From positions 248,001 through 312,000 of the forward strand of contig NZ_SMZJ02000003.1 in the NCBI RefSeq assembly GCF_004358095.2: a DNA stretch of 64,000 bases, given 5' to 3'. The first letter of the stretch is position 1; the number at the start of each line of letters is the position of its first letter. The notes beneath the pieces are model-generated. The model was given only the letters and a program-made list of their open reading frames with translations. It made no database searches and was not told where the DNA came from. Source of the DNA: Seonamhaeicola sediminis (GTDB lineage: Bacteria; Bacteroidota; Bacteroidia; Flavobacteriales; Flavobacteriaceae). A program made the position numbers and the translations under genes. Positions 1 through 64,000 of the stretch are shown piece after piece.

Positions 1-1
1 G

Positions 2-2014
2 CTTTTAGGAAAGACTGCAAAAGTAGGTTACTTCAGACCAATTATTGAGGATGTTGAAGCTGGAGAAATGGATAATCACATTAACACCGTGATTTCACAT
101 TTCGATATAGACATCAACTACAAAAAAACATTCGCATTTACCCGAAGTGAAGTTTTAGACCTTTACAATCAGGGTAAATCTGGAGATGTTATTGATGAAA
201 TTATTAAAAAATACAAACGATTGGAAAATCGTTTTGATTTGGTTCTTGTTGAAGGAACAGACTTCTCTCATGAAAACTCTAGTTTAGAGTTAGATATCAA
301 CATGTTAATATCTAAAAACCTCGGGTTACCAGTCATTATTGTTTTACATGGTGATGGCAAAAGCATGAAAGATATTGTGGATAGTGCTCAATTAGCACAT
401 GACACCTTTAAAGAAGAGGTAGATGTGCTATCAATCATGGCCAATAAGATTAATAAAGAAGATGTTAAGGAGCTTAAATCTAAACTGGCTGAACGTATTA
501 ATAATGATACCGATATTACTGTTATTCCAAAAATAAGAAGTTTAGCTAGTCCAACTCTGAAAGAAATTGTTAAAGCATTAGATGCTAAAGTTTTGTTTGG
601 AAAAGACATGCTTAACAATCAAGTAGAAAATTTTGGAGTTGGCACCATGCAGTTGAGAAACTATCTTACGAAATTAAAAGATGGTTCTCTTGTCATAACG
701 TCAGGTGACAGGGCAGATATTATACTAGGTGCTTTACAAGCCCATGCCTCTAAAAATTACCCAAAAATATCGGGTATTGTATTAACAGGTGGTTTACTTC
801 CTGAAGAATCTATACTAAAACTCATTGAAGGACTTTCAAGTGTTGTTCCTGTTATTAGTGTTCAAGGAGGCACCTTTTCTGTTGCAAACGATATTGGAAA
901 AGTGAAGTCTAGAATTTACGCTGAGAATTCTGAAAAAATAAGAACTTCTATTTCAACATTTGAAAATCATGTTGACACTGATATGTTGGCTGAACGTTTA
1001 ATTACTTTCAAATCGGATATATTCACTCCAAGAATGTTCCAATATAATTTGTTACAAAGCGCACTTAGGGATAAAAAGCACATTGTACTACCAGAAGGTT
1101 ATGATGAACGTGTCCTGAGAGCAACTGCCAGATTAGTAAATACTCAGGTGGTTGATATCACTCTTATTGGTGAACGAGAAAAAATACAATCGCGTATTGA
1201 AGAGTACGACATCCCACTTAATTTAAACGATGTTAATGTAGTATTCCCCACCCAATCTGAACATTTTGATGATTATGTAGACACCCTTTATGAACTTAGA
1301 AAACACAAAGGCGTAAACAGACAAATGGCTCAAGATATGATTGAGGACGTATCTTATTTTGGCACCATGATGATACACAAAGGTCATGCCGATGGTATGG
1401 TATCTGGAGCTATGCATACCACACAACACACATTACGCCCTGCGCTTCAATTCATCAAAACTAAACCAGGTGTTAATATAGTTTCATCGGTGTTCTTTAT
1501 GTGTTTAGAAGATCGTGTTTCTATATTTGGTGACTGTGCCATCAATCCAAATCCTAATGCAGAACAATTAGCAGAAATAGCTATTTCATCTGCAAAAACC
1601 GCCTTAGATTTTGGTATAGAACCTAAAGTTGCCATGTTATCATATTCCTCAGGTGCTTCTGGAAAAGGTGAAGATGTTGATAAAGTTAGAAAAGCAACAG
1701 AAATTGCTAAGTCTATCGCTCCTGATTTAAAAATTGAAGGTCCTATTCAATATGATGCTGCGGTTGATAAACGCATTGGAAAAAGTAAATTACCAGATTC
1801 TGAGGTCGCTGGTGAAGCCAGCGTGTTGATTTTCCCAGATTTAAATACTGGAAACAATACCTATAAAGCGGTACAACGAGAAACAGGTGCATTAGCTATC
1901 GGCCCTATGTTACAAGGTTTAAACAAACCTGTTAACGATTTAAGTAGAGGCTGCACATCAGATGATATTTATAGCACCGTAATAATAACAGCCATTCAAG
2001 CTCAAGACCTATAA
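2..2014 (+). CDS. pta: Phosphate acetyltransferase, 5' end cut off by window
   Basis: Interconverts acetyl-CoA and acetyl-phosphate in the cytoplasm, the partner step of acetate kinase. The frame is open from base 2, and the residues before the first in-frame ATG at base 68 (LLGKTAKVGYFRPIIED) are normal for the P-loop-like N-terminal region of long Pta proteins. The true start therefore lies left of the window and the ATG at 68 is internal. Of about 670 visible residues, the N-terminal third is the CobQ/DRTGG-type region and the last 330 or so are the catalytic PTA_PTB domain, with VSGAMHTTQHTLRPALQ and SYSSGASGKGEDVDKV near the active site. The gene ends 2 bases before ackA, as expected of a two-gene operon. 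Confidence 0.95.
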   Translation, partial: LLGKTAKVGYFRPIIEDVEAGEMDNHINTVISHFDIDINYKKTFAFTRSEVLDLYNQGKSGDVIDEIIKKYKRLENRFDLVLVEGTDFSHENSSLELDINMLISKNLGLPVIIVLHGDGKSMKDIVDSAQLAHDTFKEEVDVLSIMANKINKEDVKELKSKLAERINNDTDITVIPKIRSLASPTLKEIVKALDAKVLFGKDMLNNQVENFGVGTMQLRNYLTKLKDGSLVITSGDRADIILGALQAHASKNYPKISGIVLTGGLLPEESILKLIEGLSSVVPVISVQGGTFSVANDIGKVKSRIYAENSEKIRTSISTFENHVDTDMLAERLITFKSDIFTPRMFQYNLLQSALRDKKHIVLPEGYDERVLRATARLVNTQVVDITLIGEREKIQSRIEEYDIPLNLNDVNVVFPTQSEHFDDYVDTLYELRKHKGVNRQMAQDMIEDVSYFGTMMIHKGHADGMVSGAMHTTQHTLRPALQFIKTKPGVNIVSSVFFMCLEDRVSIFGDCAINPNPNAEQLAEIAISSAKTALDFGIEPKVAMLSYSSGASGKGEDVDKVRKATEIAKSIAPDLKIEGPIQYDAAVDKRIGKSKLPDSEVAGEASVLIFPDLNTGNNTYKAVQRETGALAIGPMLQGLNKPVNDLSRGCTSDDIYSTVIITAIQAQDL

Positions 2015-2016
2015 CC

Positions 2017-3219
2017 ATGGAAGTATTAGTACTAAACTCCGGAAGTTCATCATTGAAATTTCAATTATTCTCAATGCCAGAAGAACGTATTATTTGTTCA
2101 GGACAGATAGAACGTATTGGTTTTGAAGATGCTATTTTTAAATTTAAAACCAATAATGATACTATTGAAAAAGTAACTCCAGTTAAAAATCATAAACAAG
2201 GATTAAAACTAGTTGCCGAACAACTTTTAGACAATGAAACTGGCGTTATTCAATCTCCCGATGATATTACTATTGTAGGACACAGAGTGGTTCATGGTGG
2301 AAAACATTTTAGCGATACCACGGTAATTACCAATGAGGTTAAAGAAAAAATAAAAGCTTTATCTTCTTTAGCACCTTTACACAATCCAGCAAATCTAGAA
2401 GGTATTGAAGTAGCCGAGGAAGTCTTTAAAAATGCTAAGCAGGTAGCAGTTTTTGACACTGCTTTTCATCAATCAATTCCAGAAAAAGCCTATAAATATG
2501 CTATTCCAAATGAGTATTTAGAAAAACACCATATTCGCTTATACGGATTCCATGGCACAAGCCACAAATACGTATCTGAAAAGGCTATTGAATTTCTCGG
2601 AAAAAAAGATTCAAAAATCATTTCTATTCATTTAGGTAATGGTTGTAGTATGACGGCCATTAAAAATGGTAAAAGTATTGATCACTCATTAGGGTTCTCG
2701 CCTGTAAATGGTCTTATAATGGGAACTCGTTCTGGAGATATTGACCCCTCTGTTATCTTTCATTTAGCAGAACGTCATGGATTTGAGTTAAAAGACATCA
2801 ATAACATGCTTCAAAAACAAAGTGGCATGCTTGGGCTTACTGGTTATAGTGATTTACGTGAAATTCAAAAGGAAGCCGAAAAAGGTAATAAGAATTGCAT
2901 ACTGGCTTTAGAGATGAACGCATACCGAATTAAAAAATATATTGGTAGTTATGCCGCTATTATGAACGGACTGGATGCCATCATATTTACCGCTGGTATT
3001 GGTGAAAACTCTGCTGATATGCGCGAACGCGTTTGTAAAGATTTAGATTATTTGGGTATTGAATTAGATGCTGAAAAAAATCTGGTACGTTCTAATAAAA
3101 TTCGAGCTATCAATAAAGACACTGCGTTAACAAAAATACTGGTAATCCCCACAAATGAAGAGTTGGAAATTGCAAAGCAATCTATAGCCTTATTTAAAAA
3201 TCAATCGGCCCTTATATAG
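2017..3219 (+). CDS. ackA: Acetate kinase
   Basis: Transfers phosphate between acetyl-phosphate and ADP, making ATP and acetate, or runs in reverse for acetate uptake. The 400-residue length is normal for the family. Visible signatures are the N-terminal phosphate-binding NSGSSSLKF (residues 7-15), GFHGTSHKYVSEKA around residue 178, and the C-terminal TAGIGENS nucleotide-binding stretch. It starts 2 bases after the pta stop, so translation is probably coupled. The 3' end overlaps the convergent GIN-domain gene by 30 bases, leaving no room for a conventional terminator between them. Confidence 0.97.
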   Translation: MEVLVLNSGSSSLKFQLFSMPEERIICSGQIERIGFEDAIFKFKTNNDTIEKVTPVKNHKQGLKLVAEQLLDNETGVIQSPDDITIVGHRVVHGGKHFSDTTVITNEVKEKIKALSSLAPLHNPANLEGIEVAEEVFKNAKQVAVFDTAFHQSIPEKAYKYAIPNEYLEKHHIRLYGFHGTSHKYVSEKAIEFLGKKDSKIISIHLGNGCSMTAIKNGKSIDHSLGFSPVNGLIMGTRSGDIDPSVIFHLAERHGFELKDINNMLQKQSGMLGLTGYSDLREIQKEAEKGNKNCILALEMNAYRIKKYIGSYAAIMNGLDAIIFTAGIGENSADMRERVCKDLDYLGIELDAEKNLVRSNKIRAINKDTALTKILVIPTNEELEIAKQSIALFKNQSALI

Positions 3220-3933
3220 CTCATCCATATTTACAGTATTAGGTCTGTTTATGGAAATTACATTACCTACACTACTGATGACTCCCTGAATACTCTGAAT
3301 GGGGTTCACCAACATGTCATTGGTTCCTCTGTGCCAAATTTGTATGTTTTGTGCAGTTAAATTTTCACCTTCAAAACGCCCGTTTCCTGATGCAAAGGTA
3401 ACATGCAAGTTGTTGGTGTTCCCTGAAACAAAACAATTTGACAAGTTATTAAAGACTAGTCTAAAGGTACTATTATCAATTTGCAACCTAAAATTACCGG
3501 TAGTAAAAGTACCTGGCGCATTAAAGTCTTCAGACAGTATGGTTAAATTTGGATACGTTAAAACGCCATTAGAACTAATATCGTACTGTGTAGAACTTCG
3601 TATTTCCGTAATATCCGGAGCCGTTACAAACACTTTGGTAATACCATAATTACGCACGTAATTACAGTTATTATTGTCTGTTAATATCAATTGATTGTCA
3701 ACTACAACCACTGTAACATCATTTATTAGGTTCTCCCCTGTTTCTATAACAACTTTTTGAGCACCTTCTTTAACTATTAGTTCAATATCTCTATTGACCA
3801 AAATTTTATTAAAGACACCAAGTTCTAATTCATTTTGAATGATAGTTCCTGTTTTTTGAAAACAATCAGCTACATTCTCACTGTCACAAGCAAAAATTAA
3901 AACGATTAACAAAATATGTAGTACCTTTTTCAT
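3190..3933 (-). CDS. Head GIN (DUF2807) domain lipoprotein
   Basis: A 247-residue putative lipoprotein. The N-terminus is a short hydrophobic signal ending in a lipobox (IFAC, Cys16), so the mature protein should be lipid-anchored in the envelope. The body resembles the head-GIN/DUF2807 beta-helix family found in many Bacteroidota: a FNKILVNRDIELIV opening followed by repeated short strands (VVIETGENLIN, VVDNQLILTD, NLTILSEDFNAPG). The function of this family is not established. Its ATG overlaps the stop of the upstream PagL-like gene by 4 bases (ATGA), implying coupled translation and a shared envelope role. The 3' end overlaps convergent ackA. Confidence 0.8.
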   Translation of the reverse strand: MKKVLHILLIVLIFACDSENVADCFQKTGTIIQNELELGVFNKILVNRDIELIVKEGAQKVVIETGENLINDVTVVVVDNQLILTDNNNCNYVRNYGITKVFVTAPDITEIRSSTQYDISSNGVLTYPNLTILSEDFNAPGTFTTGNFRLQIDNSTFRLVFNNLSNCFVSGNTNNLHVTFASGNGRFEGENLTAQNIQIWHRGTNDMLVNPIQSIQGVISSVGNVISINRPNTVNMDELYKGRLIFK

Positions 3934-5027
3934 AATCGTATTCCTATTCCTAATTCTACTGCTTCAGCTTTAAAACCATGAGATTTTAGAGTCAATGCCC
4001 CAAACCATTTATCAGAAAAATATCGTTTCATTCCAACCCTAACATAAGTTCTCCCTTCAAAATCAAACGGGTAATACACATAGTATCCTAGTTGGGTAAC
4101 TAAACTTAATTTATTTACAAACAATTCATGACCAGCAAAAACCCCAATGCGTTTAAAATCTTCATCACCAGATAAATTATCCTCAGGAAAAGCTACACTT
4201 CTATACTTAATATATTCTTTTAAAAAATTAGAAAAGAACACATCGGCCCCAAGTTGTAATGCACTTTTAATATTAATTCGTTTATCGGCATAAGCTGAGA
4301 AGATATAAAATGGAAATTGCCCACTCCCCACAATATCACTTTCATTGATTCCACTTCGAAAAACCAAATTATATTTTAGGGGTTCTACAAATTTATTATC
4401 GTTTTCTTGTAAATTACTATGATATTCAGGATTCTTATCATCCATACTGTAGGTTACTCCTAAATTTAATGTAACCGAATTTATGCTTGTGTTTGGAGCC
4501 TTTACATTTGCATTAGAATAATGAATAAAGGATAATCCACCCTGTAAACCAAACTTATCAAAAAGGCGTTCCTTTTTATAATTCAACATACCATAAGTGC
4601 TACTCATAAGTTGGGTTCCAAAAGCTATATTTCTAAAATTCGTTTCCCTATTATAAGGATTGGTAGTGTAGGCCAACCCTTGGCCAATACGCATCATCAA
4701 GTTTCTTTTAAAAAAGTAAAAATTGTAATGTGCATAAATTGAATAGTTATTTCCTAATACGTCATTCTTTAAATTCTGGTATGCAAAAGAGATACCGTAA
4801 TCTGGATAATTATAACGTTGTTCCCACTCTTGATAACCAAAAGTCTTTTTATTCCAACTTAAAATAACACCTTCGGGGTGTCCTTGTATTAAGTGTAGAA
4901 TGTCGTTATTGTGCAGTGCAATATTACCTTTGAAGTAATTAACATCAAAATAAGAACTGTACTGATTTTCCTGCGCAAAAGAAACAGAAGAAAAAACAAT
5001 TAAAAAGCAGGTTAAAAAAAGCCTCAT
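3930..5027 (-). CDS. PagL-like lipid A 3-O-deacylase family outer membrane protein
   Basis: About 365 residues with a signal peptide (MRLFLTCFLIVFSSVSFAQ) and a beta-barrel-like pattern of alternating aromatic strands. A stretch around FIHYSNANVKAPNTSIN carries the HxS pair and following Asn of the acyloxyacyl hydrolase/PagL family, which removes an ester-linked acyl chain from lipid A. The start at 5027 is preferred over an in-frame ATG at 5060 for two reasons: it begins directly with a good signal peptide, and a TACTTTTG promoter element (5047-5054) lies inside the longer version. The C-terminal half (about 150 residues) is longer than enteric PagL and forms more strands. Activity on lipid A is inferred from the motif only. 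Confidence 0.72.
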   Translation of the reverse strand: MRLFLTCFLIVFSSVSFAQENQYSSYFDVNYFKGNIALHNNDILHLIQGHPEGVILSWNKKTFGYQEWEQRYNYPDYGISFAYQNLKNDVLGNNYSIYAHYNFYFFKRNLMMRIGQGLAYTTNPYNRETNFRNIAFGTQLMSSTYGMLNYKKERLFDKFGLQGGLSFIHYSNANVKAPNTSINSVTLNLGVTYSMDDKNPEYHSNLQENDNKFVEPLKYNLVFRSGINESDIVGSGQFPFYIFSAYADKRINIKSALQLGADVFFSNFLKEYIKYRSVAFPEDNLSGDEDFKRIGVFAGHELFVNKLSLVTQLGYYVYYPFDFEGRTYVRVGMKRYFSDKWFGALTLKSHGFKAEAVELGIGIRL

Positions 5028-5046
5028 TAATGGGTTGCTTATAGCG

Positions 5047-5054
5047 CAAAAGTA
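5047..5054 (-). promoter_or_regulatory. Candidate -7 promoter element for the PagL-like/GIN pair
   Basis: On the minus strand this reads TACTTTTG, matching the Bacteroidota housekeeping consensus TAnnTTTG. It lies between the metF stop (5064) and the PagL-like start (5027). No exact TTG is found 19 nt upstream, so the -33 half is weak. It suggests the envelope pair can be transcribed separately from metF. Confidence 0.45.
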
Positions 5055-5063
5055 ATACAATAT

Positions 5064-6020
5064 TTAAAACAACGCCGAAGCTATTGCCTTTATATTATCG
5101 CTTTTACCCATTGAGTAATAGTGTAACACTGGCACCCCAGCCGCTTTTAACTCTTTAGATTGTTGAATAGCAAATTCAATACCTACTTGCCTTACCGCTT
5201 TATTATCTTTACAAGTCTCAACAGCATCAATTAAATCTTGAGGTAAATCTATTTTAAATACTTGAGGCAATAATTGTAAATGACGCTTAACTGCAATTGG
5301 TTTAATACCTGGAATAATTGGTATTGTAATTCCCATGTCACGTGCTTTTTCAACAAAATCAAAATACTTCTGATTATCAAAAAACATTTGCGTTACCACA
5401 TAATCTGCTCCAGCATCAACCTTTTGTTTTAAACGTTTTAAGTCGGTTTGTAATGAAGGGGCTTCCATATGTTTTTCCGGGTACCCCGCCACTCCAATAC
5501 AAAAATCAGAATAATGCTCTACTTCTACATCATCATGAAGATACTGTCCTCTGTTTAAGTTAGCTATTTGCTCTACCAATTCACAAGCATAGGCATGCCC
5601 TCCTTTTACGGGTTTAAAATAGGGTTCATCTTTCATGGAATCGCCACGTAAAGCCATAACATTGTCCAACCCTAAATAATGACAATCTACCAATACATAC
5701 TCGGTTTCTTCCTTTGTAAAACCACCACACAACAAATGCGGAATGGCATCTACTTGATACTTATGCATAATAGAAGCACAAATCCCAACGGTACCTGGGC
5801 GCATACGTGTAATACGTTTGTCTAAAAGCCCATTGCCTTTATCAATATAAACATACTCCTCTCTAGAAGTAGTTACATCAATAAACGGTGGATTAAACTC
5901 CATTAGAGGATCTATATTATTGTATAAATCCTGAATATTTTTACCCTTCTTTGGTGGAATCACTTCAAACGAAAACAAGGTTTTTCCCTTGGCCTCTTTT
6001 ATATGGTCTGTTACTTTCAT
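5064..6020 (-). CDS. metF: Methylenetetrahydrofolate reductase
   Basis: Reduces 5,10-methylene-THF to 5-methyl-THF, the methyl donor for MetH. At 318 residues it is the normal bacterial single-domain FAD TIM-barrel. Visible are the catalytic Glu19 in FSFEVIPPK, the FAD/folate strand NVMALRGD, and QMFFDNQKYFDF in the second half. It is the last gene of the methionine synthase run, 111 bases after the cobalamin half of MetH. That gap is filled by a repeat element, so readthrough from the SAM riboswitch transcript is plausible but not certain. Confidence 0.96.
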   Translation of the reverse strand: MKVTDHIKEAKGKTLFSFEVIPPKKGKNIQDLYNNIDPLMEFNPPFIDVTTSREEYVYIDKGNGLLDKRITRMRPGTVGICASIMHKYQVDAIPHLLCGGFTKEETEYVLVDCHYLGLDNVMALRGDSMKDEPYFKPVKGGHAYACELVEQIANLNRGQYLHDDVEVEHYSDFCIGVAGYPEKHMEAPSLQTDLKRLKQKVDAGADYVVTQMFFDNQKYFDFVEKARDMGITIPIIPGIKPIAVKRHLQLLPQVFKIDLPQDLIDAVETCKDNKAVRQVGIEFAIQQSKELKAAGVPVLHYYSMGKSDNIKAIASALF

Positions 6021-6066
6021 TTATGCTGAATTTAATTCAGTATCTCCTTATTAATTTATTCTTTTT

Positions 6067-6129
6067 GGGCGTTCCCCTTTGGGTCGCGCTTTACGCACTA
6101 CATGGTAGTTAGCTTCAATCGCTAACGCA
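6067..6129 (+). repeat. Intergenic repeat, copy A (short central hairpin)
   Basis: Sits between the metH stop and metF. It contains gtcgcgctttacgc and ends with caatcgctaacgca. The same two end modules, with one-base differences, bracket a longer hairpin at 32369-32456. Between the ends here is a small perfect hairpin, ACTAC-ATG-GTAGT. This looks like a dispersed non-coding repeat of the REP/BIME kind. The first arm (gggcgttcccctttgg) has no counterpart in copy B. Confidence 0.6.
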
Positions 6130-6131
6130 GG

Positions 6132-8804
6132 CTATTCTGCCAAATTAGGATGCAACCACTTTCTTGCTTTATCTTTTGTGATGCCTTTTCTTTGGGCATA
6201 ATCGGTTACTTGGTCATCGGTTATTTTACCTAATCCAAAATATTTAGCCTCTGGGTTTGCAAAATAATATCCAGAAACCGCCGATGCTGGCCACATAGCT
6301 AAACTTTCAGTTAGCGTAACCCCAATAATTTTTTCAACGTCTAGCAACTCCCAAATAGTTTCTTTCTCTAAATGGTCTGGACATGCTGGATAACCTGGTG
6401 CCGGACGAATACCTTTGTACGTTTCCTTAATCAATTCATCATTACTTAAATCTTCACCTTCGGCATAACCCCAGTGCTTGATTCTTACTTGCTTATGCAA
6501 ATATTCTGCAAAGGCTTCTGCAAATCTATCGGCAATAGCTTGTGCCATAATAGCACTATAGTCATCATCTTTTTTCTTATACCCTTCCGCTAGCTCTTGA
6601 GCTCCAAAAAGCCCCACACAAAAAGCCCCAATATAATCTGTTTTTCCTGTACTTTCAGGAGCAATAAAATCTGCCAAGGCATGGTTAGGCACTCCTTCAC
6701 GCTTTTTTAATTGTTGACGAAGCGTTCTGAAAACTGCTATTTCTTTGCCTTTCTTTTTAACTGAGATATCATCATCATTGATAGAGTTTGCTTCAAACAA
6801 TCCAAAAACCGCTTTAGGTTTCAATAATTGTTTCGCAATGATATCCTGAATCATCGTTTGGGCATCATCAAATAATTGTGTAGCATGCTCTCCAACTACC
6901 TCATCATCTAAAATATCTGGATACTTGCCATGTAAATCCCAACTTCTAAAAAAAGGACTCCAATCTACATAAGGCAACAGTTCTTTTAAACTTAATTGCT
7001 TTAACATTTGAATCCCCATTTCTTTAGGTTTTCTAATTTCAGTAGTATCCCAATCAATTTTAAATTTACGTTCTCTAGCCTCTTGTATAGAAATATATGA
7101 TTTTTCTTTACCACGTTTTAAAAACTTGGTTCTAAATTCATCATAATCTTTTTTTAATCTAGCTACATATTCATTAGCACTTTGCTTATTTAGCAAATCT
7201 CCTACAACCGTTACGGCACGCGATGCATCATTTACATGCACTACAGCATTTTTATATTGTGTATCAATTTTAACGGCTGTATGTGCTTTAGATGTTGTAG
7301 CTCCACCAATTAGCAATGGAATATCCATGTTTTCGCGTTCCATTTCTTTAGCTAAATACACCATTTCATCTAATGATGGTGTAATTAAACCAGATAAGCC
7401 AATAGCGTCAACATTTTCTTTTTTGGCGGCTTCAATAATCTTCTCTGGAGGCACCATAACCCCTAAATCGACTATCTCATAATTATTACAACCTAAAACA
7501 ACACTAACAATATTTTTACCAATATCATGTACATCGCCTTTTACAGTCGCCATTAATATTTTACCTAACGCTTTTTGCTCTTCAGATTTTTCGGCTTCAA
7601 TAAACGGATTTAAATACGCAACGGCTTTTTTCATAACACGAGCCGATTTTACTACCTGTGGTAAAAACATTTTTCCTTCACCAAACAAATCACCCACCAC
7701 ATTCATTCCTATCATTAAGTGACCTTCAATAACATCTAAAGGTCTATCAGCTTGTTGTCTTGCTTCCTCAATATCTTCTATTATAAAAGCATCTATTCCC
7801 TTTACTAAAGCATGCGTAATTCTATCTTGTAATGCATTCTCTCTCCAAGATAAATCAGCCGCTCTTTCAACTTTGGTACCTTTTACAGTTTCGGCGAATT
7901 CTAATAAACGTTCTGTAGTATCATCTCGTCTGTCTAAAATTACATCTTCAACATGCTCTAATAAATCCTTTGGAATATCATCATAAACCTCTAACATAGT
8001 AGGGTTTACAATTCCCATGTTCATTCCTGCTTGAATAGCATGATATAAAAACACCGAGTGCATAGCCTCTCTTACAATATTGTTTCCTCTGAACGAAAAT
8101 GACACATTACTTACACCACCACTAACACTGGCATTTTCTAAATTTTGACGAACCCAACGGGTGGCTTCAATAAAATCGATAGCATTTTTACGATGCTCCT
8201 CCATTCCTGTTGCTACGGGGAATACATTTAAATCGAAAATAATATCTTCCGAAGGAAAACCAACTTCATCAACCAGAATACGGTAGGAACGTTCTGCAAT
8301 TTCAATTCTACGCTCATAATTATCGGCTTGCCCAACTTCATCAAATGCCATTACTATAACTGCTGCTCCATAACGTTTTATTTGGGTGGCTTCCCAAATA
8401 AATTTATCCTTTCCTTCTTTGAGTGAAATGGAATTAACAACACCTTTGCCTTGAATAACCTGCAATCCTGCCTCAATGATTTCCCATTTAGAACTATCAA
8501 TCATAATTGGTACTCTGCAAATATCAGGTTCAGCTGCAATAAGGTTTAAAAACCTAACCATAGCTTCTTTGCCATCAATAAGTCCATCGTCCATATTAAT
8601 GTCGATAATTTGCGCACCTCCATCAACTTGGTGACGGGCAATATCTAAAGCTTCATCAAACTGCTCTTCTTTTATTAATCGTAAAAATTTACGAGAACCA
8701 GCTACATTAGTACGCTCACCAATGTTTATAAAGTTGCTGTTCTCGTTCAGGATTAGTGGTTCTAATCCTGACAAACGCATGTATCTAGATTGGTTAACTT
8801 TCAT
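6132..8804 (-). CDS. metH: Methionine synthase, cobalamin-dependent: folate, B12 and reactivation domains
   Basis: Transfers a methyl group from 5-methyl-THF via cobalamin to homocysteine held by the separately encoded N-terminal half. In 890 residues the order is: pterin-binding TIM barrel (about 1-300, opening with [16 protein letters not shown]), four-helix cap and Rossmann cobalamin domain with the base-off DVHDIGKN His (about residues 330-550), and the SAM-dependent reactivation domain with [12 protein letters not shown] near the C-terminus. The homocysteine domain of full-length MetH (about 1,230 residues) is missing because it is on its own gene at 9092-10105. The ATG overlaps the stop of the ABM-like gene (TAATG). 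SAM-I riboswitch control comes from upstream. Confidence 0.96.
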
Positions 8805-9085
8805 TATTTATAATGCTCTACTATTGGAAATGGGTCATAATAATGATGTAATAATGCTTTCCATTCCTGATATTCTTTAGACTGCCTAAAACCAATTTCA
8901 TGGTCTTCAATAGTTTTCCAGTTTACTAATAATATATATTTATCGTTTTGCTCAACACATTTTTTTAGCTTGTGTGAGATGTAACCTTTCATTGATGAGA
9001 TGATAGGTTCAGCCTTTTTGAAATCACCTTCAAAATTCTCTGACAATCCCTCTTTAATATTTAGAATAGCTACTTCTAGAATCAT
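8804..9085 (-). CDS. Small ABM/YgiN-like ferredoxin-fold protein
   Basis: A 93-residue soluble protein resembling the antibiotic biosynthesis monooxygenase (ABM, YgiN-like) dimeric alpha/beta-barrel family: an [13 protein letters not shown] first strand, a [12 protein letters not shown] helix-strand unit, [15 protein letters not shown], and a C-terminal [20 protein letters not shown]. Many such proteins are monooxygenases or heme/quinone-handling enzymes, but no substrate can be read here. It lies exactly between the two halves of methionine synthase, 6 bases after the first and overlapping the second by one base, so it is co-translated with them. A role in MetH function, such as cobalamin redox state or protection, is only a guess from position. 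Confidence 0.8.
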
Positions 9086-9091
9086 ATCAAC

Positions 9092-10105
9092 TCAATGAGA
9101 CACCGAAACAAATTCAGCATGACGACGTGGTTTATATTTAGAAGCTATATCTGCAATAACTTTTATATGTGCTGGACTTGTACCGCAACAACCACCAATA
9201 ATATTTATTAAATCCTTTTTTAAGTATTCTTCTATCTGAGCCCCCATTTCTTCTGGCGTTTCATCATATTCTCCAAAAGCATTTGGCAAACCAGCATTTG
9301 GGTGCGCTGATACGGCAAAATCTGTTTTTCCTGCAATGGCCTCCAAATGTGGTTGTAATAAATTAGCTCCTAATGCACAATTAAACCCTACCGATAACAA
9401 TGGAATATGTGATACAGAAATTAAAAAAGCTTCAGCTGTTTGACCCGATAAGGTTCTCCCCGAAGCATCTGTTATAGTTCCGCTAAGCATAATAGGAATA
9501 TCAATATTTCTTTCCTCTTTAACTTCTTCAATGGCAAATAAAGCTGCTTTGGCGTTTAATGTATCAAACACCGTTTCAACTAACAATAAATCTACACCTC
9601 CATCAACCAGTGCCTCTGCTTGTTGTTTATAAGCTATTCGCAATTCATCAAAAGTTACCGCCCTGTATCCAGGGTCATTCACATCTGGAGACATACTTGC
9701 CGTACGGTTTGTTGGCCCCATAGAGCCCGCTACAAAACGTGGCTTTTGTGGTTCTCTTTTGGTGAATTCGTCGGCGACTTCTTTGGCTATTTTAGCTGAC
9801 TGAAAATTTAGTTCGTATACCAAATCCTCCATCTGATAGTCTGCCATGGCAATGGTTGTACCCGAAAATGTATTGGTTTCAACAATATCGGCTCCAGCTT
9901 CAAAATATTTGGCATGAACCGTTTTAATAGCTTCTGGCTGCGTTATTGATAATAAGTCGTTATTCCCTTGTAAGGGAATTGGATATTCTTTAAAACGATC
10001 TCCTCTAAAATCTTCTTCAGTAAATTTATAAGCTTGCAACATAGTACCCATGGCACCATCCAAAACTAAAATTCGGTCTTTTAAAGCTTGTTTTATATTT
10101 GACAT
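9092..10105 (-). CDS. metH: Methionine synthase, homocysteine-binding half
   Basis: A 337-residue homocysteine S-methyltransferase-type TIM barrel equal to the N-terminal domain of MetH. It opens with [12 protein letters not shown] and carries the zinc ligands: Cys in VGFNCALG and the Cys pair in [12 protein letters not shown] near residues 305-315. The rest of MetH is the gene at 6132-8804, so the enzyme must assemble from two chains. This is the first gene behind the SAM-I riboswitch and starts 82 bases after its closing stem. Split MetH is known in Bacteroidota. Confidence 0.93.
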
Positions 10106-10187
10106 CTTAATTTAATTAAACACCTAAAGATTCTCAGGAATCTTACAGTATATACAAATGTCATCAAGAAAAGTAAAAATACTATTC

Positions 10188-10339
10188 GTTATCTGTCCGC
10201 TAAGTCCCTGAGTTACTGATTTAATGAATACAATCAGCCACATAAATTCAGGAGAGGCGGTAGAACGTAGCACCTTCTTTACAAGTTAAAGGGTTGCCAA
10301 GGTTTCATTGGGTCTAATCCCTCTACCTTTCTTGATAAC
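10188..10339 (-). promoter_or_regulatory. SAM-I (S-box) riboswitch upstream of split metH
   Basis: On the minus strand the leader has the P1 pairing GTTATC/GATAAC (10334-10339 with 10188-10193), followed by AAGAAAGGTAGAGGG, GAAACCTTGGCAACC and AAGGTGCTA, which are the conserved SAM-I core blocks including the kink-turn and J3/4 region. The variable arm is long (about 70 nt). A 7-bp hairpin with a 4-nt loop (AAGATTC/GAATCTT, 10127-10144) lies between the aptamer and the ATG. It has no U-tract, so control may be translational or may use an undetected structure. High SAM is expected to lower expression of metH and metF. Confidence 0.92.
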
Positions 10340-10374
10340 ACTATTACGTTTATGAACTCACACCTATTGGCGCA

Positions 10375-10382
10375 CAAAAATA
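10375..10382 (-). promoter_or_regulatory. -7 promoter element of the riboswitch-metH operon
   Basis: Minus strand TATTTTTG matches TAnnTTTG. It ends 35 nt before the riboswitch P1 stem, so transcription would begin around 10368-10371, giving a short spacer before the aptamer. No exact TTG is seen 19 nt further upstream. The whole stretch 10106-10429 is non-coding apart from this leader. Confidence 0.5.
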
Positions 10383-10429
10383 ACGACTATATTTTTGTTT
10401 TGCACTATCATTTTTAAAAATTCACAAGC

Positions 10430-11320
10430 TTACTCAAACAATGTTGATGATAAGTATCGATCACCCCTATCACAAATAATAGCAACAACAACACCCTCAT
10501 TAATTGATTCAGCTACTTTTAGTGCACAAAACACAGATCCGCCACTACTCATCCCTGCAAAAACACCTACCTCTTTTGCTAAACGTTGGGTTGTTACTTT
10601 AGCATCTGCTTCGGTTACTTCAATAATCTTATCAACCTTACTTCTATCAAAGAATTTAGGAATGTATTCTTCTGGCCATTTTCTAATACCAGGTATCCTT
10701 GAATTATCATCAGGTTGTGCGCCTACTATAGTTATAGCCTTATTTTTTTCTTTTAAATATGTTGAAACCCCCATGATAGTACCTGTAGTTCCCATGGCAG
10801 ACACAAAATGTGTGATTTTTTCATTGGTATCTTTCCAAATCTCAGGTCCTGTGGTTTTATAGTGGGCTTTCCAATTATCATCGTTTCCAAATTGATTTAA
10901 CAACACGTATCCCTTTTCATCTCGTAATTTAAAAGCCAAATCTCGAGAGCCTTCAATACCAATATCAGCGGGTGTTAGAATCACTTCGGCTCCATAGGCA
11001 CGCATAGTTTTAACCCGTTCTTCAGTAGAGTTTTTAGGCATGATTAATACCATATTCACATCTAATAGATTTGCTATTAACGCTAAAGCAATGCCTGTAT
11101 TACCACTTGTGGCTTCTACTAAAGTGCCACCTTTTTTAACATCACCTCGCTTGAGTGCTTCATTTATCATATTAAAAGCAGGCCTATCTTTAACACTACC
11201 ACCAGGGTTATTACCCTCAAGTTTTAAAAATAATTTAACGCCATCTTTGGCTACTAATTGACTTGCATCAACCAAAGGTGTGTTGCCTATATAATCTAAA
11301 ACTGTTTTATCGTATACCAT
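10430..11320 (-). CDS. cysM: Cysteine synthase B (O-acetylserine thiol-lyase)
   Basis: PLP enzyme joining O-acetylserine with sulfide (or thiosulfate) to give cysteine. In 296 residues, the PLP lysine is Lys44 in GGSVKDRPA, the phosphate loop is TSGNTG (about 88-93), and the CysM-type signature RIPGIRKWPEEYIP follows. That signature separates CysM from CysK. Its start overlaps the end of the serine acetyltransferase gene by 14 bases, so the two enzymes, which often form the cysteine synthase complex, are co-translated. Downstream lies the metH leader. Confidence 0.93.
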   Translation of the reverse strand: MVYDKTVLDYIGNTPLVDASQLVAKDGVKLFLKLEGNNPGGSVKDRPAFNMINEALKRGDVKKGGTLVEATSGNTGIALALIANLLDVNMVLIMPKNSTEERVKTMRAYGAEVILTPADIGIEGSRDLAFKLRDEKGYVLLNQFGNDDNWKAHYKTTGPEIWKDTNEKITHFVSAMGTTGTIMGVSTYLKEKNKAITIVGAQPDDNSRIPGIRKWPEEYIPKFFDRSKVDKIIEVTEADAKVTTQRLAKEVGVFAGMSSGGSVFCALKVAESINEGVVVAIICDRGDRYLSSTLFE

Positions 11321-12047
11321 TCTTTTTGGGTCTAATTTTTATTTCGGTTTGATAGGTAACTAATGAATTTTCTGGAACTGATTGGGTTATCCAAACGTTT
11401 GCTCCAATAATACTGTTTTTACCGATTACTATATCACCTCCCAAAATGGTGGCATTAGCATAAATGCAAACTCCATCTTCAATTGTAGGGTGACGCTTTA
11501 CTTTCGCAAGATTTTTTGATACCGAAATACCTCCTAAAGTAACGCCTTGATATATTTTAACTTCCTTACCGATGATAGATGTCTCTCCAATTACAATTCC
11601 GGTACCATGATCAATATAAAATGAATCGCCTATTGTAGCTCCCGGATGAATATCAATACCTGTAATACCATGAATATATTCACTCATCATTCTTGGCAAA
11701 ATATATACACCTCTCTTATACAAGGCATTACTTAATCGATAAATTGAAATAGCATGAAATCCGGGATACGCCAAATAAATTTCTTCTAAACAATGTGATG
11801 CGGGGTCGTTTTTTTCAAAAGCTACAGCATCCAAATCAAGTTTTGTTCTAATTTCTGGTAAATCGGCTTTAAAACTTTCCCAAATATTTTCGGCATTATC
11901 AATTTTTAAAACCGACAGAATTTTAACAAAGGTATGTTGCAGAAATTCACTATGTTCTTCTTCTTGTTCACAATCAAACAAAGAATAAAACAATTTTTTA
12001 GTAAAGGTTTTAACTGTATCTTTTAAACAAACATTATAGCTTTTCAT
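11307..12047 (-). CDS. cysE: Serine O-acetyltransferase
   Basis: Makes O-acetylserine from serine and acetyl-CoA. In 246 residues there is an N-terminal helical region (about 1-110), then left-handed beta-helix hexapeptides starting at IHPGATIGDSFYIDHGTGIVI with the catalytic His of DHGTG, and GVTLGG. It resembles the EpsC/CysE type common in Bacteroidota. The following cysM overlaps by 14 bases. The gene is separated from the reductase genes by a 129-base gap with a strong hairpin, so it may have its own promoter; no clear TAnnTTTG was found there. Confidence 0.93.
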   Translation of the reverse strand: MKSYNVCLKDTVKTFTKKLFYSLFDCEQEEEHSEFLQHTFVKILSVLKIDNAENIWESFKADLPEIRTKLDLDAVAFEKNDPASHCLEEIYLAYPGFHAISIYRLSNALYKRGVYILPRMMSEYIHGITGIDIHPGATIGDSFYIDHGTGIVIGETSIIGKEVKIYQGVTLGGISVSKNLAKVKRHPTIEDGVCIYANATILGGDIVIGKNSIIGANVWITQSVPENSLVTYQTEIKIRPKKNGIR

Positions 12048-12121
12048 AAGTTACCTCTTTAGTCTTTTACTTGATAAAAATAAAATTAAAACCTGAATAA
12101 TCTAGCGATATTAAACATTAA

Positions 12122-12153
12122 ATCCCGCGTGTTCAAAAGAAACCTCGCGGGAT
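12122..12153 (-). terminator. Probable terminator after the FNR-like gene
   Basis: An 8-bp perfect GC-rich stem (ATCCCGCG/CGCGGGAT) with a 16-nt loop lies 24 bases after the stop of the reductase gene, followed on the minus strand by TTTAATGTTT. It would end the cysH-to-FNR transcript before cysE. The T-run is interrupted, so efficiency is uncertain. Confidence 0.6.
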
Positions 12154-12176
12154 AGTTCTTTATTAAAATCTACCAT

Positions 12177-13232
12177 TTAATTTATAGCCTGCACAACCGC
12201 TTTTGGTGCTTCTTTTCTTGTACCATCAAATCCATCAATCCCACTTACCGTTGTATACTTCAAAACAAACTTCTTACCAGGATTAATGATTTTATATGCT
12301 GCTTGACACATTATGGTTGCTTCATGAAACCCACATAGGATTAGCTTTAGTTTACCTGGATAGTAATTACCATCACCAATGGCGAATATACCGGGAATGT
12401 TGGTTTGATAATCTAATGCATTATTTACTTTAATAGCATTTTTCTCAATTTCCAGACCCCAGTTAGCTATAGGCCCTAATTTGGGTGATAAACCAAAAAG
12501 AGGAATAAAATGATCTGTTTCAACAACTACTGGTGTCTCTCCATTTTTAGTAATCTCTATGGCTTCAACTTTTCCATTACCCAAGATATTAGTTACTTCT
12601 GCCGGAGTAATAAGATTAATTTTGCCCTCATTTTTTAATTCTTGAACTTTTTCAACAGAATCTAAATGTCCTCTAAACTCATTACGCCTGTGTACAAGTG
12701 TTACACTTTTAGCTACATCTGATAAATAGATAGACCAATCTAGAGCAGAGTCTCCACCACCTGCAATTACAACGTTTTTACCGCGGTAGATTTCTGGTTC
12801 TTTAATCATATACTCAACGCCTTTATCTTCATAATCAAGTAGATTTTCTATTTGAGGTTTTCTAGGTTCAAAACTTCCCAAACCACTTGCTATGGCTACA
12901 ACAGGAGCTTGATGCTTTGTTCCTTTATTGGTAGTTACAATAAACGACCCGTCCTCTTGTTTTTCTATAGTTTCTGCACGCTCGCCTAAGGTAAAACCGG
13001 GTTCAAACTGCTTTCCTTGTTCTAATAAATTTTTAGTTAAATCTCCTGCTAAAATTTCAGGAAATCCAGGGATATCATAAATAGGCTTTTTTGGGTACAG
13101 CTCAGAGCATTGACCTCCTGGTTGAGGTAATGCATCAATTAAGTGACACTTTAGTTTTAACAATCCAGCTTCAAAAACCGTAAATAGCCCTGTGGGGCCA
13201 GCGCCTATAATAAGTATGTCCGTCTTAATCAT
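12177..13232 (-). CDS. Thioredoxin-reductase-like ferredoxin/flavodoxin-NADP+ reductase
   Basis: A 351-residue FAD/NAD(P) oxidoreductase. The FAD-binding IIGAGPTGLF is at residues 7-16, followed by PQPGGQCSELYPKKPIYDIPGFP. The NADPH motif is VVIAGGGDSALDW around residue 150, and the C-terminal FAD segment is GIFAIGDG. The CxxC redox pair of thioredoxin reductase is absent, which fits the TrxR-like ferredoxin-NADP reductases. The gene overlaps the siroheme gene by 8 bases and is the last in the sulfite reductase run, so its likely job is to reduce the ferredoxin that feeds sulfite reductase. Confidence 0.88.
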   Translation of the reverse strand: MIKTDILIIGAGPTGLFTVFEAGLLKLKCHLIDALPQPGGQCSELYPKKPIYDIPGFPEILAGDLTKNLLEQGKQFEPGFTLGERAETIEKQEDGSFIVTTNKGTKHQAPVVAIASGLGSFEPRKPQIENLLDYEDKGVEYMIKEPEIYRGKNVVIAGGGDSALDWSIYLSDVAKSVTLVHRRNEFRGHLDSVEKVQELKNEGKINLITPAEVTNILGNGKVEAIEITKNGETPVVVETDHFIPLFGLSPKLGPIANWGLEIEKNAIKVNNALDYQTNIPGIFAIGDGNYYPGKLKLILCGFHEATIMCQAAYKIINPGKKFVLKYTTVSGIDGFDGTRKEAPKAVVQAIN

Positions 13233-13815
13233 TTTGTTTTCTTTTTTCTATTAATTTTTTTGTGACTTCGTTGAGTGTTTCCACCTTTTCCTCAAAATCA
13301 CCTTTTAGTGTTTTCCTGTATTCGTTTAAATTTTTAACTAAATCATCAACATTTTCCGGAATGACCTCCTCAAAAAACTGTCTTAATCGTTTAGCTGTTG
13401 TTGGTGATTTTCCGTTGGTACTAATAGCTACTTTTACATTACCCTTTGTAACAATACCTCCCATATAGAAATCGCATAGCGGTGGATTATCTGCTACATT
13501 TACCAAAATGCTTCTTCTTCTACAATGTTTATAAATCTGCTTGTTCACTTTAGGCTTATCAGTGGTTACTACAACAATATGCCTGTTTTTTAAAAATCGT
13601 TTTTTATATTTTGATTTTACAAGGGTAACATCTCCTTTTTTAGCTAAGGCAATAGTTCCTTCTCTAAACATTGGAGCCACCATAGTGACCTGTGCATCTG
13701 GACTGGATTTTAACAAAAAAGTAAGTTTTTCCTCTGCAACAAAACCCCCTCCAACAATTAGGATATTTAGTTGTTTTACCTTGAGAAAAATAGGGTAGAG
13801 GTTATTACGTTCCAT
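13225..13815 (-). CDS. Precorrin-2 dehydrogenase/sirohydrochlorin ferrochelatase
   Basis: A 196-residue protein equal to the N-terminal part of CysG (Met8p-like). It oxidises precorrin-2 with NAD+ and inserts Fe2+ to complete siroheme. Signatures are ILIVGGGFVAEEK (NAD-binding), the middle segment NVADNPPLCDFYMGGIV and ISTNGKSPTTAKRLR. The methyltransferase half of CysG is the separate neighbouring gene 9 bases upstream. It serves the siroheme of the adjacent sulfite reductase. Confidence 0.93.
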   Translation of the reverse strand: MERNNLYPIFLKVKQLNILIVGGGFVAEEKLTFLLKSSPDAQVTMVAPMFREGTIALAKKGDVTLVKSKYKKRFLKNRHIVVVTTDKPKVNKQIYKHCRRRSILVNVADNPPLCDFYMGGIVTKGNVKVAISTNGKSPTTAKRLRQFFEEVIPENVDDLVKNLNEYRKTLKGDFEEKVETLNEVTKKLIEKRKQND

Positions 13816-13824
13816 AGTGGCAAC

Positions 13825-14589
13825 TTAAATTTGCTCTTTAACACTTTTTATAACAGAAGACAATTGAACTCGCTTTTCCACAACCTCACCAATAACAATT
13901 ATAGCTGGAGAGGATAACTGCTTTTCAGAGACCACTCTTTCAATGGTAGCAATTGTTCCAACCCCTATTTTTTCGTTATCTGTGGTTCCGTTTTGTATAA
14001 TGGCAACAGGTGTATCTTGTTTGTTTTCATGAGAAAATGTCTTTACAATCTCACCAAGTTTATGCATTCCCATTAAAATGACTACTGTGGCTGTAGATTT
14101 TGCCGCTAACAATACATCGCTGGATAACTGATGGTTTTTTGTGGTTCCTGTGATTACCCAAAAACTTTCTGATGCACCACGCCTTGTTAAGGGTATCCCC
14201 TGGTAAGCAGGCACCCCTATAACCGATGAAATCCCTGGTACAACAGCGGTTTCTAATCCAAATCCTTTTACATAATCAATCTCTTCAGCACCTCTTCCAA
14301 AAATGAACGGATCTCCTCCTTTAAGTCTAACTACATGCCCTTTCTCATGTGCTTTAGTAACAATCAATTCATTTATTTGCTCTTGCTGAAATGCATAACA
14401 CCCCTTGCGCTTACCTACAAATATACGCTCCGTATCATCTGAAGCATAATTGAGTAAACTTTCATTTATAAGAGCATCATAAAGGATAACGTTAGCAGAT
14501 TTAATAGCATTGATAGCTTTGAGGGTAATTAAATCTTCGTCTCCGGGACCTGCTCCTACTACTGTTAATTTTGGGGGTATGCTACTCAT
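13825..14589 (-). CDS. cobA: Uroporphyrinogen-III C-methyltransferase (SUMT)
   Basis: Uses two SAM molecules to turn uroporphyrinogen III into precorrin-2, the first step to siroheme. The 254-residue length is typical. Motifs are VVGAGPGDEDLITLKA near the N-terminus, RLKGGDPFIFGRGAEE around residue 84, and VVPGISSVIGVPAYQGIPLTHR-like sequence (here ending LTRR) after it. It starts 12 bases after the sulfite reductase stop and precedes the dehydrogenase by 9 bases, forming a siroheme module within the operon. Confidence 0.95.
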   Translation of the reverse strand: MSSIPPKLTVVGAGPGDEDLITLKAINAIKSANVILYDALINESLLNYASDDTERIFVGKRKGCYAFQQEQINELIVTKAHEKGHVVRLKGGDPFIFGRGAEEIDYVKGFGLETAVVPGISSVIGVPAYQGIPLTRRGASESFWVITGTTKNHQLSSDVLLAAKSTATVVILMGMHKLGEIVKTFSHENKQDTPVAIIQNGTTDNEKIGVGTIATIERVVSEKQLSSPAIIVIGEVVEKRVQLSSVIKSVKEQI

Positions 14590-14601
14590 TTGTTTCTCTC
14601 T

Positions 14602-16710
14602 TTAAACGGCTTCTTTTTGAACAGTTCCTAATTCAGCTTCTCTGTAAGCCCTTACTTTAGACAAGAAATCTGCAGCATTTTCTATGTACTTTGAAGTAAA
14701 CTCCTGTGAAGGTGCAAATTTATTGATTTGATAAACTATTTCAGTAAAAGAACCGCCTAAACTTATTTTTTGGCTTTCAATAAACAATTCATCAAACTGC
14801 TTGATAATACCAGCATGTGTATTGGTCTTTTTATTTTCAGCTGTCAATAAAGCTTTAGCTGTATTCACCATAGAACTATACGCATGATAGATAGCTCCAG
14901 AATACACACCATTACCAACAGATTCTTTAGCATTTTCTATTTTTTCTTCACTTTCAAGAAACAATGTTGCCACTAAATCAATCACAACACCGGCACATTC
15001 ACCAACACCAATTTCTTTTACATACTTCTCTTCATTCCCCCAATCAATAAAATCAGCTTCAGTTAAATTGCTAACATCTTGTAAATCTTGAAGAAGTTCA
15101 TAAAAGTACCTTTCACCATGTTCTTTATAATAGTCTACAAAAGGTTTACCTTTAGCATTGGCCTGATAGTCATTTAATATTCTTCTTAAAGCTTCAGGAC
15201 CTCTTTTACTAGGGACCTTTACTACTTTATCTGCAAACACACCATTTCCATCACCTAGGTTACCTCCACCTAACAATACCTGTAAAGCTGGGGCTACTAA
15301 TTTGTCTGGTGTACGAACAGACATTCCTTGAAAACCAATGTTTGCCATATTGTGTTGCCCACAGGCATTCATACAACCACTAATTTTAATAACCAAATCG
15401 TTGTTATTTAAGTATTGTGGGTATTCGGTTTTAATTGTACGTTCCAATTCTGCTGCTATTCCCGTACTGCTAGCAATACCCAAGTTACAAGTATCTGTAC
15501 CTGGACACGCCGTAATATCAACCGCTTTATTATAACCCACTTCCACAAAGCCTAACTTCTCTAATTCAGTATAGAAAAATGGCACCAAATCCTCCTTTAC
15601 AAAAGGAATCAAAATATTTTGACGCAGTGACAAACGAATTTCTCCAGCAGCATAGTTTTCAACTAAATCTGCTAGCAATCTAGCTTTATCGGTATAAAAA
15701 TCGCCTAACAATACTTTAACACCTATAGCGACGTAACCATCTTGCTTTTGAGGAACTAAGTTGGTTGCCTTCCAAGTTTCAAAAGCTGTCTGATCTTTAA
15801 TTTCAACCTCAGGAATTTCAGAAACTTCAACAGGAACAGATGCTCTGTAATCATGAGCATTAATTGGCACAGACTTTAACTCTATAGCTTGTTGTTCAGC
15901 ATCAACTAATTCTTTAAAAGCCTCTAAACCAATATCTTTTATTAAGAATTTCATACGAGCCTTGGCACGACTTTTACGTTCACCATGACGATCAAAAATT
16001 CTTAAAACACCTTCCATGATTGGAATAATTTTATCGGTTTCAACAAACTCATAAAGCACATCTGCTTCACGTGGTTGAGAACCTAATCCACCACCAATCA
16101 TCACTTTAAATCCGCGTACTCCATTATTAATTTTTGCAATGAAACCTAAATCATGCATATAGGATAACCCAGTATCTTCATCAGAAGATGAGAACGATAC
16201 TTTAAATTTACGTCCCATTTCCTGACAAATAGGGTTACGTAAAAAGAATTTATATAAAGCATCTGCATAAGGTGACACATCAAAAGGCTCATTGGGGTCA
16301 ATTCCAGCCGTCTCACTTGCGGTTACATTACGTACTGTGTTTCCACAAGCTTCTCTTAATGTAACATCATCTTTTTCTAACTCTGCCCAAAGTTCTGGTG
16401 TTCTATTTAAATCTACATAGTGAATTTGAATATCCTGACGTGTAGTAATATGCAAGCGTCCTTTTGAGTATTCATCAGACACATCTGAAATTCTGTGTAG
16501 TTGATTACTCTTAACCTTACCATAAGGTAACTTGATACGAATCATCTGAACCCCCTCCTGTCTTTGTCCATAAACACCACGTGCTAAACGAAGGCTTCTA
16601 AATTTTTCTTCATCAATTTTGCCATTATGAAAAAGTTCAATTTTATTTGCTAATTCAATAATATCCTTTTCAACAATTGGATTTTCTATTTCTGTTCTAA
16701 AACTTTGCAT
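14602..16710 (-). CDS. Siroheme sulfite (nitrite/sulfite family) reductase with C-terminal HEPN-like domain
   Basis: A 702-residue assimilatory reductase that should convert sulfite to sulfide with six electrons. Two NIR/SIR ferredoxin-like and catalytic repeats span about 1-560. The 4Fe-4S/siroheme cysteines are seen in TACPGTDTCNLG and ISGCMNACGQHN. It lacks the flavoprotein partner of the CysIJ type, so it is ferredoxin-dependent, in line with the FNR gene downstream. After residue 570 come about 130 extra helical residues (VGNGVYSGAIYHAYSSMVNTAKAL, THAGIIKQFDELF) that look like a HEPN fold. This domain is not needed for the chemistry and is unexplained. A role on nitrite cannot be excluded, but the operon context favours sulfite. 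Confidence 0.92.
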   Translation of the reverse strand: MQSFRTEIENPIVEKDIIELANKIELFHNGKIDEEKFRSLRLARGVYGQRQEGVQMIRIKLPYGKVKSNQLHRISDVSDEYSKGRLHITTRQDIQIHYVDLNRTPELWAELEKDDVTLREACGNTVRNVTASETAGIDPNEPFDVSPYADALYKFFLRNPICQEMGRKFKVSFSSSDEDTGLSYMHDLGFIAKINNGVRGFKVMIGGGLGSQPREADVLYEFVETDKIIPIMEGVLRIFDRHGERKSRAKARMKFLIKDIGLEAFKELVDAEQQAIELKSVPINAHDYRASVPVEVSEIPEVEIKDQTAFETWKATNLVPQKQDGYVAIGVKVLLGDFYTDKARLLADLVENYAAGEIRLSLRQNILIPFVKEDLVPFFYTELEKLGFVEVGYNKAVDITACPGTDTCNLGIASSTGIAAELERTIKTEYPQYLNNNDLVIKISGCMNACGQHNMANIGFQGMSVRTPDKLVAPALQVLLGGGNLGDGNGVFADKVVKVPSKRGPEALRRILNDYQANAKGKPFVDYYKEHGERYFYELLQDLQDVSNLTEADFIDWGNEEKYVKEIGVGECAGVVIDLVATLFLESEEKIENAKESVGNGVYSGAIYHAYSSMVNTAKALLTAENKKTNTHAGIIKQFDELFIESQKISLGGSFTEIVYQINKFAPSQEFTSKYIENAADFLSKVRAYREAELGTVQKEAV

Positions 16711-16721
16711 GACTCCCTTTT

Positions 16722-16798
16722 CTCCCCTTTCGGAAAGTCTTTTTTAGTGTTTCTCGTTTCTCTTTTTTCCGTTTCTTTTAGGTCTTTACGGTAGACCT
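16722..16798 (-). promoter_or_regulatory. Two hairpins in the cysN-sulfite reductase gap
   Basis: On the minus strand, AGGTCT/AGACCT (16780-16798) lies just after the cysN stop. A second hairpin, CTTTCC-GAAA-GGGGAG (16722-16737, with a GNRA-type loop and two G-T pairs), sits 12 bases before the sulfite reductase ATG and holds purine-rich, Shine-Dalgarno-like sequence in its 3' arm. They may tune processing or translation of the reductase. This is a structural observation only. Confidence 0.3.
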
Positions 16799-16802
16799 TT
16801 AT

Positions 16803-18050
16803 TTATTGAATAAATCCAGCTCCAACCGTATTATTTGATTGTGAGTCGATGATTATAAACGACCCATTGGTACGGTGATTTTTAAACTTATCATAATAAA
16901 TAGGCTTATTAAGCTTAAAGCTTACTTGAGCAATATCGTTCATTCCTAAACCGCTCACCTCTTCTTCAATTCCAGAATAATCAGGATGAATTTTATGATG
17001 AATGTTATCTACTTTGGCCAATACCTTGTTAATACCATGTTGTACAATATATTTAGCACCAGGTGTTAACTGTTTTGAATCCATCCAACATACGTTAGCA
17101 GTAAATTGTTTTTCTATGGTTGGTAAATCATTCTCCTTTACTATCATATCACCTCTACTTACATTAACATCATCTTCTAGAGTAATAGTAACCGAGGAAC
17201 GTCTTGAAGCAGTTTCATATTTTTCATCATAGAAATAAATCTCCTTAATCTTAGACTTTGTTAGAGATGGCAATACCACAACCTCATCTCCAACACTTAA
17301 GTTACCGCCATAAACTTTCCCAGCGTACCCTCTAAAATCATGATATTCATCAGTCTTTGGGCGAATAACATATTGCACAGGAAAACGTGGTGTACCCACA
17401 TTAAAAATATCGGCTTTATCAAGTTTTTCTAAGTGATCCAACAACGTTTCTCCCTTATACCAAGGCATATTTTTTGAAGGATTAACAACATTATCACCTT
17501 TTAAAGCACTTACCGGAATAAATGAAATAGATTGATCTTGATAATCTCTCTTACTCATTAAATCCTCAAAATCGGCTTTAATTTTATTGTAAACATCTTC
17601 AGAATAATCAACTAAGTCCATCTTATTAATAGCCACTACAACGTCTTTAATACGCAATAGGTTATTAATAAAGAAGTGGCGATTGGTTTGCTCTATTACA
17701 CCCTTTCTAGCATCAATTAAAATAATTGATGCCTGTGATGTTGAAGCTCCTGTTACCATGTTTCTGGTATATTCTACATGACCAGGAGTATCAGCAATAA
17801 TATAACTCTTCTTAGATGTTGAAAAATAAATATGAGCTACATCAATTGTAATACCTTGTTCTCTTTCGGCAACCAAACCATCTGTTGCTAATGAAAAGTC
17901 TAAATAATCATAACCGCGTTGTTTGCTTGTTTTTTCTATAGCTTCCAATTTATCGGTTGTCAATGATTTTGTGTCGTAAAGAATACGACCAATCAATGTA
18001 CTTTTACCGTCATCTACACTTCCTGCTGTTGCTATTTTTAATACTTCCAT
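16803..18050 (-). CDS. cysN: Sulfate adenylyltransferase subunit 1 (GTPase)
   Basis: GTPase subunit that drives adenylylation of sulfate by CysD, giving APS. In 415 residues the G1 loop is GSVDDGKSTLIGR (10-22), G3 is DTPGHVEYTRNM and G4 is NKMD, followed by two EF-Tu-like beta-barrel domains. It has no CysC (APS kinase) extension, unlike NodQ/CysNC proteins. It lies 58 bases after cysD. Confidence 0.96.
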   Translation of the reverse strand: MEVLKIATAGSVDDGKSTLIGRILYDTKSLTTDKLEAIEKTSKQRGYDYLDFSLATDGLVAEREQGITIDVAHIYFSTSKKSYIIADTPGHVEYTRNMVTGASTSQASIILIDARKGVIEQTNRHFFINNLLRIKDVVVAINKMDLVDYSEDVYNKIKADFEDLMSKRDYQDQSISFIPVSALKGDNVVNPSKNMPWYKGETLLDHLEKLDKADIFNVGTPRFPVQYVIRPKTDEYHDFRGYAGKVYGGNLSVGDEVVVLPSLTKSKIKEIYFYDEKYETASRRSSVTITLEDDVNVSRGDMIVKENDLPTIEKQFTANVCWMDSKQLTPGAKYIVQHGINKVLAKVDNIHHKIHPDYSGIEEEVSGLGMNDIAQVSFKLNKPIYYDKFKNHRTNGSFIIIDSQSNNTVGAGFIQ

Positions 18051-18108
18051 CTTTATATTGTTGGCTTAAAGCCTATTTTTCGTTTGTAACTTTAACTAAT
18101 ATCTAATT

Positions 18109-19014
18109 TTAGAAATACCCTTGTTGTTTACGTTTTTCCATGGCTGCTTCTGAGCGCTTGTCATCAATACGCGCTCCACGTTCTGAAATTGAAGAATCTC
18201 TGATCTCCTCAACAACTTTAGAAATTGTAGCTGCTTCTGATAATACTGCTGCAGTACAACTCATATCTCCCACAGTTCTGAAACGTACCATTTCTTCAAT
18301 TATTTCTTCTTCTTCGTCTCTATAAACCACATCATCTTCTGCAGACCAAATCAATCCATCTCTCAAGAATACTTTACGTTTATGAGCAAAATAAATGGAT
18401 GGGATTTCGATATTTTCTTTTTCTATGTAAGACCAAACATCTAACTCTGTCCAGTTTGATATTGGAAATACACGAACATTTTGTCCTAAATCTATTTCTC
18501 CATTCAACATATCAAACAATTCTGGCCTTTGGTTTTTCTCATCCCATTGACCAAAATCATCACGAACCGAGAAAATACGTTCTTTAGCTCTTGCTTTTTC
18601 TTCATCGCGACGTGCACCACCAATACAAGCATCAAACTTAAACTCTTCAATAGCATCCAAAAGCGTTGTGGTTTGCAACATATTTCTACTTGCGTAACGT
18701 CCAGACTCCTCCTTTACTTTTCCCTGATCTATAGAATCCTGTACATTACGTACAATTAATTCTAAACCAAGTTCTTCAACCAATCTATCTCTAAATTCAA
18801 TAGTTTCTGGGAAATTATGCCCTGTATCAATATGCATTAATGGAAACGGAATTTTAGCTGGGTAAAACGCTTTTTGTGCCAACCTTACCAGAGTAATGGA
18901 GTCTTTACCTCCAGAAAATAACAATACTGGTTTTTCAAACTGTGCGGCTACCTCTCTAATTATATAGATGGCTTCATTTTCTAACGCATTAATGTATGAC
19001 GTATCTTTCTTCAT
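18109..19014 (-). CDS. cysD: Sulfate adenylyltransferase subunit 2
   Basis: Catalytic subunit forming APS from sulfate and ATP. The 301-residue length is normal. The ATP-pyrophosphatase PP-loop is LFSGGKDSI (about residues 32-40). Further family motifs are HIDTGHNFPETIEFRD, GGARRDEEKARAKERI and the C-terminal ERGARIDDKRSEAAMEKRKQQGYF type ending. It starts 12 bases after cysH. Confidence 0.97.
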   Translation of the reverse strand: MKKDTSYINALENEAIYIIREVAAQFEKPVLLFSGGKDSITLVRLAQKAFYPAKIPFPLMHIDTGHNFPETIEFRDRLVEELGLELIVRNVQDSIDQGKVKEESGRYASRNMLQTTTLLDAIEEFKFDACIGGARRDEEKARAKERIFSVRDDFGQWDEKNQRPELFDMLNGEIDLGQNVRVFPISNWTELDVWSYIEKENIEIPSIYFAHKRKVFLRDGLIWSAEDDVVYRDEEEEIIEEMVRFRTVGDMSCTAAVLSEAATISKVVEEIRDSSISERGARIDDKRSEAAMEKRKQQGYF

Positions 19015-19026
19015 AATCTTATTTAT

Positions 19027-19647
19027 TTAAGCGTGTAGACCACATTCTCTATTGGCCAATGCTTTTGTTGGGTCAAAATATTTAAACTCGTTTGGTAAAT
19101 TATTCTCTTCTAAATAAGTATCTAATTTTTCATCAGACCAATAATAAAAAGGGCTTACTTTTAAAACACCATCAGCACTTAAACTAAAAATATCAATACT
19201 GTTTCTGAAGGCTGTTTGTCCTTTACGCAAGTTAGTAAACCATACTTTTGGCTTGTGAGCTTCCATAGCACGTTTAAAAGGCTCCAATTTAACTTGTTCT
19301 GTAAACAGTGCATGATTTGCATCATCTACACTAGGAATACCCATAACCACATCTCTATGGGCAGCGGTTTGTTTAGGAACATATAAAAAAACGTTTAGGC
19401 CTAATTCCTGAATAACCTGTTCTGCATGTTTGTAAGTGTTTGGAGTATTATACCCCGTATCACACCACACCACAGGAACATCTGAAACTTCTGTGCTTAC
19501 AGCATGCAAAATAGCTGCCTCATAGGGTCTGAAGTTTGTTGTAACCACTGCTTCATTACTCAGCTCAAATGCCTTTTTAATAATTTCACTTGGAGTAGCA
19601 TTTTTTAATGCCTTATTTAGTTGTTGTATTTGATTTTCAGTAAACAT
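19027..19647 (-). CDS. cysH: Phosphoadenylyl-sulfate reductase family protein, lacking Fe-S cysteines
   Basis: Reduces activated sulfate to sulfite with thioredoxin. In 206 residues, the catalytic cysteine is Cys202 in the C-terminal ECGLHA. The stretch WFTNLRKGQTAFR stands where APS reductases have a CC pair, and no CxxC precedes the ECGLH tail, so it should carry no 4Fe-4S cluster. By family rules that predicts PAPS as substrate. No APS kinase gene is in this operon or window, so either cysC is elsewhere or this enzyme uses APS without a cluster. It starts 11 bases after the DUF2061 gene. Confidence 0.9.
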   Translation of the reverse strand: MFTENQIQQLNKALKNATPSEIIKKAFELSNEAVVTTNFRPYEAAILHAVSTEVSDVPVVWCDTGYNTPNTYKHAEQVIQELGLNVFLYVPKQTAAHRDVVMGIPSVDDANHALFTEQVKLEPFKRAMEAHKPKVWFTNLRKGQTAFRNSIDIFSLSADGVLKVSPFYYWSDEKLDTYLEENNLPNEFKYFDPTKALANRECGLHA

Positions 19648-19658
19648 AAAATCTTAAT

Positions 19659-19916
19659 TTATTTTCCCCATTTAATAACATTCCACACGCGCTCGTGAAA
19701 AAAGTATAAAATTAGTTTTGTTACAAAATCTACAGAAGCAATGGATGCTGCTAATGATATTCTACCTGTAAGAATGTAAGAAACCACTAAGGTATCTAAC
19801 GTACCAACAACTCTCCAACTTAGCGCTTTAGCAACACTTCTAATTGGTTTTTCTCCAGAACTATCTTCTTTATAAGTAGATTTCTCTTTACTTTTTAATA
19901 ACATCTGCGCTATCAT
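19659..19916 (-). CDS. DUF2061 small membrane protein
   Basis: An 85-residue protein with a charged N-terminal 30 residues, then the DUF2061 signature KALSWRVVGTLDTLVVSYIL, a second hydrophobic helix (FVTKLILYFF) and HERVWN. Two membrane helices are expected. DUF2061 proteins are found in sulfate assimilation operons of Bacteroidota, sometimes fused to CysC. Their role is not established; aiding sulfate or sulfite handling at the membrane is only a guess. It is the first gene of the operon, about 40 nt from the predicted transcription start. Confidence 0.85.
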   Translation of the reverse strand: MIAQMLLKSKEKSTYKEDSSGEKPIRSVAKALSWRVVGTLDTLVVSYILTGRISLAASIASVDFVTKLILYFFHERVWNVIKWGK

Positions 19917-19959
19917 TTGTCTTTTTACTATATTAATCCTATCAATTTAATAGGGATTA

Positions 19960-19989
19960 CAAAAGTAATACTTTTTATTACAACACAAA
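19960..19989 (-). promoter_or_regulatory. Promoter of the sulfate assimilation operon
   Basis: Minus strand TTTG (19986-19989), 18 nt, then TACTTTTG (19960-19967) is a good match to the Bacteroidota promoter. The -7 element is embedded in a small dyad ATTAC-AAAA-GTAAT, a possible operator for the adjacent Rrf2 regulator. The predicted leader is about 40 nt. Confidence 0.65.
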
Positions 19990-20066
19990 GAGGATAAACA
20001 ACTTTTTAGAATAATGGAATATTTTAAGGGTAAAAGACCTAAAAAAAGTAGCTAAATGATTTATTT

Positions 20067-20486
20067 TTAGGAATCTTTCAAGGCTAAATCTTCTAAAGTA
20101 GTATTTCTCAGTACCTTTAATGTGCTATCTCGCACCTCTATCATTAACCTATGAACACTGCATTGATGTTCGTCTGGGCAATCATCACATTTTTCGTAAT
20201 AGTTTAAACTTACACAAGGCACCATAGCAATAGGGCCTTCTAAAACACGCATCACATCAGTCATTTTAACTGCCGATGGATGGCTACGTAAATAGTACCC
20301 ACCATGTTTGCCTTTTTTAGACCCAAGAATACCTGCTTTTCTTAAGGTAAGTAATATAGTTTCTAAAAATTTCTGTGGAATGCTTTCACTACCTGCTATT
20401 TCTCCAACACGAACTGGCATACCACTTTCACTCCTTGCAATAAAGGTTAAAGCTTTTAGTCCGTACTTGGTTTTTTTAGATAGCAT
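20067..20486 (-). CDS. Rrf2-family transcriptional regulator
   Basis: A 139-residue winged-helix regulator: MLSKKTKYGLKALTFIA opening, a recognition region around PQKFLETILLTLRKAGIL, and wing GSKKGKHGGYYL. The effector segment has four cysteines, Cys91, 100, 103 and 109, a pattern (C-x8-C-x2-C-x5-C) able to bind an Fe-S cluster as in IscR, NsrR or RirA. It lies directly upstream of, and in line with, the sulfate assimilation operon, with 150 bases and a promoter between. Control of cysteine/sulfate genes, as for CymR-type Rrf2 proteins, is the likely role. A long dyad in its own leader suggests autoregulation. Confidence 0.88.
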   Translation of the reverse strand: MLSKKTKYGLKALTFIARSESGMPVRVGEIAGSESIPQKFLETILLTLRKAGILGSKKGKHGGYYLRSHPSAVKMTDVMRVLEGPIAMVPCVSLNYYEKCDDCPDEHQCSVHRLMIEVRDSTLKVLRNTTLEDLALKDS

Positions 20487-20512
20487 GCTGCTAATATAAA
20501 TAATTTAATGAA

Positions 20513-20558
20513 TTGACACTAAGTCTATTTTTGCTTTTATGAACAGACTTAATGTCAA
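20513..20558. promoter_or_regulatory. Long inverted repeat upstream of the Rrf2 gene, candidate operator
   Basis: Arms of 14 bases, ttgacactaagtct (20513-20526) and agacttaatgtcaa (20545-20558), pair with one mismatch across an 18-base spacer. The dyad lies 27-72 bases before the Rrf2 ATG. Two half-sites separated by about two helical turns suit a dimeric or tetrameric regulator. It is not followed by a T-run and so is unlikely to be a terminator of hsp20, which has its own. Confidence 0.5.
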
Positions 20559-20624
20559 AAAATCCGTTTCACATAAACACCTCACGAATTTGTATTCAAC
20601 TAGATTTCAATCTAAACTACAGCA

Positions 20625-20657
20625 TTAAAAAAGCCTCTTTAAAAGAGGCCTTTTTAA
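20625..20657 (-). terminator. Intrinsic terminator after hsp20
   Basis: A stem built on GGCCTCTTTT/AAAGAGGCTT with flanking A and T runs begins a few bases after the Hsp20 stop at 20661. Read on the minus strand it ends in T-rich sequence, a typical Rho-independent terminator. Confidence 0.75.
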
Positions 20658-20660
20658 TTA

Positions 20661-21137
20661 CTAAGAAATAGTTATGGTTCTTGGAGGTTTTTGTTTAGCT
20701 TCCTCCTTTTTGGGAAGATGAACGCTTAAAATACCATCTTTATAAGTTGCCTTAATTTTAGATTCTTCAATATATTCAGGTAACGAGAATGTTCTCTTAA
20801 ATGAAGCATAACCGAACTCTTGTCGAATATGATTATCTTCTACATGTTCGTTCTCAGCATTTTTTTCTGAAGATATTGATAATACTTCGTTATCCAAATC
20901 TATTGTGAAATCTTCTTTTTTCATTCCGGGAACCGCCATATCCACATAAAAAGCATCAGCTGTTTCTCTAATATTAACCTTAGGTAAGGTCATTCCGGTA
21001 TTGTAATTAGACATCATAATAGACGGCAAATCTGAATTAAACATTCTATCTATCCAATTAGACCACGATGGGAAGTCTGCGTATCTATCTGATTTTGCTA
21101 AACTTCCATTTTTTTGAGTTGTTACTAGATTGCTCAT
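20661..21137 (-). CDS. Hsp20-family small heat shock protein
   Basis: A 158-residue ATP-independent holdase chaperone. The alpha-crystallin domain runs from about residue 50 to 145: VDMAVPGMKKEDFTIDLDNEVLSIS, FKRTFSLPEYIEESKIKATYKDGILSVHLPK in order, ending with the basic C-terminal KPPRTITIS, whose ITI matches the I-x-I/V motif used for oligomer assembly. It follows the divergent paralogue by 38 bases and is closed by a terminator, so the two probably form one transcript. Confidence 0.93.
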   Translation of the reverse strand: MSNLVTTQKNGSLAKSDRYADFPSWSNWIDRMFNSDLPSIMMSNYNTGMTLPKVNIRETADAFYVDMAVPGMKKEDFTIDLDNEVLSISSEKNAENEHVEDNHIRQEFGYASFKRTFSLPEYIEESKIKATYKDGILSVHLPKKEEAKQKPPRTITIS

Positions 21138-21175
21138 AATAAAAATTTTTAGTTAAACAAATAATTTATTTAAAA

Positions 21176-21559
21176 CTACGCCACACCTTCTAATACTTCA
21201 TCAGATAAGAATGACGTGGTGTTTTTTTCTGCTACTGAAATATATAAACCACCATCAACATATTGGGTATTTATTAATGTGTTAAAATAACTGTTAGGCA
21301 AAACCAAAAAACTTTCTACAAAAACAGGTTTCTTTTTAAAGACGCCATAACTTGTTTCAATTTTAGCTAACATTACTTTTAATGTTAATATGCCATTTGC
21401 AATATCAATGGCAAAGTTGTTAGGTTTTAATAATGGAGCTTTTATTCGTATTGTTAAAATACCTTCTTTTACATCCATTTTCAATTCGGTTAGTTTAAAA
21501 GATGCATTTTTAGAGGATTTAAAAACGCTTTCATTCTTATTAATCTTACTTAGTTCCAT
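21176..21559 (-). CDS. Divergent Hsp20-like (alpha-crystallin fold) protein
   Basis: A 127-residue protein that aligns by eye with the neighbouring Hsp20: IKAPLLKPNNFAIDIANGIL matches the chaperone's VPGMKKEDFTIDLDNEVL, and ESFLVLPNSYFNTLINTQ followed by YVDGGLYISV matches the SLPEYIEESKIKATYKDGILSV stretch. It lacks the long N-terminal arm and the C-terminal I-x-I motif. The ATG at 21559 is chosen; an upstream TTG would add only three residues. It is a duplicated, degenerated partner, possibly forming mixed oligomers with Hsp20. Confidence 0.7.
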   Translation of the reverse strand: MELSKINKNESVFKSSKNASFKLTELKMDVKEGILTIRIKAPLLKPNNFAIDIANGILTLKVMLAKIETSYGVFKKKPVFVESFLVLPNSYFNTLINTQYVDGGLYISVAEKNTTSFLSDEVLEGVA

Positions 21560-21958
21560 AATAAACAATTAATAATTAAACAAAAACTCTAATAATACTA
21601 AGGCAACATTTAATAATATTCTGAAAGTATACTTAAAAAAAGTAAACCAACGTAGAATAATATAGATTCACCTTAAAAGCACCTTATTAAAAACAAAAAA
21701 AATACCAAACTATTTTAGCTGGCATTTAGTTAAAAAACAACCCATGACAATGAAAAAATGACAGAAATTTTTAAAAAAGGCTTTATGAATAATGACAATT
21801 TTTCACAATTTATTTAATAAATATGTAAAAACTGTTTGCCTTTAGGTTTATCTCCTTAAACTACATATTCTTATAGATATCTTATGAGTTTATAGGTTAC
21901 TCCTATATAAAATCTATTGTGAATTTGTTTCTGCTAAAGAATATTATTAAAAGAAACA
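21560..21958. other. Non-coding stretch upstream of the Hsp20 pair
   Basis: No gene is supported in these 399 bases. They hold three ATGACA hexamers (21744, 21758, 21792). A weak minus-strand promoter is possible nearer the Hsp20-like gene: TTG, 18 nt, TACTTTCA within the aagtatactttc segment. No clear terminator for the gene ending at 21959 was found. Confidence 0.4.
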
Positions 21959-23134
21959 TTAACTATTTAAAGCCTGTTCTATATCCGCAATAATATCATC
22001 AATATGTTCTAAACCAAGCGAACAACGCACCATACCATCTGTAATACCTGCAGAAGCTTTTACCTCTGGTTCTACCTTAGCATGTGTTGTACTTGCAGGG
22101 TGTGTAACTATGGTTCTAGAATCTCCCAAATTAGCAGATAAAGAACACATCTTTATATTATCAAAGAAATTGCGTCCGCCTTCTAAACCACCTTCAACTT
22201 CAAAAGCTACAATATTACCTCCTAAGCGCATCTGCTTTTTAGCAATATCATACTTTGGATGTGACTTTAAAAACGGATATTTAACCCATTTTACCTTGGG
22301 GTGCTTTTCTAGATATTCAGCAAGCTTTATGGCATTTTCGCAATGTTTTTCAACCCGAATTGCTAAAGTCTCTAACGATTTTGAAAGCACCCACGCATTA
22401 AACGGACTCATAGCAGGTCCTGTTAATCTAGAGAACAGATAAATTTCTCTAATTAGCGCTTTACTTCCAACTGTAATTCCTCCAAGTACACGCCCTTGCC
22501 CGTCCATTAACTTAGTAGCTGAATGGATTACCAAATCTGCTCCATATTTTATGGGATTCTGTAAATACGGTGTTGCAAAACAATTATCAATCACCAATAA
22601 CAAATTATGCCTTTTACAGATAGTGCTTAAAAACTCTAAGTCTAAAACATCAACACCCGGATTAGTTGGGGTTTCAGCATAAATAAACTTGGTGTTTGGT
22701 TTAATTAAACGTTCAACCGTTTCAACTTCATTAATATTGAAATAAGAACATTCAATATTCCATTTAGGAAAGTATTTGGTAAACAATCCATGTGTTGCAC
22801 CGAATACCGAACTACAAGACACAACATGATCACCAGCATTTAAAAACGTTGCAAATGTTGAGAACACAGCTGCCATACCACTTGCAAAAGCAAAACCAGA
22901 TTCAGCACCTTCCATCTTGCAAACCTTATCTACAAATTCATTTACATTAGGGTTGCTATACCTGCTATATAAATCGCGTTGCTTTTCTTCTGCAAAGGAC
23001 GCTCTCATTTCCTCTGCATCATCAAATACAAATCCTGAGGTTAAATACAAAGGCACCGAATGTTCTGAATATTGTGTAGTTCCAGATTGTGTGCGTACTG
23101 CTTCCGTTTCAAAATGTTTTTTCTCTTTGCTCAT
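21959..23134 (-). CDS. metZ: Cys/Met-metabolism PLP enzyme, probable O-succinylhomoserine sulfhydrylase
   Basis: A 391-residue trans-sulfuration family enzyme. The PLP lysine is in HSATKLMDGQGR (about residue 207), the phosphate-binding ASGMAAVFSTF region is near 85, and SANLGDSRTIVTHPASTTH is the family C-terminal motif. The VLGGITVG region and overall pattern favour homocysteine synthase of the MetZ type, using sulfide and an O-acylhomoserine. Cystathionine gamma-synthase/lyase activity cannot be ruled out by eye. It is third in the SAM-riboswitch operon, 76 bases after the fusion gene. Confidence 0.82.
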   Translation of the reverse strand: MSKEKKHFETEAVRTQSGTTQYSEHSVPLYLTSGFVFDDAEEMRASFAEEKQRDLYSRYSNPNVNEFVDKVCKMEGAESGFAFASGMAAVFSTFATFLNAGDHVVSCSSVFGATHGLFTKYFPKWNIECSYFNINEVETVERLIKPNTKFIYAETPTNPGVDVLDLEFLSTICKRHNLLLVIDNCFATPYLQNPIKYGADLVIHSATKLMDGQGRVLGGITVGSKALIREIYLFSRLTGPAMSPFNAWVLSKSLETLAIRVEKHCENAIKLAEYLEKHPKVKWVKYPFLKSHPKYDIAKKQMRLGGNIVAFEVEGGLEGGRNFFDNIKMCSLSANLGDSRTIVTHPASTTHAKVEPEVKASAGITDGMVRCSLGLEHIDDIIADIEQALNS

Positions 23135-23210
23135 CTCCTTTTCTTATAGGCCTCTACTCCTTTTTAACCTTTTATTTATTCCAATAGAAATTCGGAATGA
23201 CTACTTTTTA

Positions 23211-26200
23211 TTAGTTTATATGTTTGCTCAACCTTAAAATATCTCCAAAAACACCACGTGCAGTAACTTCTGCGCCTGCACCAGCGCCTTGAATTACAAT
23301 TGGCTGTTCTCCGTAACTTTCTGTAAATATTTCAAAAATAGCATCTGAACCTTTTACATGACCCAAAGTACTATCTTCTGGGATTGATACTAATTTCACT
23401 TCTAAATTACCTTTGTCTTGTGATAGATCTCCTGATAAATCACCCACGTAACGAAGCACATGACCTGGTTCTTGATTTTCCTTTATTTTCTGGTATTTTT
23501 CATCTAAAACCTCTAGCTTATTTAAAAAGTCTGTAACCGAAATATCACGATAAGCTTCTGGAATTAAATTTAAAACTTCTACATCCTCAAACTCATTCTG
23601 TAAATCCAGTTCTCTGGCTAAAATCAATAACTTTCTAGCTACATCATTCCCTGAAAAATCCTCACGTGGATCGGGTTCTGTAAAACCTTTATCAATAGTC
23701 TCTTGAACAATTACACTAAACGGTTTATCCTGCACCGAAAAATTATTGAATAAATAACTTAATGTTCCTGAAAAAACTCCTCTGATACGCGTGATGTTTT
23801 CTCCAGATTCATGCAGTAACTTAATAGTATCTATTAAAGGCAACCCAGCACCAACAGTTGTTTCATAAAGGTACTGTTTATTATTCACTTTCAGTTGCTC
23901 TCGTAATTCTCTATAAAAATTATGTGAGATGGTATTGGCTATTTTATTACTGGATACTAAATCAAAACCAGCTTCTATTAAAGGCTCATAGTTTTTATAA
24001 AATACATCACTTGCTGTATTATCTACTGCTATTAAGTTTTCTAAATGATGGTTCTTTGCAAAGGTTATAATATCTTCAATAGAACTATCTAATAGACTTG
24101 ATGCAATTGCTTCTTTCCATTGCGTATTGACTCCATTTTTATCTAAAATAAGTTTAGTTGAATTAGCAATAGCAAACACATTTAAATTAATACCTTTTCG
24201 TTTTTCAATATCGTCTTTAGACTTTAAAATCTGATTAATTAAAGCAGCTCCAACACCACCGTGTCCGAAAATGGCAATATTTATCTTCTTAGAAATTCCG
24301 AAAACTTCCCCATGAATAACGTTTAATGCTTTGTGAAGCTCTGTTTTATTCACTACCAAACTTACATTTTTCCCAGTAACTGTATTATTAAAAAGTAACG
24401 GGGTAATTTGATTTTTTATTAGCGCATTAAACGGTTTATGGAACGAACTTAATTCAATACCAACTATTGAGATAACAGCCACATTTTCATTGACACTAAT
24501 AGCATTTACATCTTGAGAATGAAAATCATTTTTAAATTCTCGTTGTAAGGTAGCTACAGCTTGTGCTGCCTGATCTGCATCAATAATTAACCCGATACCT
24601 CTCTCTGAAGAACCCTGTGACACAATACTCACACTAATGCCTGCATTTCCTAATGCCCCAAATATTCTAGCATCAACACCTATTTTCCCTAATAAACCAC
24701 GCCCCTCTAAATTCAATAAAGCCACATTATCTAACACAGAAAGCGAGGTGACTTCTTTGGCACTTGGTTTTGCAGTAATCAACGTGCCTTCGTCGTCAGG
24801 GTTGAAAGTATTCAAAATCCGAAGATTAATATTCTTCTCCACCAACGGAATAATAGTTTTTGCGTGTAATACAGATGCTCCAAAATTTGCCAATTCATTA
24901 GCCTCACTAAATGATAATTCTCTAATCTGTTTGGCATCGGGAACTAAATTAGGATCAGCAGTATAAATACCACTTACATGGGTGTAATTTTGCAACTCTT
25001 CGGCTTCTAAAAAATTTGCCAATAAAGCCGCCGTATAATTACTTCCGTTTCTACCTAAAGTAGTTGTTTCATTCTTTAAATTTGAAGCTATAAAACCTGT
25101 AATTACATTAACCACACCATTATTTCTTTTGAAATAATTCTCTACATTTTCTCTAGATAATTTAGAGAGTGGTTGCGCATTACCAAAAGATTCATCAGTT
25201 TTAATTAATTCTCTAGAATCTACAGCTCTAGCTTCAATACTATGTTCATTTAGTAAATTAGTAATAAGTTTAACAGAAAGTAATTCTCCCTGTGCTAAAA
25301 TATTATCCTTAGTTTTTTTACTGAAATCACGTAACAAACTAACACCCTCCAAAAGTTTATCTAGAACTTCAAACTCTTTTGAAAAATCAGTAGACATTGA
25401 AGGCTGTAACTGATAAGCTTTAAAAACTTCTAAATCCTCTTTATAGGGCTTTCCTTCTAAAGCTTTATTCAATATAGCTTCTAAATCATCTGTTGCCGAA
25501 CCCCTTGCGGAAACCACCACAGTAATGCGTTCACCAGATTCTACCTTATTTTTTATTATAGATAGTACCGTTTTCAGACCTACTCCATTAGCTAGCGATT
25601 TACCTCCAAACTTTAAAACTTTGATTGGTTTTCTTTTTGAATTAGGCACAAATATCCCTTCAACTATTTTTTCAAGTTGGTTATATTCCATCAAAAATGC
25701 ATCATGCCCGTGTACTGAATGTATCTCGCTATAAGTTACGTTAGGGTGTGATAAAGCCAACTGTTTATGTGTTTCTCTATTTTCTTCGGCTGTAAAAAAC
25801 AAATCAGAATCTACACCAACAATATGTATTTTAGCTTCAATATTCTCTAAAACATTAAAGTTTGAAGCCCTATCTTTAGTCACATCTATGGTCTTTAGGA
25901 GTTGATTCATCAATTTATAGGCAGACAATTGGAATCGTTCTTGCAATTTTTTACCATGATGTAATAGCCAACTTTCTACATTGAAAATTTCTAAATCTTC
26001 GTTTTTTGTTCGTTGAAAACGTGCTTTAAAAGACTCTGGCGTACGATAACACAGCATAGCATGCATTCTAGCATCATGAACTGGATTTTTTGAATTCAAT
26101 AAGAATTGCTCTTGAATTTGGCAATTGGCAATTAACCAATCTGTAGACTTCCAATCAGTTGCCACCACAATTAAATGCTCTGTAAAATTAGGTTGTAAAA

Positions 26201-26609
26201 CAGCCATTTCCCAAGCAATACCACCTCCTAAAGACCCCCCTATAGTGGCAAAAACCTTGTCTATGTTTAATCTTTTTATGCCTTCTAGAAAGATTTGAGC
26301 AACATCACGAGCAATAAAGTCTTTGTAGTTATCAATCACAAAACCATCAAACCCGTTACCCGGAATATTAAATGCTAAAACAGAATAAAGCTTAGTATCA
26401 ATAACCTTATCGTGTCCTATTAAATCTTTCCACCAACCCGTTTCTCCAGCAACATTACTATTTCCTGTAAGAGCGTGATTTACTAATACAACAGGAGCCG
26501 TTCCTAATGCCTGCCCAAACACCTGATAACTTAATTTAATCTCAGGGTTAGACACACCACTTACGGTTGTGTAATTCTTGATTATGATATGTTGTAAGGT
26601 GTTTTTCAA
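23211..26609 (-). CDS. Triple fusion: homoserine O-acyltransferase, aspartokinase, homoserine dehydrogenase
   Basis: An 1,132-residue polyprotein. Residues 1-325 are a MetX-type alpha/beta hydrolase with nucleophile Ser126 in GGSLGGG, Asp267 or Asp269 in VGVDSDLF, and His302 in HGHDAF. From about 328 an aspartokinase begins (KVLKFGGKSLANG), followed by ACT-type regulatory repeats (LEGRGLLGKIGVDARIF). From about 785 a homoserine dehydrogenase follows (INIAIFGHGGVGAALINQI, GAGLPLIDTIK, KGFTEPDPREDFSGNDVARK). One chain thus catalyses steps 1 and 3 of the aspartate pathway and activates homoserine for methionine. It lies 14 bases after metY. The ThrA part with an N-terminal hydrolase is known in Flavobacteriia; the acetyl versus succinyl choice is not decided here. 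Confidence 0.9.
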   Translation of the reverse strand: MKNTLQHIIIKNYTTVSGVSNPEIKLSYQVFGQALGTAPVVLVNHALTGNSNVAGETGWWKDLIGHDKVIDTKLYSVLAFNIPGNGFDGFVIDNYKDFIARDVAQIFLEGIKRLNIDKVFATIGGSLGGGIAWEMAVLQPNFTEHLIVVATDWKSTDWLIANCQIQEQFLLNSKNPVHDARMHAMLCYRTPESFKARFQRTKNEDLEIFNVESWLLHHGKKLQERFQLSAYKLMNQLLKTIDVTKDRASNFNVLENIEAKIHIVGVDSDLFFTAEENRETHKQLALSHPNVTYSEIHSVHGHDAFLMEYNQLEKIVEGIFVPNSKRKPIKVLKFGGKSLANGVGLKTVLSIIKNKVESGERITVVVSARGSATDDLEAILNKALEGKPYKEDLEVFKAYQLQPSMSTDFSKEFEVLDKLLEGVSLLRDFSKKTKDNILAQGELLSVKLITNLLNEHSIEARAVDSRELIKTDESFGNAQPLSKLSRENVENYFKRNNGVVNVITGFIASNLKNETTTLGRNGSNYTAALLANFLEAEELQNYTHVSGIYTADPNLVPDAKQIRELSFSEANELANFGASVLHAKTIIPLVEKNINLRILNTFNPDDEGTLITAKPSAKEVTSLSVLDNVALLNLEGRGLLGKIGVDARIFGALGNAGISVSIVSQGSSERGIGLIIDADQAAQAVATLQREFKNDFHSQDVNAISVNENVAVISIVGIELSSFHKPFNALIKNQITPLLFNNTVTGKNVSLVVNKTELHKALNVIHGEVFGISKKINIAIFGHGGVGAALINQILKSKDDIEKRKGINLNVFAIANSTKLILDKNGVNTQWKEAIASSLLDSSIEDIITFAKNHHLENLIAVDNTASDVFYKNYEPLIEAGFDLVSSNKIANTISHNFYRELREQLKVNNKQYLYETTVGAGLPLIDTIKLLHESGENITRIRGVFSGTLSYLFNNFSVQDKPFSVIVQETIDKGFTEPDPREDFSGNDVARKLLILARELDLQNEFEDVEVLNLIPEAYRDISVTDFLNKLEVLDEKYQKIKENQEPGHVLRYVGDLSGDLSQDKGNLEVKLVSIPEDSTLGHVKGSDAIFEIFTESYGEQPIVIQGAGAGAEVTARGVFGDILRLSKHIN

Positions 26610-26623
26610 GTCTCGTATTTCTT

Positions 26624-27898
26624 TTATATTTCTGAAAAAACTGCTTTTAAATCGGCTTTTAAATCTTCAATATCCTCAATACCCACAGACAATCTAATTA
26701 AATCTGGTGTTACACCAGCAGAAGCTTGTTCTTCTTCGTTTAACTGTTGATGGGTTGTACTAGAAGGATGAATTATCAATGACTTTGTATCCCCAATATT
26801 AGCTAGTAACGAGAAAAGTTTTGTTTTATCTGCAATGGTTTTAGCAGCTTCAAAACCTCCTTTGGCTCCAAAAGTAACAATTCCACTTTGGCCATTGGGT
26901 AAATATTTATCTGCTAAAGTTTTGTATTTACTACTCTCTAACCCTGGGTAATTTACCCAAGCTACTTCTGGTTGATCCTCCAACCATTTTGCCAACTCAA
27001 GGGCATTTTCACTGTGCTGTTTAATTCTTATAGGCAATGTTTCTAGTCCTTGTAGGATATTAAAAGCATTGGTTGGACTTAATGCACCGCCAAAATCACG
27101 TAACCCTTCTAAAATTAACTTAAATGTATATGAAGCAGCTCCTAGAGTTTCGTAATACTTTAGTCCGTGATACCCTGCTGATGGCTCTGTGAACTCAGGA
27201 AACTTTCCATTAGACCAATCAAAAGTTCCTGCATCAATAATAGCGCCACCTAAGGATGTTCCTTGACCACCAATATATTTGGTTAATGAATGAATAACAA
27301 TGTTTGCACCATGTTTAATTGGATTTAACAAAGCAGGAGTAGCCACAGTGTTGTCAACAATAAAAGGAACTCCAGCTGCCTTTGAATGTTCAGCAATGGC
27401 TTCTAAATCTAGTACATCTAATTTTGGATTTCCTAGAGACTCTACAAAAAAAGCTCTCGTATTATCTTGAACCGCCTTAGCAAAATTATCAGGGTTTGAT
27501 GCATCAACAAACGTTGTTGTAATACCTAATCTAGGCAATGTTACACTCAACAAGTTGTATGTACCTCCATACAAACTACTTGATGCTACTATATGATCTC
27601 CCGATTTTAAAAGCGTTAAAAGTCCTGTTGAAATAGCAGCAGTTCCAGAAGCAAACACAACAGCTCCAATACCACCTTCTACTGAAGCCAGACGCTCTTG
27701 TAATATTTGGTTTGTTGGATTGTTTAATCTGGTGTAAATAAAGCCTAATTCTTGTAATGAAAACAGGTTAGCTGCATGCTCAGAATCATTAAATACGTAA
27801 GAGGTAGTTTGATAAATAGGTACCGCTCTTGTTCCTCCAGTTGCTTTAACATCATGGCCTGCGTGTAATGCGTTTGTTGCTAATTTTTGATCACTCAT
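26624..27898 (-). CDS. metY: O-acetylhomoserine sulfhydrylase
   Basis: PLP enzyme that joins sulfide to O-acetylhomoserine to form homocysteine. The 424-residue length fits MetY, which is longer than CGS/MetZ. Key segments are NALHAGHD at the N-terminus, YTRLNNPTNQILQERLA, the PLP lysine in HSLTKYIGGQGTSLGG (about residue 207) and NIGDTKSLIIHPSSTTHQQL. It is the first gene behind the second SAM-I riboswitch. Confidence 0.93.
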   Translation of the reverse strand: MSDQKLATNALHAGHDVKATGGTRAVPIYQTTSYVFNDSEHAANLFSLQELGFIYTRLNNPTNQILQERLASVEGGIGAVVFASGTAAISTGLLTLLKSGDHIVASSSLYGGTYNLLSVTLPRLGITTTFVDASNPDNFAKAVQDNTRAFFVESLGNPKLDVLDLEAIAEHSKAAGVPFIVDNTVATPALLNPIKHGANIVIHSLTKYIGGQGTSLGGAIIDAGTFDWSNGKFPEFTEPSAGYHGLKYYETLGAASYTFKLILEGLRDFGGALSPTNAFNILQGLETLPIRIKQHSENALELAKWLEDQPEVAWVNYPGLESSKYKTLADKYLPNGQSGIVTFGAKGGFEAAKTIADKTKLFSLLANIGDTKSLIIHPSSTTHQQLNEEEQASAGVTPDLIRLSVGIEDIEDLKADLKAVFSEI

Positions 27899-28016
27899 TT
27901 TCTAATTTCTTTTTTCGGTTAATAAAATAATCAATAGTCAAAATACGCTAAAAATAACGTACTAGTGTAGAAAAATGTTATGAAGAATTTTAAATTACAG
28001 GAAGTAATTTCGTTCC

Positions 28017-28139
28017 GTTATCTATCCAAACTCCCGATAAATGAATCGGTCATTTAAGTAGAATTTAGCACCTTCTTTAATAAGTTTAAAGGGTTGCTAA
28101 GGCTTCCAAGGGTCTAATCCCTCCACCTTTCTTGATAAC
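28017..28139 (-). promoter_or_regulatory. SAM-I (S-box) riboswitch upstream of metY
   Basis: Minus strand P1 is GTTATC/GATAAC (28134-28139 with 28017-28022). The core blocks AAGAAAGGTGGAGGG, GAAGCCTTAGCAACC and AAGGTGCTAAATTCTAC are nearly identical to those of the copy at 10188-10339. It is 123 nt, with a shorter variable arm. A 7-bp hairpin AAATTAC/GTAATTT (27992-28010) lies immediately downstream, again without a T-run. It should repress metY, the triple fusion and metZ when SAM is high. Confidence 0.93.
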
Positions 28140-28170
28140 ATTTCAATACGTTTGTTGAACTTTTGTTTTG

Positions 28171-28202
28171 CAAATATTCGTTCAGAAAAGTTATTTTCCA
28201 AA
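28171..28202 (-). promoter_or_regulatory. Candidate promoter of the metY operon
   Basis: Minus strand TTTG (28199-28202), 20 nt, then AATATTTG (28171-28178), one base off TAnnTTTG. Transcription would begin about 28165, some 26 nt before the riboswitch. Confidence 0.4.
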
Positions 28203-28219
28203 TTTTTTAAGGGTAAATT

Positions 28220-29770
28220 TTAGTTTTCAATCAAATTCTGTTCAAATTTATCTCGAATAACATCTGCAATAGGTTTATTTTCAATTTTAGATTCTAACCA
28301 TGAAATTATATCTAAATACAAGAATGCTCTACTTTGGTAGGGATCGTTTTCAAACTCTTTTAATTTCTCGTGTAGTTTGATAAACTCGTTCTTTACTTCA
28401 TGAGGATAAATATCTCCCAAACCTCTTAAAAATTTAATAAACTCCTTTTGTACTTCATATAAATCTTCCATTTTTATTAAAAACTTATAAGTACTTTTAA
28501 TTAGCACATCCAAGTTGTAATCTAATCCAGCCTCATAATGCGCTACTAAATTCAAAATTCTTGAAAAACATAACAAGTCTTCGCGCATTTGTAATGATTT
28601 GTTACTAATTATCTTATCCAAAAACTGAATACACTCTTTGTTGTTTCCTGCTCCAAAATACATGCTAGCAATTTTGTAGTAGAATACCATAATATGATGT
28701 TCATCAATTCTATCTTGATAGGTTTTTAATTGCTCTAACACTTTATCAATTAAAGGAACTCCTTGCTCAAAAGAACCTTCAATAAAATGTAAATTGAGTT
28801 TATTGGTATAGATGTAAAGGAATGCTAATCCATCAACATTATCATCAATTGGAAACCATTTTTCTTTGGTTATATTTTCCAGTTTTTCAAGATATTCTTT
28901 AAACTTTTCGTGTTTACGTAAATAAAACAAAGCTTCAAGTAAATAATGATTTCCACGTAAAAAGAAAACAGGATTAAGCTTAATCATATCTTTATTATCG
29001 TAAAAAAGCGTTACCCACTTTAAAGCGTATTTATAACATGATAGAAAGTCCTGAATTAAAAAGCTATACCATAAATGTGCTTTATATAACCACAACTTTT
29101 CCCGAAAACCTAAGCCATTGATATCATATTTAGGTAGGCGCGCATTAAAATAATCTGTAATCCTCTTGTATTCTGCATCGTTTTTTACATAACCTGTTTT
29201 TAAAAACAAGCCATAAAGCTGTAATGATAAATTAGACAACTTACTAGCTACCACATTCTGAATACTTAATTCTTTGGCCTGAACTGTTAACTCATCTGCC
29301 CTATTACTCAAACTGCGGGTTATGTACTGTGATTCAATAATTTTTTCAAGCTCAACAATTTCATAGGCAATGTTCTTTTCCTCATTGACTATTGCCATAT
29401 TTTTAGCTTTGTCTAAAATCTTTAAACTCTGCTTATAGAGTCCTTTGTGATATAAAATGGTAGCAAAATCTAATTGTTCACGAATCTGGATTCGTGCATC
29501 TTGATGAGAAGGATTCAACCTTAAGCTTATTAGTATCTGTTTGTATAAATGTGCTTTTAAGTTGGAAAGCTGTTGTTTTTTTACAATACCTTTCTTTAAA
29601 ATGGTGGCTTCGTCATATTTTGGTAATTTATCCAAAATATTAAAGAGCAATAAAAACTTGGAGTCTTCATTGACACCTAATCTGCCAACATATAATTTGA
29701 ATTGTCTTTTTTCAGACTTTGATAAAGACTTTACCAACACAAACAAATTATCTTTTTGCTCTTTTGTCAT
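28220..29770 (-). CDS. Uncharacterised helical protein, TPR-like
   Basis: A 516-residue protein that I do not assign to a named family. There is no signal peptide or membrane helix. It opens with SKSEKRQFKLYVGRL and continues as helix pairs rich in Leu, Tyr and Lys, compatible with a TPR-like solenoid (YHKGLYKQSLKILDKAKNM, FGAGNNKECIQFLDKIISN). A scaffold or regulatory role is possible. A perfect TTG-N19-TATTTTTG promoter ends 5 bases before the ATG, so the mRNA appears leaderless. It is divergent from leuA with 148 bases between, and has no operon partner. Confidence 0.8.
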   Translation of the reverse strand: MTKEQKDNLFVLVKSLSKSEKRQFKLYVGRLGVNEDSKFLLLFNILDKLPKYDEATILKKGIVKKQQLSNLKAHLYKQILISLRLNPSHQDARIQIREQLDFATILYHKGLYKQSLKILDKAKNMAIVNEEKNIAYEIVELEKIIESQYITRSLSNRADELTVQAKELSIQNVVASKLSNLSLQLYGLFLKTGYVKNDAEYKRITDYFNARLPKYDINGLGFREKLWLYKAHLWYSFLIQDFLSCYKYALKWVTLFYDNKDMIKLNPVFFLRGNHYLLEALFYLRKHEKFKEYLEKLENITKEKWFPIDDNVDGLAFLYIYTNKLNLHFIEGSFEQGVPLIDKVLEQLKTYQDRIDEHHIMVFYYKIASMYFGAGNNKECIQFLDKIISNKSLQMREDLLCFSRILNLVAHYEAGLDYNLDVLIKSTYKFLIKMEDLYEVQKEFIKFLRGLGDIYPHEVKNEFIKLHEKLKEFENDPYQSRAFLYLDIISWLESKIENKPIADVIRDKFEQNLIEN

Positions 29771-29775
29771 AGTTA

Positions 29776-29805
29776 CAAAAATACGTTTAAAGCATTGTAA
29801 TACAA
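29776..29805 (-). promoter_or_regulatory. Promoter for a leaderless transcript of the TPR-like gene
   Basis: Minus strand TTG (29803-29805), exactly 19 nt, TATTTTTG (29776-29783): an exact match to the Bacteroidota consensus. The -7 box ends 5 bases from the ATG at 29770, placing the start of transcription at or next to the start codon. Confidence 0.75.
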
Positions 29806-29918
29806 TTTTTTAACTTAACTTAGCAGTAGTTAAACATCGTAAAAAAAGCAATTAAAGTTGTAGTTTTACGAAACCAAAATATACATTCGTAAAAGAATAA
29901 GAAAATATATTTTAATAA

Positions 29919-31094
29919 ATGTCTGATAATAAGGTACAAATTTTTGATACTACGCTGCGTGATGGTGAGCAAGTTCCTGGTTGTAAATTAAATACTGAAC
30001 AAAAATTAGTCATTGCTGAACAGCTCGACCAATTAGGTGTAGATATTATTGAAGCAGGGTTTCCCGTTTCCAGTCCTGGAGATTTCAAATCGGTTGAAGC
30101 TATTTCAAAAATTGTAAAAAACGCAACCGTTTGTGGGCTAACACGTTCTGTTGAAAATGATATAAAAGTTGCTGCTGAAGCCTTAAAATATGCTAAAACT
30201 CCAAGAATCCATACTGGAATAGGTACTTCAGATTCTCATATTAAATTCAAATTTAAATCTAATCAAGAAGCTATAATAGAGCGTGCCGTTAAAGCGGTTA
30301 GTTATGCCAAATCTTTTGTAGAAGATGTAGAATTTTATGCCGAAGATGCTGGTAGAACTGATAACGAATATTTAGCAAGAGTTTGTGAAGCTGTCATTAA
30401 AGCAGGTGCCACAGTATTGAATATTCCAGATACCACTGGATACTGTTTACCACATGAGTATGGGGCTAAAATTAAATACTTAAAAGAAAACGTTAAAGGT
30501 ATTGACAAAGCTATTTTATCTTGTCACTGCCACAACGATTTAGGTCTAGCTACTGCCAATTCTATTGAAGGTGTTATTAATGGTGCTCGCCAAATTGAAT
30601 GTACTATTAACGGCATAGGTGAACGTGCAGGAAACACAGCACTAGAAGAAGTGGTCATGATTTTAAGACAACACCCTTACTTGAACTTAGATACCAGAAT
30701 TAACTCTGAAATGCTATATGGCATAAGTCAATTGGTATCAGATAGTATGGGTATTTATACGCAACCGAACAAAGCTATTGTTGGAGCCAATGCATTTGCA
30801 CATAGTTCTGGTATCCATCAAGATGGTGTTATTAAAAATCGTGAAACTTATGAGATTATAGACCCTAAAGATGTTGGTGTCACAGAATCAGCTATTGTTT
30901 TAACAGCTAGAAGTGGTAGAGCTGCTTTAGCTTACAGAGCTAAAAATGTAGGTTATGAATTAACCAAACTCCAGCTTGATGAAGTTTACAACAAATTTTT
31001 AGAGTTTGCTGATAAGAAAAAGGAAGTAGACGACAATGATATTCATCAAATTATAGAGTCCAGTTCGGTTTACAACGAGATTTCTTCTAATTAA
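29919..31094 (+). CDS. leuA: 2-isopropylmalate synthase, short form
   Basis: Condenses acetyl-CoA with 2-oxoisovalerate in leucine synthesis. It shows [12 protein letters not shown] at residues 10-21, the metal-binding HCHNDLG around residue 203 and [10 protein letters not shown] around 292. At 391 residues it ends soon after the catalytic barrel and linker, so the C-terminal leucine-binding regulatory domain of long LeuA (about 510 residues) is absent and feedback control should differ. Homocitrate or citramalate synthase are related alternatives, but leuB follows 13 bases on. A TAGTTTTA box about 50 bases upstream may be the -7 element. Confidence 0.88.
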
Positions 31095-31107
31095 TTTTTA
31101 AAGAAGG

Positions 31108-32220
31108 ATGAAATTAAACATAGCTGTTTTACCAGGAGATGGTATAGGACCTGAAGTGACTGCTCAAGCCATTAAGGTTCTAAAAGCTATTGCTATGGAG
31201 TTTAACCATGTCTTTACTTTTGAAAAGGCTCTGGTTGGCGCTTGCGCGATGGATAAAACAGGTATTCCTTTACCAGAAGAAACTATTAGCATTTGTGACA
31301 AAGCAGATGCTATTTTATTTGGCGCTATTGGTGATCCTAAGTATGACAATGACCCTTTAGCTACCGTGAGACCAGAACAAGGTTTGTTAGGTCTCAGAAA
31401 AACATTCGATTTATACACCAACATAAGACCCGTAATTGCTTATGACGATTTATTAAATAAATCCTCGTTAAAAACAAAGCAAATTAAAGGATCTAATATA
31501 TTAATCTATAGGGAATTAGCAAGTGGAATCTACTTTGGCGACAAGCATTTTAGCAACAATGAAGCTTCTGATATTTGCAAATACAAACGCTCTGATATTG
31601 AACGCATCACACATTTAGCTTTCAAAGCAGCACAAGGAAGAAAACATAAATTAACGTTGGTTGACAAAGCCAATGTTTTAGCAAGTTCTAGACTTTGGCG
31701 CACCGTTGTTAATGAAATTTCTAAAGAATATCCAGATGTGACTTTAGATTGCATGTATGTTGATAATGCTGCTATGGAACTCATTATTAATCCGCGCCAG
31801 TTTGATGTTATTCTAACCGAAAACATGTTTGGAGACATCCTTTCTGAGGAGGCTAGCGTTATTGTTGGGTCTATTGGTTTGTTGGCTTCGGCATCTATTG
31901 GAGACAAACATGCTATGTTTGAACCTATTCATGGTGCTTATACGAAAGCTAAAAATAAAGGAATAGCCAACCCCATTGCTTCTATTTTAAGTGCGGCCAT
32001 GTTGTTAGACCATTTTGGTTTATATGACGAAGCTGCTTTGATACGAGAAGGTGTTGACAAGTCTTTAAAACTTCATATCACTACACCCGATTTAAATACA
32101 AAATACGATAATATTAGCACCACCAAAGTAGGTGATTTTATAGAGGATTTTATCAATAATCCAGACGAAACTAATTTGAATTTTACCAACATACATTTAG
32201 GACAGTCAACTATCATTTAA
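31108..32220 (+). CDS. leuB: 3-isopropylmalate dehydrogenase
   Basis: Oxidatively decarboxylates 3-isopropylmalate with NAD+. The 370-residue length is normal. Motifs are LPGDGIGPEV at 8-17, GLLGLRKTFDLYTNIRP around 92, the catalytic Lys in VDKANVL and TENMFGDILSEEAS with metal-binding Asp. It is the second gene after leuA and is followed by an intrinsic terminator. leuCD, needed between the two steps, are not in the window. Confidence 0.96.
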   Translation: MKLNIAVLPGDGIGPEVTAQAIKVLKAIAMEFNHVFTFEKALVGACAMDKTGIPLPEETISICDKADAILFGAIGDPKYDNDPLATVRPEQGLLGLRKTFDLYTNIRPVIAYDDLLNKSSLKTKQIKGSNILIYRELASGIYFGDKHFSNNEASDICKYKRSDIERITHLAFKAAQGRKHKLTLVDKANVLASSRLWRTVVNEISKEYPDVTLDCMYVDNAAMELIINPRQFDVILTENMFGDILSEEASVIVGSIGLLASASIGDKHAMFEPIHGAYTKAKNKGIANPIASILSAAMLLDHFGLYDEAALIREGVDKSLKLHITTPDLNTKYDNISTTKVGDFIEDFINNPDETNLNFTNIHLGQSTII

Positions 32221-32273
32221 TTATTTGAGTTAGTCACCAAAAACAATTAAACTACAGACGTCCGTATTAGAGA

Positions 32274-32298
32274 GAGCATCATTAAGGTGCTCTTTTTT
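32274..32298 (+). terminator. Intrinsic terminator of leuAB
   Basis: A 7-bp stem GAGCATC/GGTGCTC (one T-G pair) with loop ATTAA, followed by six T, 53 bases after the leuB stop. Confidence 0.85.
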
Positions 32299-32368
32299 AT
32301 TTGTACGTTACTTTTTGTTTTATCACCTTTAGCGCAGTCAAAAGAGACATCTTTAAAAAAACAAAAAG

Positions 32369-32456
32369 TCGCGCTTTCCGCTATATCTTTTATTTTCTCA
32401 TTCCTGCTAGGGCAGGATTCCAAAATAAAAGGATGACGCTGCAATCACTAACGCAT
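32369..32456 (+). repeat. Intergenic repeat, copy B (long central hairpin)
   Basis: It starts gtcgcgctttccgc and ends gcaatcactaacgca, the same end modules as the element at 6067-6129. Between them is a long stem: CTTTTATTTT/AAAATAAAAG (32388-32397 with 32423-32432) enclosing TCCTGC/GCAGGA. The conserved ends with a swapped middle hairpin suggest a dispersed, possibly mobile, non-coding element. The 323-base gap 32221-32543 holds this, the leuB terminator and a promoter box, and no gene. Confidence 0.65.
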
Positions 32457-32531
32457 AAGAAAGATTTATCAATAAATTTTTCCCAAAATTCAAGTAAGCT
32501 TTTGAGAAAAACCACAACCAACAATTAGTAT

Positions 32532-32539
32532 TATATTTG
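32532..32539 (+). promoter_or_regulatory. -7 element four bases before the mannosyltransferase-like ATG
   Basis: TATATTTG matches TAnnTTTG and ends four bases from the ATG at 32544, again implying a leaderless mRNA. No TTG is found 19 nt upstream, so only half the promoter is supported. Confidence 0.45.
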
Positions 32540-32543
32540 GCTC

Positions 32544-33992
32544 ATGCAAATTAATCTATCGGTTTTAAAATTATATAAAACCCCTATTCTATTAGCACTC
32601 ACTAGTTGTGTGCTTTATGTTGTTTTTGCCTATAATTTAGAGCGCACCCAGTATGTAAAGCTCATTTCTTTATACACCGCTCTTTTTGGGTTGTTTTATT
32701 GGTTACAAAAAAACTACAAAAATAACACCCAGCTTTTAACAACTATTGCATTTATGGTTAGAGCTGTTTTCATTTTAGCTATTCCTAATCTATCCCAAGA
32801 TTTTTACCGTTTTATTTGGGACGGACGCGTGATCTTGGAAGGTTTTAATCCGTACCTACATACTGTTACTAATTTTATTGAAAATGGTGTTTCTCCAGTT
32901 ACTCAGGCAGATGCATTGTATAAAGGTATGGGTGCCTTAAACGCCAGCCATTTTACCAATTACCCTCCCATAAACCAACTATGTTTTATAATTGCTGGAT
33001 TATTTGCTGGTAAAAGCATTTTAGGTTCTGTGGTTGTTTTAAGGCTTATTATTATTTCTGCAGATTTTGGAACACTTTACTTTGGTAAAAAACTTCTTAA
33101 AAAACTAAAGTTACCGGTTCATAATATCTTTTGGTATGTATTAAATCCGTTTATCATCATTGAGCTAACAGGAAACCTTCATTTTGAAGGCGTCATGATT
33201 TTCTTTTTAGTTTGGAGTTTATATTTGCTTGAAAAAGGTAAATGGCCATGGAGCGCTGTTGTATTTGCTCTTTCTATTTCTACTAAATTAATGCCGCTCA
33301 TGTTTTTGCCATTAGTATATCAATGGTTTGTAAAGAAACCCTTTGAAATAGTTCAGGCTAACTCTGTAAACCAACCTACAAGGAATAGTAAAGACACTTC
33401 AACTCTGCTCAAGATTTCAAAGTTAATAGGGTTTTATACTATTGTTGGCGGGACTACTTTATTACTTTTTATGCCTTTTTTTTCTATGCAATTTGTTTCA
33501 AACTATACAGAAACTGTAGCACTCTGGTTTCAAAAGTTTGAATTTAATGCTAGTATATATTATCTGCTTCGTGAAATTGGTTTTTACATCAGGGGGTATA
33601 ATGAAATTGCGGTTTTGGGAATTGCACTTTCTTTAATTGTATTCCTATTTACAATGTACAGAACCTTTTACAAAGTTAATTACCCTATGGAAAATTTACT
33701 TAAATCTATGGTATTGGTATTTGCCTGCTATTTATTTTTAAGTACTACGGTACATCCTTGGTATTTGGCAACACTTTTATTTTTATCTGTATTTACAAAA
33801 TATAAATTTCCATTGGTATGGAGTTTTGTAATAATACTGAGTTACTTAGCTTATATACAAACAGGGAACGCTAACAAATCAGAAAACCTTCCTGTCATTT
33901 TCTTAGAATATCTTACTGTTTATGGAGCTTTAGTTTGGGATGTTTTTAAAAACAACCCTAAAGCAACACAAGGGAATCTATCCTGTAAATAA
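32544..33992 (+). CDS. GT-C fold polyprenyl-phosphate-dependent glycosyltransferase (mannosyltransferase-like)
   Basis: A 482-residue integral membrane protein with roughly a dozen hydrophobic helices. After the first two or three helices, the loop NLSQDFYRFIWDGRVILEGFNPY carries the acidic residue and aromatic pattern of GT-C enzymes such as GT87/MptB-type mannosyltransferases, which take sugar from a polyprenyl phosphate on the outer face. A second motif, STTVHPWYLATLLFLS, lies near the C-terminus. Acceptor and sugar are unknown; glycolipid or glycoprotein modification is possible. It overlaps convergently with the next small gene by 35 bases. Confidence 0.78.
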   Translation: MQINLSVLKLYKTPILLALTSCVLYVVFAYNLERTQYVKLISLYTALFGLFYWLQKNYKNNTQLLTTIAFMVRAVFILAIPNLSQDFYRFIWDGRVILEGFNPYLHTVTNFIENGVSPVTQADALYKGMGALNASHFTNYPPINQLCFIIAGLFAGKSILGSVVVLRLIIISADFGTLYFGKKLLKKLKLPVHNIFWYVLNPFIIIELTGNLHFEGVMIFFLVWSLYLLEKGKWPWSAVVFALSISTKLMPLMFLPLVYQWFVKKPFEIVQANSVNQPTRNSKDTSTLLKISKLIGFYTIVGGTTLLLFMPFFSMQFVSNYTETVALWFQKFEFNASIYYLLREIGFYIRGYNEIAVLGIALSLIVFLFTMYRTFYKVNYPMENLLKSMVLVFACYLFLSTTVHPWYLATLLFLSVFTKYKFPLVWSFVIILSYLAYIQTGNANKSENLPVIFLEYLTVYGALVWDVFKNNPKATQGNLSCK

Positions 33993-34185
33993 CACTATCA
34001 TCTAAATCATTAAAAATTTCAGAATATGAAAGTTTAAAAGATTTATCTAGAAAAGATTTATCTGCTTTTAAATTATATTTATAGAGTGCTTTTGGGTGTA
34101 CTTCTTCAAAAGCCAATTCGTCTCCATTATCAAACCAAAACGTAAATAAACCATTTTGATAAGACTTAAAAACTGCTGTTTTCAT
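33958..34185 (-). CDS. Small acidic hypothetical protein
   Basis: 75 residues with no signal or membrane helix. The N-terminal strands (AVFKSYQNGLFTFWFDNGDELAFEEV) suggest a small beta-rich domain, then a charged helix region (LKADKSFLDKSFKLSYSEIFNDLDDS). I do not recognise it. Codon use and composition look like the surroundings and the ATG is 26 bases after the next small gene's stop, so the two may be one operon. It could be a stress or regulatory small protein. Confidence 0.6.
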   Translation of the reverse strand: MKTAVFKSYQNGLFTFWFDNGDELAFEEVHPKALYKYNLKADKSFLDKSFKLSYSEIFNDLDDSVIYRIDSLVLL

Positions 34186-34211
34186 TTATTAAATAGAATG
34201 GATATTAGTCT

Positions 34212-34487
34212 TCAATTATTGAAATTTTCATCAGGAATAGGTTGATCATCACTTGTATGGTCTTCGCTACCAACTCCAAAATCCTGCATAGCCTGAACCA
34301 AACATTTCCCAACTTTAACCAAGTAAACTGTATCTTCTGTTTTAACTTCTACGGCGTCTATAACTTCATTTTTAGCATTTCTAAATGAAATGATATGGTT
34401 ATCATCATAATCATCTGAAAACTTCTCAACAAGAAGATTCAGGATATCTGGATTTAATTTTTGGTAGTCTACAATTTTACGTACCAT
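34212..34487 (-). CDS. Small acidic hypothetical protein
   Basis: 91 residues, strongly acidic at the C-terminus (SDDQPIPDEN). The first 70 residues are KLNPDILNLLVEKFSDDYDDNHIISF then strand pairs (EVIDAVEVKTEDTVYLVKV). This general layout resembles short cytosolic proteins conserved in Flavobacteriia, but I can name no family. It lies upstream of and in line with the gene at 33958-34185. Confidence 0.6.
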   Translation of the reverse strand: MVRKIVDYQKLNPDILNLLVEKFSDDYDDNHIISFRNAKNEVIDAVEVKTEDTVYLVKVGKCLVQAMQDFGVGSEDHTSDDQPIPDENFNN

Positions 34488-34765
34488 TTTATTTTGGGGT
34501 TATTGGGGTTAGCTGTATTTAAATAAATACCAAAAAACATAGTTTCAATTTAAAAATAATTTCTGAATAAAATAAAAAATTAACAGCCACTATTTTAACT
34601 ATAAAAAGTAGTTTATTAAACACCTGTGCAAGTGTAATATAAAAATTAAACCATGATATTATGTAATTGTTAACTTTACTTTTTAAGCAGGGGCACCTAT
34701 AGTGCTTAAGTGTAAACAAATACCATAATACTTCCTCAATATTTTATCAAATTCAAATAAACTGT
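34488..34765. other. Non-coding stretch with a 7-bp hairpin
   Basis: No gene is supported. A hairpin TTAAGCA/TGCTTAA (34683-34709) encloses gggcacctatag. It could be part of a structured leader or an end signal; no T-run follows on either strand. A 66-codon frame here has no family features and was not called. Confidence 0.3.
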
Positions 34766-34806
34766 TAAAAAAGAACCCAAGACCAATAACTTTATTGGCC
34801 TTGGGT
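34766..34806 (-). terminator. Intrinsic terminator of the T9SS protein gene
   Basis: A 15-bp stem, ACCCAAGGCCAATAA paired with TTATTGGTCTTGGGT (one G-T pair) across a 2-nt loop, is followed on the minus strand by TCTTTTTT. It lies 46 bases after the stop at 34852. Confidence 0.85.
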
Positions 34807-34851
34807 AATATGTTTTTTAAAATTGTTTATTTAAAAACTCGCTATATGCAA

Positions 34852-35673
34852 TTATTGTTTTAGCAATCTTTTTGTAGTTACCGCACCTTTATCATCTGAA
34901 ATTTTTACTAAATACATTCCAGAAGCTAAGCTACTGATATCATATTTATCACTTCCTAAAACAGGGTTCACAGCAACTTTGGCTCCTAAAGCATTGTAAA
35001 CAGATACTTTAGAAATCTTAACTCCGTTGTTAGATGTTATTGAAAAAGTAGATTTTACTGGATTTGGATAAAGTGAAATGTTTTTAGATAGTTCAAAATC
35101 CTTATTACTTAAAAGTGGAACATCACTATCACTAAAAGTAAAATTATCAATGTAAGCAAAAGCATCCGTATTGTTTAAAATCCTTCCAGCTGGAGAATTC
35201 TGATATCCTATATCGTGTAAATACACAATATATTCTACAGTAGCACCAGAAGCTCCACCATCTATTTGAAAGACTAAATCCTGCCATTGATTAAAATTGG
35301 TATAACTATTAAGTGCTCTTATGTCTGTAGCCCCATTAATATCTGCATCTGATGCATCAAACCTAACAGAGACATCTGGTTGTGCCGGATAATTAACCAT
35401 CACATGCAAATATCTTGTTGTATTGGCAGGAACATTATATGCTGTAATAGGAAAAGTAATCAACTCATACCAGTTACTTGTTGTTCTCCCCAATTTACCA
35501 CAATTAGTTGAAGTATTACCTGTAGTGTTAGGATTAGAAACTACAGAAAAATCGACACCAAATTGTGTTGTTACCGTAGGGGAAATATCCTCAAAATTAT
35601 TCACAACAGTTTGACTAAAACCATAAAAAGCGCATAAAACAAAGAGTAAATTTAATAATGTAATTTTTTTCAT
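34852..35673 (-). CDS. Secreted protein with T9SS type A sorting signal and jelly-roll-like body
   Basis: 273 residues. Signal peptide MKKITLLNLLFVLCAFYGFSQ, then about 170 residues of beta-rich sequence (VVNNFEDISPTV, SNWYELITFP, TRYLHVMVNYPAQPDVSVRF, ADAFAYIDNF-like) resembling carbohydrate-binding jelly rolls. After SLYPNPVKSTFSI comes the C-terminal T9SS domain ending GMYLVKISDDKGAVTTKRLLKQ. It should be exported across the outer membrane and anchored or released. It lies beside GH16 and Asp-box proteins, so glycan binding is a reasonable guess. A terminator follows it. Confidence 0.82.
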   Translation of the reverse strand: MKKITLLNLLFVLCAFYGFSQTVVNNFEDISPTVTTQFGVDFSVVSNPNTTGNTSTNCGKLGRTTSNWYELITFPITAYNVPANTTRYLHVMVNYPAQPDVSVRFDASDADINGATDIRALNSYTNFNQWQDLVFQIDGGASGATVEYIVYLHDIGYQNSPAGRILNNTDAFAYIDNFTFSDSDVPLLSNKDFELSKNISLYPNPVKSTFSITSNNGVKISKVSVYNALGAKVAVNPVLGSDKYDISSLASGMYLVKISDDKGAVTTKRLLKQ

Positions 35674-35860
35674 AATGTCTATAATTTTTAGTTGGTAATT
35701 TATATGCTTAAAATTAGTTTTTTTTAACCTACTATTAATGGACTAAACTTATCTAAACATGTACAATTATACTTTTTAACTACCATTAAATAATAAAACA
35801 AAGCACTACAAAACAACACTATATAAAATCACTTTAACCCTTTACCCTAAAATACATATA

Positions 35861-35890
35861 GAAAACCACCCGTTTTACAAGGTGGTTTTC
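35861..35890 (-). terminator. Terminator-like hairpin after the GH16 gene
   Basis: Perfect 10-bp stem GAAAACCACC/GGTGGTTTTC with a 10-nt loop, 31 bases after the stop at 35922. The T-run is partly in the stem. It separates the GH16 transcript from the T9SS gene. Confidence 0.65.
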
Positions 35891-35921
35891 AAAACTTAAA
35901 CTATATTAAACTTAAACTAAA

Positions 35922-36794
35922 CTAATCCATGCGCCAAACTCTTATATAATCTACTTTTGCCTCTGTAAAGTCGCCAATACTTCTTGATGTAAAGTTGGCA
36001 GTTCCTCCAAAACTAGCTCCAGTAGACAACCACAAAAACTCTTCTACTTGCGGTACCCATATACCTTGGTAGCGTGTTTTAAACTCACCATCATAATAAA
36101 CTTCCAGCATATTTTCGTTCCATAACAAACCGTAAATATGGTATCCAGAATGGATACCTGGTGTATCATACTTTCTGGTATTTGCTTTGTGAGACGCCCC
36201 ATAGCCATCAATATGCACCACACTTTTCGTAAAATTATCAACCCAAGCAGACTCAAACACATCTATTTCGGCTCCATCATTTCCTGTACCATCTACATTG
36301 CCCATGTTATCACCCTGTAACCATAAGGCTGTGTGTGTACCAAACATCGTTTCAGCTATATCAATCTTAGCTTCTATATATCCATACTTAAATTCAAACA
36401 AATCATTAGAAAATACACCGCCACAGTGCAACACATCGTTTGCTACCTTCTCACTTTTAAGAATTAAATTACCATTTCTATAGGAAACATTCTCTGGTTT
36501 CCAGAACCATTGGTTGATACCAATACCTGGTCTTGCCGCCCTACTTTTGGTAGAATTATTTTTAGTCCATTTGGTTGGTTCAAAATTATCAAAGTTATCT
36601 TCAAACATCATTATCCATCCACTTGTATTTATAGAATTCAAAACAGGTTTTGCAACAGTTATAGGATTGTCTCCATCATCAAACTGATCATCATCAGCAG
36701 AGGTTTTTCCATCTCCTGAACAAGACATAAACAATAGCGTTATTAGACCAATAACAGCAAAAAAGAAGTTCTTTGTTTTTATACTAGTTTTCAT
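35922..36794 (-). CDS. GH16-family glycoside hydrolase lipoprotein
   Basis: 290 residues. Lipobox SCSG (Cys25) follows a hydrophobic signal. The catalytic motif DGAEIDVFES, an E-x-D-x-x-E arrangement, marks a GH16 enzyme of the laminarinase/agarase/porphyranase side of the family, with nucleophile and acid/base glutamates and the Asp between. Further family sequences are EDNFDNFEPTKW, FKYGYIEAKIDI and HIYGLLWNENMLEVYYDGE. A beta-1,3- or beta-1,4-linked glucan or galactan is expected; the exact polymer cannot be read by eye. The gene starts 20 bases downstream of the FN3-like lipoprotein gene. Confidence 0.9.
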   Translation of the reverse strand: MKTSIKTKNFFFAVIGLITLLFMSCSGDGKTSADDDQFDDGDNPITVAKPVLNSINTSGWIMMFEDNFDNFEPTKWTKNNSTKSRAARPGIGINQWFWKPENVSYRNGNLILKSEKVANDVLHCGGVFSNDLFEFKYGYIEAKIDIAETMFGTHTALWLQGDNMGNVDGTGNDGAEIDVFESAWVDNFTKSVVHIDGYGASHKANTRKYDTPGIHSGYHIYGLLWNENMLEVYYDGEFKTRYQGIWVPQVEEFLWLSTGASFGGTANFTSRSIGDFTEAKVDYIRVWRMD

Positions 36795-36814
36795 ATCAAT
36801 TAGTTAAGTTTTAT

Positions 36815-37528
36815 TTATAGATTAAAATACCAAATAGGTCCTGTAACCGAAGCTCCTTTATCGTCTTTCACCACTATTTTCCAGTAATAGGTGGTATCTA
36901 CAGTATCTAAATTAACTTCAAAAGTATTTGCAGAAGTGTCTTCAGAAACCAAACTTAAGGCATCTTTATCCTTTCCAAAATACACATCAAAAGTTACAGG
37001 ATCTCCATCAACATCCGAGGCTGTCCATTCCAAGTTAACTGTAGTGGTTCCTGTTTCTAAATACTGGCCCAAAAAGGGAGATTGAAGAGCAGGCGCAAAT
37101 GGTAAATGATTACTATTAGGTACTTCTTCAGTATAAAACTGAGCCGTAGGTGAATAATCACTTTCTATATTTCTGGTACTCCTAGCCTTAACCCTCCAAT
37201 AATAAGCAAAACCCTTCTCTAGCGTTATAATTTTTGACAGAGATGTTAAAACTTCATCAACAACTTTATTATTGAATTGATTATCTTTTGAAATTTCCAA
37301 TATATATATTACAGAACTCCCATCTGAGTTCGTAGAAGCCTGCCATTCAAAATTTAAAACATTGGTAGTGCACAATTGATTTTGAGAAGGAAACACCAAT
37401 GCCGGTGTAGTGGGTTTACTATTTGAAGTATCACCTCCACCTCCATCTCCAGAATCATCACCTCCGCCAGATGAACACGATGTACCTAAAAATGCAATCA
37501 AAACTAATTTATATAAGATTTTTTTCAT
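36815..37528 (-). CDS. Lipoprotein with two fibronectin-type III-like domains
   Basis: 237 residues. Lipobox TSCSS after a 17-residue hydrophobic stretch, then a Gly/Asp/Ser-rich linker (GGGDDSGDGGGG) typical of surface-exposed Bacteroidota lipoproteins. Two FN3-like beta sandwiches follow (about 40-130 and 140-237), both ending in the aromatic pattern YYWRVKA/TYYWKIVVKDD. No catalytic motif. Likely a spacer or binding lipoprotein serving the flanking GH16 and Asp-box proteins; it is 12 bases after the latter. Confidence 0.78.
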   Translation of the reverse strand: MKKILYKLVLIAFLGTSCSSGGGDDSGDGGGGDTSNSKPTTPALVFPSQNQLCTTNVLNFEWQASTNSDGSSVIYILEISKDNQFNNKVVDEVLTSLSKIITLEKGFAYYWRVKARSTRNIESDYSPTAQFYTEEVPNSNHLPFAPALQSPFLGQYLETGTTTVNLEWTASDVDGDPVTFDVYFGKDKDALSLVSEDTSANTFEVNLDTVDTTYYWKIVVKDDKGASVTGPIWYFNL

Positions 37529-37540
37529 GACTTTATTCTT

Positions 37541-40500
37541 TTATTTCTTCACAATTTTTAGGGTTTTAGGCTTTTCAGAATCCAACCTTACAAAGTAAAT
37601 TCCTGATGGATATGCTTGCATATCTACCGTTATCTTTCCACCGGCAACATTATACTGTTGTTTAGCTATTAATCCTGATGTTAAGGAATATAACTCTACA
37701 GATACCGTAGCTTTTGATATTTCTGGAATACTTAATTCAAACTGATTTATGACTGGATTTGGAAAGGCCTTCAACCCTCCAGAAGCATCCATTACTTTGG
37801 TTAATTTGCCCTCGCAAGTAGCTTTAGCTTCAATATTAATTATATCTCCGTCATTTGCTGAAATCTCGAAAGAGGTTTGACTGGTTTCAAGAACTTGTTT
37901 GTTATTAACAAAAACTTTAAAAGGCGCAGATCCTGATTCTATTTCAACAGCCACTTTACCAGTTTTTATTGAAGTAAATTTACCCGTAAGCAGTTCTGAA
38001 GCCTTAACCTCCAAATTAATACAATACTGATAAGATGTATTATTAATTCCTATACAGACATCATAAACTCCTGGTTCCAGATTAGGAATATTGAGAAGAT
38101 CATTAAAACTATATTCGATTCCTGCAATTGTAACATTATAACTGTGCCTGTATTTTGTGTTAATTTTTATTTGGCCGTTTTTTCCTTGACAGGTTTCATC
38201 TATGGTTTCAATGGTAAAATTATCTGCTGCCACAAAGATCTCTGAAAAATCTTGATCTAAGATAAAGTCTAAAATTCCGCTACCATAAGTAGCAAATCTT
38301 ACAGCATTTTCAAATTCAATAAACTGTACATCTGTATACCCTATGGCATCAGGAACATCTAATCCGTCCATTTTAAACCATCGGTCCTGCTGTACCGAAA
38401 ACACCCAAGCCCCATCAAACTCACAGGCAGCAAAAATATACTGACCGTTTGGCGAAGCATCCAACTCAGAAATACGTTCTACATTTAATCCGTCATTATG
38501 ATTGGTAAATGTTTGCCCACCATCAACAGATATCAAGAAATTATTACCCTTCCCAGCAAAATAAACCGTTGCTTCATCTATAGGACTAGTAGCAATTACC
38601 TGTCTTCGCTTTCTATGTGAATCATCTTGTTGAGGCCATGTTCCATTGTAACTTGATGATGTAAAAGAATTTCCTCCATCTGTAGAATACAACAATTGCC
38701 CAGACTTTAAACTAACATACCATCGGTTTTTGTTTACTTTAGAATAGCCAAAACTGGATATTGGACCACTAAACTGAAACGGATGTATTTCTCTAACTAC
38801 AGCACTACCGTCATAAATAATTTTTTGCAACCCTCCTTCTCCCCAAGGAATATAAACAGCATCTTCATTATCGTTTGGAGAAGGCACCATACTGGTAGCT
38901 GCCCAATTTCCGTAAAAATCAGTTCCAGTTACTGTTCTATAATTTGCACCATTTGTTGCAGAACTTCTTCCTATAGTTCCATAATAGTACCAATACCATG
39001 CTGATTCACCACCATTAGCTACCGCAACGCGTAATACATCGGTATTAGCCTCTCTTAAAGCTGGTATTGGAACACTTTTATCATAATTATTATTTCCTGA
39101 AAAACTTTGAGACCCTCTATCCTGATTTGCAGTATATACTAGATTATATTTTTCATTGGTTTCAGCATCATAACACATAATAGTTGGATTGCCTCTACTT
39201 ACACTTACCCAAGAATTCCAGTCTTCTGGAGTAGTAGAATAATAGGTTCCAAAATCATAGCCTGAGATGGTAAAAAACCCACCATCTTCTTTATCAAAAA
39301 TCTTGAAGTGCTGTAAATCCCAAACGTAAATATCGTTATTACTCAACACATGCTGATTTCTAGTCCAATTCACACCATAATCTGTAGATATCCAAAGCTC
39401 AACAAACCCTTTAAATACAATATTGGGTTGTGTTGGATGCACCTCTACAATGTTTCTACCTGTATCACTAGAGGTAACACTCTGTGTCCAAGTTGCTCCT
39501 TCATCACCCGAATAGAAAATAGTTGTATTATCATAGCTGATGTAAAAATGCGTAACACCACCTACTGTTGTTCCTTGAACAGAATCTAATTTAGCTACTG
39601 TAGTTGTTGGTTCATGAATAAGTGTGAAGTCAGCATCATTTTCACCCATTTTGTATACATATAATTTTGAATCGCTGGCACGTCTTGCAAAAAGGTAAAC
39701 GTCTCTGCTCCCATGTGGTTTTAGGATTTCAACATCAAACGCATTACTTTGAAAAGTTAATGCCGAAGTGGTATAATTTAAACCATAATCTGTAGATATA
39801 TAAACGTAGTCATACCATGCGTTTCCTTGAGATGCGTTTCTTCTAGCACCGTGCGCCACAATGCGCTTATCACCATCTTTTTTTGTAACAACCGTGGTAT
39901 AGTTTGCACTACCTTCAAAAAAAGCGCCATTGGCGTCCATCCAAGTTCTACCTTCGTCATCCGAAAATTCCATACTGCCATTACTCTTCTGGTTTAAAAG
40001 CCTAAAAGAACCATCTGGTAGATTTACACCATTAAACTTATCACCCTCAAAACTTTTGGAGTGATTTCTGAGTGACCATTTTACTGGAGCGCTCTCATCA
40101 ATTTTATAAATATGACCTGCAAAAGACACAATATACATGTCCTCATTTACTGGATCGTATAAAGAACCATCGGTTCTAAAACCTCCTTCACTGTAGCCAG
40201 GAGCAGTAGTAGATGTCATGTGCAAATATTTCTGATCCCAAGTTCCAGAAAGTGTACGGTTGGCATAGAAATATTTTTCAGGTGGTGGGATTGTCATATT
40301 CTGATGCGCCTTCTTAAAGTAAGCTTCAAAATCTTTTGAAGTATTAAATTTAAACCCTTCTTTTTCTGCATTGGCATACCAAGTATTGTAATTGGCCAGT
40401 GCATCTCCTTCTAAATTTTGAAAATTAAAAGGTTTTGGTAATGCCAGTTCATCCATAGCCATTTCATAAGCTATCTCTTCTGGAGTTTCTTCTTCATGAT

Positions 40501-40630
40501 GCTCATAATCGCCACCATAATCAGACTCCAAATATTCAGATTCTTGATGGAGAGAAGATTTGAAAATTAACGTAAATGCAACTAAAAATAGACCGATAAA
40601 AACCAGTCTTAGCGTATTTTTTTTGCTCAT
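37541..40630 (-). CDS. Large secreted Asp-box (BNR/VPS10-like) protein with T9SS signal
   Basis: 1,029 residues. An N-terminal hydrophobic segment (VFIGLFLVAFTLIF) acts as signal, followed by an acidic stretch. Residues about 130-800 form a beta-propeller with repeated Asp boxes (SDDEGRTW, STDYGLNY, STDGGNSF, SVDGGQTF), as in sialidase, GH74 and VPS10/sortilin proteins. Between about 830 and 950 are Ig-like or PKD-like strands, and the C-terminus is a type A T9SS domain (PNPVINQFELSIP to KTLKIVKK). Whether it is an enzyme or a binding protein is open; no GH74 catalytic Asp pair could be verified. Confidence 0.78.
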   Translation of the reverse strand: MSKKNTLRLVFIGLFLVAFTLIFKSSLHQESEYLESDYGGDYEHHEEETPEEIAYEMAMDELALPKPFNFQNLEGDALANYNTWYANAEKEGFKFNTSKDFEAYFKKAHQNMTIPPPEKYFYANRTLSGTWDQKYLHMTSTTAPGYSEGGFRTDGSLYDPVNEDMYIVSFAGHIYKIDESAPVKWSLRNHSKSFEGDKFNGVNLPDGSFRLLNQKSNGSMEFSDDEGRTWMDANGAFFEGSANYTTVVTKKDGDKRIVAHGARRNASQGNAWYDYVYISTDYGLNYTTSALTFQSNAFDVEILKPHGSRDVYLFARRASDSKLYVYKMGENDADFTLIHEPTTTVAKLDSVQGTTVGGVTHFYISYDNTTIFYSGDEGATWTQSVTSSDTGRNIVEVHPTQPNIVFKGFVELWISTDYGVNWTRNQHVLSNNDIYVWDLQHFKIFDKEDGGFFTISGYDFGTYYSTTPEDWNSWVSVSRGNPTIMCYDAETNEKYNLVYTANQDRGSQSFSGNNNYDKSVPIPALREANTDVLRVAVANGGESAWYWYYYGTIGRSSATNGANYRTVTGTDFYGNWAATSMVPSPNDNEDAVYIPWGEGGLQKIIYDGSAVVREIHPFQFSGPISSFGYSKVNKNRWYVSLKSGQLLYSTDGGNSFTSSSYNGTWPQQDDSHRKRRQVIATSPIDEATVYFAGKGNNFLISVDGGQTFTNHNDGLNVERISELDASPNGQYIFAACEFDGAWVFSVQQDRWFKMDGLDVPDAIGYTDVQFIEFENAVRFATYGSGILDFILDQDFSEIFVAADNFTIETIDETCQGKNGQIKINTKYRHSYNVTIAGIEYSFNDLLNIPNLEPGVYDVCIGINNTSYQYCINLEVKASELLTGKFTSIKTGKVAVEIESGSAPFKVFVNNKQVLETSQTSFEISANDGDIINIEAKATCEGKLTKVMDASGGLKAFPNPVINQFELSIPEISKATVSVELYSLTSGLIAKQQYNVAGGKITVDMQAYPSGIYFVRLDSEKPKTLKIVKK

Positions 40631-40907
40631 AATGCCTCAGTTAGTATGGAATTGATAAAATTAAACTAACTAAAGTCTAAAAACATTAACCAAACTACCC
40701 TAAACATAGACAAAAACACTTTTTAAACAATCAAAGCATAATATCTATAATGGGGTTTGTTAAGTACTCGCTGTAAAGCAACAACCACCTATTTAGTTTA
40801 CTTTCAACAAGTAAACATCAATTACAAAAAATAAAACGTATCAGAATCGCATGTAGAACGCTGAGTAAACGCACTTTAAAAACCAACCACACATACACAA
40901 AAACACT
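40631..40907. other. Non-coding gap with two short dyads
   Basis: 277 bases with no gene. GTTTACTT-TCAAC-AAGTAAAC (40796-40816) is a perfect 8-bp hairpin, a possible end signal of the hydroxyproline operon, though no T-run follows. AGTTAGT/ACTAACT dyads lie just before the Asp-box gene start and may be regulatory. No clear promoter box was recognised. Confidence 0.3.
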
Positions 40908-42155
40908 CTAAAAACCCCTATCTGGATTAAATGCTTGTATATCTAAATCTGTTTTTTTTTCTGAAATAAGATCTGACACCAACTGTCCAGTTGCAGGACC
41001 CAAACTCCAGCCCATCATGGCATGCCCTGTAGCAATAGTTAAGTTTTTATATTTTGAAGTTTTCCCAATGTAAGGTAAGCCATCAGGAGTACAAGGACGT
41101 AAGCCACATTTTACTTGTGCTTTTTCTTCTGAAGTAATATGGAGTTCATTATAATAAGAACTACTTGCTTCAGCTATAGCATTTACGCGGACAGGATTTA
41201 TATTGTGATTTATGCCTGTTAATTCCATGGTTCCAGCAAAACGTGTAAAACCATCCATAGGCGTTACTGCTACTTTGGCTTCACATAAAATAGCAGGAAT
41301 GGCAATTTTGGTATCATGTTTTACATTTATACTATAACCTTTACCAGCTTGTATGAGTAATTTTAGTCCTAATTTTTTACTGATTTTTGGGCTCCAACTT
41401 CCTGCAGCCAAAACAACCTCATCACATTTTAAGTTTTGTGTATTGGTGATTACATTGGAAATACTTTCACAGTTTATTTCAACATCTAATACCTCTTCAT
41501 TTTTTAAAATTGAAACGCCTCTACTTTTCAAAAAAACAATCATTTCATTCATAAAGTTATTAGGAGTCATATGAGCATCTGAGTGGTAATAAACCGCACC
41601 TTTGATGTTTAAATTAGCATTAGGTTCTAATTGTGAAACCTCAATTTGTGATAAATGCTCAACCTGCAATCCTTCTCTTATGCCTCGTTTACCTACTTCC
41701 CATTCTTCTTCGCCAACTTTATCTGTTTTGTAGCACATTAAAAGCCCTTTTTTCTCATAATGAAAATTAAAATCGTTAGATTGATGTAAATCTTCGTATA
41801 ATGTTCTACTTAGCAGATTGATATCCAATAGTGGCTTTATAGATTTTTCTACTTTTGAAGGTGTAGCCGATTTTTTAAACGCCCATGCCCATTTTAAAAA
41901 ATCTGAATCCAACCTTGGTTTTATATACAGTGGACTTTGAGGACTGAACATCCACTTCAATCCTTTTGAAATCATACCAGGAGAGGCTAACGAAATAAAA
42001 TGACTTGGTGTGATGTACCCTGCATTAACGTAAGAAGCACCAGAATCCATATTGGATTTATCAATAACCGTAACTTGATGCCCTGCCTTTTGAAGGTAAT
42101 AAGCGGAACACAAACCTATAATACCGCCACCTATAATAATGACATTTTTACTCAT
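40908..42155 (-). CDS. D-amino-acid dehydrogenase, probable D-hydroxyproline dehydrogenase
   Basis: A 415-residue FAD protein of the DadA/DAO family. FAD-binding VIIIGGGIIGLCSAYYLQKAGH is at 5-26, and the C-terminal ATGHAMMGWSLGPATGQLVSDLI closes the FAD site. In this cluster it should oxidise cis-4-hydroxy-D-proline to 1-pyrroline-4-hydroxy-2-carboxylate. It lies 8 bases after the epimerase, which makes that substrate. D-proline or D-alanine are alternative substrates if the context misleads. Confidence 0.88.
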   Translation of the reverse strand: MSKNVIIIGGGIIGLCSAYYLQKAGHQVTVIDKSNMDSGASYVNAGYITPSHFISLASPGMISKGLKWMFSPQSPLYIKPRLDSDFLKWAWAFKKSATPSKVEKSIKPLLDINLLSRTLYEDLHQSNDFNFHYEKKGLLMCYKTDKVGEEEWEVGKRGIREGLQVEHLSQIEVSQLEPNANLNIKGAVYYHSDAHMTPNNFMNEMIVFLKSRGVSILKNEEVLDVEINCESISNVITNTQNLKCDEVVLAAGSWSPKISKKLGLKLLIQAGKGYSINVKHDTKIAIPAILCEAKVAVTPMDGFTRFAGTMELTGINHNINPVRVNAIAEASSSYYNELHITSEEKAQVKCGLRPCTPDGLPYIGKTSKYKNLTIATGHAMMGWSLGPATGQLVSDLISEKKTDLDIQAFNPDRGF

Positions 42156-42163
42156 ACTAAAAT

Positions 42164-43174
42164 CTAAATCACTTGAAAACCATAAGCATAAGGATCGTCT
42201 TCATCATCAATAATAATAGTATTATACCCATATATTTTTGCCCAACCTTGAATACTTGGGATGATGGCAGCTACTCCATTTAAAAAAACTTCTGATTCAA
42301 TACGGCCAATAAATTTACTACCAATAAAACTCTCGTGAATAAATTCTTCTCCTAGCTTTAATTTTCCTTTGGCATGTAGTTGCGCCATTCTTGCGGATGT
42401 TCCTGTGCCACAAGGGCTTCTATCTATAGCCTTATCGCCATAAAACACAGCATTTCTTCCTGAGGAACTAGAATCTAGAGGTGTTCCCGTCCAAAGTAAA
42501 TGAGACACATTTCTTATGGTTTCATTTTCTGGGTGAATAAACCTATCCGGATATTTTTCATTGATGGCTTGTCTCAGTACTTGCGAATACTGAATAAGCT
42601 TGCTCGCAGAAAAATTTTGAATACCTGAAAAGTTACTTTGAGGATCAACAATAGCATAAAAATTTCCTCCATAAGCAACATCAAAAGTAAGTTCGCCTAA
42701 CTCAGGACAGTTTATCGTCAAACCTTCTTCTGCTAAATAACTTTTTACATTGGTTAAACGTACCCAATCTACTTTATCATTTTTGATTGAATAATCAATT
42801 TCAACCAAACCTGCAGGTGCCTCCATCCTTATTTTTCCCGGTTTTTTTGGCACAATCAAACCTTCCTCTATGGCTATTGTAATGGTACCTATTGTACCAT
42901 GGCCACACATAGGCAAACAACCTGAAGTTTCTATAAATAAAATGGCAAAATCATTTTCGGGGTCATGCGGCGGATACAAAATACTCCCACTCATCATATC
43001 ATGTCCACGAGGTTCAAACATCAAGCTTTTTCTAATCCAATCATATTCTTTTAAAAAGTGTAAGCGTTTTTCATTCATAGTGTTACCTATCAATTGTGGA
43101 CCTCCACTTTTAATTACTCTCACTGGATTTCCGCAAGTGTGCCCATCAATACAGACAAATGTATGCTTACTCAT
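42164..43174 (-). CDS. 4-hydroxyproline 2-epimerase (proline racemase family)
   Basis: Turns trans-4-hydroxy-L-proline into cis-4-hydroxy-D-proline without cofactor, by a two-base mechanism. In 336 residues both catalytic cysteines are present: Cys90 in CLPMCGHG and Cys255 in RSPCGTGTS. The Cys/Cys pair points to an epimerase or racemase; hydroxyproline dehydratases have Thr in the second place. The ALDH gene stop to this ATG is 5 bases, so translation is coupled. Proline racemase is excluded mainly by operon context. Confidence 0.92.
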   Translation of the reverse strand: MSKHTFVCIDGHTCGNPVRVIKSGGPQLIGNTMNEKRLHFLKEYDWIRKSLMFEPRGHDMMSGSILYPPHDPENDFAILFIETSGCLPMCGHGTIGTITIAIEEGLIVPKKPGKIRMEAPAGLVEIDYSIKNDKVDWVRLTNVKSYLAEEGLTINCPELGELTFDVAYGGNFYAIVDPQSNFSGIQNFSASKLIQYSQVLRQAINEKYPDRFIHPENETIRNVSHLLWTGTPLDSSSSGRNAVFYGDKAIDRSPCGTGTSARMAQLHAKGKLKLGEEFIHESFIGSKFIGRIESEVFLNGVAAIIPSIQGWAKIYGYNTIIIDDEDDPYAYGFQVI

Positions 43175-43179
43175 TTTCC

Positions 43180-44763
43180 CTAAATTGAATCTTTTGTTCT
43201 TATGCCATCAATCGTTCTAAAAATTGATAATGGATTCTCATTTTGTAATTCTTTAGGCAATAAATTATTAGGCCAACTTTGATAGCTAAAAGGACGCACC
43301 CAACGTTTTATAGAAGTAATACCCACTGCAGAAAAACGACTGTCTGTAGATGCAGGATAAGGACCACCATGCACCATAGATTCACAAACCTCAACACCTG
43401 TTGGAACTCCGTTAAAAATAATACGCCCTACTCTATTTTGTAAAGCTGCAATTATATTTGAATAATTTGTAATTTCATCATTATCAGAAATAACAGTTCC
43501 TGTTAATTGCCCTTCTAAATTGGCAATGACTTGTTCTAACTCGTTAGTATTTTCACATTGAACTATCATAGAAAAAGGACCAAAAACCTCTAGATGTAAT
43601 GTTGAATTCTCTAAGAATGTTTTTCCTTCAACAGAAACTACAGCCTGTTGTGCGTGATTATTAGCAACATCAAATTCGTAATTTGCTGTAACAGTAACAT
43701 TTTCTTGAGAAACCACTTTTTCTTTATTTGCATTGTACCCTTTTTTAATGTTTGGATGCAACATGCAAGAAGGAATAATTTCTAAAATTTCTTGTGATAA
43801 CTGATTAATAAAATTTGTTAGTCCATCACTTTTAATTCCAATAATTAATCCAGGGTTTGTACAAAACTGACCTGTTCCTAGAGTAATGGAACCTGCGTAG
43901 GTTTTTGCAATTTCTTGATGTCTATTTTCTAATGCTTCTGGTAAAATAACCACAGGATTGATACTACCCATTTCTGCAAACACAGGAATTGGTTCTTCTC
44001 TTTTCGCAGATAAATCTAGTAGTGCTCTACCTCCTTTTATGCTTCCTGTAAAACCAACTGCTTTTACTTTTGGGTTGGCAACTAATTGCTGACCAACTTC
44101 AATTCCGCTCGAATTTAAGTTTGAAAAAACACCATTTGGCATTCCTGTTTTTTCTGCTGCTCTTATAATTGCAGAAGCAACCAATTCTCCAGTTCCAGAA
44201 TGCATTGGGTGTGATTTTACGATTACAGGACAACCAGCTGCTAATGCTGCTGCTGTATCCCCACCAGCTGTGGAATATGCTAAAGGAAAATTACTTGCTC
44301 CAAACACCACAACTGGCCCTAAAGGAATATTCATTTTACGAATATCTAACCTTGGCATGGGTTCTCTATTGGGTTGTGCAGTATCTATGGTTGCTTCTAC
44401 CCAAGAACCTTCAGCTACTAAATTTGCAAAACTTCTTAATTGCCCAATAGTTCTTCCTCTTTCTCCTTTGGCTCTTCCTTCTGGCAAACCTGTTTCAAAA
44501 CAATATGTTTCCACTAACTCATCATCTAAAGCTAAAATTTCATCTGCAATTTCATTTAAAAATGCTGCTTTTTTAGCTCCAGAAACAAATCTATATTCTT
44601 GAAATGCTTTTGAAGCTAAATCTACTGCTTCTTGAATTTCTTCTGAAGATGCTTCTGTAAAAATAGTATCGTTTTCTTTATTTAATTCTGGATTGAATGT
44701 TTTGTAGGTGTTGTATCCCTTGGCTGATTTTTGATTGCCTATATAGTTTTTTCCTGTAATCAT
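43180..44763 (-). CDS. 2-oxoglutarate semialdehyde dehydrogenase (ALDH family)
   Basis: A 527-residue NAD(P)+ aldehyde dehydrogenase of the KGSADH (2,5-dioxovalerate dehydrogenase) type. The catalytic Cys is in TLGTGQFCTNPG and the general-base Glu in FAEMGSINP, which replace the usual GQxC and E-L-G-G patterns in this subgroup. It should oxidise the semialdehyde from hydroxyproline (and possibly pentose or uronate routes) to 2-oxoglutarate. A 121-base gap separates it from the deaminase gene; minus-strand TAAATTTG at 44793-44800 may be an internal -7 element. Confidence 0.92.
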   Translation of the reverse strand: MITGKNYIGNQKSAKGYNTYKTFNPELNKENDTIFTEASSEEIQEAVDLASKAFQEYRFVSGAKKAAFLNEIADEILALDDELVETYCFETGLPEGRAKGERGRTIGQLRSFANLVAEGSWVEATIDTAQPNREPMPRLDIRKMNIPLGPVVVFGASNFPLAYSTAGGDTAAALAAGCPVIVKSHPMHSGTGELVASAIIRAAEKTGMPNGVFSNLNSSGIEVGQQLVANPKVKAVGFTGSIKGGRALLDLSAKREEPIPVFAEMGSINPVVILPEALENRHQEIAKTYAGSITLGTGQFCTNPGLIIGIKSDGLTNFINQLSQEILEIIPSCMLHPNIKKGYNANKEKVVSQENVTVTANYEFDVANNHAQQAVVSVEGKTFLENSTLHLEVFGPFSMIVQCENTNELEQVIANLEGQLTGTVISDNDEITNYSNIIAALQNRVGRIIFNGVPTGVEVCESMVHGGPYPASTDSRFSAVGITSIKRWVRPFSYQSWPNNLLPKELQNENPLSIFRTIDGIRTKDSI

Positions 44764-44884
44764 CTCTACTTATTTTCTAAATGCTTTTTTTTCAAATTTA
44801 CTTTTTTGTAAATGTTTTTATAATGAGTGTTTCTGTGATAATGGTTTAAAACGAAAGTTTCTCATTTTTGATTATATGAAAAGA

Positions 44885-45841
44885 TCAACTTATTAAATCT
44901 AAAACTTCAAGTCTTTCTTTCGCCAGAATGTATCTTGCATGTACATCATCCATTTGTTGTTTTGTTAATTTCTTACCAAAGGTTCGTAAACCTCCAGCAA
45001 CATCATTATGATGAATTCCCATAGCCAACTTAAGATATTCCATAAGCAGCGGTTGAGCATCTAAATACGACAGCGAATTTAAAGCCTTGGAAATTTTGTT
45101 TGCCTCAGCCCATTCTCCTTTTAAAACATACTCCTGCATGGTAACACTAGCTTTTGGAAAGATACAACCTACCCCCGTAATGCCGCCACATGCGCCAGCA
45201 AGTCCTGCATGCACAGTAACGGTATCTACTCCTGCTAAAATTTTTAAATCCTTGTTCTCTAACATCAGCGTTTCAATAATTGAAACATCTATGGTAGATA
45301 TTTTAAGCGCAGTTACTTTAGGAAGCACAGAAAGTCTTAAAAGAAGGTCTGTTGATAGCGCATGATAACCAGCTGCATCTGGATTGTTATAAGGCATAAT
45401 GGTTACACCTACATCTTTTGCAGTTACTTCTGAAAGTGCATAGTACTCATACATTTTTGTTTCAGAAGGAACTGCCTTCGTTTTTGGTGGCATAACCATA
45501 ACTGTATCAACGCCTACTGTTGCAAGCCCTTCAATGATTTTAGTAAGCTCTTCCTTAGTTTCTGCTGAAGCTCCGCTGATTAACGGAACATTGTATTCTT
45601 TAGCAACCTCAGAAAGGGATTTAAGTAAAGAAAGCCGCTGTTTATTGCTTAAATAGCTATTCTCACCCAGAGTACCAGAACCTACAAGCCCACTCATTCT
45701 GCTTCCGCCCTTACCTTGAGCTTTTAAAATACCTGCCGCCTGTTTTTGTGTGGTATCAAAGTCAATTTCAAGAGTACCAGATTTTGACTCTTTCAACCAT
45801 GTAAACACTGCAGGCATGACACCATCCCAATTGGATTTCAT
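44885..45841 (-). CDS. DHDPS-family deaminase, probable 1-pyrroline-4-hydroxy-2-carboxylate deaminase
   Basis: A 318-residue TIM-barrel of the dihydrodipicolinate synthase/N-acetylneuraminate lyase family. The Schiff-base lysine is in VTALKISTID (about residue 180) and the tyrosine in IMPYNNPDAAG. In this operon it should deaminate and dehydrate the cyclic imine to 2-oxoglutarate semialdehyde. It is the first gene of the minus operon. A possible promoter is TTG, 18 nt, TAGTTTTA, just upstream on the minus strand. Confidence 0.88.
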   Translation of the reverse strand: MKSNWDGVMPAVFTWLKESKSGTLEIDFDTTQKQAAGILKAQGKGGSRMSGLVGSGTLGENSYLSNKQRLSLLKSLSEVAKEYNVPLISGASAETKEELTKIIEGLATVGVDTVMVMPPKTKAVPSETKMYEYYALSEVTAKDVGVTIMPYNNPDAAGYHALSTDLLLRLSVLPKVTALKISTIDVSIIETLMLENKDLKILAGVDTVTVHAGLAGACGGITGVGCIFPKASVTMQEYVLKGEWAEANKISKALNSLSYLDAQPLLMEYLKLAMGIHHNDVAGGLRTFGKKLTKQQMDDVHARYILAKERLEVLDLIS

Positions 45842-45960
45842 TTTTTTATTCTTTTTAATGAGTTATAAAACTATATAAATATTACCATCAACAATGCTAC
45901 TAAATTATTCTATTTTAATATTATATTATCCGTTTATTTAAGTTACGCTTATATTTTGAG

Positions 45961-45968
45961 TATTTTTG
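45961..45968 (+). promoter_or_regulatory. -7 element five bases before the AraC ATG
   Basis: TATTTTTG matches TAnnTTTG and ends 5 bases from the ATG at 45974, implying a leaderless mRNA. The -33 side has no exact TTG. Confidence 0.5.
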
Positions 45969-45973
45969 TATTA

Positions 45974-46816
45974 ATGAAAGTACATCCTTTTAAAATACCA
46001 AAGCCAGAAAATAGCTCATTAATTTATCAAGAAGATATTGAAGCTGTTTTTTATGATAAGTTGCATCAGCATAATGAAATTCAGATTAGTTTTATAGGAA
46101 AAGGAAACGGAACGCTATTGGTGGGTGATCATATTTCTAGTTATGTTGAAAATGATATTTTTATTATTGGCAGCAATTTGCCACACGCTTTTAAAAGTGA
46201 TAAACACGGTGTAACTGAATCTAGAATGTTGAGTTTATTTTTTACTGAATCGTCTTTTGGCGATACGTTTTTTGAATTGAGTGAATTTACAGAACTCAAC
46301 CGTTTTTTTGCGAAATCTACGCAAGGCTTGGTTATAAAAAACAATAAAAGTAAAATTATAGAATGCTTTAAAAAACTAAAAAAAGCTTCTAAATTAGAAC
46401 GATTTATTTTGCTTTTAGAAATTCTAAAACACATTGCTACTGCTAAATCTGAAACACTCTCTAGATTTATTTACGAAAAATCTTATTCTGACATAGAGGG
46501 AAACAGAATGCGTCATGTTTTTGAGTATACTATGAATAATTATCAAAAAAACATTTCATTGCAAACAATTTCTAATGAGGCCAATATGACAAAAAATGCA
46601 TTTTGTAAATATTTTAAAAAGAGAACCAATAAAACATACATTACTTTTTTAAATGAGATAAGGGTTGAGCATGCCACAAGGCTTTTAGAAAAACAATTAG
46701 ACATGCCTATTGTTGAAATAGCAGAATTATCTGGGTTTAATAACTTATCTAACTTTAACAGGCAGTACAAAAAAGTAAAAGGCCATATACCATCTTACTT
46801 TAAAAAGCGTGTTTAG
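45974..46816 (+). CDS. AraC-family transcriptional regulator of the hydroxyproline operon
   Basis: About 280 residues. An N-terminal cupin sensor (HQHNEIQISFIGKGNGTLLVGD, IIGSNLPHAFKSD) is followed by the double helix-turn-helix: ISLQTISNEANMTKNAFCKYFK and PIVEIAELSGFNNLSNFNRQYKK. ATG at 45974 is preferred to a TTG 18 bases upstream that would add six residues. It is divergent from the deaminase gene across 132 bases, the classic arrangement for sensing a substrate-derived inducer and activating the catabolic genes. Its 3' end overlaps the convergent sulfatase gene by 4 bases. Confidence 0.92.
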   Translation: MKVHPFKIPKPENSSLIYQEDIEAVFYDKLHQHNEIQISFIGKGNGTLLVGDHISSYVENDIFIIGSNLPHAFKSDKHGVTESRMLSLFFTESSFGDTFFELSEFTELNRFFAKSTQGLVIKNNKSKIIECFKKLKKASKLERFILLLEILKHIATAKSETLSRFIYEKSYSDIEGNRMRHVFEYTMNNYQKNISLQTISNEANMTKNAFCKYFKKRTNKTYITFLNEIRVEHATRLLEKQLDMPIVEIAELSGFNNLSNFNRQYKKVKGHIPSYFKKRV

Positions 46817-48213
46817 TCCTGCTTTCTATTTTTAAAAGCTAAACTCCAAATATCCTTGTATTCTGGTTCTTTATTTTCCATAAGCTGTTTGTGGATGTGA
46901 TACGTAACATCCATCCAAGGTTTGCTCTCATCCCACAAGGGTGCCATTAGTGTTGACTCCCAGTTGTTGTATTTTAACTTTAATTCTTGAAGTTTATTGT
47001 TGTAAATTAAAGACAGGTCATTTGTTTCACCCAAATCCGAACTCAAATTATAAAGCACTGAACCGTAGCCTTTAAGCTGAATAAGTTTTGAATCACCCAT
47101 TCTTACGGCAGATTCATCCAATTTTCTCCAAAATAAAGTTTCATGCGGATTGCTTTTTTTTTCACCTCTTAAATACGGCAACAAGTTTTCGCCATCTAAT
47201 TTTAATGTTTTGGGTTTATTAATTTCAGCGGCACTTAAAGACGTGGTAAAAATATCTAGTGAAGATGTCAATCCTTCAAATTTTTGATTTCCTTTAATCA
47301 TTTTAGGCCAACTGACTATAAATGGCACACGATGGCCTCCTTCAAATTTATTGCCTTTCCAGCCTTTAAGAGTTCCTGTAGAAGATTGATTGTTATGCGC
47401 GCCACCATTATCACTTAAAAAATAAATTAACGTATTTTCTCTTTTTCCTGATGCTTCTAGTACTTTTAAAAGTTTACCAATATTTTCATCTAAAGACCAC
47501 GTCATCGCTGCTAATTCTTTCCTCGGGTGGTTTTTAAACTTCTCCAAGTCTTCTGCTTTTGCATGCATGGGTGTATGCACTGCATTATAAGCTAAATACA
47601 TAAAAAAAGGTTTATCGCCACTTTCTTCAATATATGTAACGGATTGTTTTCCCAACACATCTGTCATATACCCTTCAAAAACAACACGCTCCCCATTATG
47701 TTGAAGCATCTCATCTATACTTGGATTATCCAATGGAAAATACGAACGACTTCCTGCCAAAAAACCATAGAATTCATCAAAACCTCGTTGATTTGGGTGG
47801 TCTGTTTTATCGGATCCTAAATGCCATTTTCCTATAGCATAGGTCTTGTAACCATTAGCTTTAAAAACATCGGCGATGGTTACTACATTATCACTTAAAC
47901 CAATGCCTCCAGTACCATTAGCCTCAAAACCAAAACGTTGTTGGTACTTTCCTGTGATTAATCCAGCTCGTGATGGCGCGCAAACTGTGGCGCTTACATG
48001 CGCGTCTGTAAATGTTACCCCACTTTTAGCAAGCGAATCAATATTTGGAGTTTGTAAATCCTGGCTGCCCATAAAACCAAAATCTACGTAGCCAGCATCA
48101 TCTACCAAAATTATTATGACATTTGGCGGTTCACTTTTTGAAACTTCTGTTTTTGAGTTACATGCAAAAACAGTTATTAAGGTCAAAATACATATTGAGA
48201 AAAGGCGATTCAT
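46813..48213 (-). CDS. Sulfatase lipoprotein, type I (formylglycine)
   Basis: 466 residues. Lipobox FAC (Cys18) in the signal. The motif TVCAPSRAGLITG contains Cys78 for conversion to formylglycine, preceded by the metal-binding ILVDDAGYVDFG. The metal/sulfate ligands KWHLG (about 130) and DNGGAHNN (about 275) follow. The pattern of the N-terminal third fits exo-acting sulfatases of marine Bacteroidota, but the subfamily was not assigned. It should remove sulfate esters from algal oligosaccharides in the periplasm or on the surface. It lies 19 bases after the GH2 gene in the same direction. Confidence 0.93.
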   Translation of the reverse strand: MNRLFSICILTLITVFACNSKTEVSKSEPPNVIIILVDDAGYVDFGFMGSQDLQTPNIDSLAKSGVTFTDAHVSATVCAPSRAGLITGKYQQRFGFEANGTGGIGLSDNVVTIADVFKANGYKTYAIGKWHLGSDKTDHPNQRGFDEFYGFLAGSRSYFPLDNPSIDEMLQHNGERVVFEGYMTDVLGKQSVTYIEESGDKPFFMYLAYNAVHTPMHAKAEDLEKFKNHPRKELAAMTWSLDENIGKLLKVLEASGKRENTLIYFLSDNGGAHNNQSSTGTLKGWKGNKFEGGHRVPFIVSWPKMIKGNQKFEGLTSSLDIFTTSLSAAEINKPKTLKLDGENLLPYLRGEKKSNPHETLFWRKLDESAVRMGDSKLIQLKGYGSVLYNLSSDLGETNDLSLIYNNKLQELKLKYNNWESTLMAPLWDESKPWMDVTYHIHKQLMENKEPEYKDIWSLAFKNRKQD

Positions 48214-48232
48214 TTATAATTATAATTCATGA

Positions 48233-51460
<3,228 letters not shown>

Positions 51461-54247
51461 TTAGTCGTAAATATCCTCTGTAGAAAACTTACCTTGTTTT
51501 TTATCAAGTTTAATGCCTTTTAAATCATCTATAGTGACACTTTGTGATGGTAAAAAGGCTTCACTGTCCATGTATTGCAACAGACTGTTTCGTAATTGTC
51601 TTGCTACAGGTCTCTTATCTAAATTGGTTATTAAATCGATGGATGAAAATACCAAACTACCATTGCCAACTTTAGCTTCAAACACATTCGCCAAATGATG
51701 GTTGGTTACAAAATTATCTATAAGTCTTACTATTGGTGTAACATTTAGCGAATCTGTTACTATCGTTTTTGAATTGATACATAAATCCCACCATTGCCAA
51801 TCGCTATGCGTATCCGTTGGGAAAGATTTAAATGCGGGATGTTTATCATCAACCAAAACCCCCATAGTAGCGGGTTGGTTTGGGAAATGAACCGGACTCC
51901 AAAACACAGGTACAAAGCGCCCTTCTATACCATCAAGCGTTTTAAAATCTGGATTAAGTAACACCTTACCGCCTTTGTTAAGCACTTGTTCTGCCACAGT
52001 ATAAGATGACGTTACAACAATGTTGTTTTTAGCTAAATCCGATGCCTTAGGATATACCCAGATGTTCCACGAATTTTTATATTTAGTACCTTCTAAACTG
52101 ACTTCTACTTTGAGCTTTTTAGCAGATTCAGTGTTGACATCAAAAGTTATTTCTCCTAATTTGGTGTTATTGCCAATACTTAAATTGATGTCTTGCAATT
52201 CAGAATTAGCTAGCACAATACCTGCCTCATCGCTTATACTCCAATTCAAAGTTTGATTATCTAAAGGCTTAAAGAAATTAGCTACCTCAATTAAAGCTGT
52301 AAAGGTTTCTCCACTTTCGTAAACTGCTTTTTCAAACCTTAAGAGAGGTACCAACTCGCTATTAAACTGACTAAATTCTTCTGCTGAAATAACCCCTTTA
52401 GATTCCCAAAAGGCGTTAAGTAATCCTACCAATGCCGTACCTTGACCCGGAAAATCTTGCAATTGTAATAATTGAAACCCATCAAAACTTGGCGTTTTCA
52501 TGGCACGTTCAATTTCTTCTTTATATAAAATAGATGCTAACTTTCCTGAGTTATAGGTGAAATCAGGAGCTAGGTCCAGCAATCCTTTTTTCTCCAAATC
52601 GTTTCTTACGGCGATAAAATTAAGCGGTTCTAAAACTCCCGTATATTTTTCAATTTCACTCATATCGGGGTACACCGAATACTGACCAATTTCATGGGAT
52701 ATTAACGGAATTTCAACAAACTCAGCTCCTGAGGTAAAATCAGCATCAAAATGTGGTGACTTATTATTAAAGACACCTTGACCACGAATCCATCCATTTT
52801 TGGTCCATTGCGCAATAAAAAACTCATCTTCCGGCTCAGGGCGAGTTCCTGCAGGACGTTGAAATGAAAAGGCTGTTGTTGCATATAAATGCCTGTTGTC
52901 TTTTGGTTTTAACTCTGCCACCAAACTGTTAAGTTGTTCAAAATCGCCTTCCAACTCGTTGCCCATGGCCATAAAAATGAAGGAGGGGTGATTCCCATAA
53001 TCTTTGATAATTTTATGCGCCTCTGAAGTAAGAAACTCAACTGTTTTTGGATCTTCACCAAATTTTAAACTCCAATGTGGCAGTTCTACTTGCAAGTAAA
53101 AACCAGCTTCATCGGCAGCCTGGAACGCCGTTTTTGGTGGACACCAAGAATGGAATCTTAAATGATTTAACCCATAAGCCTTGGCTTGTCCAATTAATTT
53201 TGCCCATGCTTCTTTTGTTGTTGGTGGATATCCTGTTAACGGAAAAATAACACACTCTAAATTTCCGCGTAAAAAGATACGCGTTCCGTTTAACGTAAGG
53301 TTACCATTATTATTTGCAACGAACTTATAACCGAAACGTGTGTTTACTGTTCCCGTTGAAGTGGTAACAAATACATCGTACAAATTAGGATTAAATTCAT
53401 CCCATAATTCAACACCTTCAGGTTTTTCTATTTCTAAAGTGTGTAAGTTGTTATTAGAATTAGAAACTTTTAATTTTTCACTGTAAACCGTAGAACCATC
53501 AACTGCTTTAATTACAAATTCTACTGAGTTTTCTTCTAACGTAGGTTGGTTAAATGTAACTTTTATTTTGTCTAAGCCTTGATTTGGATACACCTGAAGA
53601 TTCGTAGGATTATTTTTTGCTGAAGCTTTTAAAACCATATCTCCCAAAATACCATTCCACTTAATTTGTGTATGATTCGTATAGGCATGTGCCATATCTT
53701 GATTTACTTTATCGGGATATTTTGAACCTGCTACATTGATGTCTGGAAACTTATTGGAGTTGTCAATAACAATGGTTAACGTATGCTTTCCTGGAGTAAT
53801 TTCACTTAAATCATAATCATGCGTTCCAATTAAGCTATTAGTAGACCCTATTTTTTTACCATCTACATACACTGTAGATTCCCAAAGCACACGTTCTAAA
53901 CTTAGACTAATTGCATCTTCTTTCCAATGACTTGGAATTTCAATGTCCTTTTGATACCAAGCTTTTCCAATGTATTGATGCTTCCTTGCCAAATTAGACA
54001 TCACATAGTTGTTGATGGCGGGTTCTAAAGTATTTGGAGCTCCGATACCCGCATCGTCCAAAGTACCTGGCAAACTAATTGAAGTGCCTTCAATTTTTGA
54101 AGATGCCCAATTTTCGGTTTCGCCAACATTAGTAGAATCCAGCTTAACCTGCCAGTCTCCAGACAAATCGATTTGCTCTACTTTTGGTGATGTACATGCA
54201 CTTAAAAACAGTACAATCATTATAATTGTGGTGTGAAATAATCTCAT
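51461..54247 (-). CDS. GH2-family glycoside hydrolase lipoprotein, divergent type
   Basis: 928 residues. Lipobox SAC (Cys18). N-terminal sugar-binding domain, an Ig-like linker, then a TIM barrel with acid/base Glu431 in MGNELEG and likely nucleophile Glu519 in ISHEIGQYS, neither in a LacZ context. The C-terminal 350 residues form a separate beta-rich domain (WWDLCINSK, VFEAKVGNGSLVFSS) shared with the truncated gene at the right edge. The substrate could be a uronic acid or galactose link. It is followed with 3 bases by the LacZ-type gene, so the two are co-translated. Confidence 0.88.
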   Translation of the reverse strand: MRLFHTTIIMIVLFLSACTSPKVEQIDLSGDWQVKLDSTNVGETENWASSKIEGTSISLPGTLDDAGIGAPNTLEPAINNYVMSNLARKHQYIGKAWYQKDIEIPSHWKEDAISLSLERVLWESTVYVDGKKIGSTNSLIGTHDYDLSEITPGKHTLTIVIDNSNKFPDINVAGSKYPDKVNQDMAHAYTNHTQIKWNGILGDMVLKASAKNNPTNLQVYPNQGLDKIKVTFNQPTLEENSVEFVIKAVDGSTVYSEKLKVSNSNNNLHTLEIEKPEGVELWDEFNPNLYDVFVTTSTGTVNTRFGYKFVANNNGNLTLNGTRIFLRGNLECVIFPLTGYPPTTKEAWAKLIGQAKAYGLNHLRFHSWCPPKTAFQAADEAGFYLQVELPHWSLKFGEDPKTVEFLTSEAHKIIKDYGNHPSFIFMAMGNELEGDFEQLNSLVAELKPKDNRHLYATTAFSFQRPAGTRPEPEDEFFIAQWTKNGWIRGQGVFNNKSPHFDADFTSGAEFVEIPLISHEIGQYSVYPDMSEIEKYTGVLEPLNFIAVRNDLEKKGLLDLAPDFTYNSGKLASILYKEEIERAMKTPSFDGFQLLQLQDFPGQGTALVGLLNAFWESKGVISAEEFSQFNSELVPLLRFEKAVYESGETFTALIEVANFFKPLDNQTLNWSISDEAGIVLANSELQDINLSIGNNTKLGEITFDVNTESAKKLKVEVSLEGTKYKNSWNIWVYPKASDLAKNNIVVTSSYTVAEQVLNKGGKVLLNPDFKTLDGIEGRFVPVFWSPVHFPNQPATMGVLVDDKHPAFKSFPTDTHSDWQWWDLCINSKTIVTDSLNVTPIVRLIDNFVTNHHLANVFEAKVGNGSLVFSSIDLITNLDKRPVARQLRNSLLQYMDSEAFLPSQSVTIDDLKGIKLDKKQGKFSTEDIYD

Positions 54248-54281
54248 TGTTTTATTCCTTTATCGTTTAGTATTCCTATTT

Positions 54282-56183
54282 TTACATGCCCTCTTTCAAC
54301 TTCTGGCTTCGCTCAAAATCTTGACAAGCACTTTTTACATGCCAATTAATATCTTTGTCTTGAAGCAATTCTTGTATAGTGGATTCAAATGGTGTTCTAT
54401 CTTCAAAATAAAGCATGTGATATATGCTCATTAAGGCTAAAGTCCAGTTGTCACTTTTACTAAAGCTATTTAAAACTTCTACAACATCCTTATTACCGAA
54501 TTTCTTATATAAAATTGCTGAAGCTGTAATAGCAACAGGCGCATAATCATCTTGAACTGCTACCTTTAATTCTGATTCATACGGTTGTAATTGTGATGAA
54601 TTTTGAGACATCAATCCTACACTAGCCCAATAGCGCACTAATTTATCATGATGCTTTAGATACTCTATTTGAGATTTAATAACGTCTTCCCCTTTCTTTC
54701 CAGATAAGGATGCTACTTTATAAATTTCATCAAAATTATACTTGGTTTCATCTAAACGATACTGATAAGCAGTTTGGATTTCAGAAAGTTTTACCATTTC
54801 GTATTCAGGTATTAACATAATATCTTTTGCCTTTAAAAGCTCAGTATCCAGATGTTGTCGCATCTTTTGCAAAACAGACTTATATTTTGGGTTTCCTGCT
54901 AAATTATGTTCTTCCCAAATGTCGTTTTCAATATCATAAAGTACTTCATAGGGACGCTCCTCAAAAATACCAGATTGAAATGCATTTAATTTACCATGCT
55001 TTAAATCATTACGCATGTGTTTGGTAATATCAGCAATTTCTAAATAATTGATATACCTTACTTCGGGTATAAATGGCATAAAGTTTCTGGAATATACATA
55101 CTTGCCGTCGGTTACGGTTCTTACCAAATCTAGGCCATTATCAACTCTATCTGTAGAAAGTAATAATAGGTCTTTATCATATTCTGAATCTGCATTAAAA
55201 AGGCGTTGCCCCTTCATGTATTCGGGAACTTCACCTCCCAATAAATCAATCATGGTGGGACCTAAATCTTCAAAATTAATTAGCTTATCTGTTGTTTTAC
55301 CTGTTTCCCAAGGCGATAAATGCTTATATTTTTCAGGGAACCAAACGACAAACGGTACGCGATATCCAAGGTTAATACCATTGGTTTTTCCTCTGGGAAT
55401 CCCTTCTCCATGGTCTGCATAAAAGAAAATAATGGTATCATCTGTTAAGCCATCGTCTTCTAACTTTTGCAACAATTCCCCTATTCTATTATCCGTTAAC
55501 TTGATAGAATTATAAACTCTTGCGAATTGTTTGCGCATCTCCGGTGTGTCATTATAAAACGGTGGCATTTCAAAAGCTTCATCTGCAATTCTGTCTTCTT
55601 CTGGTAAATGATTCCAAACGTGTTTTACATATTGCTCAAACGTCCAAGACATGGTTCTTGATTGATGAGATTCTGGAAAATTAAATACCGAAAAGAAAGG
55701 CTGCCCTTCTTTTCTGCCTTTCCACGTTGCTTTACCTGAGCACTCGTTCCATGACTCTTTTATGAAGTCTTTTTCGTTGGCAATATTATAGTCTGTTTTA
55801 TAATTGTTGGTTGTGTAATACCCTAATTGTTTTAAGTAATATGGAAAACCTTTGATGTAATCTGGAATTGGATATTGACTTCTTTGATGTCCAGTCCCCA
55901 TTTTATAGGTTCTTACTCCGGTTATAATGGAAGATCTACTGGCCGCACAGACAGTACCTGTTGAAAATGCATTGGTAAAACGAACACCTTCTTCTGCCAA
56001 TTTATCAATTACTGGAGTGCTAGCATTTTCATTGCCATAGCAGCCAATAAATTGTGGGGACGTGTCCTCGATAGTTATCCAAAGAATATTTGGTTTTTCT
56101 TTGGGTGCAGATTCGCAAGAATACAAAACAAACACTAAACCGAGGCTTAACATAAATCCTTTCCTCTTTATAAATTGAATCAT
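54282..56183 (-). CDS. Sulfatase lipoprotein with CAASR motif and C-terminal helical repeats
   Basis: 633 residues. Lipobox YSC (Cys23). The formylglycine site is TVCAASRSSIITG, Cys79, with Ala at the usual Pro position. Metal-binding WITIEDTSP and later YADHGEGIPRGKTNG are seen. The catalytic region ends around residue 475, and the last 150 residues look like HEAT-type helical repeats (SQIEYLKHHDKLVRYWASVGLMS). The motif change means the maturation enzyme must accept C-x-A-S-R. It stands 34 bases upstream of the GH2 gene. Confidence 0.88.
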   Translation of the reverse strand: MIQFIKRKGFMLSLGLVFVLYSCESAPKEKPNILWITIEDTSPQFIGCYGNENASTPVIDKLAEEGVRFTNAFSTGTVCAASRSSIITGVRTYKMGTGHQRSQYPIPDYIKGFPYYLKQLGYYTTNNYKTDYNIANEKDFIKESWNECSGKATWKGRKEGQPFFSVFNFPESHQSRTMSWTFEQYVKHVWNHLPEEDRIADEAFEMPPFYNDTPEMRKQFARVYNSIKLTDNRIGELLQKLEDDGLTDDTIIFFYADHGEGIPRGKTNGINLGYRVPFVVWFPEKYKHLSPWETGKTTDKLINFEDLGPTMIDLLGGEVPEYMKGQRLFNADSEYDKDLLLLSTDRVDNGLDLVRTVTDGKYVYSRNFMPFIPEVRYINYLEIADITKHMRNDLKHGKLNAFQSGIFEERPYEVLYDIENDIWEEHNLAGNPKYKSVLQKMRQHLDTELLKAKDIMLIPEYEMVKLSEIQTAYQYRLDETKYNFDEIYKVASLSGKKGEDVIKSQIEYLKHHDKLVRYWASVGLMSQNSSQLQPYESELKVAVQDDYAPVAITASAILYKKFGNKDVVEVLNSFSKSDNWTLALMSIYHMLYFEDRTPFESTIQELLQDKDINWHVKSACQDFERSQKLKEGM

Positions 56184-56208
56184 AATTTTTATTTTCTTTT
56201 TAGTTTAA

Positions 56209-56345
56209 AACGGTTTGTGCAAGGATAGTTACTAGTGCAAGCAACTAACTTACTAAAATAAGGGACGAACCAGAGGAAAATCCGTAGGATTTTCCGAGTA
56301 GAAACGAACCAAGCTATTATTTTTACGCGGCGTTATGGGCAAGCT
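56209..56345 (-). repeat. Structured repeat-like tail downstream of an orphan gene
   Basis: On the minus strand it begins GCCCATAACG (56331-56340) right after the orphan gene and contains a perfect 9-bp hairpin GGAAAATCC-TAC-GGATTTTCC (56275-56295, on an inverted axis) plus two copies of TGGTTCGT. Near the end comes GCACAAACCGTTT. The layout resembles tails after orphan genes elsewhere in Flavobacteriia. It differs from the flanking DNA, and its boundary bears an imperfect inverted match (GTTATAGGG at 57033-57041) to the other side of the gene. Confidence 0.45.
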
Positions 56346-56981
56346 TTAATCTTTTATAAATTCTTTCATGGAAATCAAAATCACATAATAAAATCTCTTA
56401 ACTAAATCCTCTTTTTTAATACCGCTAGGACACCATAGGGGTTCCTCTTTATCTTTCTCTGAATTTGCGTATAGGAACATTAATGGTTTTGTGTGTTCAA
56501 TTTTAATAAATCCTAAACTGTCAATTTCATCTTTGGCTGTATAAATAGCACTCAAATCGAGAGTAGATTTTCCAGCCAAACTAAAATCATACTTTGACTC
56601 CATTCCATGTGATTTTATTTTTAGCGATATTAAAGAGTCTTTTTTGTGAAAATAAAATCTATGAAAATAGATTGAGTCACTATCTTTTTTGGGAATAAAA
56701 TAGTTAGAAGCTTCAATACCATATTTTTTAAATTTTCCTTTAGTGTCTTTTATGAGACTGATGTTGTTGATCATTTGTCCATTTTCGAACTCCTCAATCT
56801 CTATATCATATAATTGTTTGGAATTTTGTTTTACAGGAAATTTAAATATATAAAATCCGAGTTCTTTGGTTATTGATTCCAAATCCGTTTTATCATATTC
56901 AAAATCATTATTTGCACCTTGCGAGAAAGTGTAAATGGAAATTGAGAAGGTTAATAAAAATAATAAGGTTTTTAATTTCAT
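56346..56981 (-). CDS. Orphan secreted hypothetical protein
   Basis: About 211 residues from the ATG at 56981, chosen because it begins a clear signal peptide (MKLKTLLFLLTFSISIYTFSQ); an upstream in-frame ATG at 57029 adds 16 unlikely residues. The mature part is strand-rich with no recognised motif (YFIPKKDSDSIYFHRFYFHKKDS). It sits in an otherwise catabolic locus, separated by its own boundaries and followed by a repeat-like tail, so it may have been inserted later. No function can be assigned. Confidence 0.65.
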   Translation of the reverse strand: MKLKTLLFLLTFSISIYTFSQGANNDFEYDKTDLESITKELGFYIFKFPVKQNSKQLYDIEIEEFENGQMINNISLIKDTKGKFKKYGIEASNYFIPKKDSDSIYFHRFYFHKKDSLISLKIKSHGMESKYDFSLAGKSTLDLSAIYTAKDEIDSLGFIKIEHTKPLMFLYANSEKDKEEPLWCPSGIKKEDLVKRFYYVILISMKEFIKD

Positions 56982-57044
56982 AATATCTTTTAAATTAATT
57001 TCGGTTAAGTATCTGATACGTCCTATCATCTTCCCTATAACACT

Positions 57045-58328
57045 TTAATAACCCGGATTATTTTGAGACCATCTAAACCACTCATCATAAACACTCAATC
57101 CCGACCATCCTTGTATTTGACTTGCAGATAAACCATCTAAAAGATAAAATTTTTGAGCCGAAGAATTTGAAGTTTCCGAACTAGCTAGATTGAAAAAATA
57201 ACCTGTATTATTGTTGTCTTTTACTAAAATCTCATGTAGAGCTTGTCGACTTAATGGCGGTGTTTTGCTTAAACCATCCCACTTGTCTCCCCAAAATATC
57301 ATATTGGCAACCGAAGGATATTGGTCTTTGTATGTTTTTATATAGTTTGTTAATTCTGTAGCACCAAAATGATTTAAAAAACTAGCTCTGTCCTCTTTAG
57401 TGAACGAAGCACTATTGGTTTCCATATCATCCCATGTCCATTTTTCTCCACCTATTGTTACATTATAATAGTCATCAAATGTTACAGTTTCATGGGCACC
57501 TCTCATATACTTATATTGAAACGCAAAGTTTTTACATTTACCCTGTATGTCTTCAAAAAACTTACCGTTATCATTCCCTATGTTTCTAAAGTCTAAACCA
57601 AAACCGCTTCCTGGAGCAATAAGGGTTTTGTTATGAAAAAAAGGATTACCTTCAGCGTCATTCCATACAGAATTAGCGTTAAAAGCATCTAGAGTAGCTA
57701 CGGCATAAGCCTTAACATCTTCAATTCTATCTGTATTAGTTTCTACAAGAATAATACCTTTTATATCATCTAACACACCAGCGCTTTTGGCTTTATTTAA
57801 AACCGTAGTAAACCATTGTTTTAATTTATTTGCTCCGTTATTTACGCTTCCATGGTTTGGCGCCCCATCTCTCTCAAACCAGAATCTTGCCCATAAGTAG
57901 AAATCCAATTTCATACTGTTGTCCTTTGCGGTTTCTATCACATCAATGATATCATCCATTGCTTTGTTATAGTTTTCTTCAGAAGGACTTTTAAAACGTC
58001 TGGCATCATCTACTCGCATTACAATAGAATTCACATTATTAGCTACCAAGGATTTTAATAGGTTTTCTTTTGAAACGGCATCTGGCATATTTAACCACCA
58101 ATCTAAAGAGCCATCGCCTTGTAAAAACTCATCATCAGAATGTTGTCTCCATTTAACACCTTTTATTTCTGTTGGGTTATTTGTAGCACTTACTAAAGTG
58201 CCCTCTTTCTCCTCTTCTTTTTCTTCAAATATTGGATCGTCGGGAGACGTTCCTGCATCTGTAGAACATGCAACCGAAATAATTGCAATAACAATAACAA
58301 ATATGTATTTTATTCTATCTACTAGCAT
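57045..58328 (-). CDS. Uncharacterised lipoprotein, TIM-barrel-like, possible new glycoside hydrolase
   Basis: 427 residues with lipobox VAC (Cys21) and an acidic linker (EEKEEEKEG). The rest is aromatic- and acid-rich: VKWRQHSDDEFLQGDG, NVNSIVMRVDDARRFKSP, KLDFYLWARFWFERDG, DIKGIILVETNTDRIED, and NMIFWGDKWDGLSK near the end. Alternating beta-like and helical segments with conserved-looking Asp/Glu at strand ends suggest a (beta/alpha)8 hydrolase. I recognise no family. Its ATG follows the sulfatase stop by 3 bases, so it is co-translated with carbohydrate-active genes. Confidence 0.72.
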   Translation of the reverse strand: MLVDRIKYIFVIVIAIISVACSTDAGTSPDDPIFEEKEEEKEGTLVSATNNPTEIKGVKWRQHSDDEFLQGDGSLDWWLNMPDAVSKENLLKSLVANNVNSIVMRVDDARRFKSPSEENYNKAMDDIIDVIETAKDNSMKLDFYLWARFWFERDGAPNHGSVNNGANKLKQWFTTVLNKAKSAGVLDDIKGIILVETNTDRIEDVKAYAVATLDAFNANSVWNDAEGNPFFHNKTLIAPGSGFGLDFRNIGNDNGKFFEDIQGKCKNFAFQYKYMRGAHETVTFDDYYNVTIGGEKWTWDDMETNSASFTKEDRASFLNHFGATELTNYIKTYKDQYPSVANMIFWGDKWDGLSKTPPLSRQALHEILVKDNNNTGYFFNLASSETSNSSAQKFYLLDGLSASQIQGWSGLSVYDEWFRWSQNNPGY

Positions 58329-58331
58329 AAT

Positions 58332-59843
58332 TTACTGTTCTAATATTTCTTTTAATTTAGCCTCCATTTTAGCCACGATTTCTGGATGCTCGTTAGCTAT
58401 ATTTTTTTCTTCGGAAGGGTCTTTGTCTAAATTGAATAATTGTGGTTCGGGTCTAAATCCCGGGTCTACAAACTTTTGAACAATCCAATTGGGTACGGGC
58501 GCATCTTTTGGTTTGATGTATTTCCAATTATCCATTCTAAAACCGAAGGTGTATGATTCTTCGAGTAAGAATTTGCGTCCCTTATCTGATTTCCCTAACC
58601 AAGAATCCATAAAGTTTTGACTATCCACAGCATCTCCTTTTTCAATATTTTGATTGACTAAGGATGCCAAAGAGGCATACAAATCAACTTGAGACAACAA
58701 AGCTTTACTGGTGCCTGGTTTTACAACTTTTGGCCAATGTACCACGGTAGGCATTCGTGTTCCAGCCTCGTAAGCAGAATATTTACTCCCTCTGTACGGG
58801 CCACCTGGCTTATGGTCTCCCACCAACTCTCTAGCGTAATCTAAATAGCCGTCATCTAAAATAGGACCATTATCACTCGTGAAAATAATCAAGGTGTTTT
58901 CTAACAAACCTTGGTTATCCAATGCTTCTGAAATTTGTCCAACACACCAATCCATTTGTGCAATCACGTCTCCGCGTGGTCCCATAGTACTACTTTCCAC
59001 AAATTTAATATTGGCAATTCTTGGTTGATGAATATCATGCAATGAAAAATATAAGAAGAACGGATTGTCTTTATTTTCATCGATATATGTTGTGGCTTTA
59101 TCACTTAACACAAAAGGAATGTCTTCATCTACCCAAAGCGCATTTTTACCTCCTTTCATATACCCAATACGACTGATACCATTAATTACTGCTCCCTGAT
59201 GGTAAGGGTCTGTATGTTGTTTTAACAATTCAGGATGCTGAAAACCCCAAGGGTAGCCTTCAATTCTGGCACCATAACTTACTGTAATGGGGTCGTTGGG
59301 ATCTAAGCCAACCACTTTTTGGTTTTCAAGAAATACACAAGGTACTCTGTCTCCAGTTGCTGGAATTAAAAAACTATAGTCAAAACCCACTTCTTCTGGC
59401 CCTAATGGAATTTTTTCATTCCAATTGATTTTCCCTTTACCAAGACCTAAATGCCATTTGCCTACCACCCCGGTTTTATAACCTGCTTTTTGTAACATTT
59501 TAGGCAATGTACCCATGTTAGGGTTTATGATAAGTGGTGCATCACCTTCTAAAATTTCAGCATTATTTCGAAAGGCATAGCTTCCTGTTAATAAAGAATA
59601 TCTTGATGGTGTACAGGTTGATGCCGAACAATGGGCATCTGTAAAATTTAAACCATTTTTGGCCAGTGTGTCTATATGGGGTGTTTCTACTCCTATGGCT
59701 CCGTTTACGCCAATATCACCATAACCTAAATCGTCAACATAAATGATGACAATATTGGGATTGGTATTTTGAGCGCAGGCATGAAACACTACACAAAACA
59801 AAGTGCCAAACAACAGACTTTTAACAAAAGCTAACAAATTCAT
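58332..59843 (-). CDS. Sulfatase, type I (formylglycine), arylsulfatase A-like
   Basis: 503 residues with signal peptide and a possible lipobox HAC (Cys23). Metal site IIYVDDLGYGDIG, formylglycine site STCTPSRYSLLTG with Cys77, then GKWHLGLGKGKINW and IIFTSDNGP. The overall type is arylsulfatase A-like, with a C-terminal PQLFNLDKDPSEEKN segment typical of the family. It should remove a sulfate ester in the periplasm. It lies 12 bases after the DUF5107-TPR gene. Confidence 0.94.
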   Translation of the reverse strand: MNLLAFVKSLLFGTLFCVVFHACAQNTNPNIVIIYVDDLGYGDIGVNGAIGVETPHIDTLAKNGLNFTDAHCSASTCTPSRYSLLTGSYAFRNNAEILEGDAPLIINPNMGTLPKMLQKAGYKTGVVGKWHLGLGKGKINWNEKIPLGPEEVGFDYSFLIPATGDRVPCVFLENQKVVGLDPNDPITVSYGARIEGYPWGFQHPELLKQHTDPYHQGAVINGISRIGYMKGGKNALWVDEDIPFVLSDKATTYIDENKDNPFFLYFSLHDIHQPRIANIKFVESSTMGPRGDVIAQMDWCVGQISEALDNQGLLENTLIIFTSDNGPILDDGYLDYARELVGDHKPGGPYRGSKYSAYEAGTRMPTVVHWPKVVKPGTSKALLSQVDLYASLASLVNQNIEKGDAVDSQNFMDSWLGKSDKGRKFLLEESYTFGFRMDNWKYIKPKDAPVPNWIVQKFVDPGFRPEPQLFNLDKDPSEEKNIANEHPEIVAKMEAKLKEILEQ

Positions 59844-59855
59844 TACCTATTACTA

Positions 59856-62800
59856 TTAAGATTTAATACCAACAAGTGCTTGATGAATATGCGCTGGAAT
59901 ATGCGATAAATTAGTATCAATAACTTTGGTGAATGCCTCAGTGGCTTTACAATCCTCACCTTTACCTAACTGCCCTAAACCAATCATATAATTACAATGA
60001 ATTTTGTTTATAACGTTAAGATCTTGCTCCCAGATCAACAAATCCGGTAAAGAAATGGCGAAATAATCCAACTTAACATTATCGTTTATATGAGCCTTCC
60101 CATAGCTCAACAAATTATCAAACCTAGTATTTGCCTCTTCCATTTTCCCCAGCTTTTGAAGTGCCAATCCTTGGTAAAATATTTTATCTGGTTGCTGATC
60201 GTTATAAAAAATGGCTGGACTTGGATCACTCAATCCTTTAGAGGCTAAGTTAAAATAATAATTGGCTTTTTCTTCATTACCTAATCCTTCATAAGCACAA
60301 CCTAACCAATAATCAATATCGTTCTCAACAGTACCATGTAGTTTCCCTTCTCCTAAATTGTGTGGGTAATCCTTGGACTGTATTAAAAGCTTAATAGCGT
60401 CTTCGTAATTCTTAACAGAAATGTACTTTTTCGCAAGCTCGATATTACTTGTTAGATATTGAAATGGCACCTTACCTTCACCTCCTTCCCACGGATGGAA
60501 CTGACGCTTATCAATCAATGCTTTTGCTTTCTCAAAGTCACCTTTCAGATTATAAAGTGCAATACGCTCTAAGTACAAATCATCTCTTGAGTTGGTCAAA
60601 TCAATATGATCTTCTAGCAATGCCAAACGCTTTTCTATTGGAACATTTATCTTTTTGTATAACTGATCTAATTCCATTAATAACCTGGCATCATTATTAT
60701 CCAATTCGAACGCTTTTTCCAAATGGGTTACTGCCAAATCTTCTTGGTTGGTTTTGTTGTAATACAGAAGGGCCAAATTACGATGCGTAATAGCGAAACT
60801 ATCATCTAATTTAACCGATGACTCCCAACAATTTTTTGCTTCTTTGTATTGTCTGTTGGCATACCAAAAGTTACCTAAATAATAAAATGCTTTTGCATCA
60901 GACGGATTCGCTTTACAAGCCGACTGAAGCGCTATTACCTCTTCAATTTTATTTGGAAAACAATAGGTGTCTGGCATTTGTGATGCTTTTTTGTAGGCAT
61001 CTAAAGCACTAACACTATCTCCTTTTTGGTCTAAATACCACCCCATAAAATAGTATACCATTGGGTATACTTCAGCATTAGCATCGGTATGTACTTTTAA
61101 CAACGCTACGGCTTCGTCATATTGACCTGCCATAGCATAGTCTAATGAAAATTCTATGTAATTGTGAGCATAATTTCTAAGAATATCTTTAAATGCTTTT
61201 AAATCTTCTTGAGCATTAGACAACATATACTTTTCATATAGCACGCCAAAATTGAATTTATCAATAGCTAATGAATCTTCTATCAATTGTTTTGCTTGTT
61301 CAATTTTACCAATTTTTCTAAGCAAAATCACTTTAAGGTGTCTTGCCTTATGGTTGTGCCAGTTCTTGATTAAAGCTCTATCCACCAAATCCATGGCTTT
61401 TTCTAAATTACCGCGAGAGCAATCGATTTGTGCTAAGTTGAAATAGCCCGCATCCTGCCATTGTGCATTCCAACAGGCTTTAAAAAAACTAGCATAAGCC
61501 TCCTCTTTTTTACCCAAATAGCTTAATGCCATTCCTTTGTTAAAATAAGGCTCCCCATCATAAGGGTTTGGGTTGTGACTTGTAAGAGTTTCAATGGCTG
61601 TATCAAAATATCCAATAGCTTTTTCTAATTGCCCTTTACGCATGTACCAAAGCCCCATAGCGTTGTTGTTACGCACATCTTTTGGAGAACGTCTTAATGC
61701 TTCCTCGTAATAATCAGTGGCTACAAAAGTAGCGTGTCTGTATTGTTCTAAATGAAGCCCTCTTAAATACAAGGCTTCAATAGTTTCTATATCTTTTGGA
61801 TCTTTGGCCGCCTTGGCTGGTTCAGGGATTTCATCAGATAAATCCTTATCGGGTTCCCAAGCCACTAAAACTTTCCCTGCTGCGTCATTTAAAGAAATTT
61901 GTAAATCATCAAAAGTGAAATTCTCTATATCAATCGCTTTTTCAAACCCAACTGCTGGAGAAAGATTTAAAACTTCGTCATGTAAAACCTTATTTCCTGC
62001 TTTTAGAGTGATTACGCAATTATTGTAAGTTGATGTTACATAAACTTTCACCAAAGCTTTTCCATCAACCATTTCAAGATTTACTAAGGCCTCTTTAGTG
62101 GCATTTTTTACTACACCCACATTGTAATAAGGCATAAAATATTGCTTAAAACTCTTCTCTTCGTATGGATGCATCCAAGAGAAATCTGGTTGATTATCGG
62201 TGTAAACACCACACATTAACTCAATATAAGGGCCATCTTCATCTGTTAAATTTCTGTCCCATGCCTTACCAAACTCTCCGTTACCCCAAGTCCACTGTTT
62301 TTTACCTGGAGACACATTGTGATCGGCCACATGAAGCAATCCGCCTTTTGAATCGTTTTCATAACCACCCACAAAATCATACTTAGAAGTAATTGCCATA
62401 TAACTGGTTGGCACCGGAATATTTTTATATCTAGAGATATCTGTTCCTGGAGAATAATCTACTTTGTAATATTCGCCTTTAGCTATTGGAAACTCTGATA
62501 CATCGCGCTTACCATGGTCAAACACGGCATTTACATCTGGCGGAAACACTGATTGGTAATGATCATTAACTGCTACAGCAGGATTTGCCCACCATAAGAA
62601 TGTTTGTGGATGCGGTGTTCTGTTATATAAATGCGCTTTAATTTCAATGTAAGCTTTATCAGGATGCAAGGTAAAACCAGCCATTCCTTTAGTACGGAAC
62701 ATACGTTCTAATTCACTAACCCAAACCGTTTTACTGCCATCTTCGTTGTCTTCAATATAAAAATCTGTTGGGTCGTACGTACTTGGTCTATGATGCTGTG

Positions 62801-63158
62801 GCCAGTTAAACTCTATACCACCAGATATCCATGGCCCTGTTAACCCCACCAAAGCTGGTTTGATAACATGATTATAATACACAAAATCACGTTCTCTAAT
62901 CTTATCATACGCTCTTTGGATTCTACCACCTAAAGCAGGCAAAATCATTAATTTGATATAATCATTTTCAATAAAAATAGCATCCCACTCTTTATCTACT
63001 TTCTCATCACTGATTTTTTCAATAACAGGATGTGGATATACTGAACCACTACTGGCCTGATATACACGCTTTTCTAAAAAAACAGGGTATTTCTCTGGTG
63101 CCCCTACCTCATAGGTAGGAATGGTTACTCTCTCGTGCCAAGCCTTTACTGTCTTCAT
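59856..63158 (-). CDS. DUF5107 protein with long TPR array
   Basis: 1,100 residues, no signal peptide, so probably cytoplasmic. The N-terminal 330 residues match the DUF5107 beta-sandwich (WHERVTIPTYEVG, MILPALGGRIQRAYDK, NFWWANPAVAV-like). From about 450 onward are tandem TPR-like helices (AMGLWYMRKGQLEKAIGYFDTAIE, GNLEKAMDLVDRALIKNW, HRNLALLYYNKTNQEDLAVTHLEKAFELDN). DUF5107 is reported with glycan-utilisation genes and may act in sugar binding or hydrolysis. It is in the same transcript direction as GH2 and sulfatase genes, 33 bases after the truncated GH2 gene, so it probably serves the same catabolic system. Confidence 0.82.
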   Translation of the reverse strand: MKTVKAWHERVTIPTYEVGAPEKYPVFLEKRVYQASSGSVYPHPVIEKISDEKVDKEWDAIFIENDYIKLMILPALGGRIQRAYDKIRERDFVYYNHVIKPALVGLTGPWISGGIEFNWPQHHRPSTYDPTDFYIEDNEDGSKTVWVSELERMFRTKGMAGFTLHPDKAYIEIKAHLYNRTPHPQTFLWWANPAVAVNDHYQSVFPPDVNAVFDHGKRDVSEFPIAKGEYYKVDYSPGTDISRYKNIPVPTSYMAITSKYDFVGGYENDSKGGLLHVADHNVSPGKKQWTWGNGEFGKAWDRNLTDEDGPYIELMCGVYTDNQPDFSWMHPYEEKSFKQYFMPYYNVGVVKNATKEALVNLEMVDGKALVKVYVTSTYNNCVITLKAGNKVLHDEVLNLSPAVGFEKAIDIENFTFDDLQISLNDAAGKVLVAWEPDKDLSDEIPEPAKAAKDPKDIETIEALYLRGLHLEQYRHATFVATDYYEEALRRSPKDVRNNNAMGLWYMRKGQLEKAIGYFDTAIETLTSHNPNPYDGEPYFNKGMALSYLGKKEEAYASFFKACWNAQWQDAGYFNLAQIDCSRGNLEKAMDLVDRALIKNWHNHKARHLKVILLRKIGKIEQAKQLIEDSLAIDKFNFGVLYEKYMLSNAQEDLKAFKDILRNYAHNYIEFSLDYAMAGQYDEAVALLKVHTDANAEVYPMVYYFMGWYLDQKGDSVSALDAYKKASQMPDTYCFPNKIEEVIALQSACKANPSDAKAFYYLGNFWYANRQYKEAKNCWESSVKLDDSFAITHRNLALLYYNKTNQEDLAVTHLEKAFELDNNDARLLMELDQLYKKINVPIEKRLALLEDHIDLTNSRDDLYLERIALYNLKGDFEKAKALIDKRQFHPWEGGEGKVPFQYLTSNIELAKKYISVKNYEDAIKLLIQSKDYPHNLGEGKLHGTVENDIDYWLGCAYEGLGNEEKANYYFNLASKGLSDPSPAIFYNDQQPDKIFYQGLALQKLGKMEEANTRFDNLLSYGKAHINDNVKLDYFAISLPDLLIWEQDLNVINKIHCNYMIGLGQLGKGEDCKATEAFTKVIDTNLSHIPAHIHQALVGIKS

Positions 63159-63191
63159 AATCTTTAAATTTAATGCTTAGTTTGTTTGTTA

Positions 63192-64000
63192 CTAATATGT
63201 TAATAGCGCTTTTAGTTGACTAATTGTTAATTCACTTTTAGGTTTAAAATCCTGACCGGTCATATATGTTTTTAAACTGTATAAAAGTTGTTGTGCTTCA
63301 AGTCTTTCTTCTAAATCAGTATGCAGGTCTATTCCAGAAAAAATTAACTTTCCTTTCCCTACCCGTGCTTCAAAAATTAAAGCAAGTTTTCTATTTTTAA
63401 ACCAATCGTCAATAACTCTAACAATAGGATTTAATTCAGGCATATCGTCAAAAACAATAGCATTTGAATGACTCATGGCATCCCACCATTGCCAATTGGA
63501 ATGGTATTCTGTTGGAAAGTTAGCTAAAGCAGGGTGTTCTGGGTTACATAGAATTCCCAAGGTATGTGGTTTCTGTCCATTGGTCCAAGAGGTATTCCAA
63601 AAAATACTTGAAAAGCCAATACCAATATCGCCTCCTTTTTCTGGAGCTATATCTCCTTTGTTAATATTTAAAAGTACATTACCCCCATTCTCTAAATAAC
63701 TGATAGTTTTTGCATCTAGTTTACTTATTACTTTGATAGAGGAATCATCTACAACAACTCTATTTTTATTAGGATATACCCAAACATCCCAATTGTTTTT
63801 ATAATCTTCTACTGAAACAGTTAATGTTAACTTTTGAGCTGTATCTATAGAACTTAAAGACTGATTAATAGTACCCAATTGAATGCCATTCCCTATTGGA
63901 ATATCTGTTTCATTCAATACTCCTTTGGAGAAAACACTTCCATCTATTTTAATTAACTCCCATTTTGGGGTTACATTCTTTAAAGGATATTCTCCAAAAT
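63192..64000 (-). CDS. C-terminal end of a second divergent GH2 enzyme, cut off by window
   Basis: The frame stays open to the window edge, so only the last 270 or so residues are seen; the in-frame ATG at 63917 is internal. It matches the C-terminal domain of the GH2 gene at 51461-54247 segment by segment: WVYPNKNR against WVYPKASD, NWQWWDAMS against DWQWWDLCI, and FEARVGKGKLIFSGIDL against FEAKVGNGSLVFSSIDL. No catalytic residues are visible, so activity cannot be judged. Confidence 0.85.
   Translation of the reverse strand, partial: FGEYPLKNVTPKWELIKIDGSVFSKGVLNETDIPIGNGIQLGTINQSLSSIDTAQKLTLTVSVEDYKNNWDVWVYPNKNRVVVDDSSIKVISKLDAKTISYLENGGNVLLNINKGDIAPEKGGDIGIGFSSIFWNTSWTNGQKPHTLGILCNPEHPALANFPTEYHSNWQWWDAMSHSNAIVFDDMPELNPIVRVIDDWFKNRKLALIFEARVGKGKLIFSGIDLHTDLEERLEAQQLLYSLKTYMTGQDFKPKSELTISQLKALLTY

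Follow-up and report, generated by a model that had tools for sequence, protein, structure and literature searches.

The bacterial epimerase pathway for trans-4-hydroxy-L-proline, as set out in PMC4113996, comprises 4HypE, a DAAO-type oxidase, a DHDPS-type deaminase and a KGSA dehydrogenase, encoded by clustered genes. The same four superfamilies are clustered in the 64,000-nucleotide stretch of Seonamhaeicola sediminis DNA analyzed here (the window), but this set has an AraC regulator, lacks a transporter, has one of two deaminase forms that exclude each other and is lodged in a PUL. In the Colwellia collagen utilization cluster, the hydroxyproline route likewise stands beside genes for breaking down the source polymer; these include an M9 collagenase, peptidases and transporters (PMC7883544), whereas the set studied here stands with a sulfated-glycan PUL and has no peptidase. 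The ecological idea is shared with Latescibacteria, for which algal hydroxyproline-rich glycoproteins are a predicted food; glycan-cleaving enzymes (GH127, GH30 and others) are named there, but the relevant passages of PMC4454575 describe no hydroxyproline operon in a PUL. The sulfated arabinogalactan-protein PULs of Bacteroides plebeius are similar in directing sulfatases and GH2 enzymes at the glycan of a sulfated glycoprotein. They differ in their sulfatases (S1_8, S1_14) and in having GH145, and the word "hydroxyproline" is absent from the main text of PMC8406133.

Gene content and predicted route

The set is composed of four minus-strand genes (40908-45841) and a divergent AraC gene (45956-46816), as the preliminary description had located them:

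40908..42155, minus strand: FAD-dependent D-amino-acid dehydrogenase/oxidase, DAO family; from its context, predicted cis-4-hydroxy-D-proline dehydrogenase
42164..43174, minus strand: 4-hydroxyproline 2-epimerase (NF010578, Pfam Pro_racemase, two Cys motifs)
43180..44763, minus strand: aldehyde dehydrogenase, 527-aa form (Aldedh); predicted 2-oxoglutarate semialdehyde dehydrogenase, a putative substrate assignment
44885..45841, minus strand: DHDPS-family protein (Pfam), predicted deaminase of the set, with Tyr and Lys motifs
45861..45931, no strand: conserved 71-bp block in the gap that separates operon and AraC gene, aligned in five genomes; likely control region
45956..46816, plus strand: divergent AraC-family regulator (HTH_18)

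The epimerase matches NF010578 (4-hydroxyproline epimerase) with 579.6 bits (cut-off 376), matches Pfam Pro_racemase as well, and keeps both catalytic Cys motifs (MCGHG at residue 89, SPCGTG at residue 253). It agrees in this with the epimerase of the pathway, a PLP-independent member of the proline racemase superfamily that has two catalytic Cys. The FAD enzyme, the deaminase and the aldehyde dehydrogenase do not reach any specific curated NCBIfam cut-off. For the FAD enzyme, the best NCBIfam match is D-amino acid dehydrogenase (269 bits, below the cut-off of 383), and PF01266 (212 bits) assigns it to the D-amino-acid oxidase superfamily that the 4-hydroxyproline epimerase pathway uses at this step. 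PF00701 (78 bits) and the Tyr and Lys motifs similarly assign the deaminase to the DHDPS superfamily; its form is present in 11 of 80 sets of other Flavobacteriaceae. The aldehyde dehydrogenase matches the Aldedh superfamily, keeps the Cys and Glu motifs and has 3v4c (448 bits) and 1eyy (423 bits) as its nearest solved structures, while specific NCBIfam models give at best 122 bits against a cut-off of 750. The G+C content of the set is not distinct from that of its surroundings.

Family membership and motifs thus back the full epimerase route from hydroxy-L-proline to 2-oxoglutarate proposed earlier. The epimerase would convert trans-4-hydroxy-L-proline to cis-4-hydroxy-D-proline, which the FAD enzyme would oxidize to pyrroline-4-hydroxy-2-carboxylate. 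Dehydration and deamination by the DHDPS-family enzyme would yield 2-oxoglutarate semialdehyde, and the aldehyde dehydrogenase would form 2-oxoglutarate, which could enter the TCA cycle. Hydroxyproline would be taken up, as peptides or as the free amino acid, via systems encoded elsewhere; judged by its gene families, the window's set contains no transporter or peptidase, the companions for which the preliminary description had proposed a search nearby. Overall, the four genes and the AraC gene probably represent a full hydroxyproline operon that stands on its own and is of the type common in flavobacteria; it sits within a sulfated-glycan PUL. Two points count against this reading: the set lacks a transporter and a peptidase, although a DUF885 peptidase accompanies many sets of the family, and three of its four enzymes stay below a specific curated cut-off.

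The surrounding PUL and control of the operon

The sulfatases and GH2 enzymes previously noted as the next genes are present (S1 sulfatase at 46813-48213, two GH2 enzymes at 48233-54247, further sulfatases at 54282-56183 and 58332-59843). The earlier picture of two adjacent systems holds for the adjacency, but the PUL also occupies the other side of the set (34852-40630) and continues beyond the window end:

34852..35673, minus strand: T9SS-signal protein (Por_Secre_tail), probable PUL part
35922..36794, minus strand: GH16 enzyme (Glyco_hydro_16), PUL part; near GH2b in relatives
36815..37528, minus strand: fn3-like protein, PUL part; near GH2b in relatives
37541..40630, minus strand: BNR/sortilin-repeat protein with T9SS signal, PUL part; near GH2b in Hyunsoonleella pacifica (L110) and others
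46813..48213, minus strand: S1 sulfatase of the PUL (Pfam Sulfatase); nearest solved structure 6prm, an exo-4S-kappa-carrageenan S1 sulfatase (350 bits)
48233..51457, minus strand: GH2 beta-galactosidase, LacZ type (NF052611, 1059 bits, cut-off 999)
51461..54247, minus strand: GH2b, the GH2 enzyme serving as PUL anchor (NF049890, 796 bits, below the cut-off of 1500)
54282..56183, minus strand: S1 sulfatase (Pfam Sulfatase)
57045..58328, minus strand: 427-aa protein within the PUL; no family assigned by Pfam or NCBIfam at E 0.001
58332..59843, minus strand: S1 sulfatase; nearest solved structure 9bas (S1_15A), 620 bits
59856..63158, minus strand: DUF5107 and TPR protein of the PUL (Pfam); kept beside GH2b in relatives
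63192..64000, minus strand: GH2c, second GH2 of the GH2b type, 946 aa; its open frame runs past the window end

Past the window end, GH2c is followed by GDSL, sugar porter, sulfatase, two GH30, SusD (SusD_RagB) and SusC (TIGR04056, 801 bits) genes. The PUL thereby has a SusC/SusD pair together with clustered glycoside hydrolases (GH2, GH16, GH30) and four S1 sulfatases, three with the formylglycine motif CxPSR and one with CAASR. Because PUL parts lie on both sides of the hydroxyproline set, with SusC/SusD beyond the window, the set is nested inside the PUL; the GH16, fn3 and BNR genes stand close to GH2b where no set intervenes, for example in H. pacifica (L110) and in Flavicella sediminum (L122).

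In marine flavobacteria, sulfated galactan systems of the carrageenan type combine GH2 and GH16 enzymes with a sulfatase. The window's PUL resembles them in these enzymes and in its sulfatase near the exo-4S-kappa-carrageenan enzyme; it differs in having two GH30 genes and a GH16 enzyme with only distant likeness to known laminarinases and one carrageenase. The target is probably a sulfated, galactose-containing glycan, and a sulfated galactan would be a reasonable guess for the substrate. Mean pLDDT values of the predicted structures, 43 for a Pfam-less PUL protein and 29 for the BNR protein, were too poor for use.

One reading, added to the operon explanation above, makes PUL and operon one functional unit: the PUL would strip and eat a sulfated glycan, and the operon would eat the hydroxyproline to which it was linked. 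We consider this possible, at somewhat less than an even chance. The nesting supports it, while the missing peptidase and the lack of a recognizable enzyme specific for hydroxyproline-linked glycans in the PUL speak against it. For one of the two GH30 proteins, which was compared with solved structures, the nearest was 3clw; 3clw belongs to GH30_4 and not to the endo-beta-1,6-galactanase subfamily GH30_5 (PMC13431644), and because of this placement the GH30 genes were dropped as support for an arabinogalactan-protein reading.

Regarding control, hydroxyproline or an intermediate of the pathway is most likely the signal for the AraC regulator, which would act on the operon through the conserved 71-bp block. 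This block gave one strong match, at the operon, in the window plus 36 kb downstream (about 100 kb in total), its core scoring 56.9 bits against 10.2 for the next best. In the same sequence, further matches to short pieces of the block scored about as high as shuffled sequence does, and no control motif shared by operon and PUL was found, a point against a single functional unit. Scans for sigma-70 promoters and terminators stayed at chance level. The 3' end of the AraC gene overlaps the sulfatase gene 46813..48213 tail to tail by 4 bp, and the overlap is identical in Hyunsoonleella flava. Because of the divergent AraC gene, this overlap and the single block match, the operon is most likely a transcription unit separate from the PUL.

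Hydroxyproline sets across the family and candidate sources

The epimerase was found in 105 of 199 sampled Flavobacteriaceae genomes, so the earlier remark that hydroxyproline is rare in bacteria does not fit its catabolism in this family. Loci of 20 kb around the epimerase were surveyed in 80 other Flavobacteriaceae genomes, with 20 random windows as control. Either of the two DHDPS forms occurs in 79 of the 80 loci, an aldehyde dehydrogenase of the window's kind in 76 and the FAD enzyme in 74 (each 0/20 in random windows), and AraC in 63 (1/20). The set therefore recurs as a unit and is no chance run of genes. PUL genes, on the other hand, are not enriched near hydroxyproline sets: sulfatase, SusC and GH2 occur in 6, 5 and 5 of the 80 loci as against 1, 2 and 1 of the 20 random windows. 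Even six is a generous count for sulfatase, since four of these loci have nothing but matches at 23-26% identity to the sulfatases of the window; the unambiguous cases are L208 and L091. No tendency of hydroxyproline sets to stand near PULs in general was found in these counts, which weigh against a functional unit here. In L208, a different locus, four sulfatase genes confirmed by Pfam lead on one strand into a hydroxyproline set that includes an S9 peptidase, an arrangement that favors such a unit.

Peptidases accompany many sets of the family (DUF885 in 37, M24 in 16 and S9 in 15 of the 80 loci, each 0/20 in random windows). These companions, like the Colwellia cluster in which an M9 collagenase joins the same route (PMC7883544), agree with collagen or gelatin of marine animals as the main hydroxyproline source, the PUL being an irrelevant neighbor. 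We regard this as unlikely for the window, whose set has no peptidase. No M9 collagenase is among the genes scanned around the set; a search of the genome was silent too, and shows nothing because its control was equally silent. The DUF885 peptidase of relatives had no match in the S. sediminis genome in a search without positive control, and the S9 query only distant ones (25-26% identity).

Set and PUL together in relatives

Seven genomes carry a hydroxyproline set within or next to this same PUL, arranged in four different layouts. The set is nested in the window, Seonamhaeicola aphaedonensis, H. flava and H. ulvae. In the uncultured Flavobacteriaceae 2-963 it is appended 41 bp after GH2b on the same strand, with an epimerase from a distant clade; no regulator lies between, so strict separation of operon and PUL is disfavored there. 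In Polaribacter sp. BM10 the set lies about 4.5 kb upstream of SusC, and in Algibacter pectinivorans at the downstream end, the epimerase being 14.5 kb after GH2b on one contig, the two separated by the PUL's LacZ, sulfatase, fn3 and BNR genes. By a rough post-hoc estimate, four layouts compare with about 0.5 expected by chance (P about 0.0015). Nesting in four genomes, the three further layouts and this excess all argue for one functional unit.

The wider counts are divided. Among 79 loci anchored on the PUL, with flanks of at most 10 kb that contig ends shorten in some cases, only four contain the epimerase, and 14 of the 49 PUL-bearing genomes checked lack it; both figures count against a functional unit. 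It is present in the other 35, compared with 90 of 179 family genomes without GH2b, which favors one (P about 0.01, though from unlike samples; 15 of 20 GH2b genomes within the family sample, P about 0.057). Because of the 4 of 79 loci, the 14 of 49 genomes and the many epimerase genomes without GH2b, the two clusters are mostly independent in occurrence, which is largely the outcome that the preliminary description had named as telling against its proposal. The co-occurrence it looked for is seen in the four layouts, but most PUL genomes show no set beside the PUL. Its suggestion of cooperation on sulfated, hydroxyproline-linked glycoproteins gains from the nesting and the layouts, loses from independent occurrence and separate control, and remains unproven. 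That both clusters feed on one sulfated, hydroxyproline-bearing glycoprotein is accordingly put forward as tentative, a little below an even probability. The stronger form, a two-part glycoprotein utilization locus in which a sulfated-glycan PUL repeatedly recruits the operon and both glycan and attached hydroxyproline are eaten, is rather doubtful; if true, sulfated hydroxyproline-linked algal glycoprotein would be a distinct food of marine flavobacteria. Were the coupling real, sulfated algal cell-wall glycoproteins, and not only animal collagen, would become a testable hydroxyproline source of these bacteria, and PULs could be seen to expand from a glycan to its attached protein.

Chance co-location, to which we assign almost an even chance, would instead have a mobile metabolic set land in a PUL-prone variable region and be kept by descent or by exchange between Seonamhaeicola and Hyunsoonleella. 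The four layouts, where about 0.5 were expected, stand against it, as does the finding that the five genes include no gene of a mobile element (Pfam/NCBIfam) and that no long repeat flanks the set. In its favor, the set is a mosaic as judged from uneven identities: the window's AraC is 91% identical to that of H. flava and 59% to that of its congener S. aphaedonensis, and its aldehyde dehydrogenase shares 64-66% identity with those of the other four genomes, against 90-95% for the deaminase among all five genomes compared. If the coupling is not real, the locus would still usefully illustrate how a metabolic set of mosaic make-up settles within PULs and near them. The PUL itself is variable at this spot among Hyunsoonleella species, and in H. 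pacifica it stands without the set, and the epimerase gene of this species lies on the same contig at a distance of 444 kb.

Hydroxyproline genes and their neighbours in the family

The preliminary description proposed a complete epimerase route from hydroxy-L-proline to 2-oxoglutarate with a divergent AraC regulator, and all five genes (hereafter the set) were found:

44885-45841, minus strand: DHDPS-family protein (deaminase), first in transcription order
43180-44763, minus strand: aldehyde dehydrogenase, second
42164-43174, minus strand: 4-hydroxyproline epimerase, third
40908-42155, minus strand: FAD-dependent D-amino-acid dehydrogenase, fourth
45956-46816, plus strand: AraC-family gene, diverging from the four minus-strand genes

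The epimerase scores 579.6 bits with the curated 4-hydroxyproline epimerase model (cut-off 376) and keeps its two cysteine motifs, and the trans-3-hydroxyproline dehydratase models give 265 and 205 bits, under their cut-offs of 540 and 550. Intact Tyr and Lys motifs were identified in the DHDPS-family protein, and intact Cys and Glu motifs in the aldehyde dehydrogenase. The four enzymes belong to the same superfamilies that PMC4113996 names for the epimerase route. Family membership and motifs support this route, the substrates being predicted from sequence.

A hydroxyproline route of this kind is ordinary for the Flavobacteriaceae, and the epimerase is present in 105 of 199 sampled genomes of the family, including that of the window (E 1e-60). 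Loci of 20 kb were taken from 80 of the 104 other carriers (one shortened by a contig end), and a control of 20 random windows was drawn from 20 genomes among them. Using BLAST, aldehyde dehydrogenase was found in 76 loci, the FAD enzyme in 74 and AraC in 63. The deaminase has two forms, about 32-37% identical to each other; 68 loci carry one, 11 the other, none both and one neither, and the window deaminase is of the rarer form (11/80). The two forms substitute for one another in sets of otherwise like content. Peptidases are frequent extra neighbours: DUF885 in 37 of the 80 loci (P 0.00004), M24 in 16 (P 0.04) and S9 in 15 (P 0.04), each against 0/20 random windows. The family's hydroxyproline therefore seems to come often from peptides. 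Neither sulfatase (6/80 versus 1/20), SusC (5/80 versus 2/20) nor GH2 (5/80 versus 1/20) is enriched near the epimerase, so that a polysaccharide utilization locus (PUL) is not the rule as neighbour of a hydroxyproline set in the family.

The surrounding PUL and its possible substrate

The operon is flanked on one side by BNR, fn3, GH16 and T9SS-signal genes (34852-40630). On the other side are a GH2 enzyme (51461-54247, minus strand; GH2b) and, past the window end on the same contig, a second GH2 resembling GH2b, together with genes for a GDSL protein, a sugar porter, another sulfatase, two GH30 enzymes, SusD and SusC. Hyunsoonleella pacifica, with no set at this site, has GH2b, two 480-aa proteins, BNR, fn3 and GH16, and genes of the BNR, fn3 and GH16 types stand near GH2b in different orders in Flavicella sediminum, two Algibacter and two Polaribacter loci. 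Because the flanking genes lie near GH2b in relatives without the set there, the operon is nested within a single PUL.

The best match of the sulfatase adjoining the operon is an exo-4S-kappa-carrageenan sulfatase (350 bits), and that of another PUL sulfatase is among S1_15 sulfatases (620 bits); a sulfated galactan is at best a fair guess for the substrate. For the one GH30 gene that was compared, the nearest solved structure is 3clw, an uncharacterized GH30_4 protein according to PMC13431644; this gene therefore lends no support to an arabinogalactan reading.

Among the other PUL proteins, the sulfatase at 54282-56183 has the maturation motif CAASR, the other three checked having CxPSR. A protein with DUF5107 and TPR (59856-63158) occurs near GH2b and the sugar porter in Flavobacteriaceae, in other Bacteroidota and in an Akkermansia locus. 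Two proteins, at 57045-58328 and at 11609-13033 of L061 (the locus that extends past the window end), have no Pfam or NCBIfam match; in the latter, NEW and SEW motifs, which we take to resemble those of a clan-A glycosidase, are kept in Hyunsoonleella relatives.

Recurrence and probable history of the pairing

The points of interest are the nesting in the PUL and the recurring pairing of set and PUL. No description of a hydroxyproline operon within a PUL was recognised in open-access titles and abstract beginnings, among the matches listed.

Genome contigs were scanned with GH2b, and 79 loci were kept, with flanks of up to 10 kb per side, some shorter. As to whether the two clusters co-occur in other genomes, a check proposed in the preliminary description, the pairing recurs in four layouts, and most GH2b loci lack the epimerase, which is present in 4 of 79. 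The window's layout is repeated in Seonamhaeicola aphaedonensis and Hyunsoonleella flava, and in H. ulvae two 480-aa proteins occupy the place of the GH2 LacZ and sulfatase. In the uncultured Flavobacteriaceae 2-963, the set follows GH2b after 41 bp on the same strand, with no regulator between, in the order deaminase, dehydrogenase, epimerase and FAD enzyme (Pfam). With a deaminase of the other form (37% identity to the window's) and an epimerase placed in a distant clade (support 0.98), this pairing is separate in origin.

For 49 of the 79 loci, a part of those with GH2b identity of at least 53%, the genome was also searched for the epimerase, which 35 of these genomes have. In Polaribacter sp. 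BM10, which has the window-type deaminase, it lies ~4.5 kb upstream of the PUL's SusC (73% identity), on the same strand. In Algibacter pectinivorans it lies 14.5 kb after GH2b, on the same contig and strand as the PUL; since PUL genes (LacZ, sulfatase, fn3, BNR) fill most of this gap, which was read up to 4.5 kb before the epimerase, the set is at the downstream end of the PUL. No window-type deaminase was found in this genome. Epimerase and PUL are separated by 444 kb in H. pacifica, 127 kb in Wenyingzhuangia gilva and 52 kb in a Polaribacter (L127), and are on separate assembly contigs in five further genomes placed. The other searched genomes gave no added pair within 10 kb of the PUL (ranges by eye, names partly unmatched). 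Within the family sample, only the window's genome has GH2b and epimerase within 100 kb on one contig.

A chance model gave each genome a single set and a single PUL of 40 kb, allowed a margin of 10 kb and covered 33 cases (36 genomes with both, minus three of the window's layout). About 0.5 pairings are expected, versus four layouts seen (P about 0.0015, framed post hoc and assuming random placement and independence). Metabolic islands may also settle in the same insertion-prone regions as PULs. Co-presence of epimerase and GH2b is weakly raised: 15/20 GH2b-bearing family genomes versus 90/179 others (P about 0.057), or 35/49 versus 90/179 (P about 0.01, with mixed samples and kinship ignored).

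The 114-bp gap between the operon and the divergent AraC gene holds a block strongly conserved in five genomes, although their AraC proteins form two groups with only 58-61% identity to each other. A scan of about 100 kb around the operon gave a single strong match to this block, and so no sequence sign of its sharing by PUL genes in that region. The AraC and sulfatase genes overlap by 4 bp, tail to tail. Judged by identities, the set is a mosaic. The deaminase is 90-95% identical among the five genomes (92% between window and congener), the window AraC is 91% identical to that of H. flava and 59% to that of the congener, and the window dehydrogenase is 64-66% identical to those of the other four. 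We infer that the set was probably exchanged between genera, with replacement of genes. Between window and congener, the dehydrogenase (43180-44763) and AraC (45956-46816) differ sharply.

Arrangements with peptidases in relatives

The two systems may cooperate on sulfated, hydroxyproline-linked glycoproteins, as proposed in the preliminary description. Because peptidases are present, three loci from relatives may be better glycoprotein-locus candidates than the window. In L092 (1030-18967) the hydroxyproline set is accompanied by an S9 peptidase, GH127, SusC/SusD-like genes and an amino-acid permease, and in L200 (1288-14025) by an S9 peptidase, a GH127 gene and an M24 peptidase; the permease and GH127 of L092 were assigned by Pfam and the other neighbours in both loci by BLAST. 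According to PMC4454575, GH127 includes beta-L-arabinofuranosidases acting on hydroxyproline-linked arabinose. In L208 (567-14033), four sulfatase genes are followed by those for deaminase, dehydrogenase, epimerase, S9 peptidase and FAD enzyme. All lie on a single strand, spaced by -4 to 98 bp, and may form an operon for a sulfated glycoprotein.
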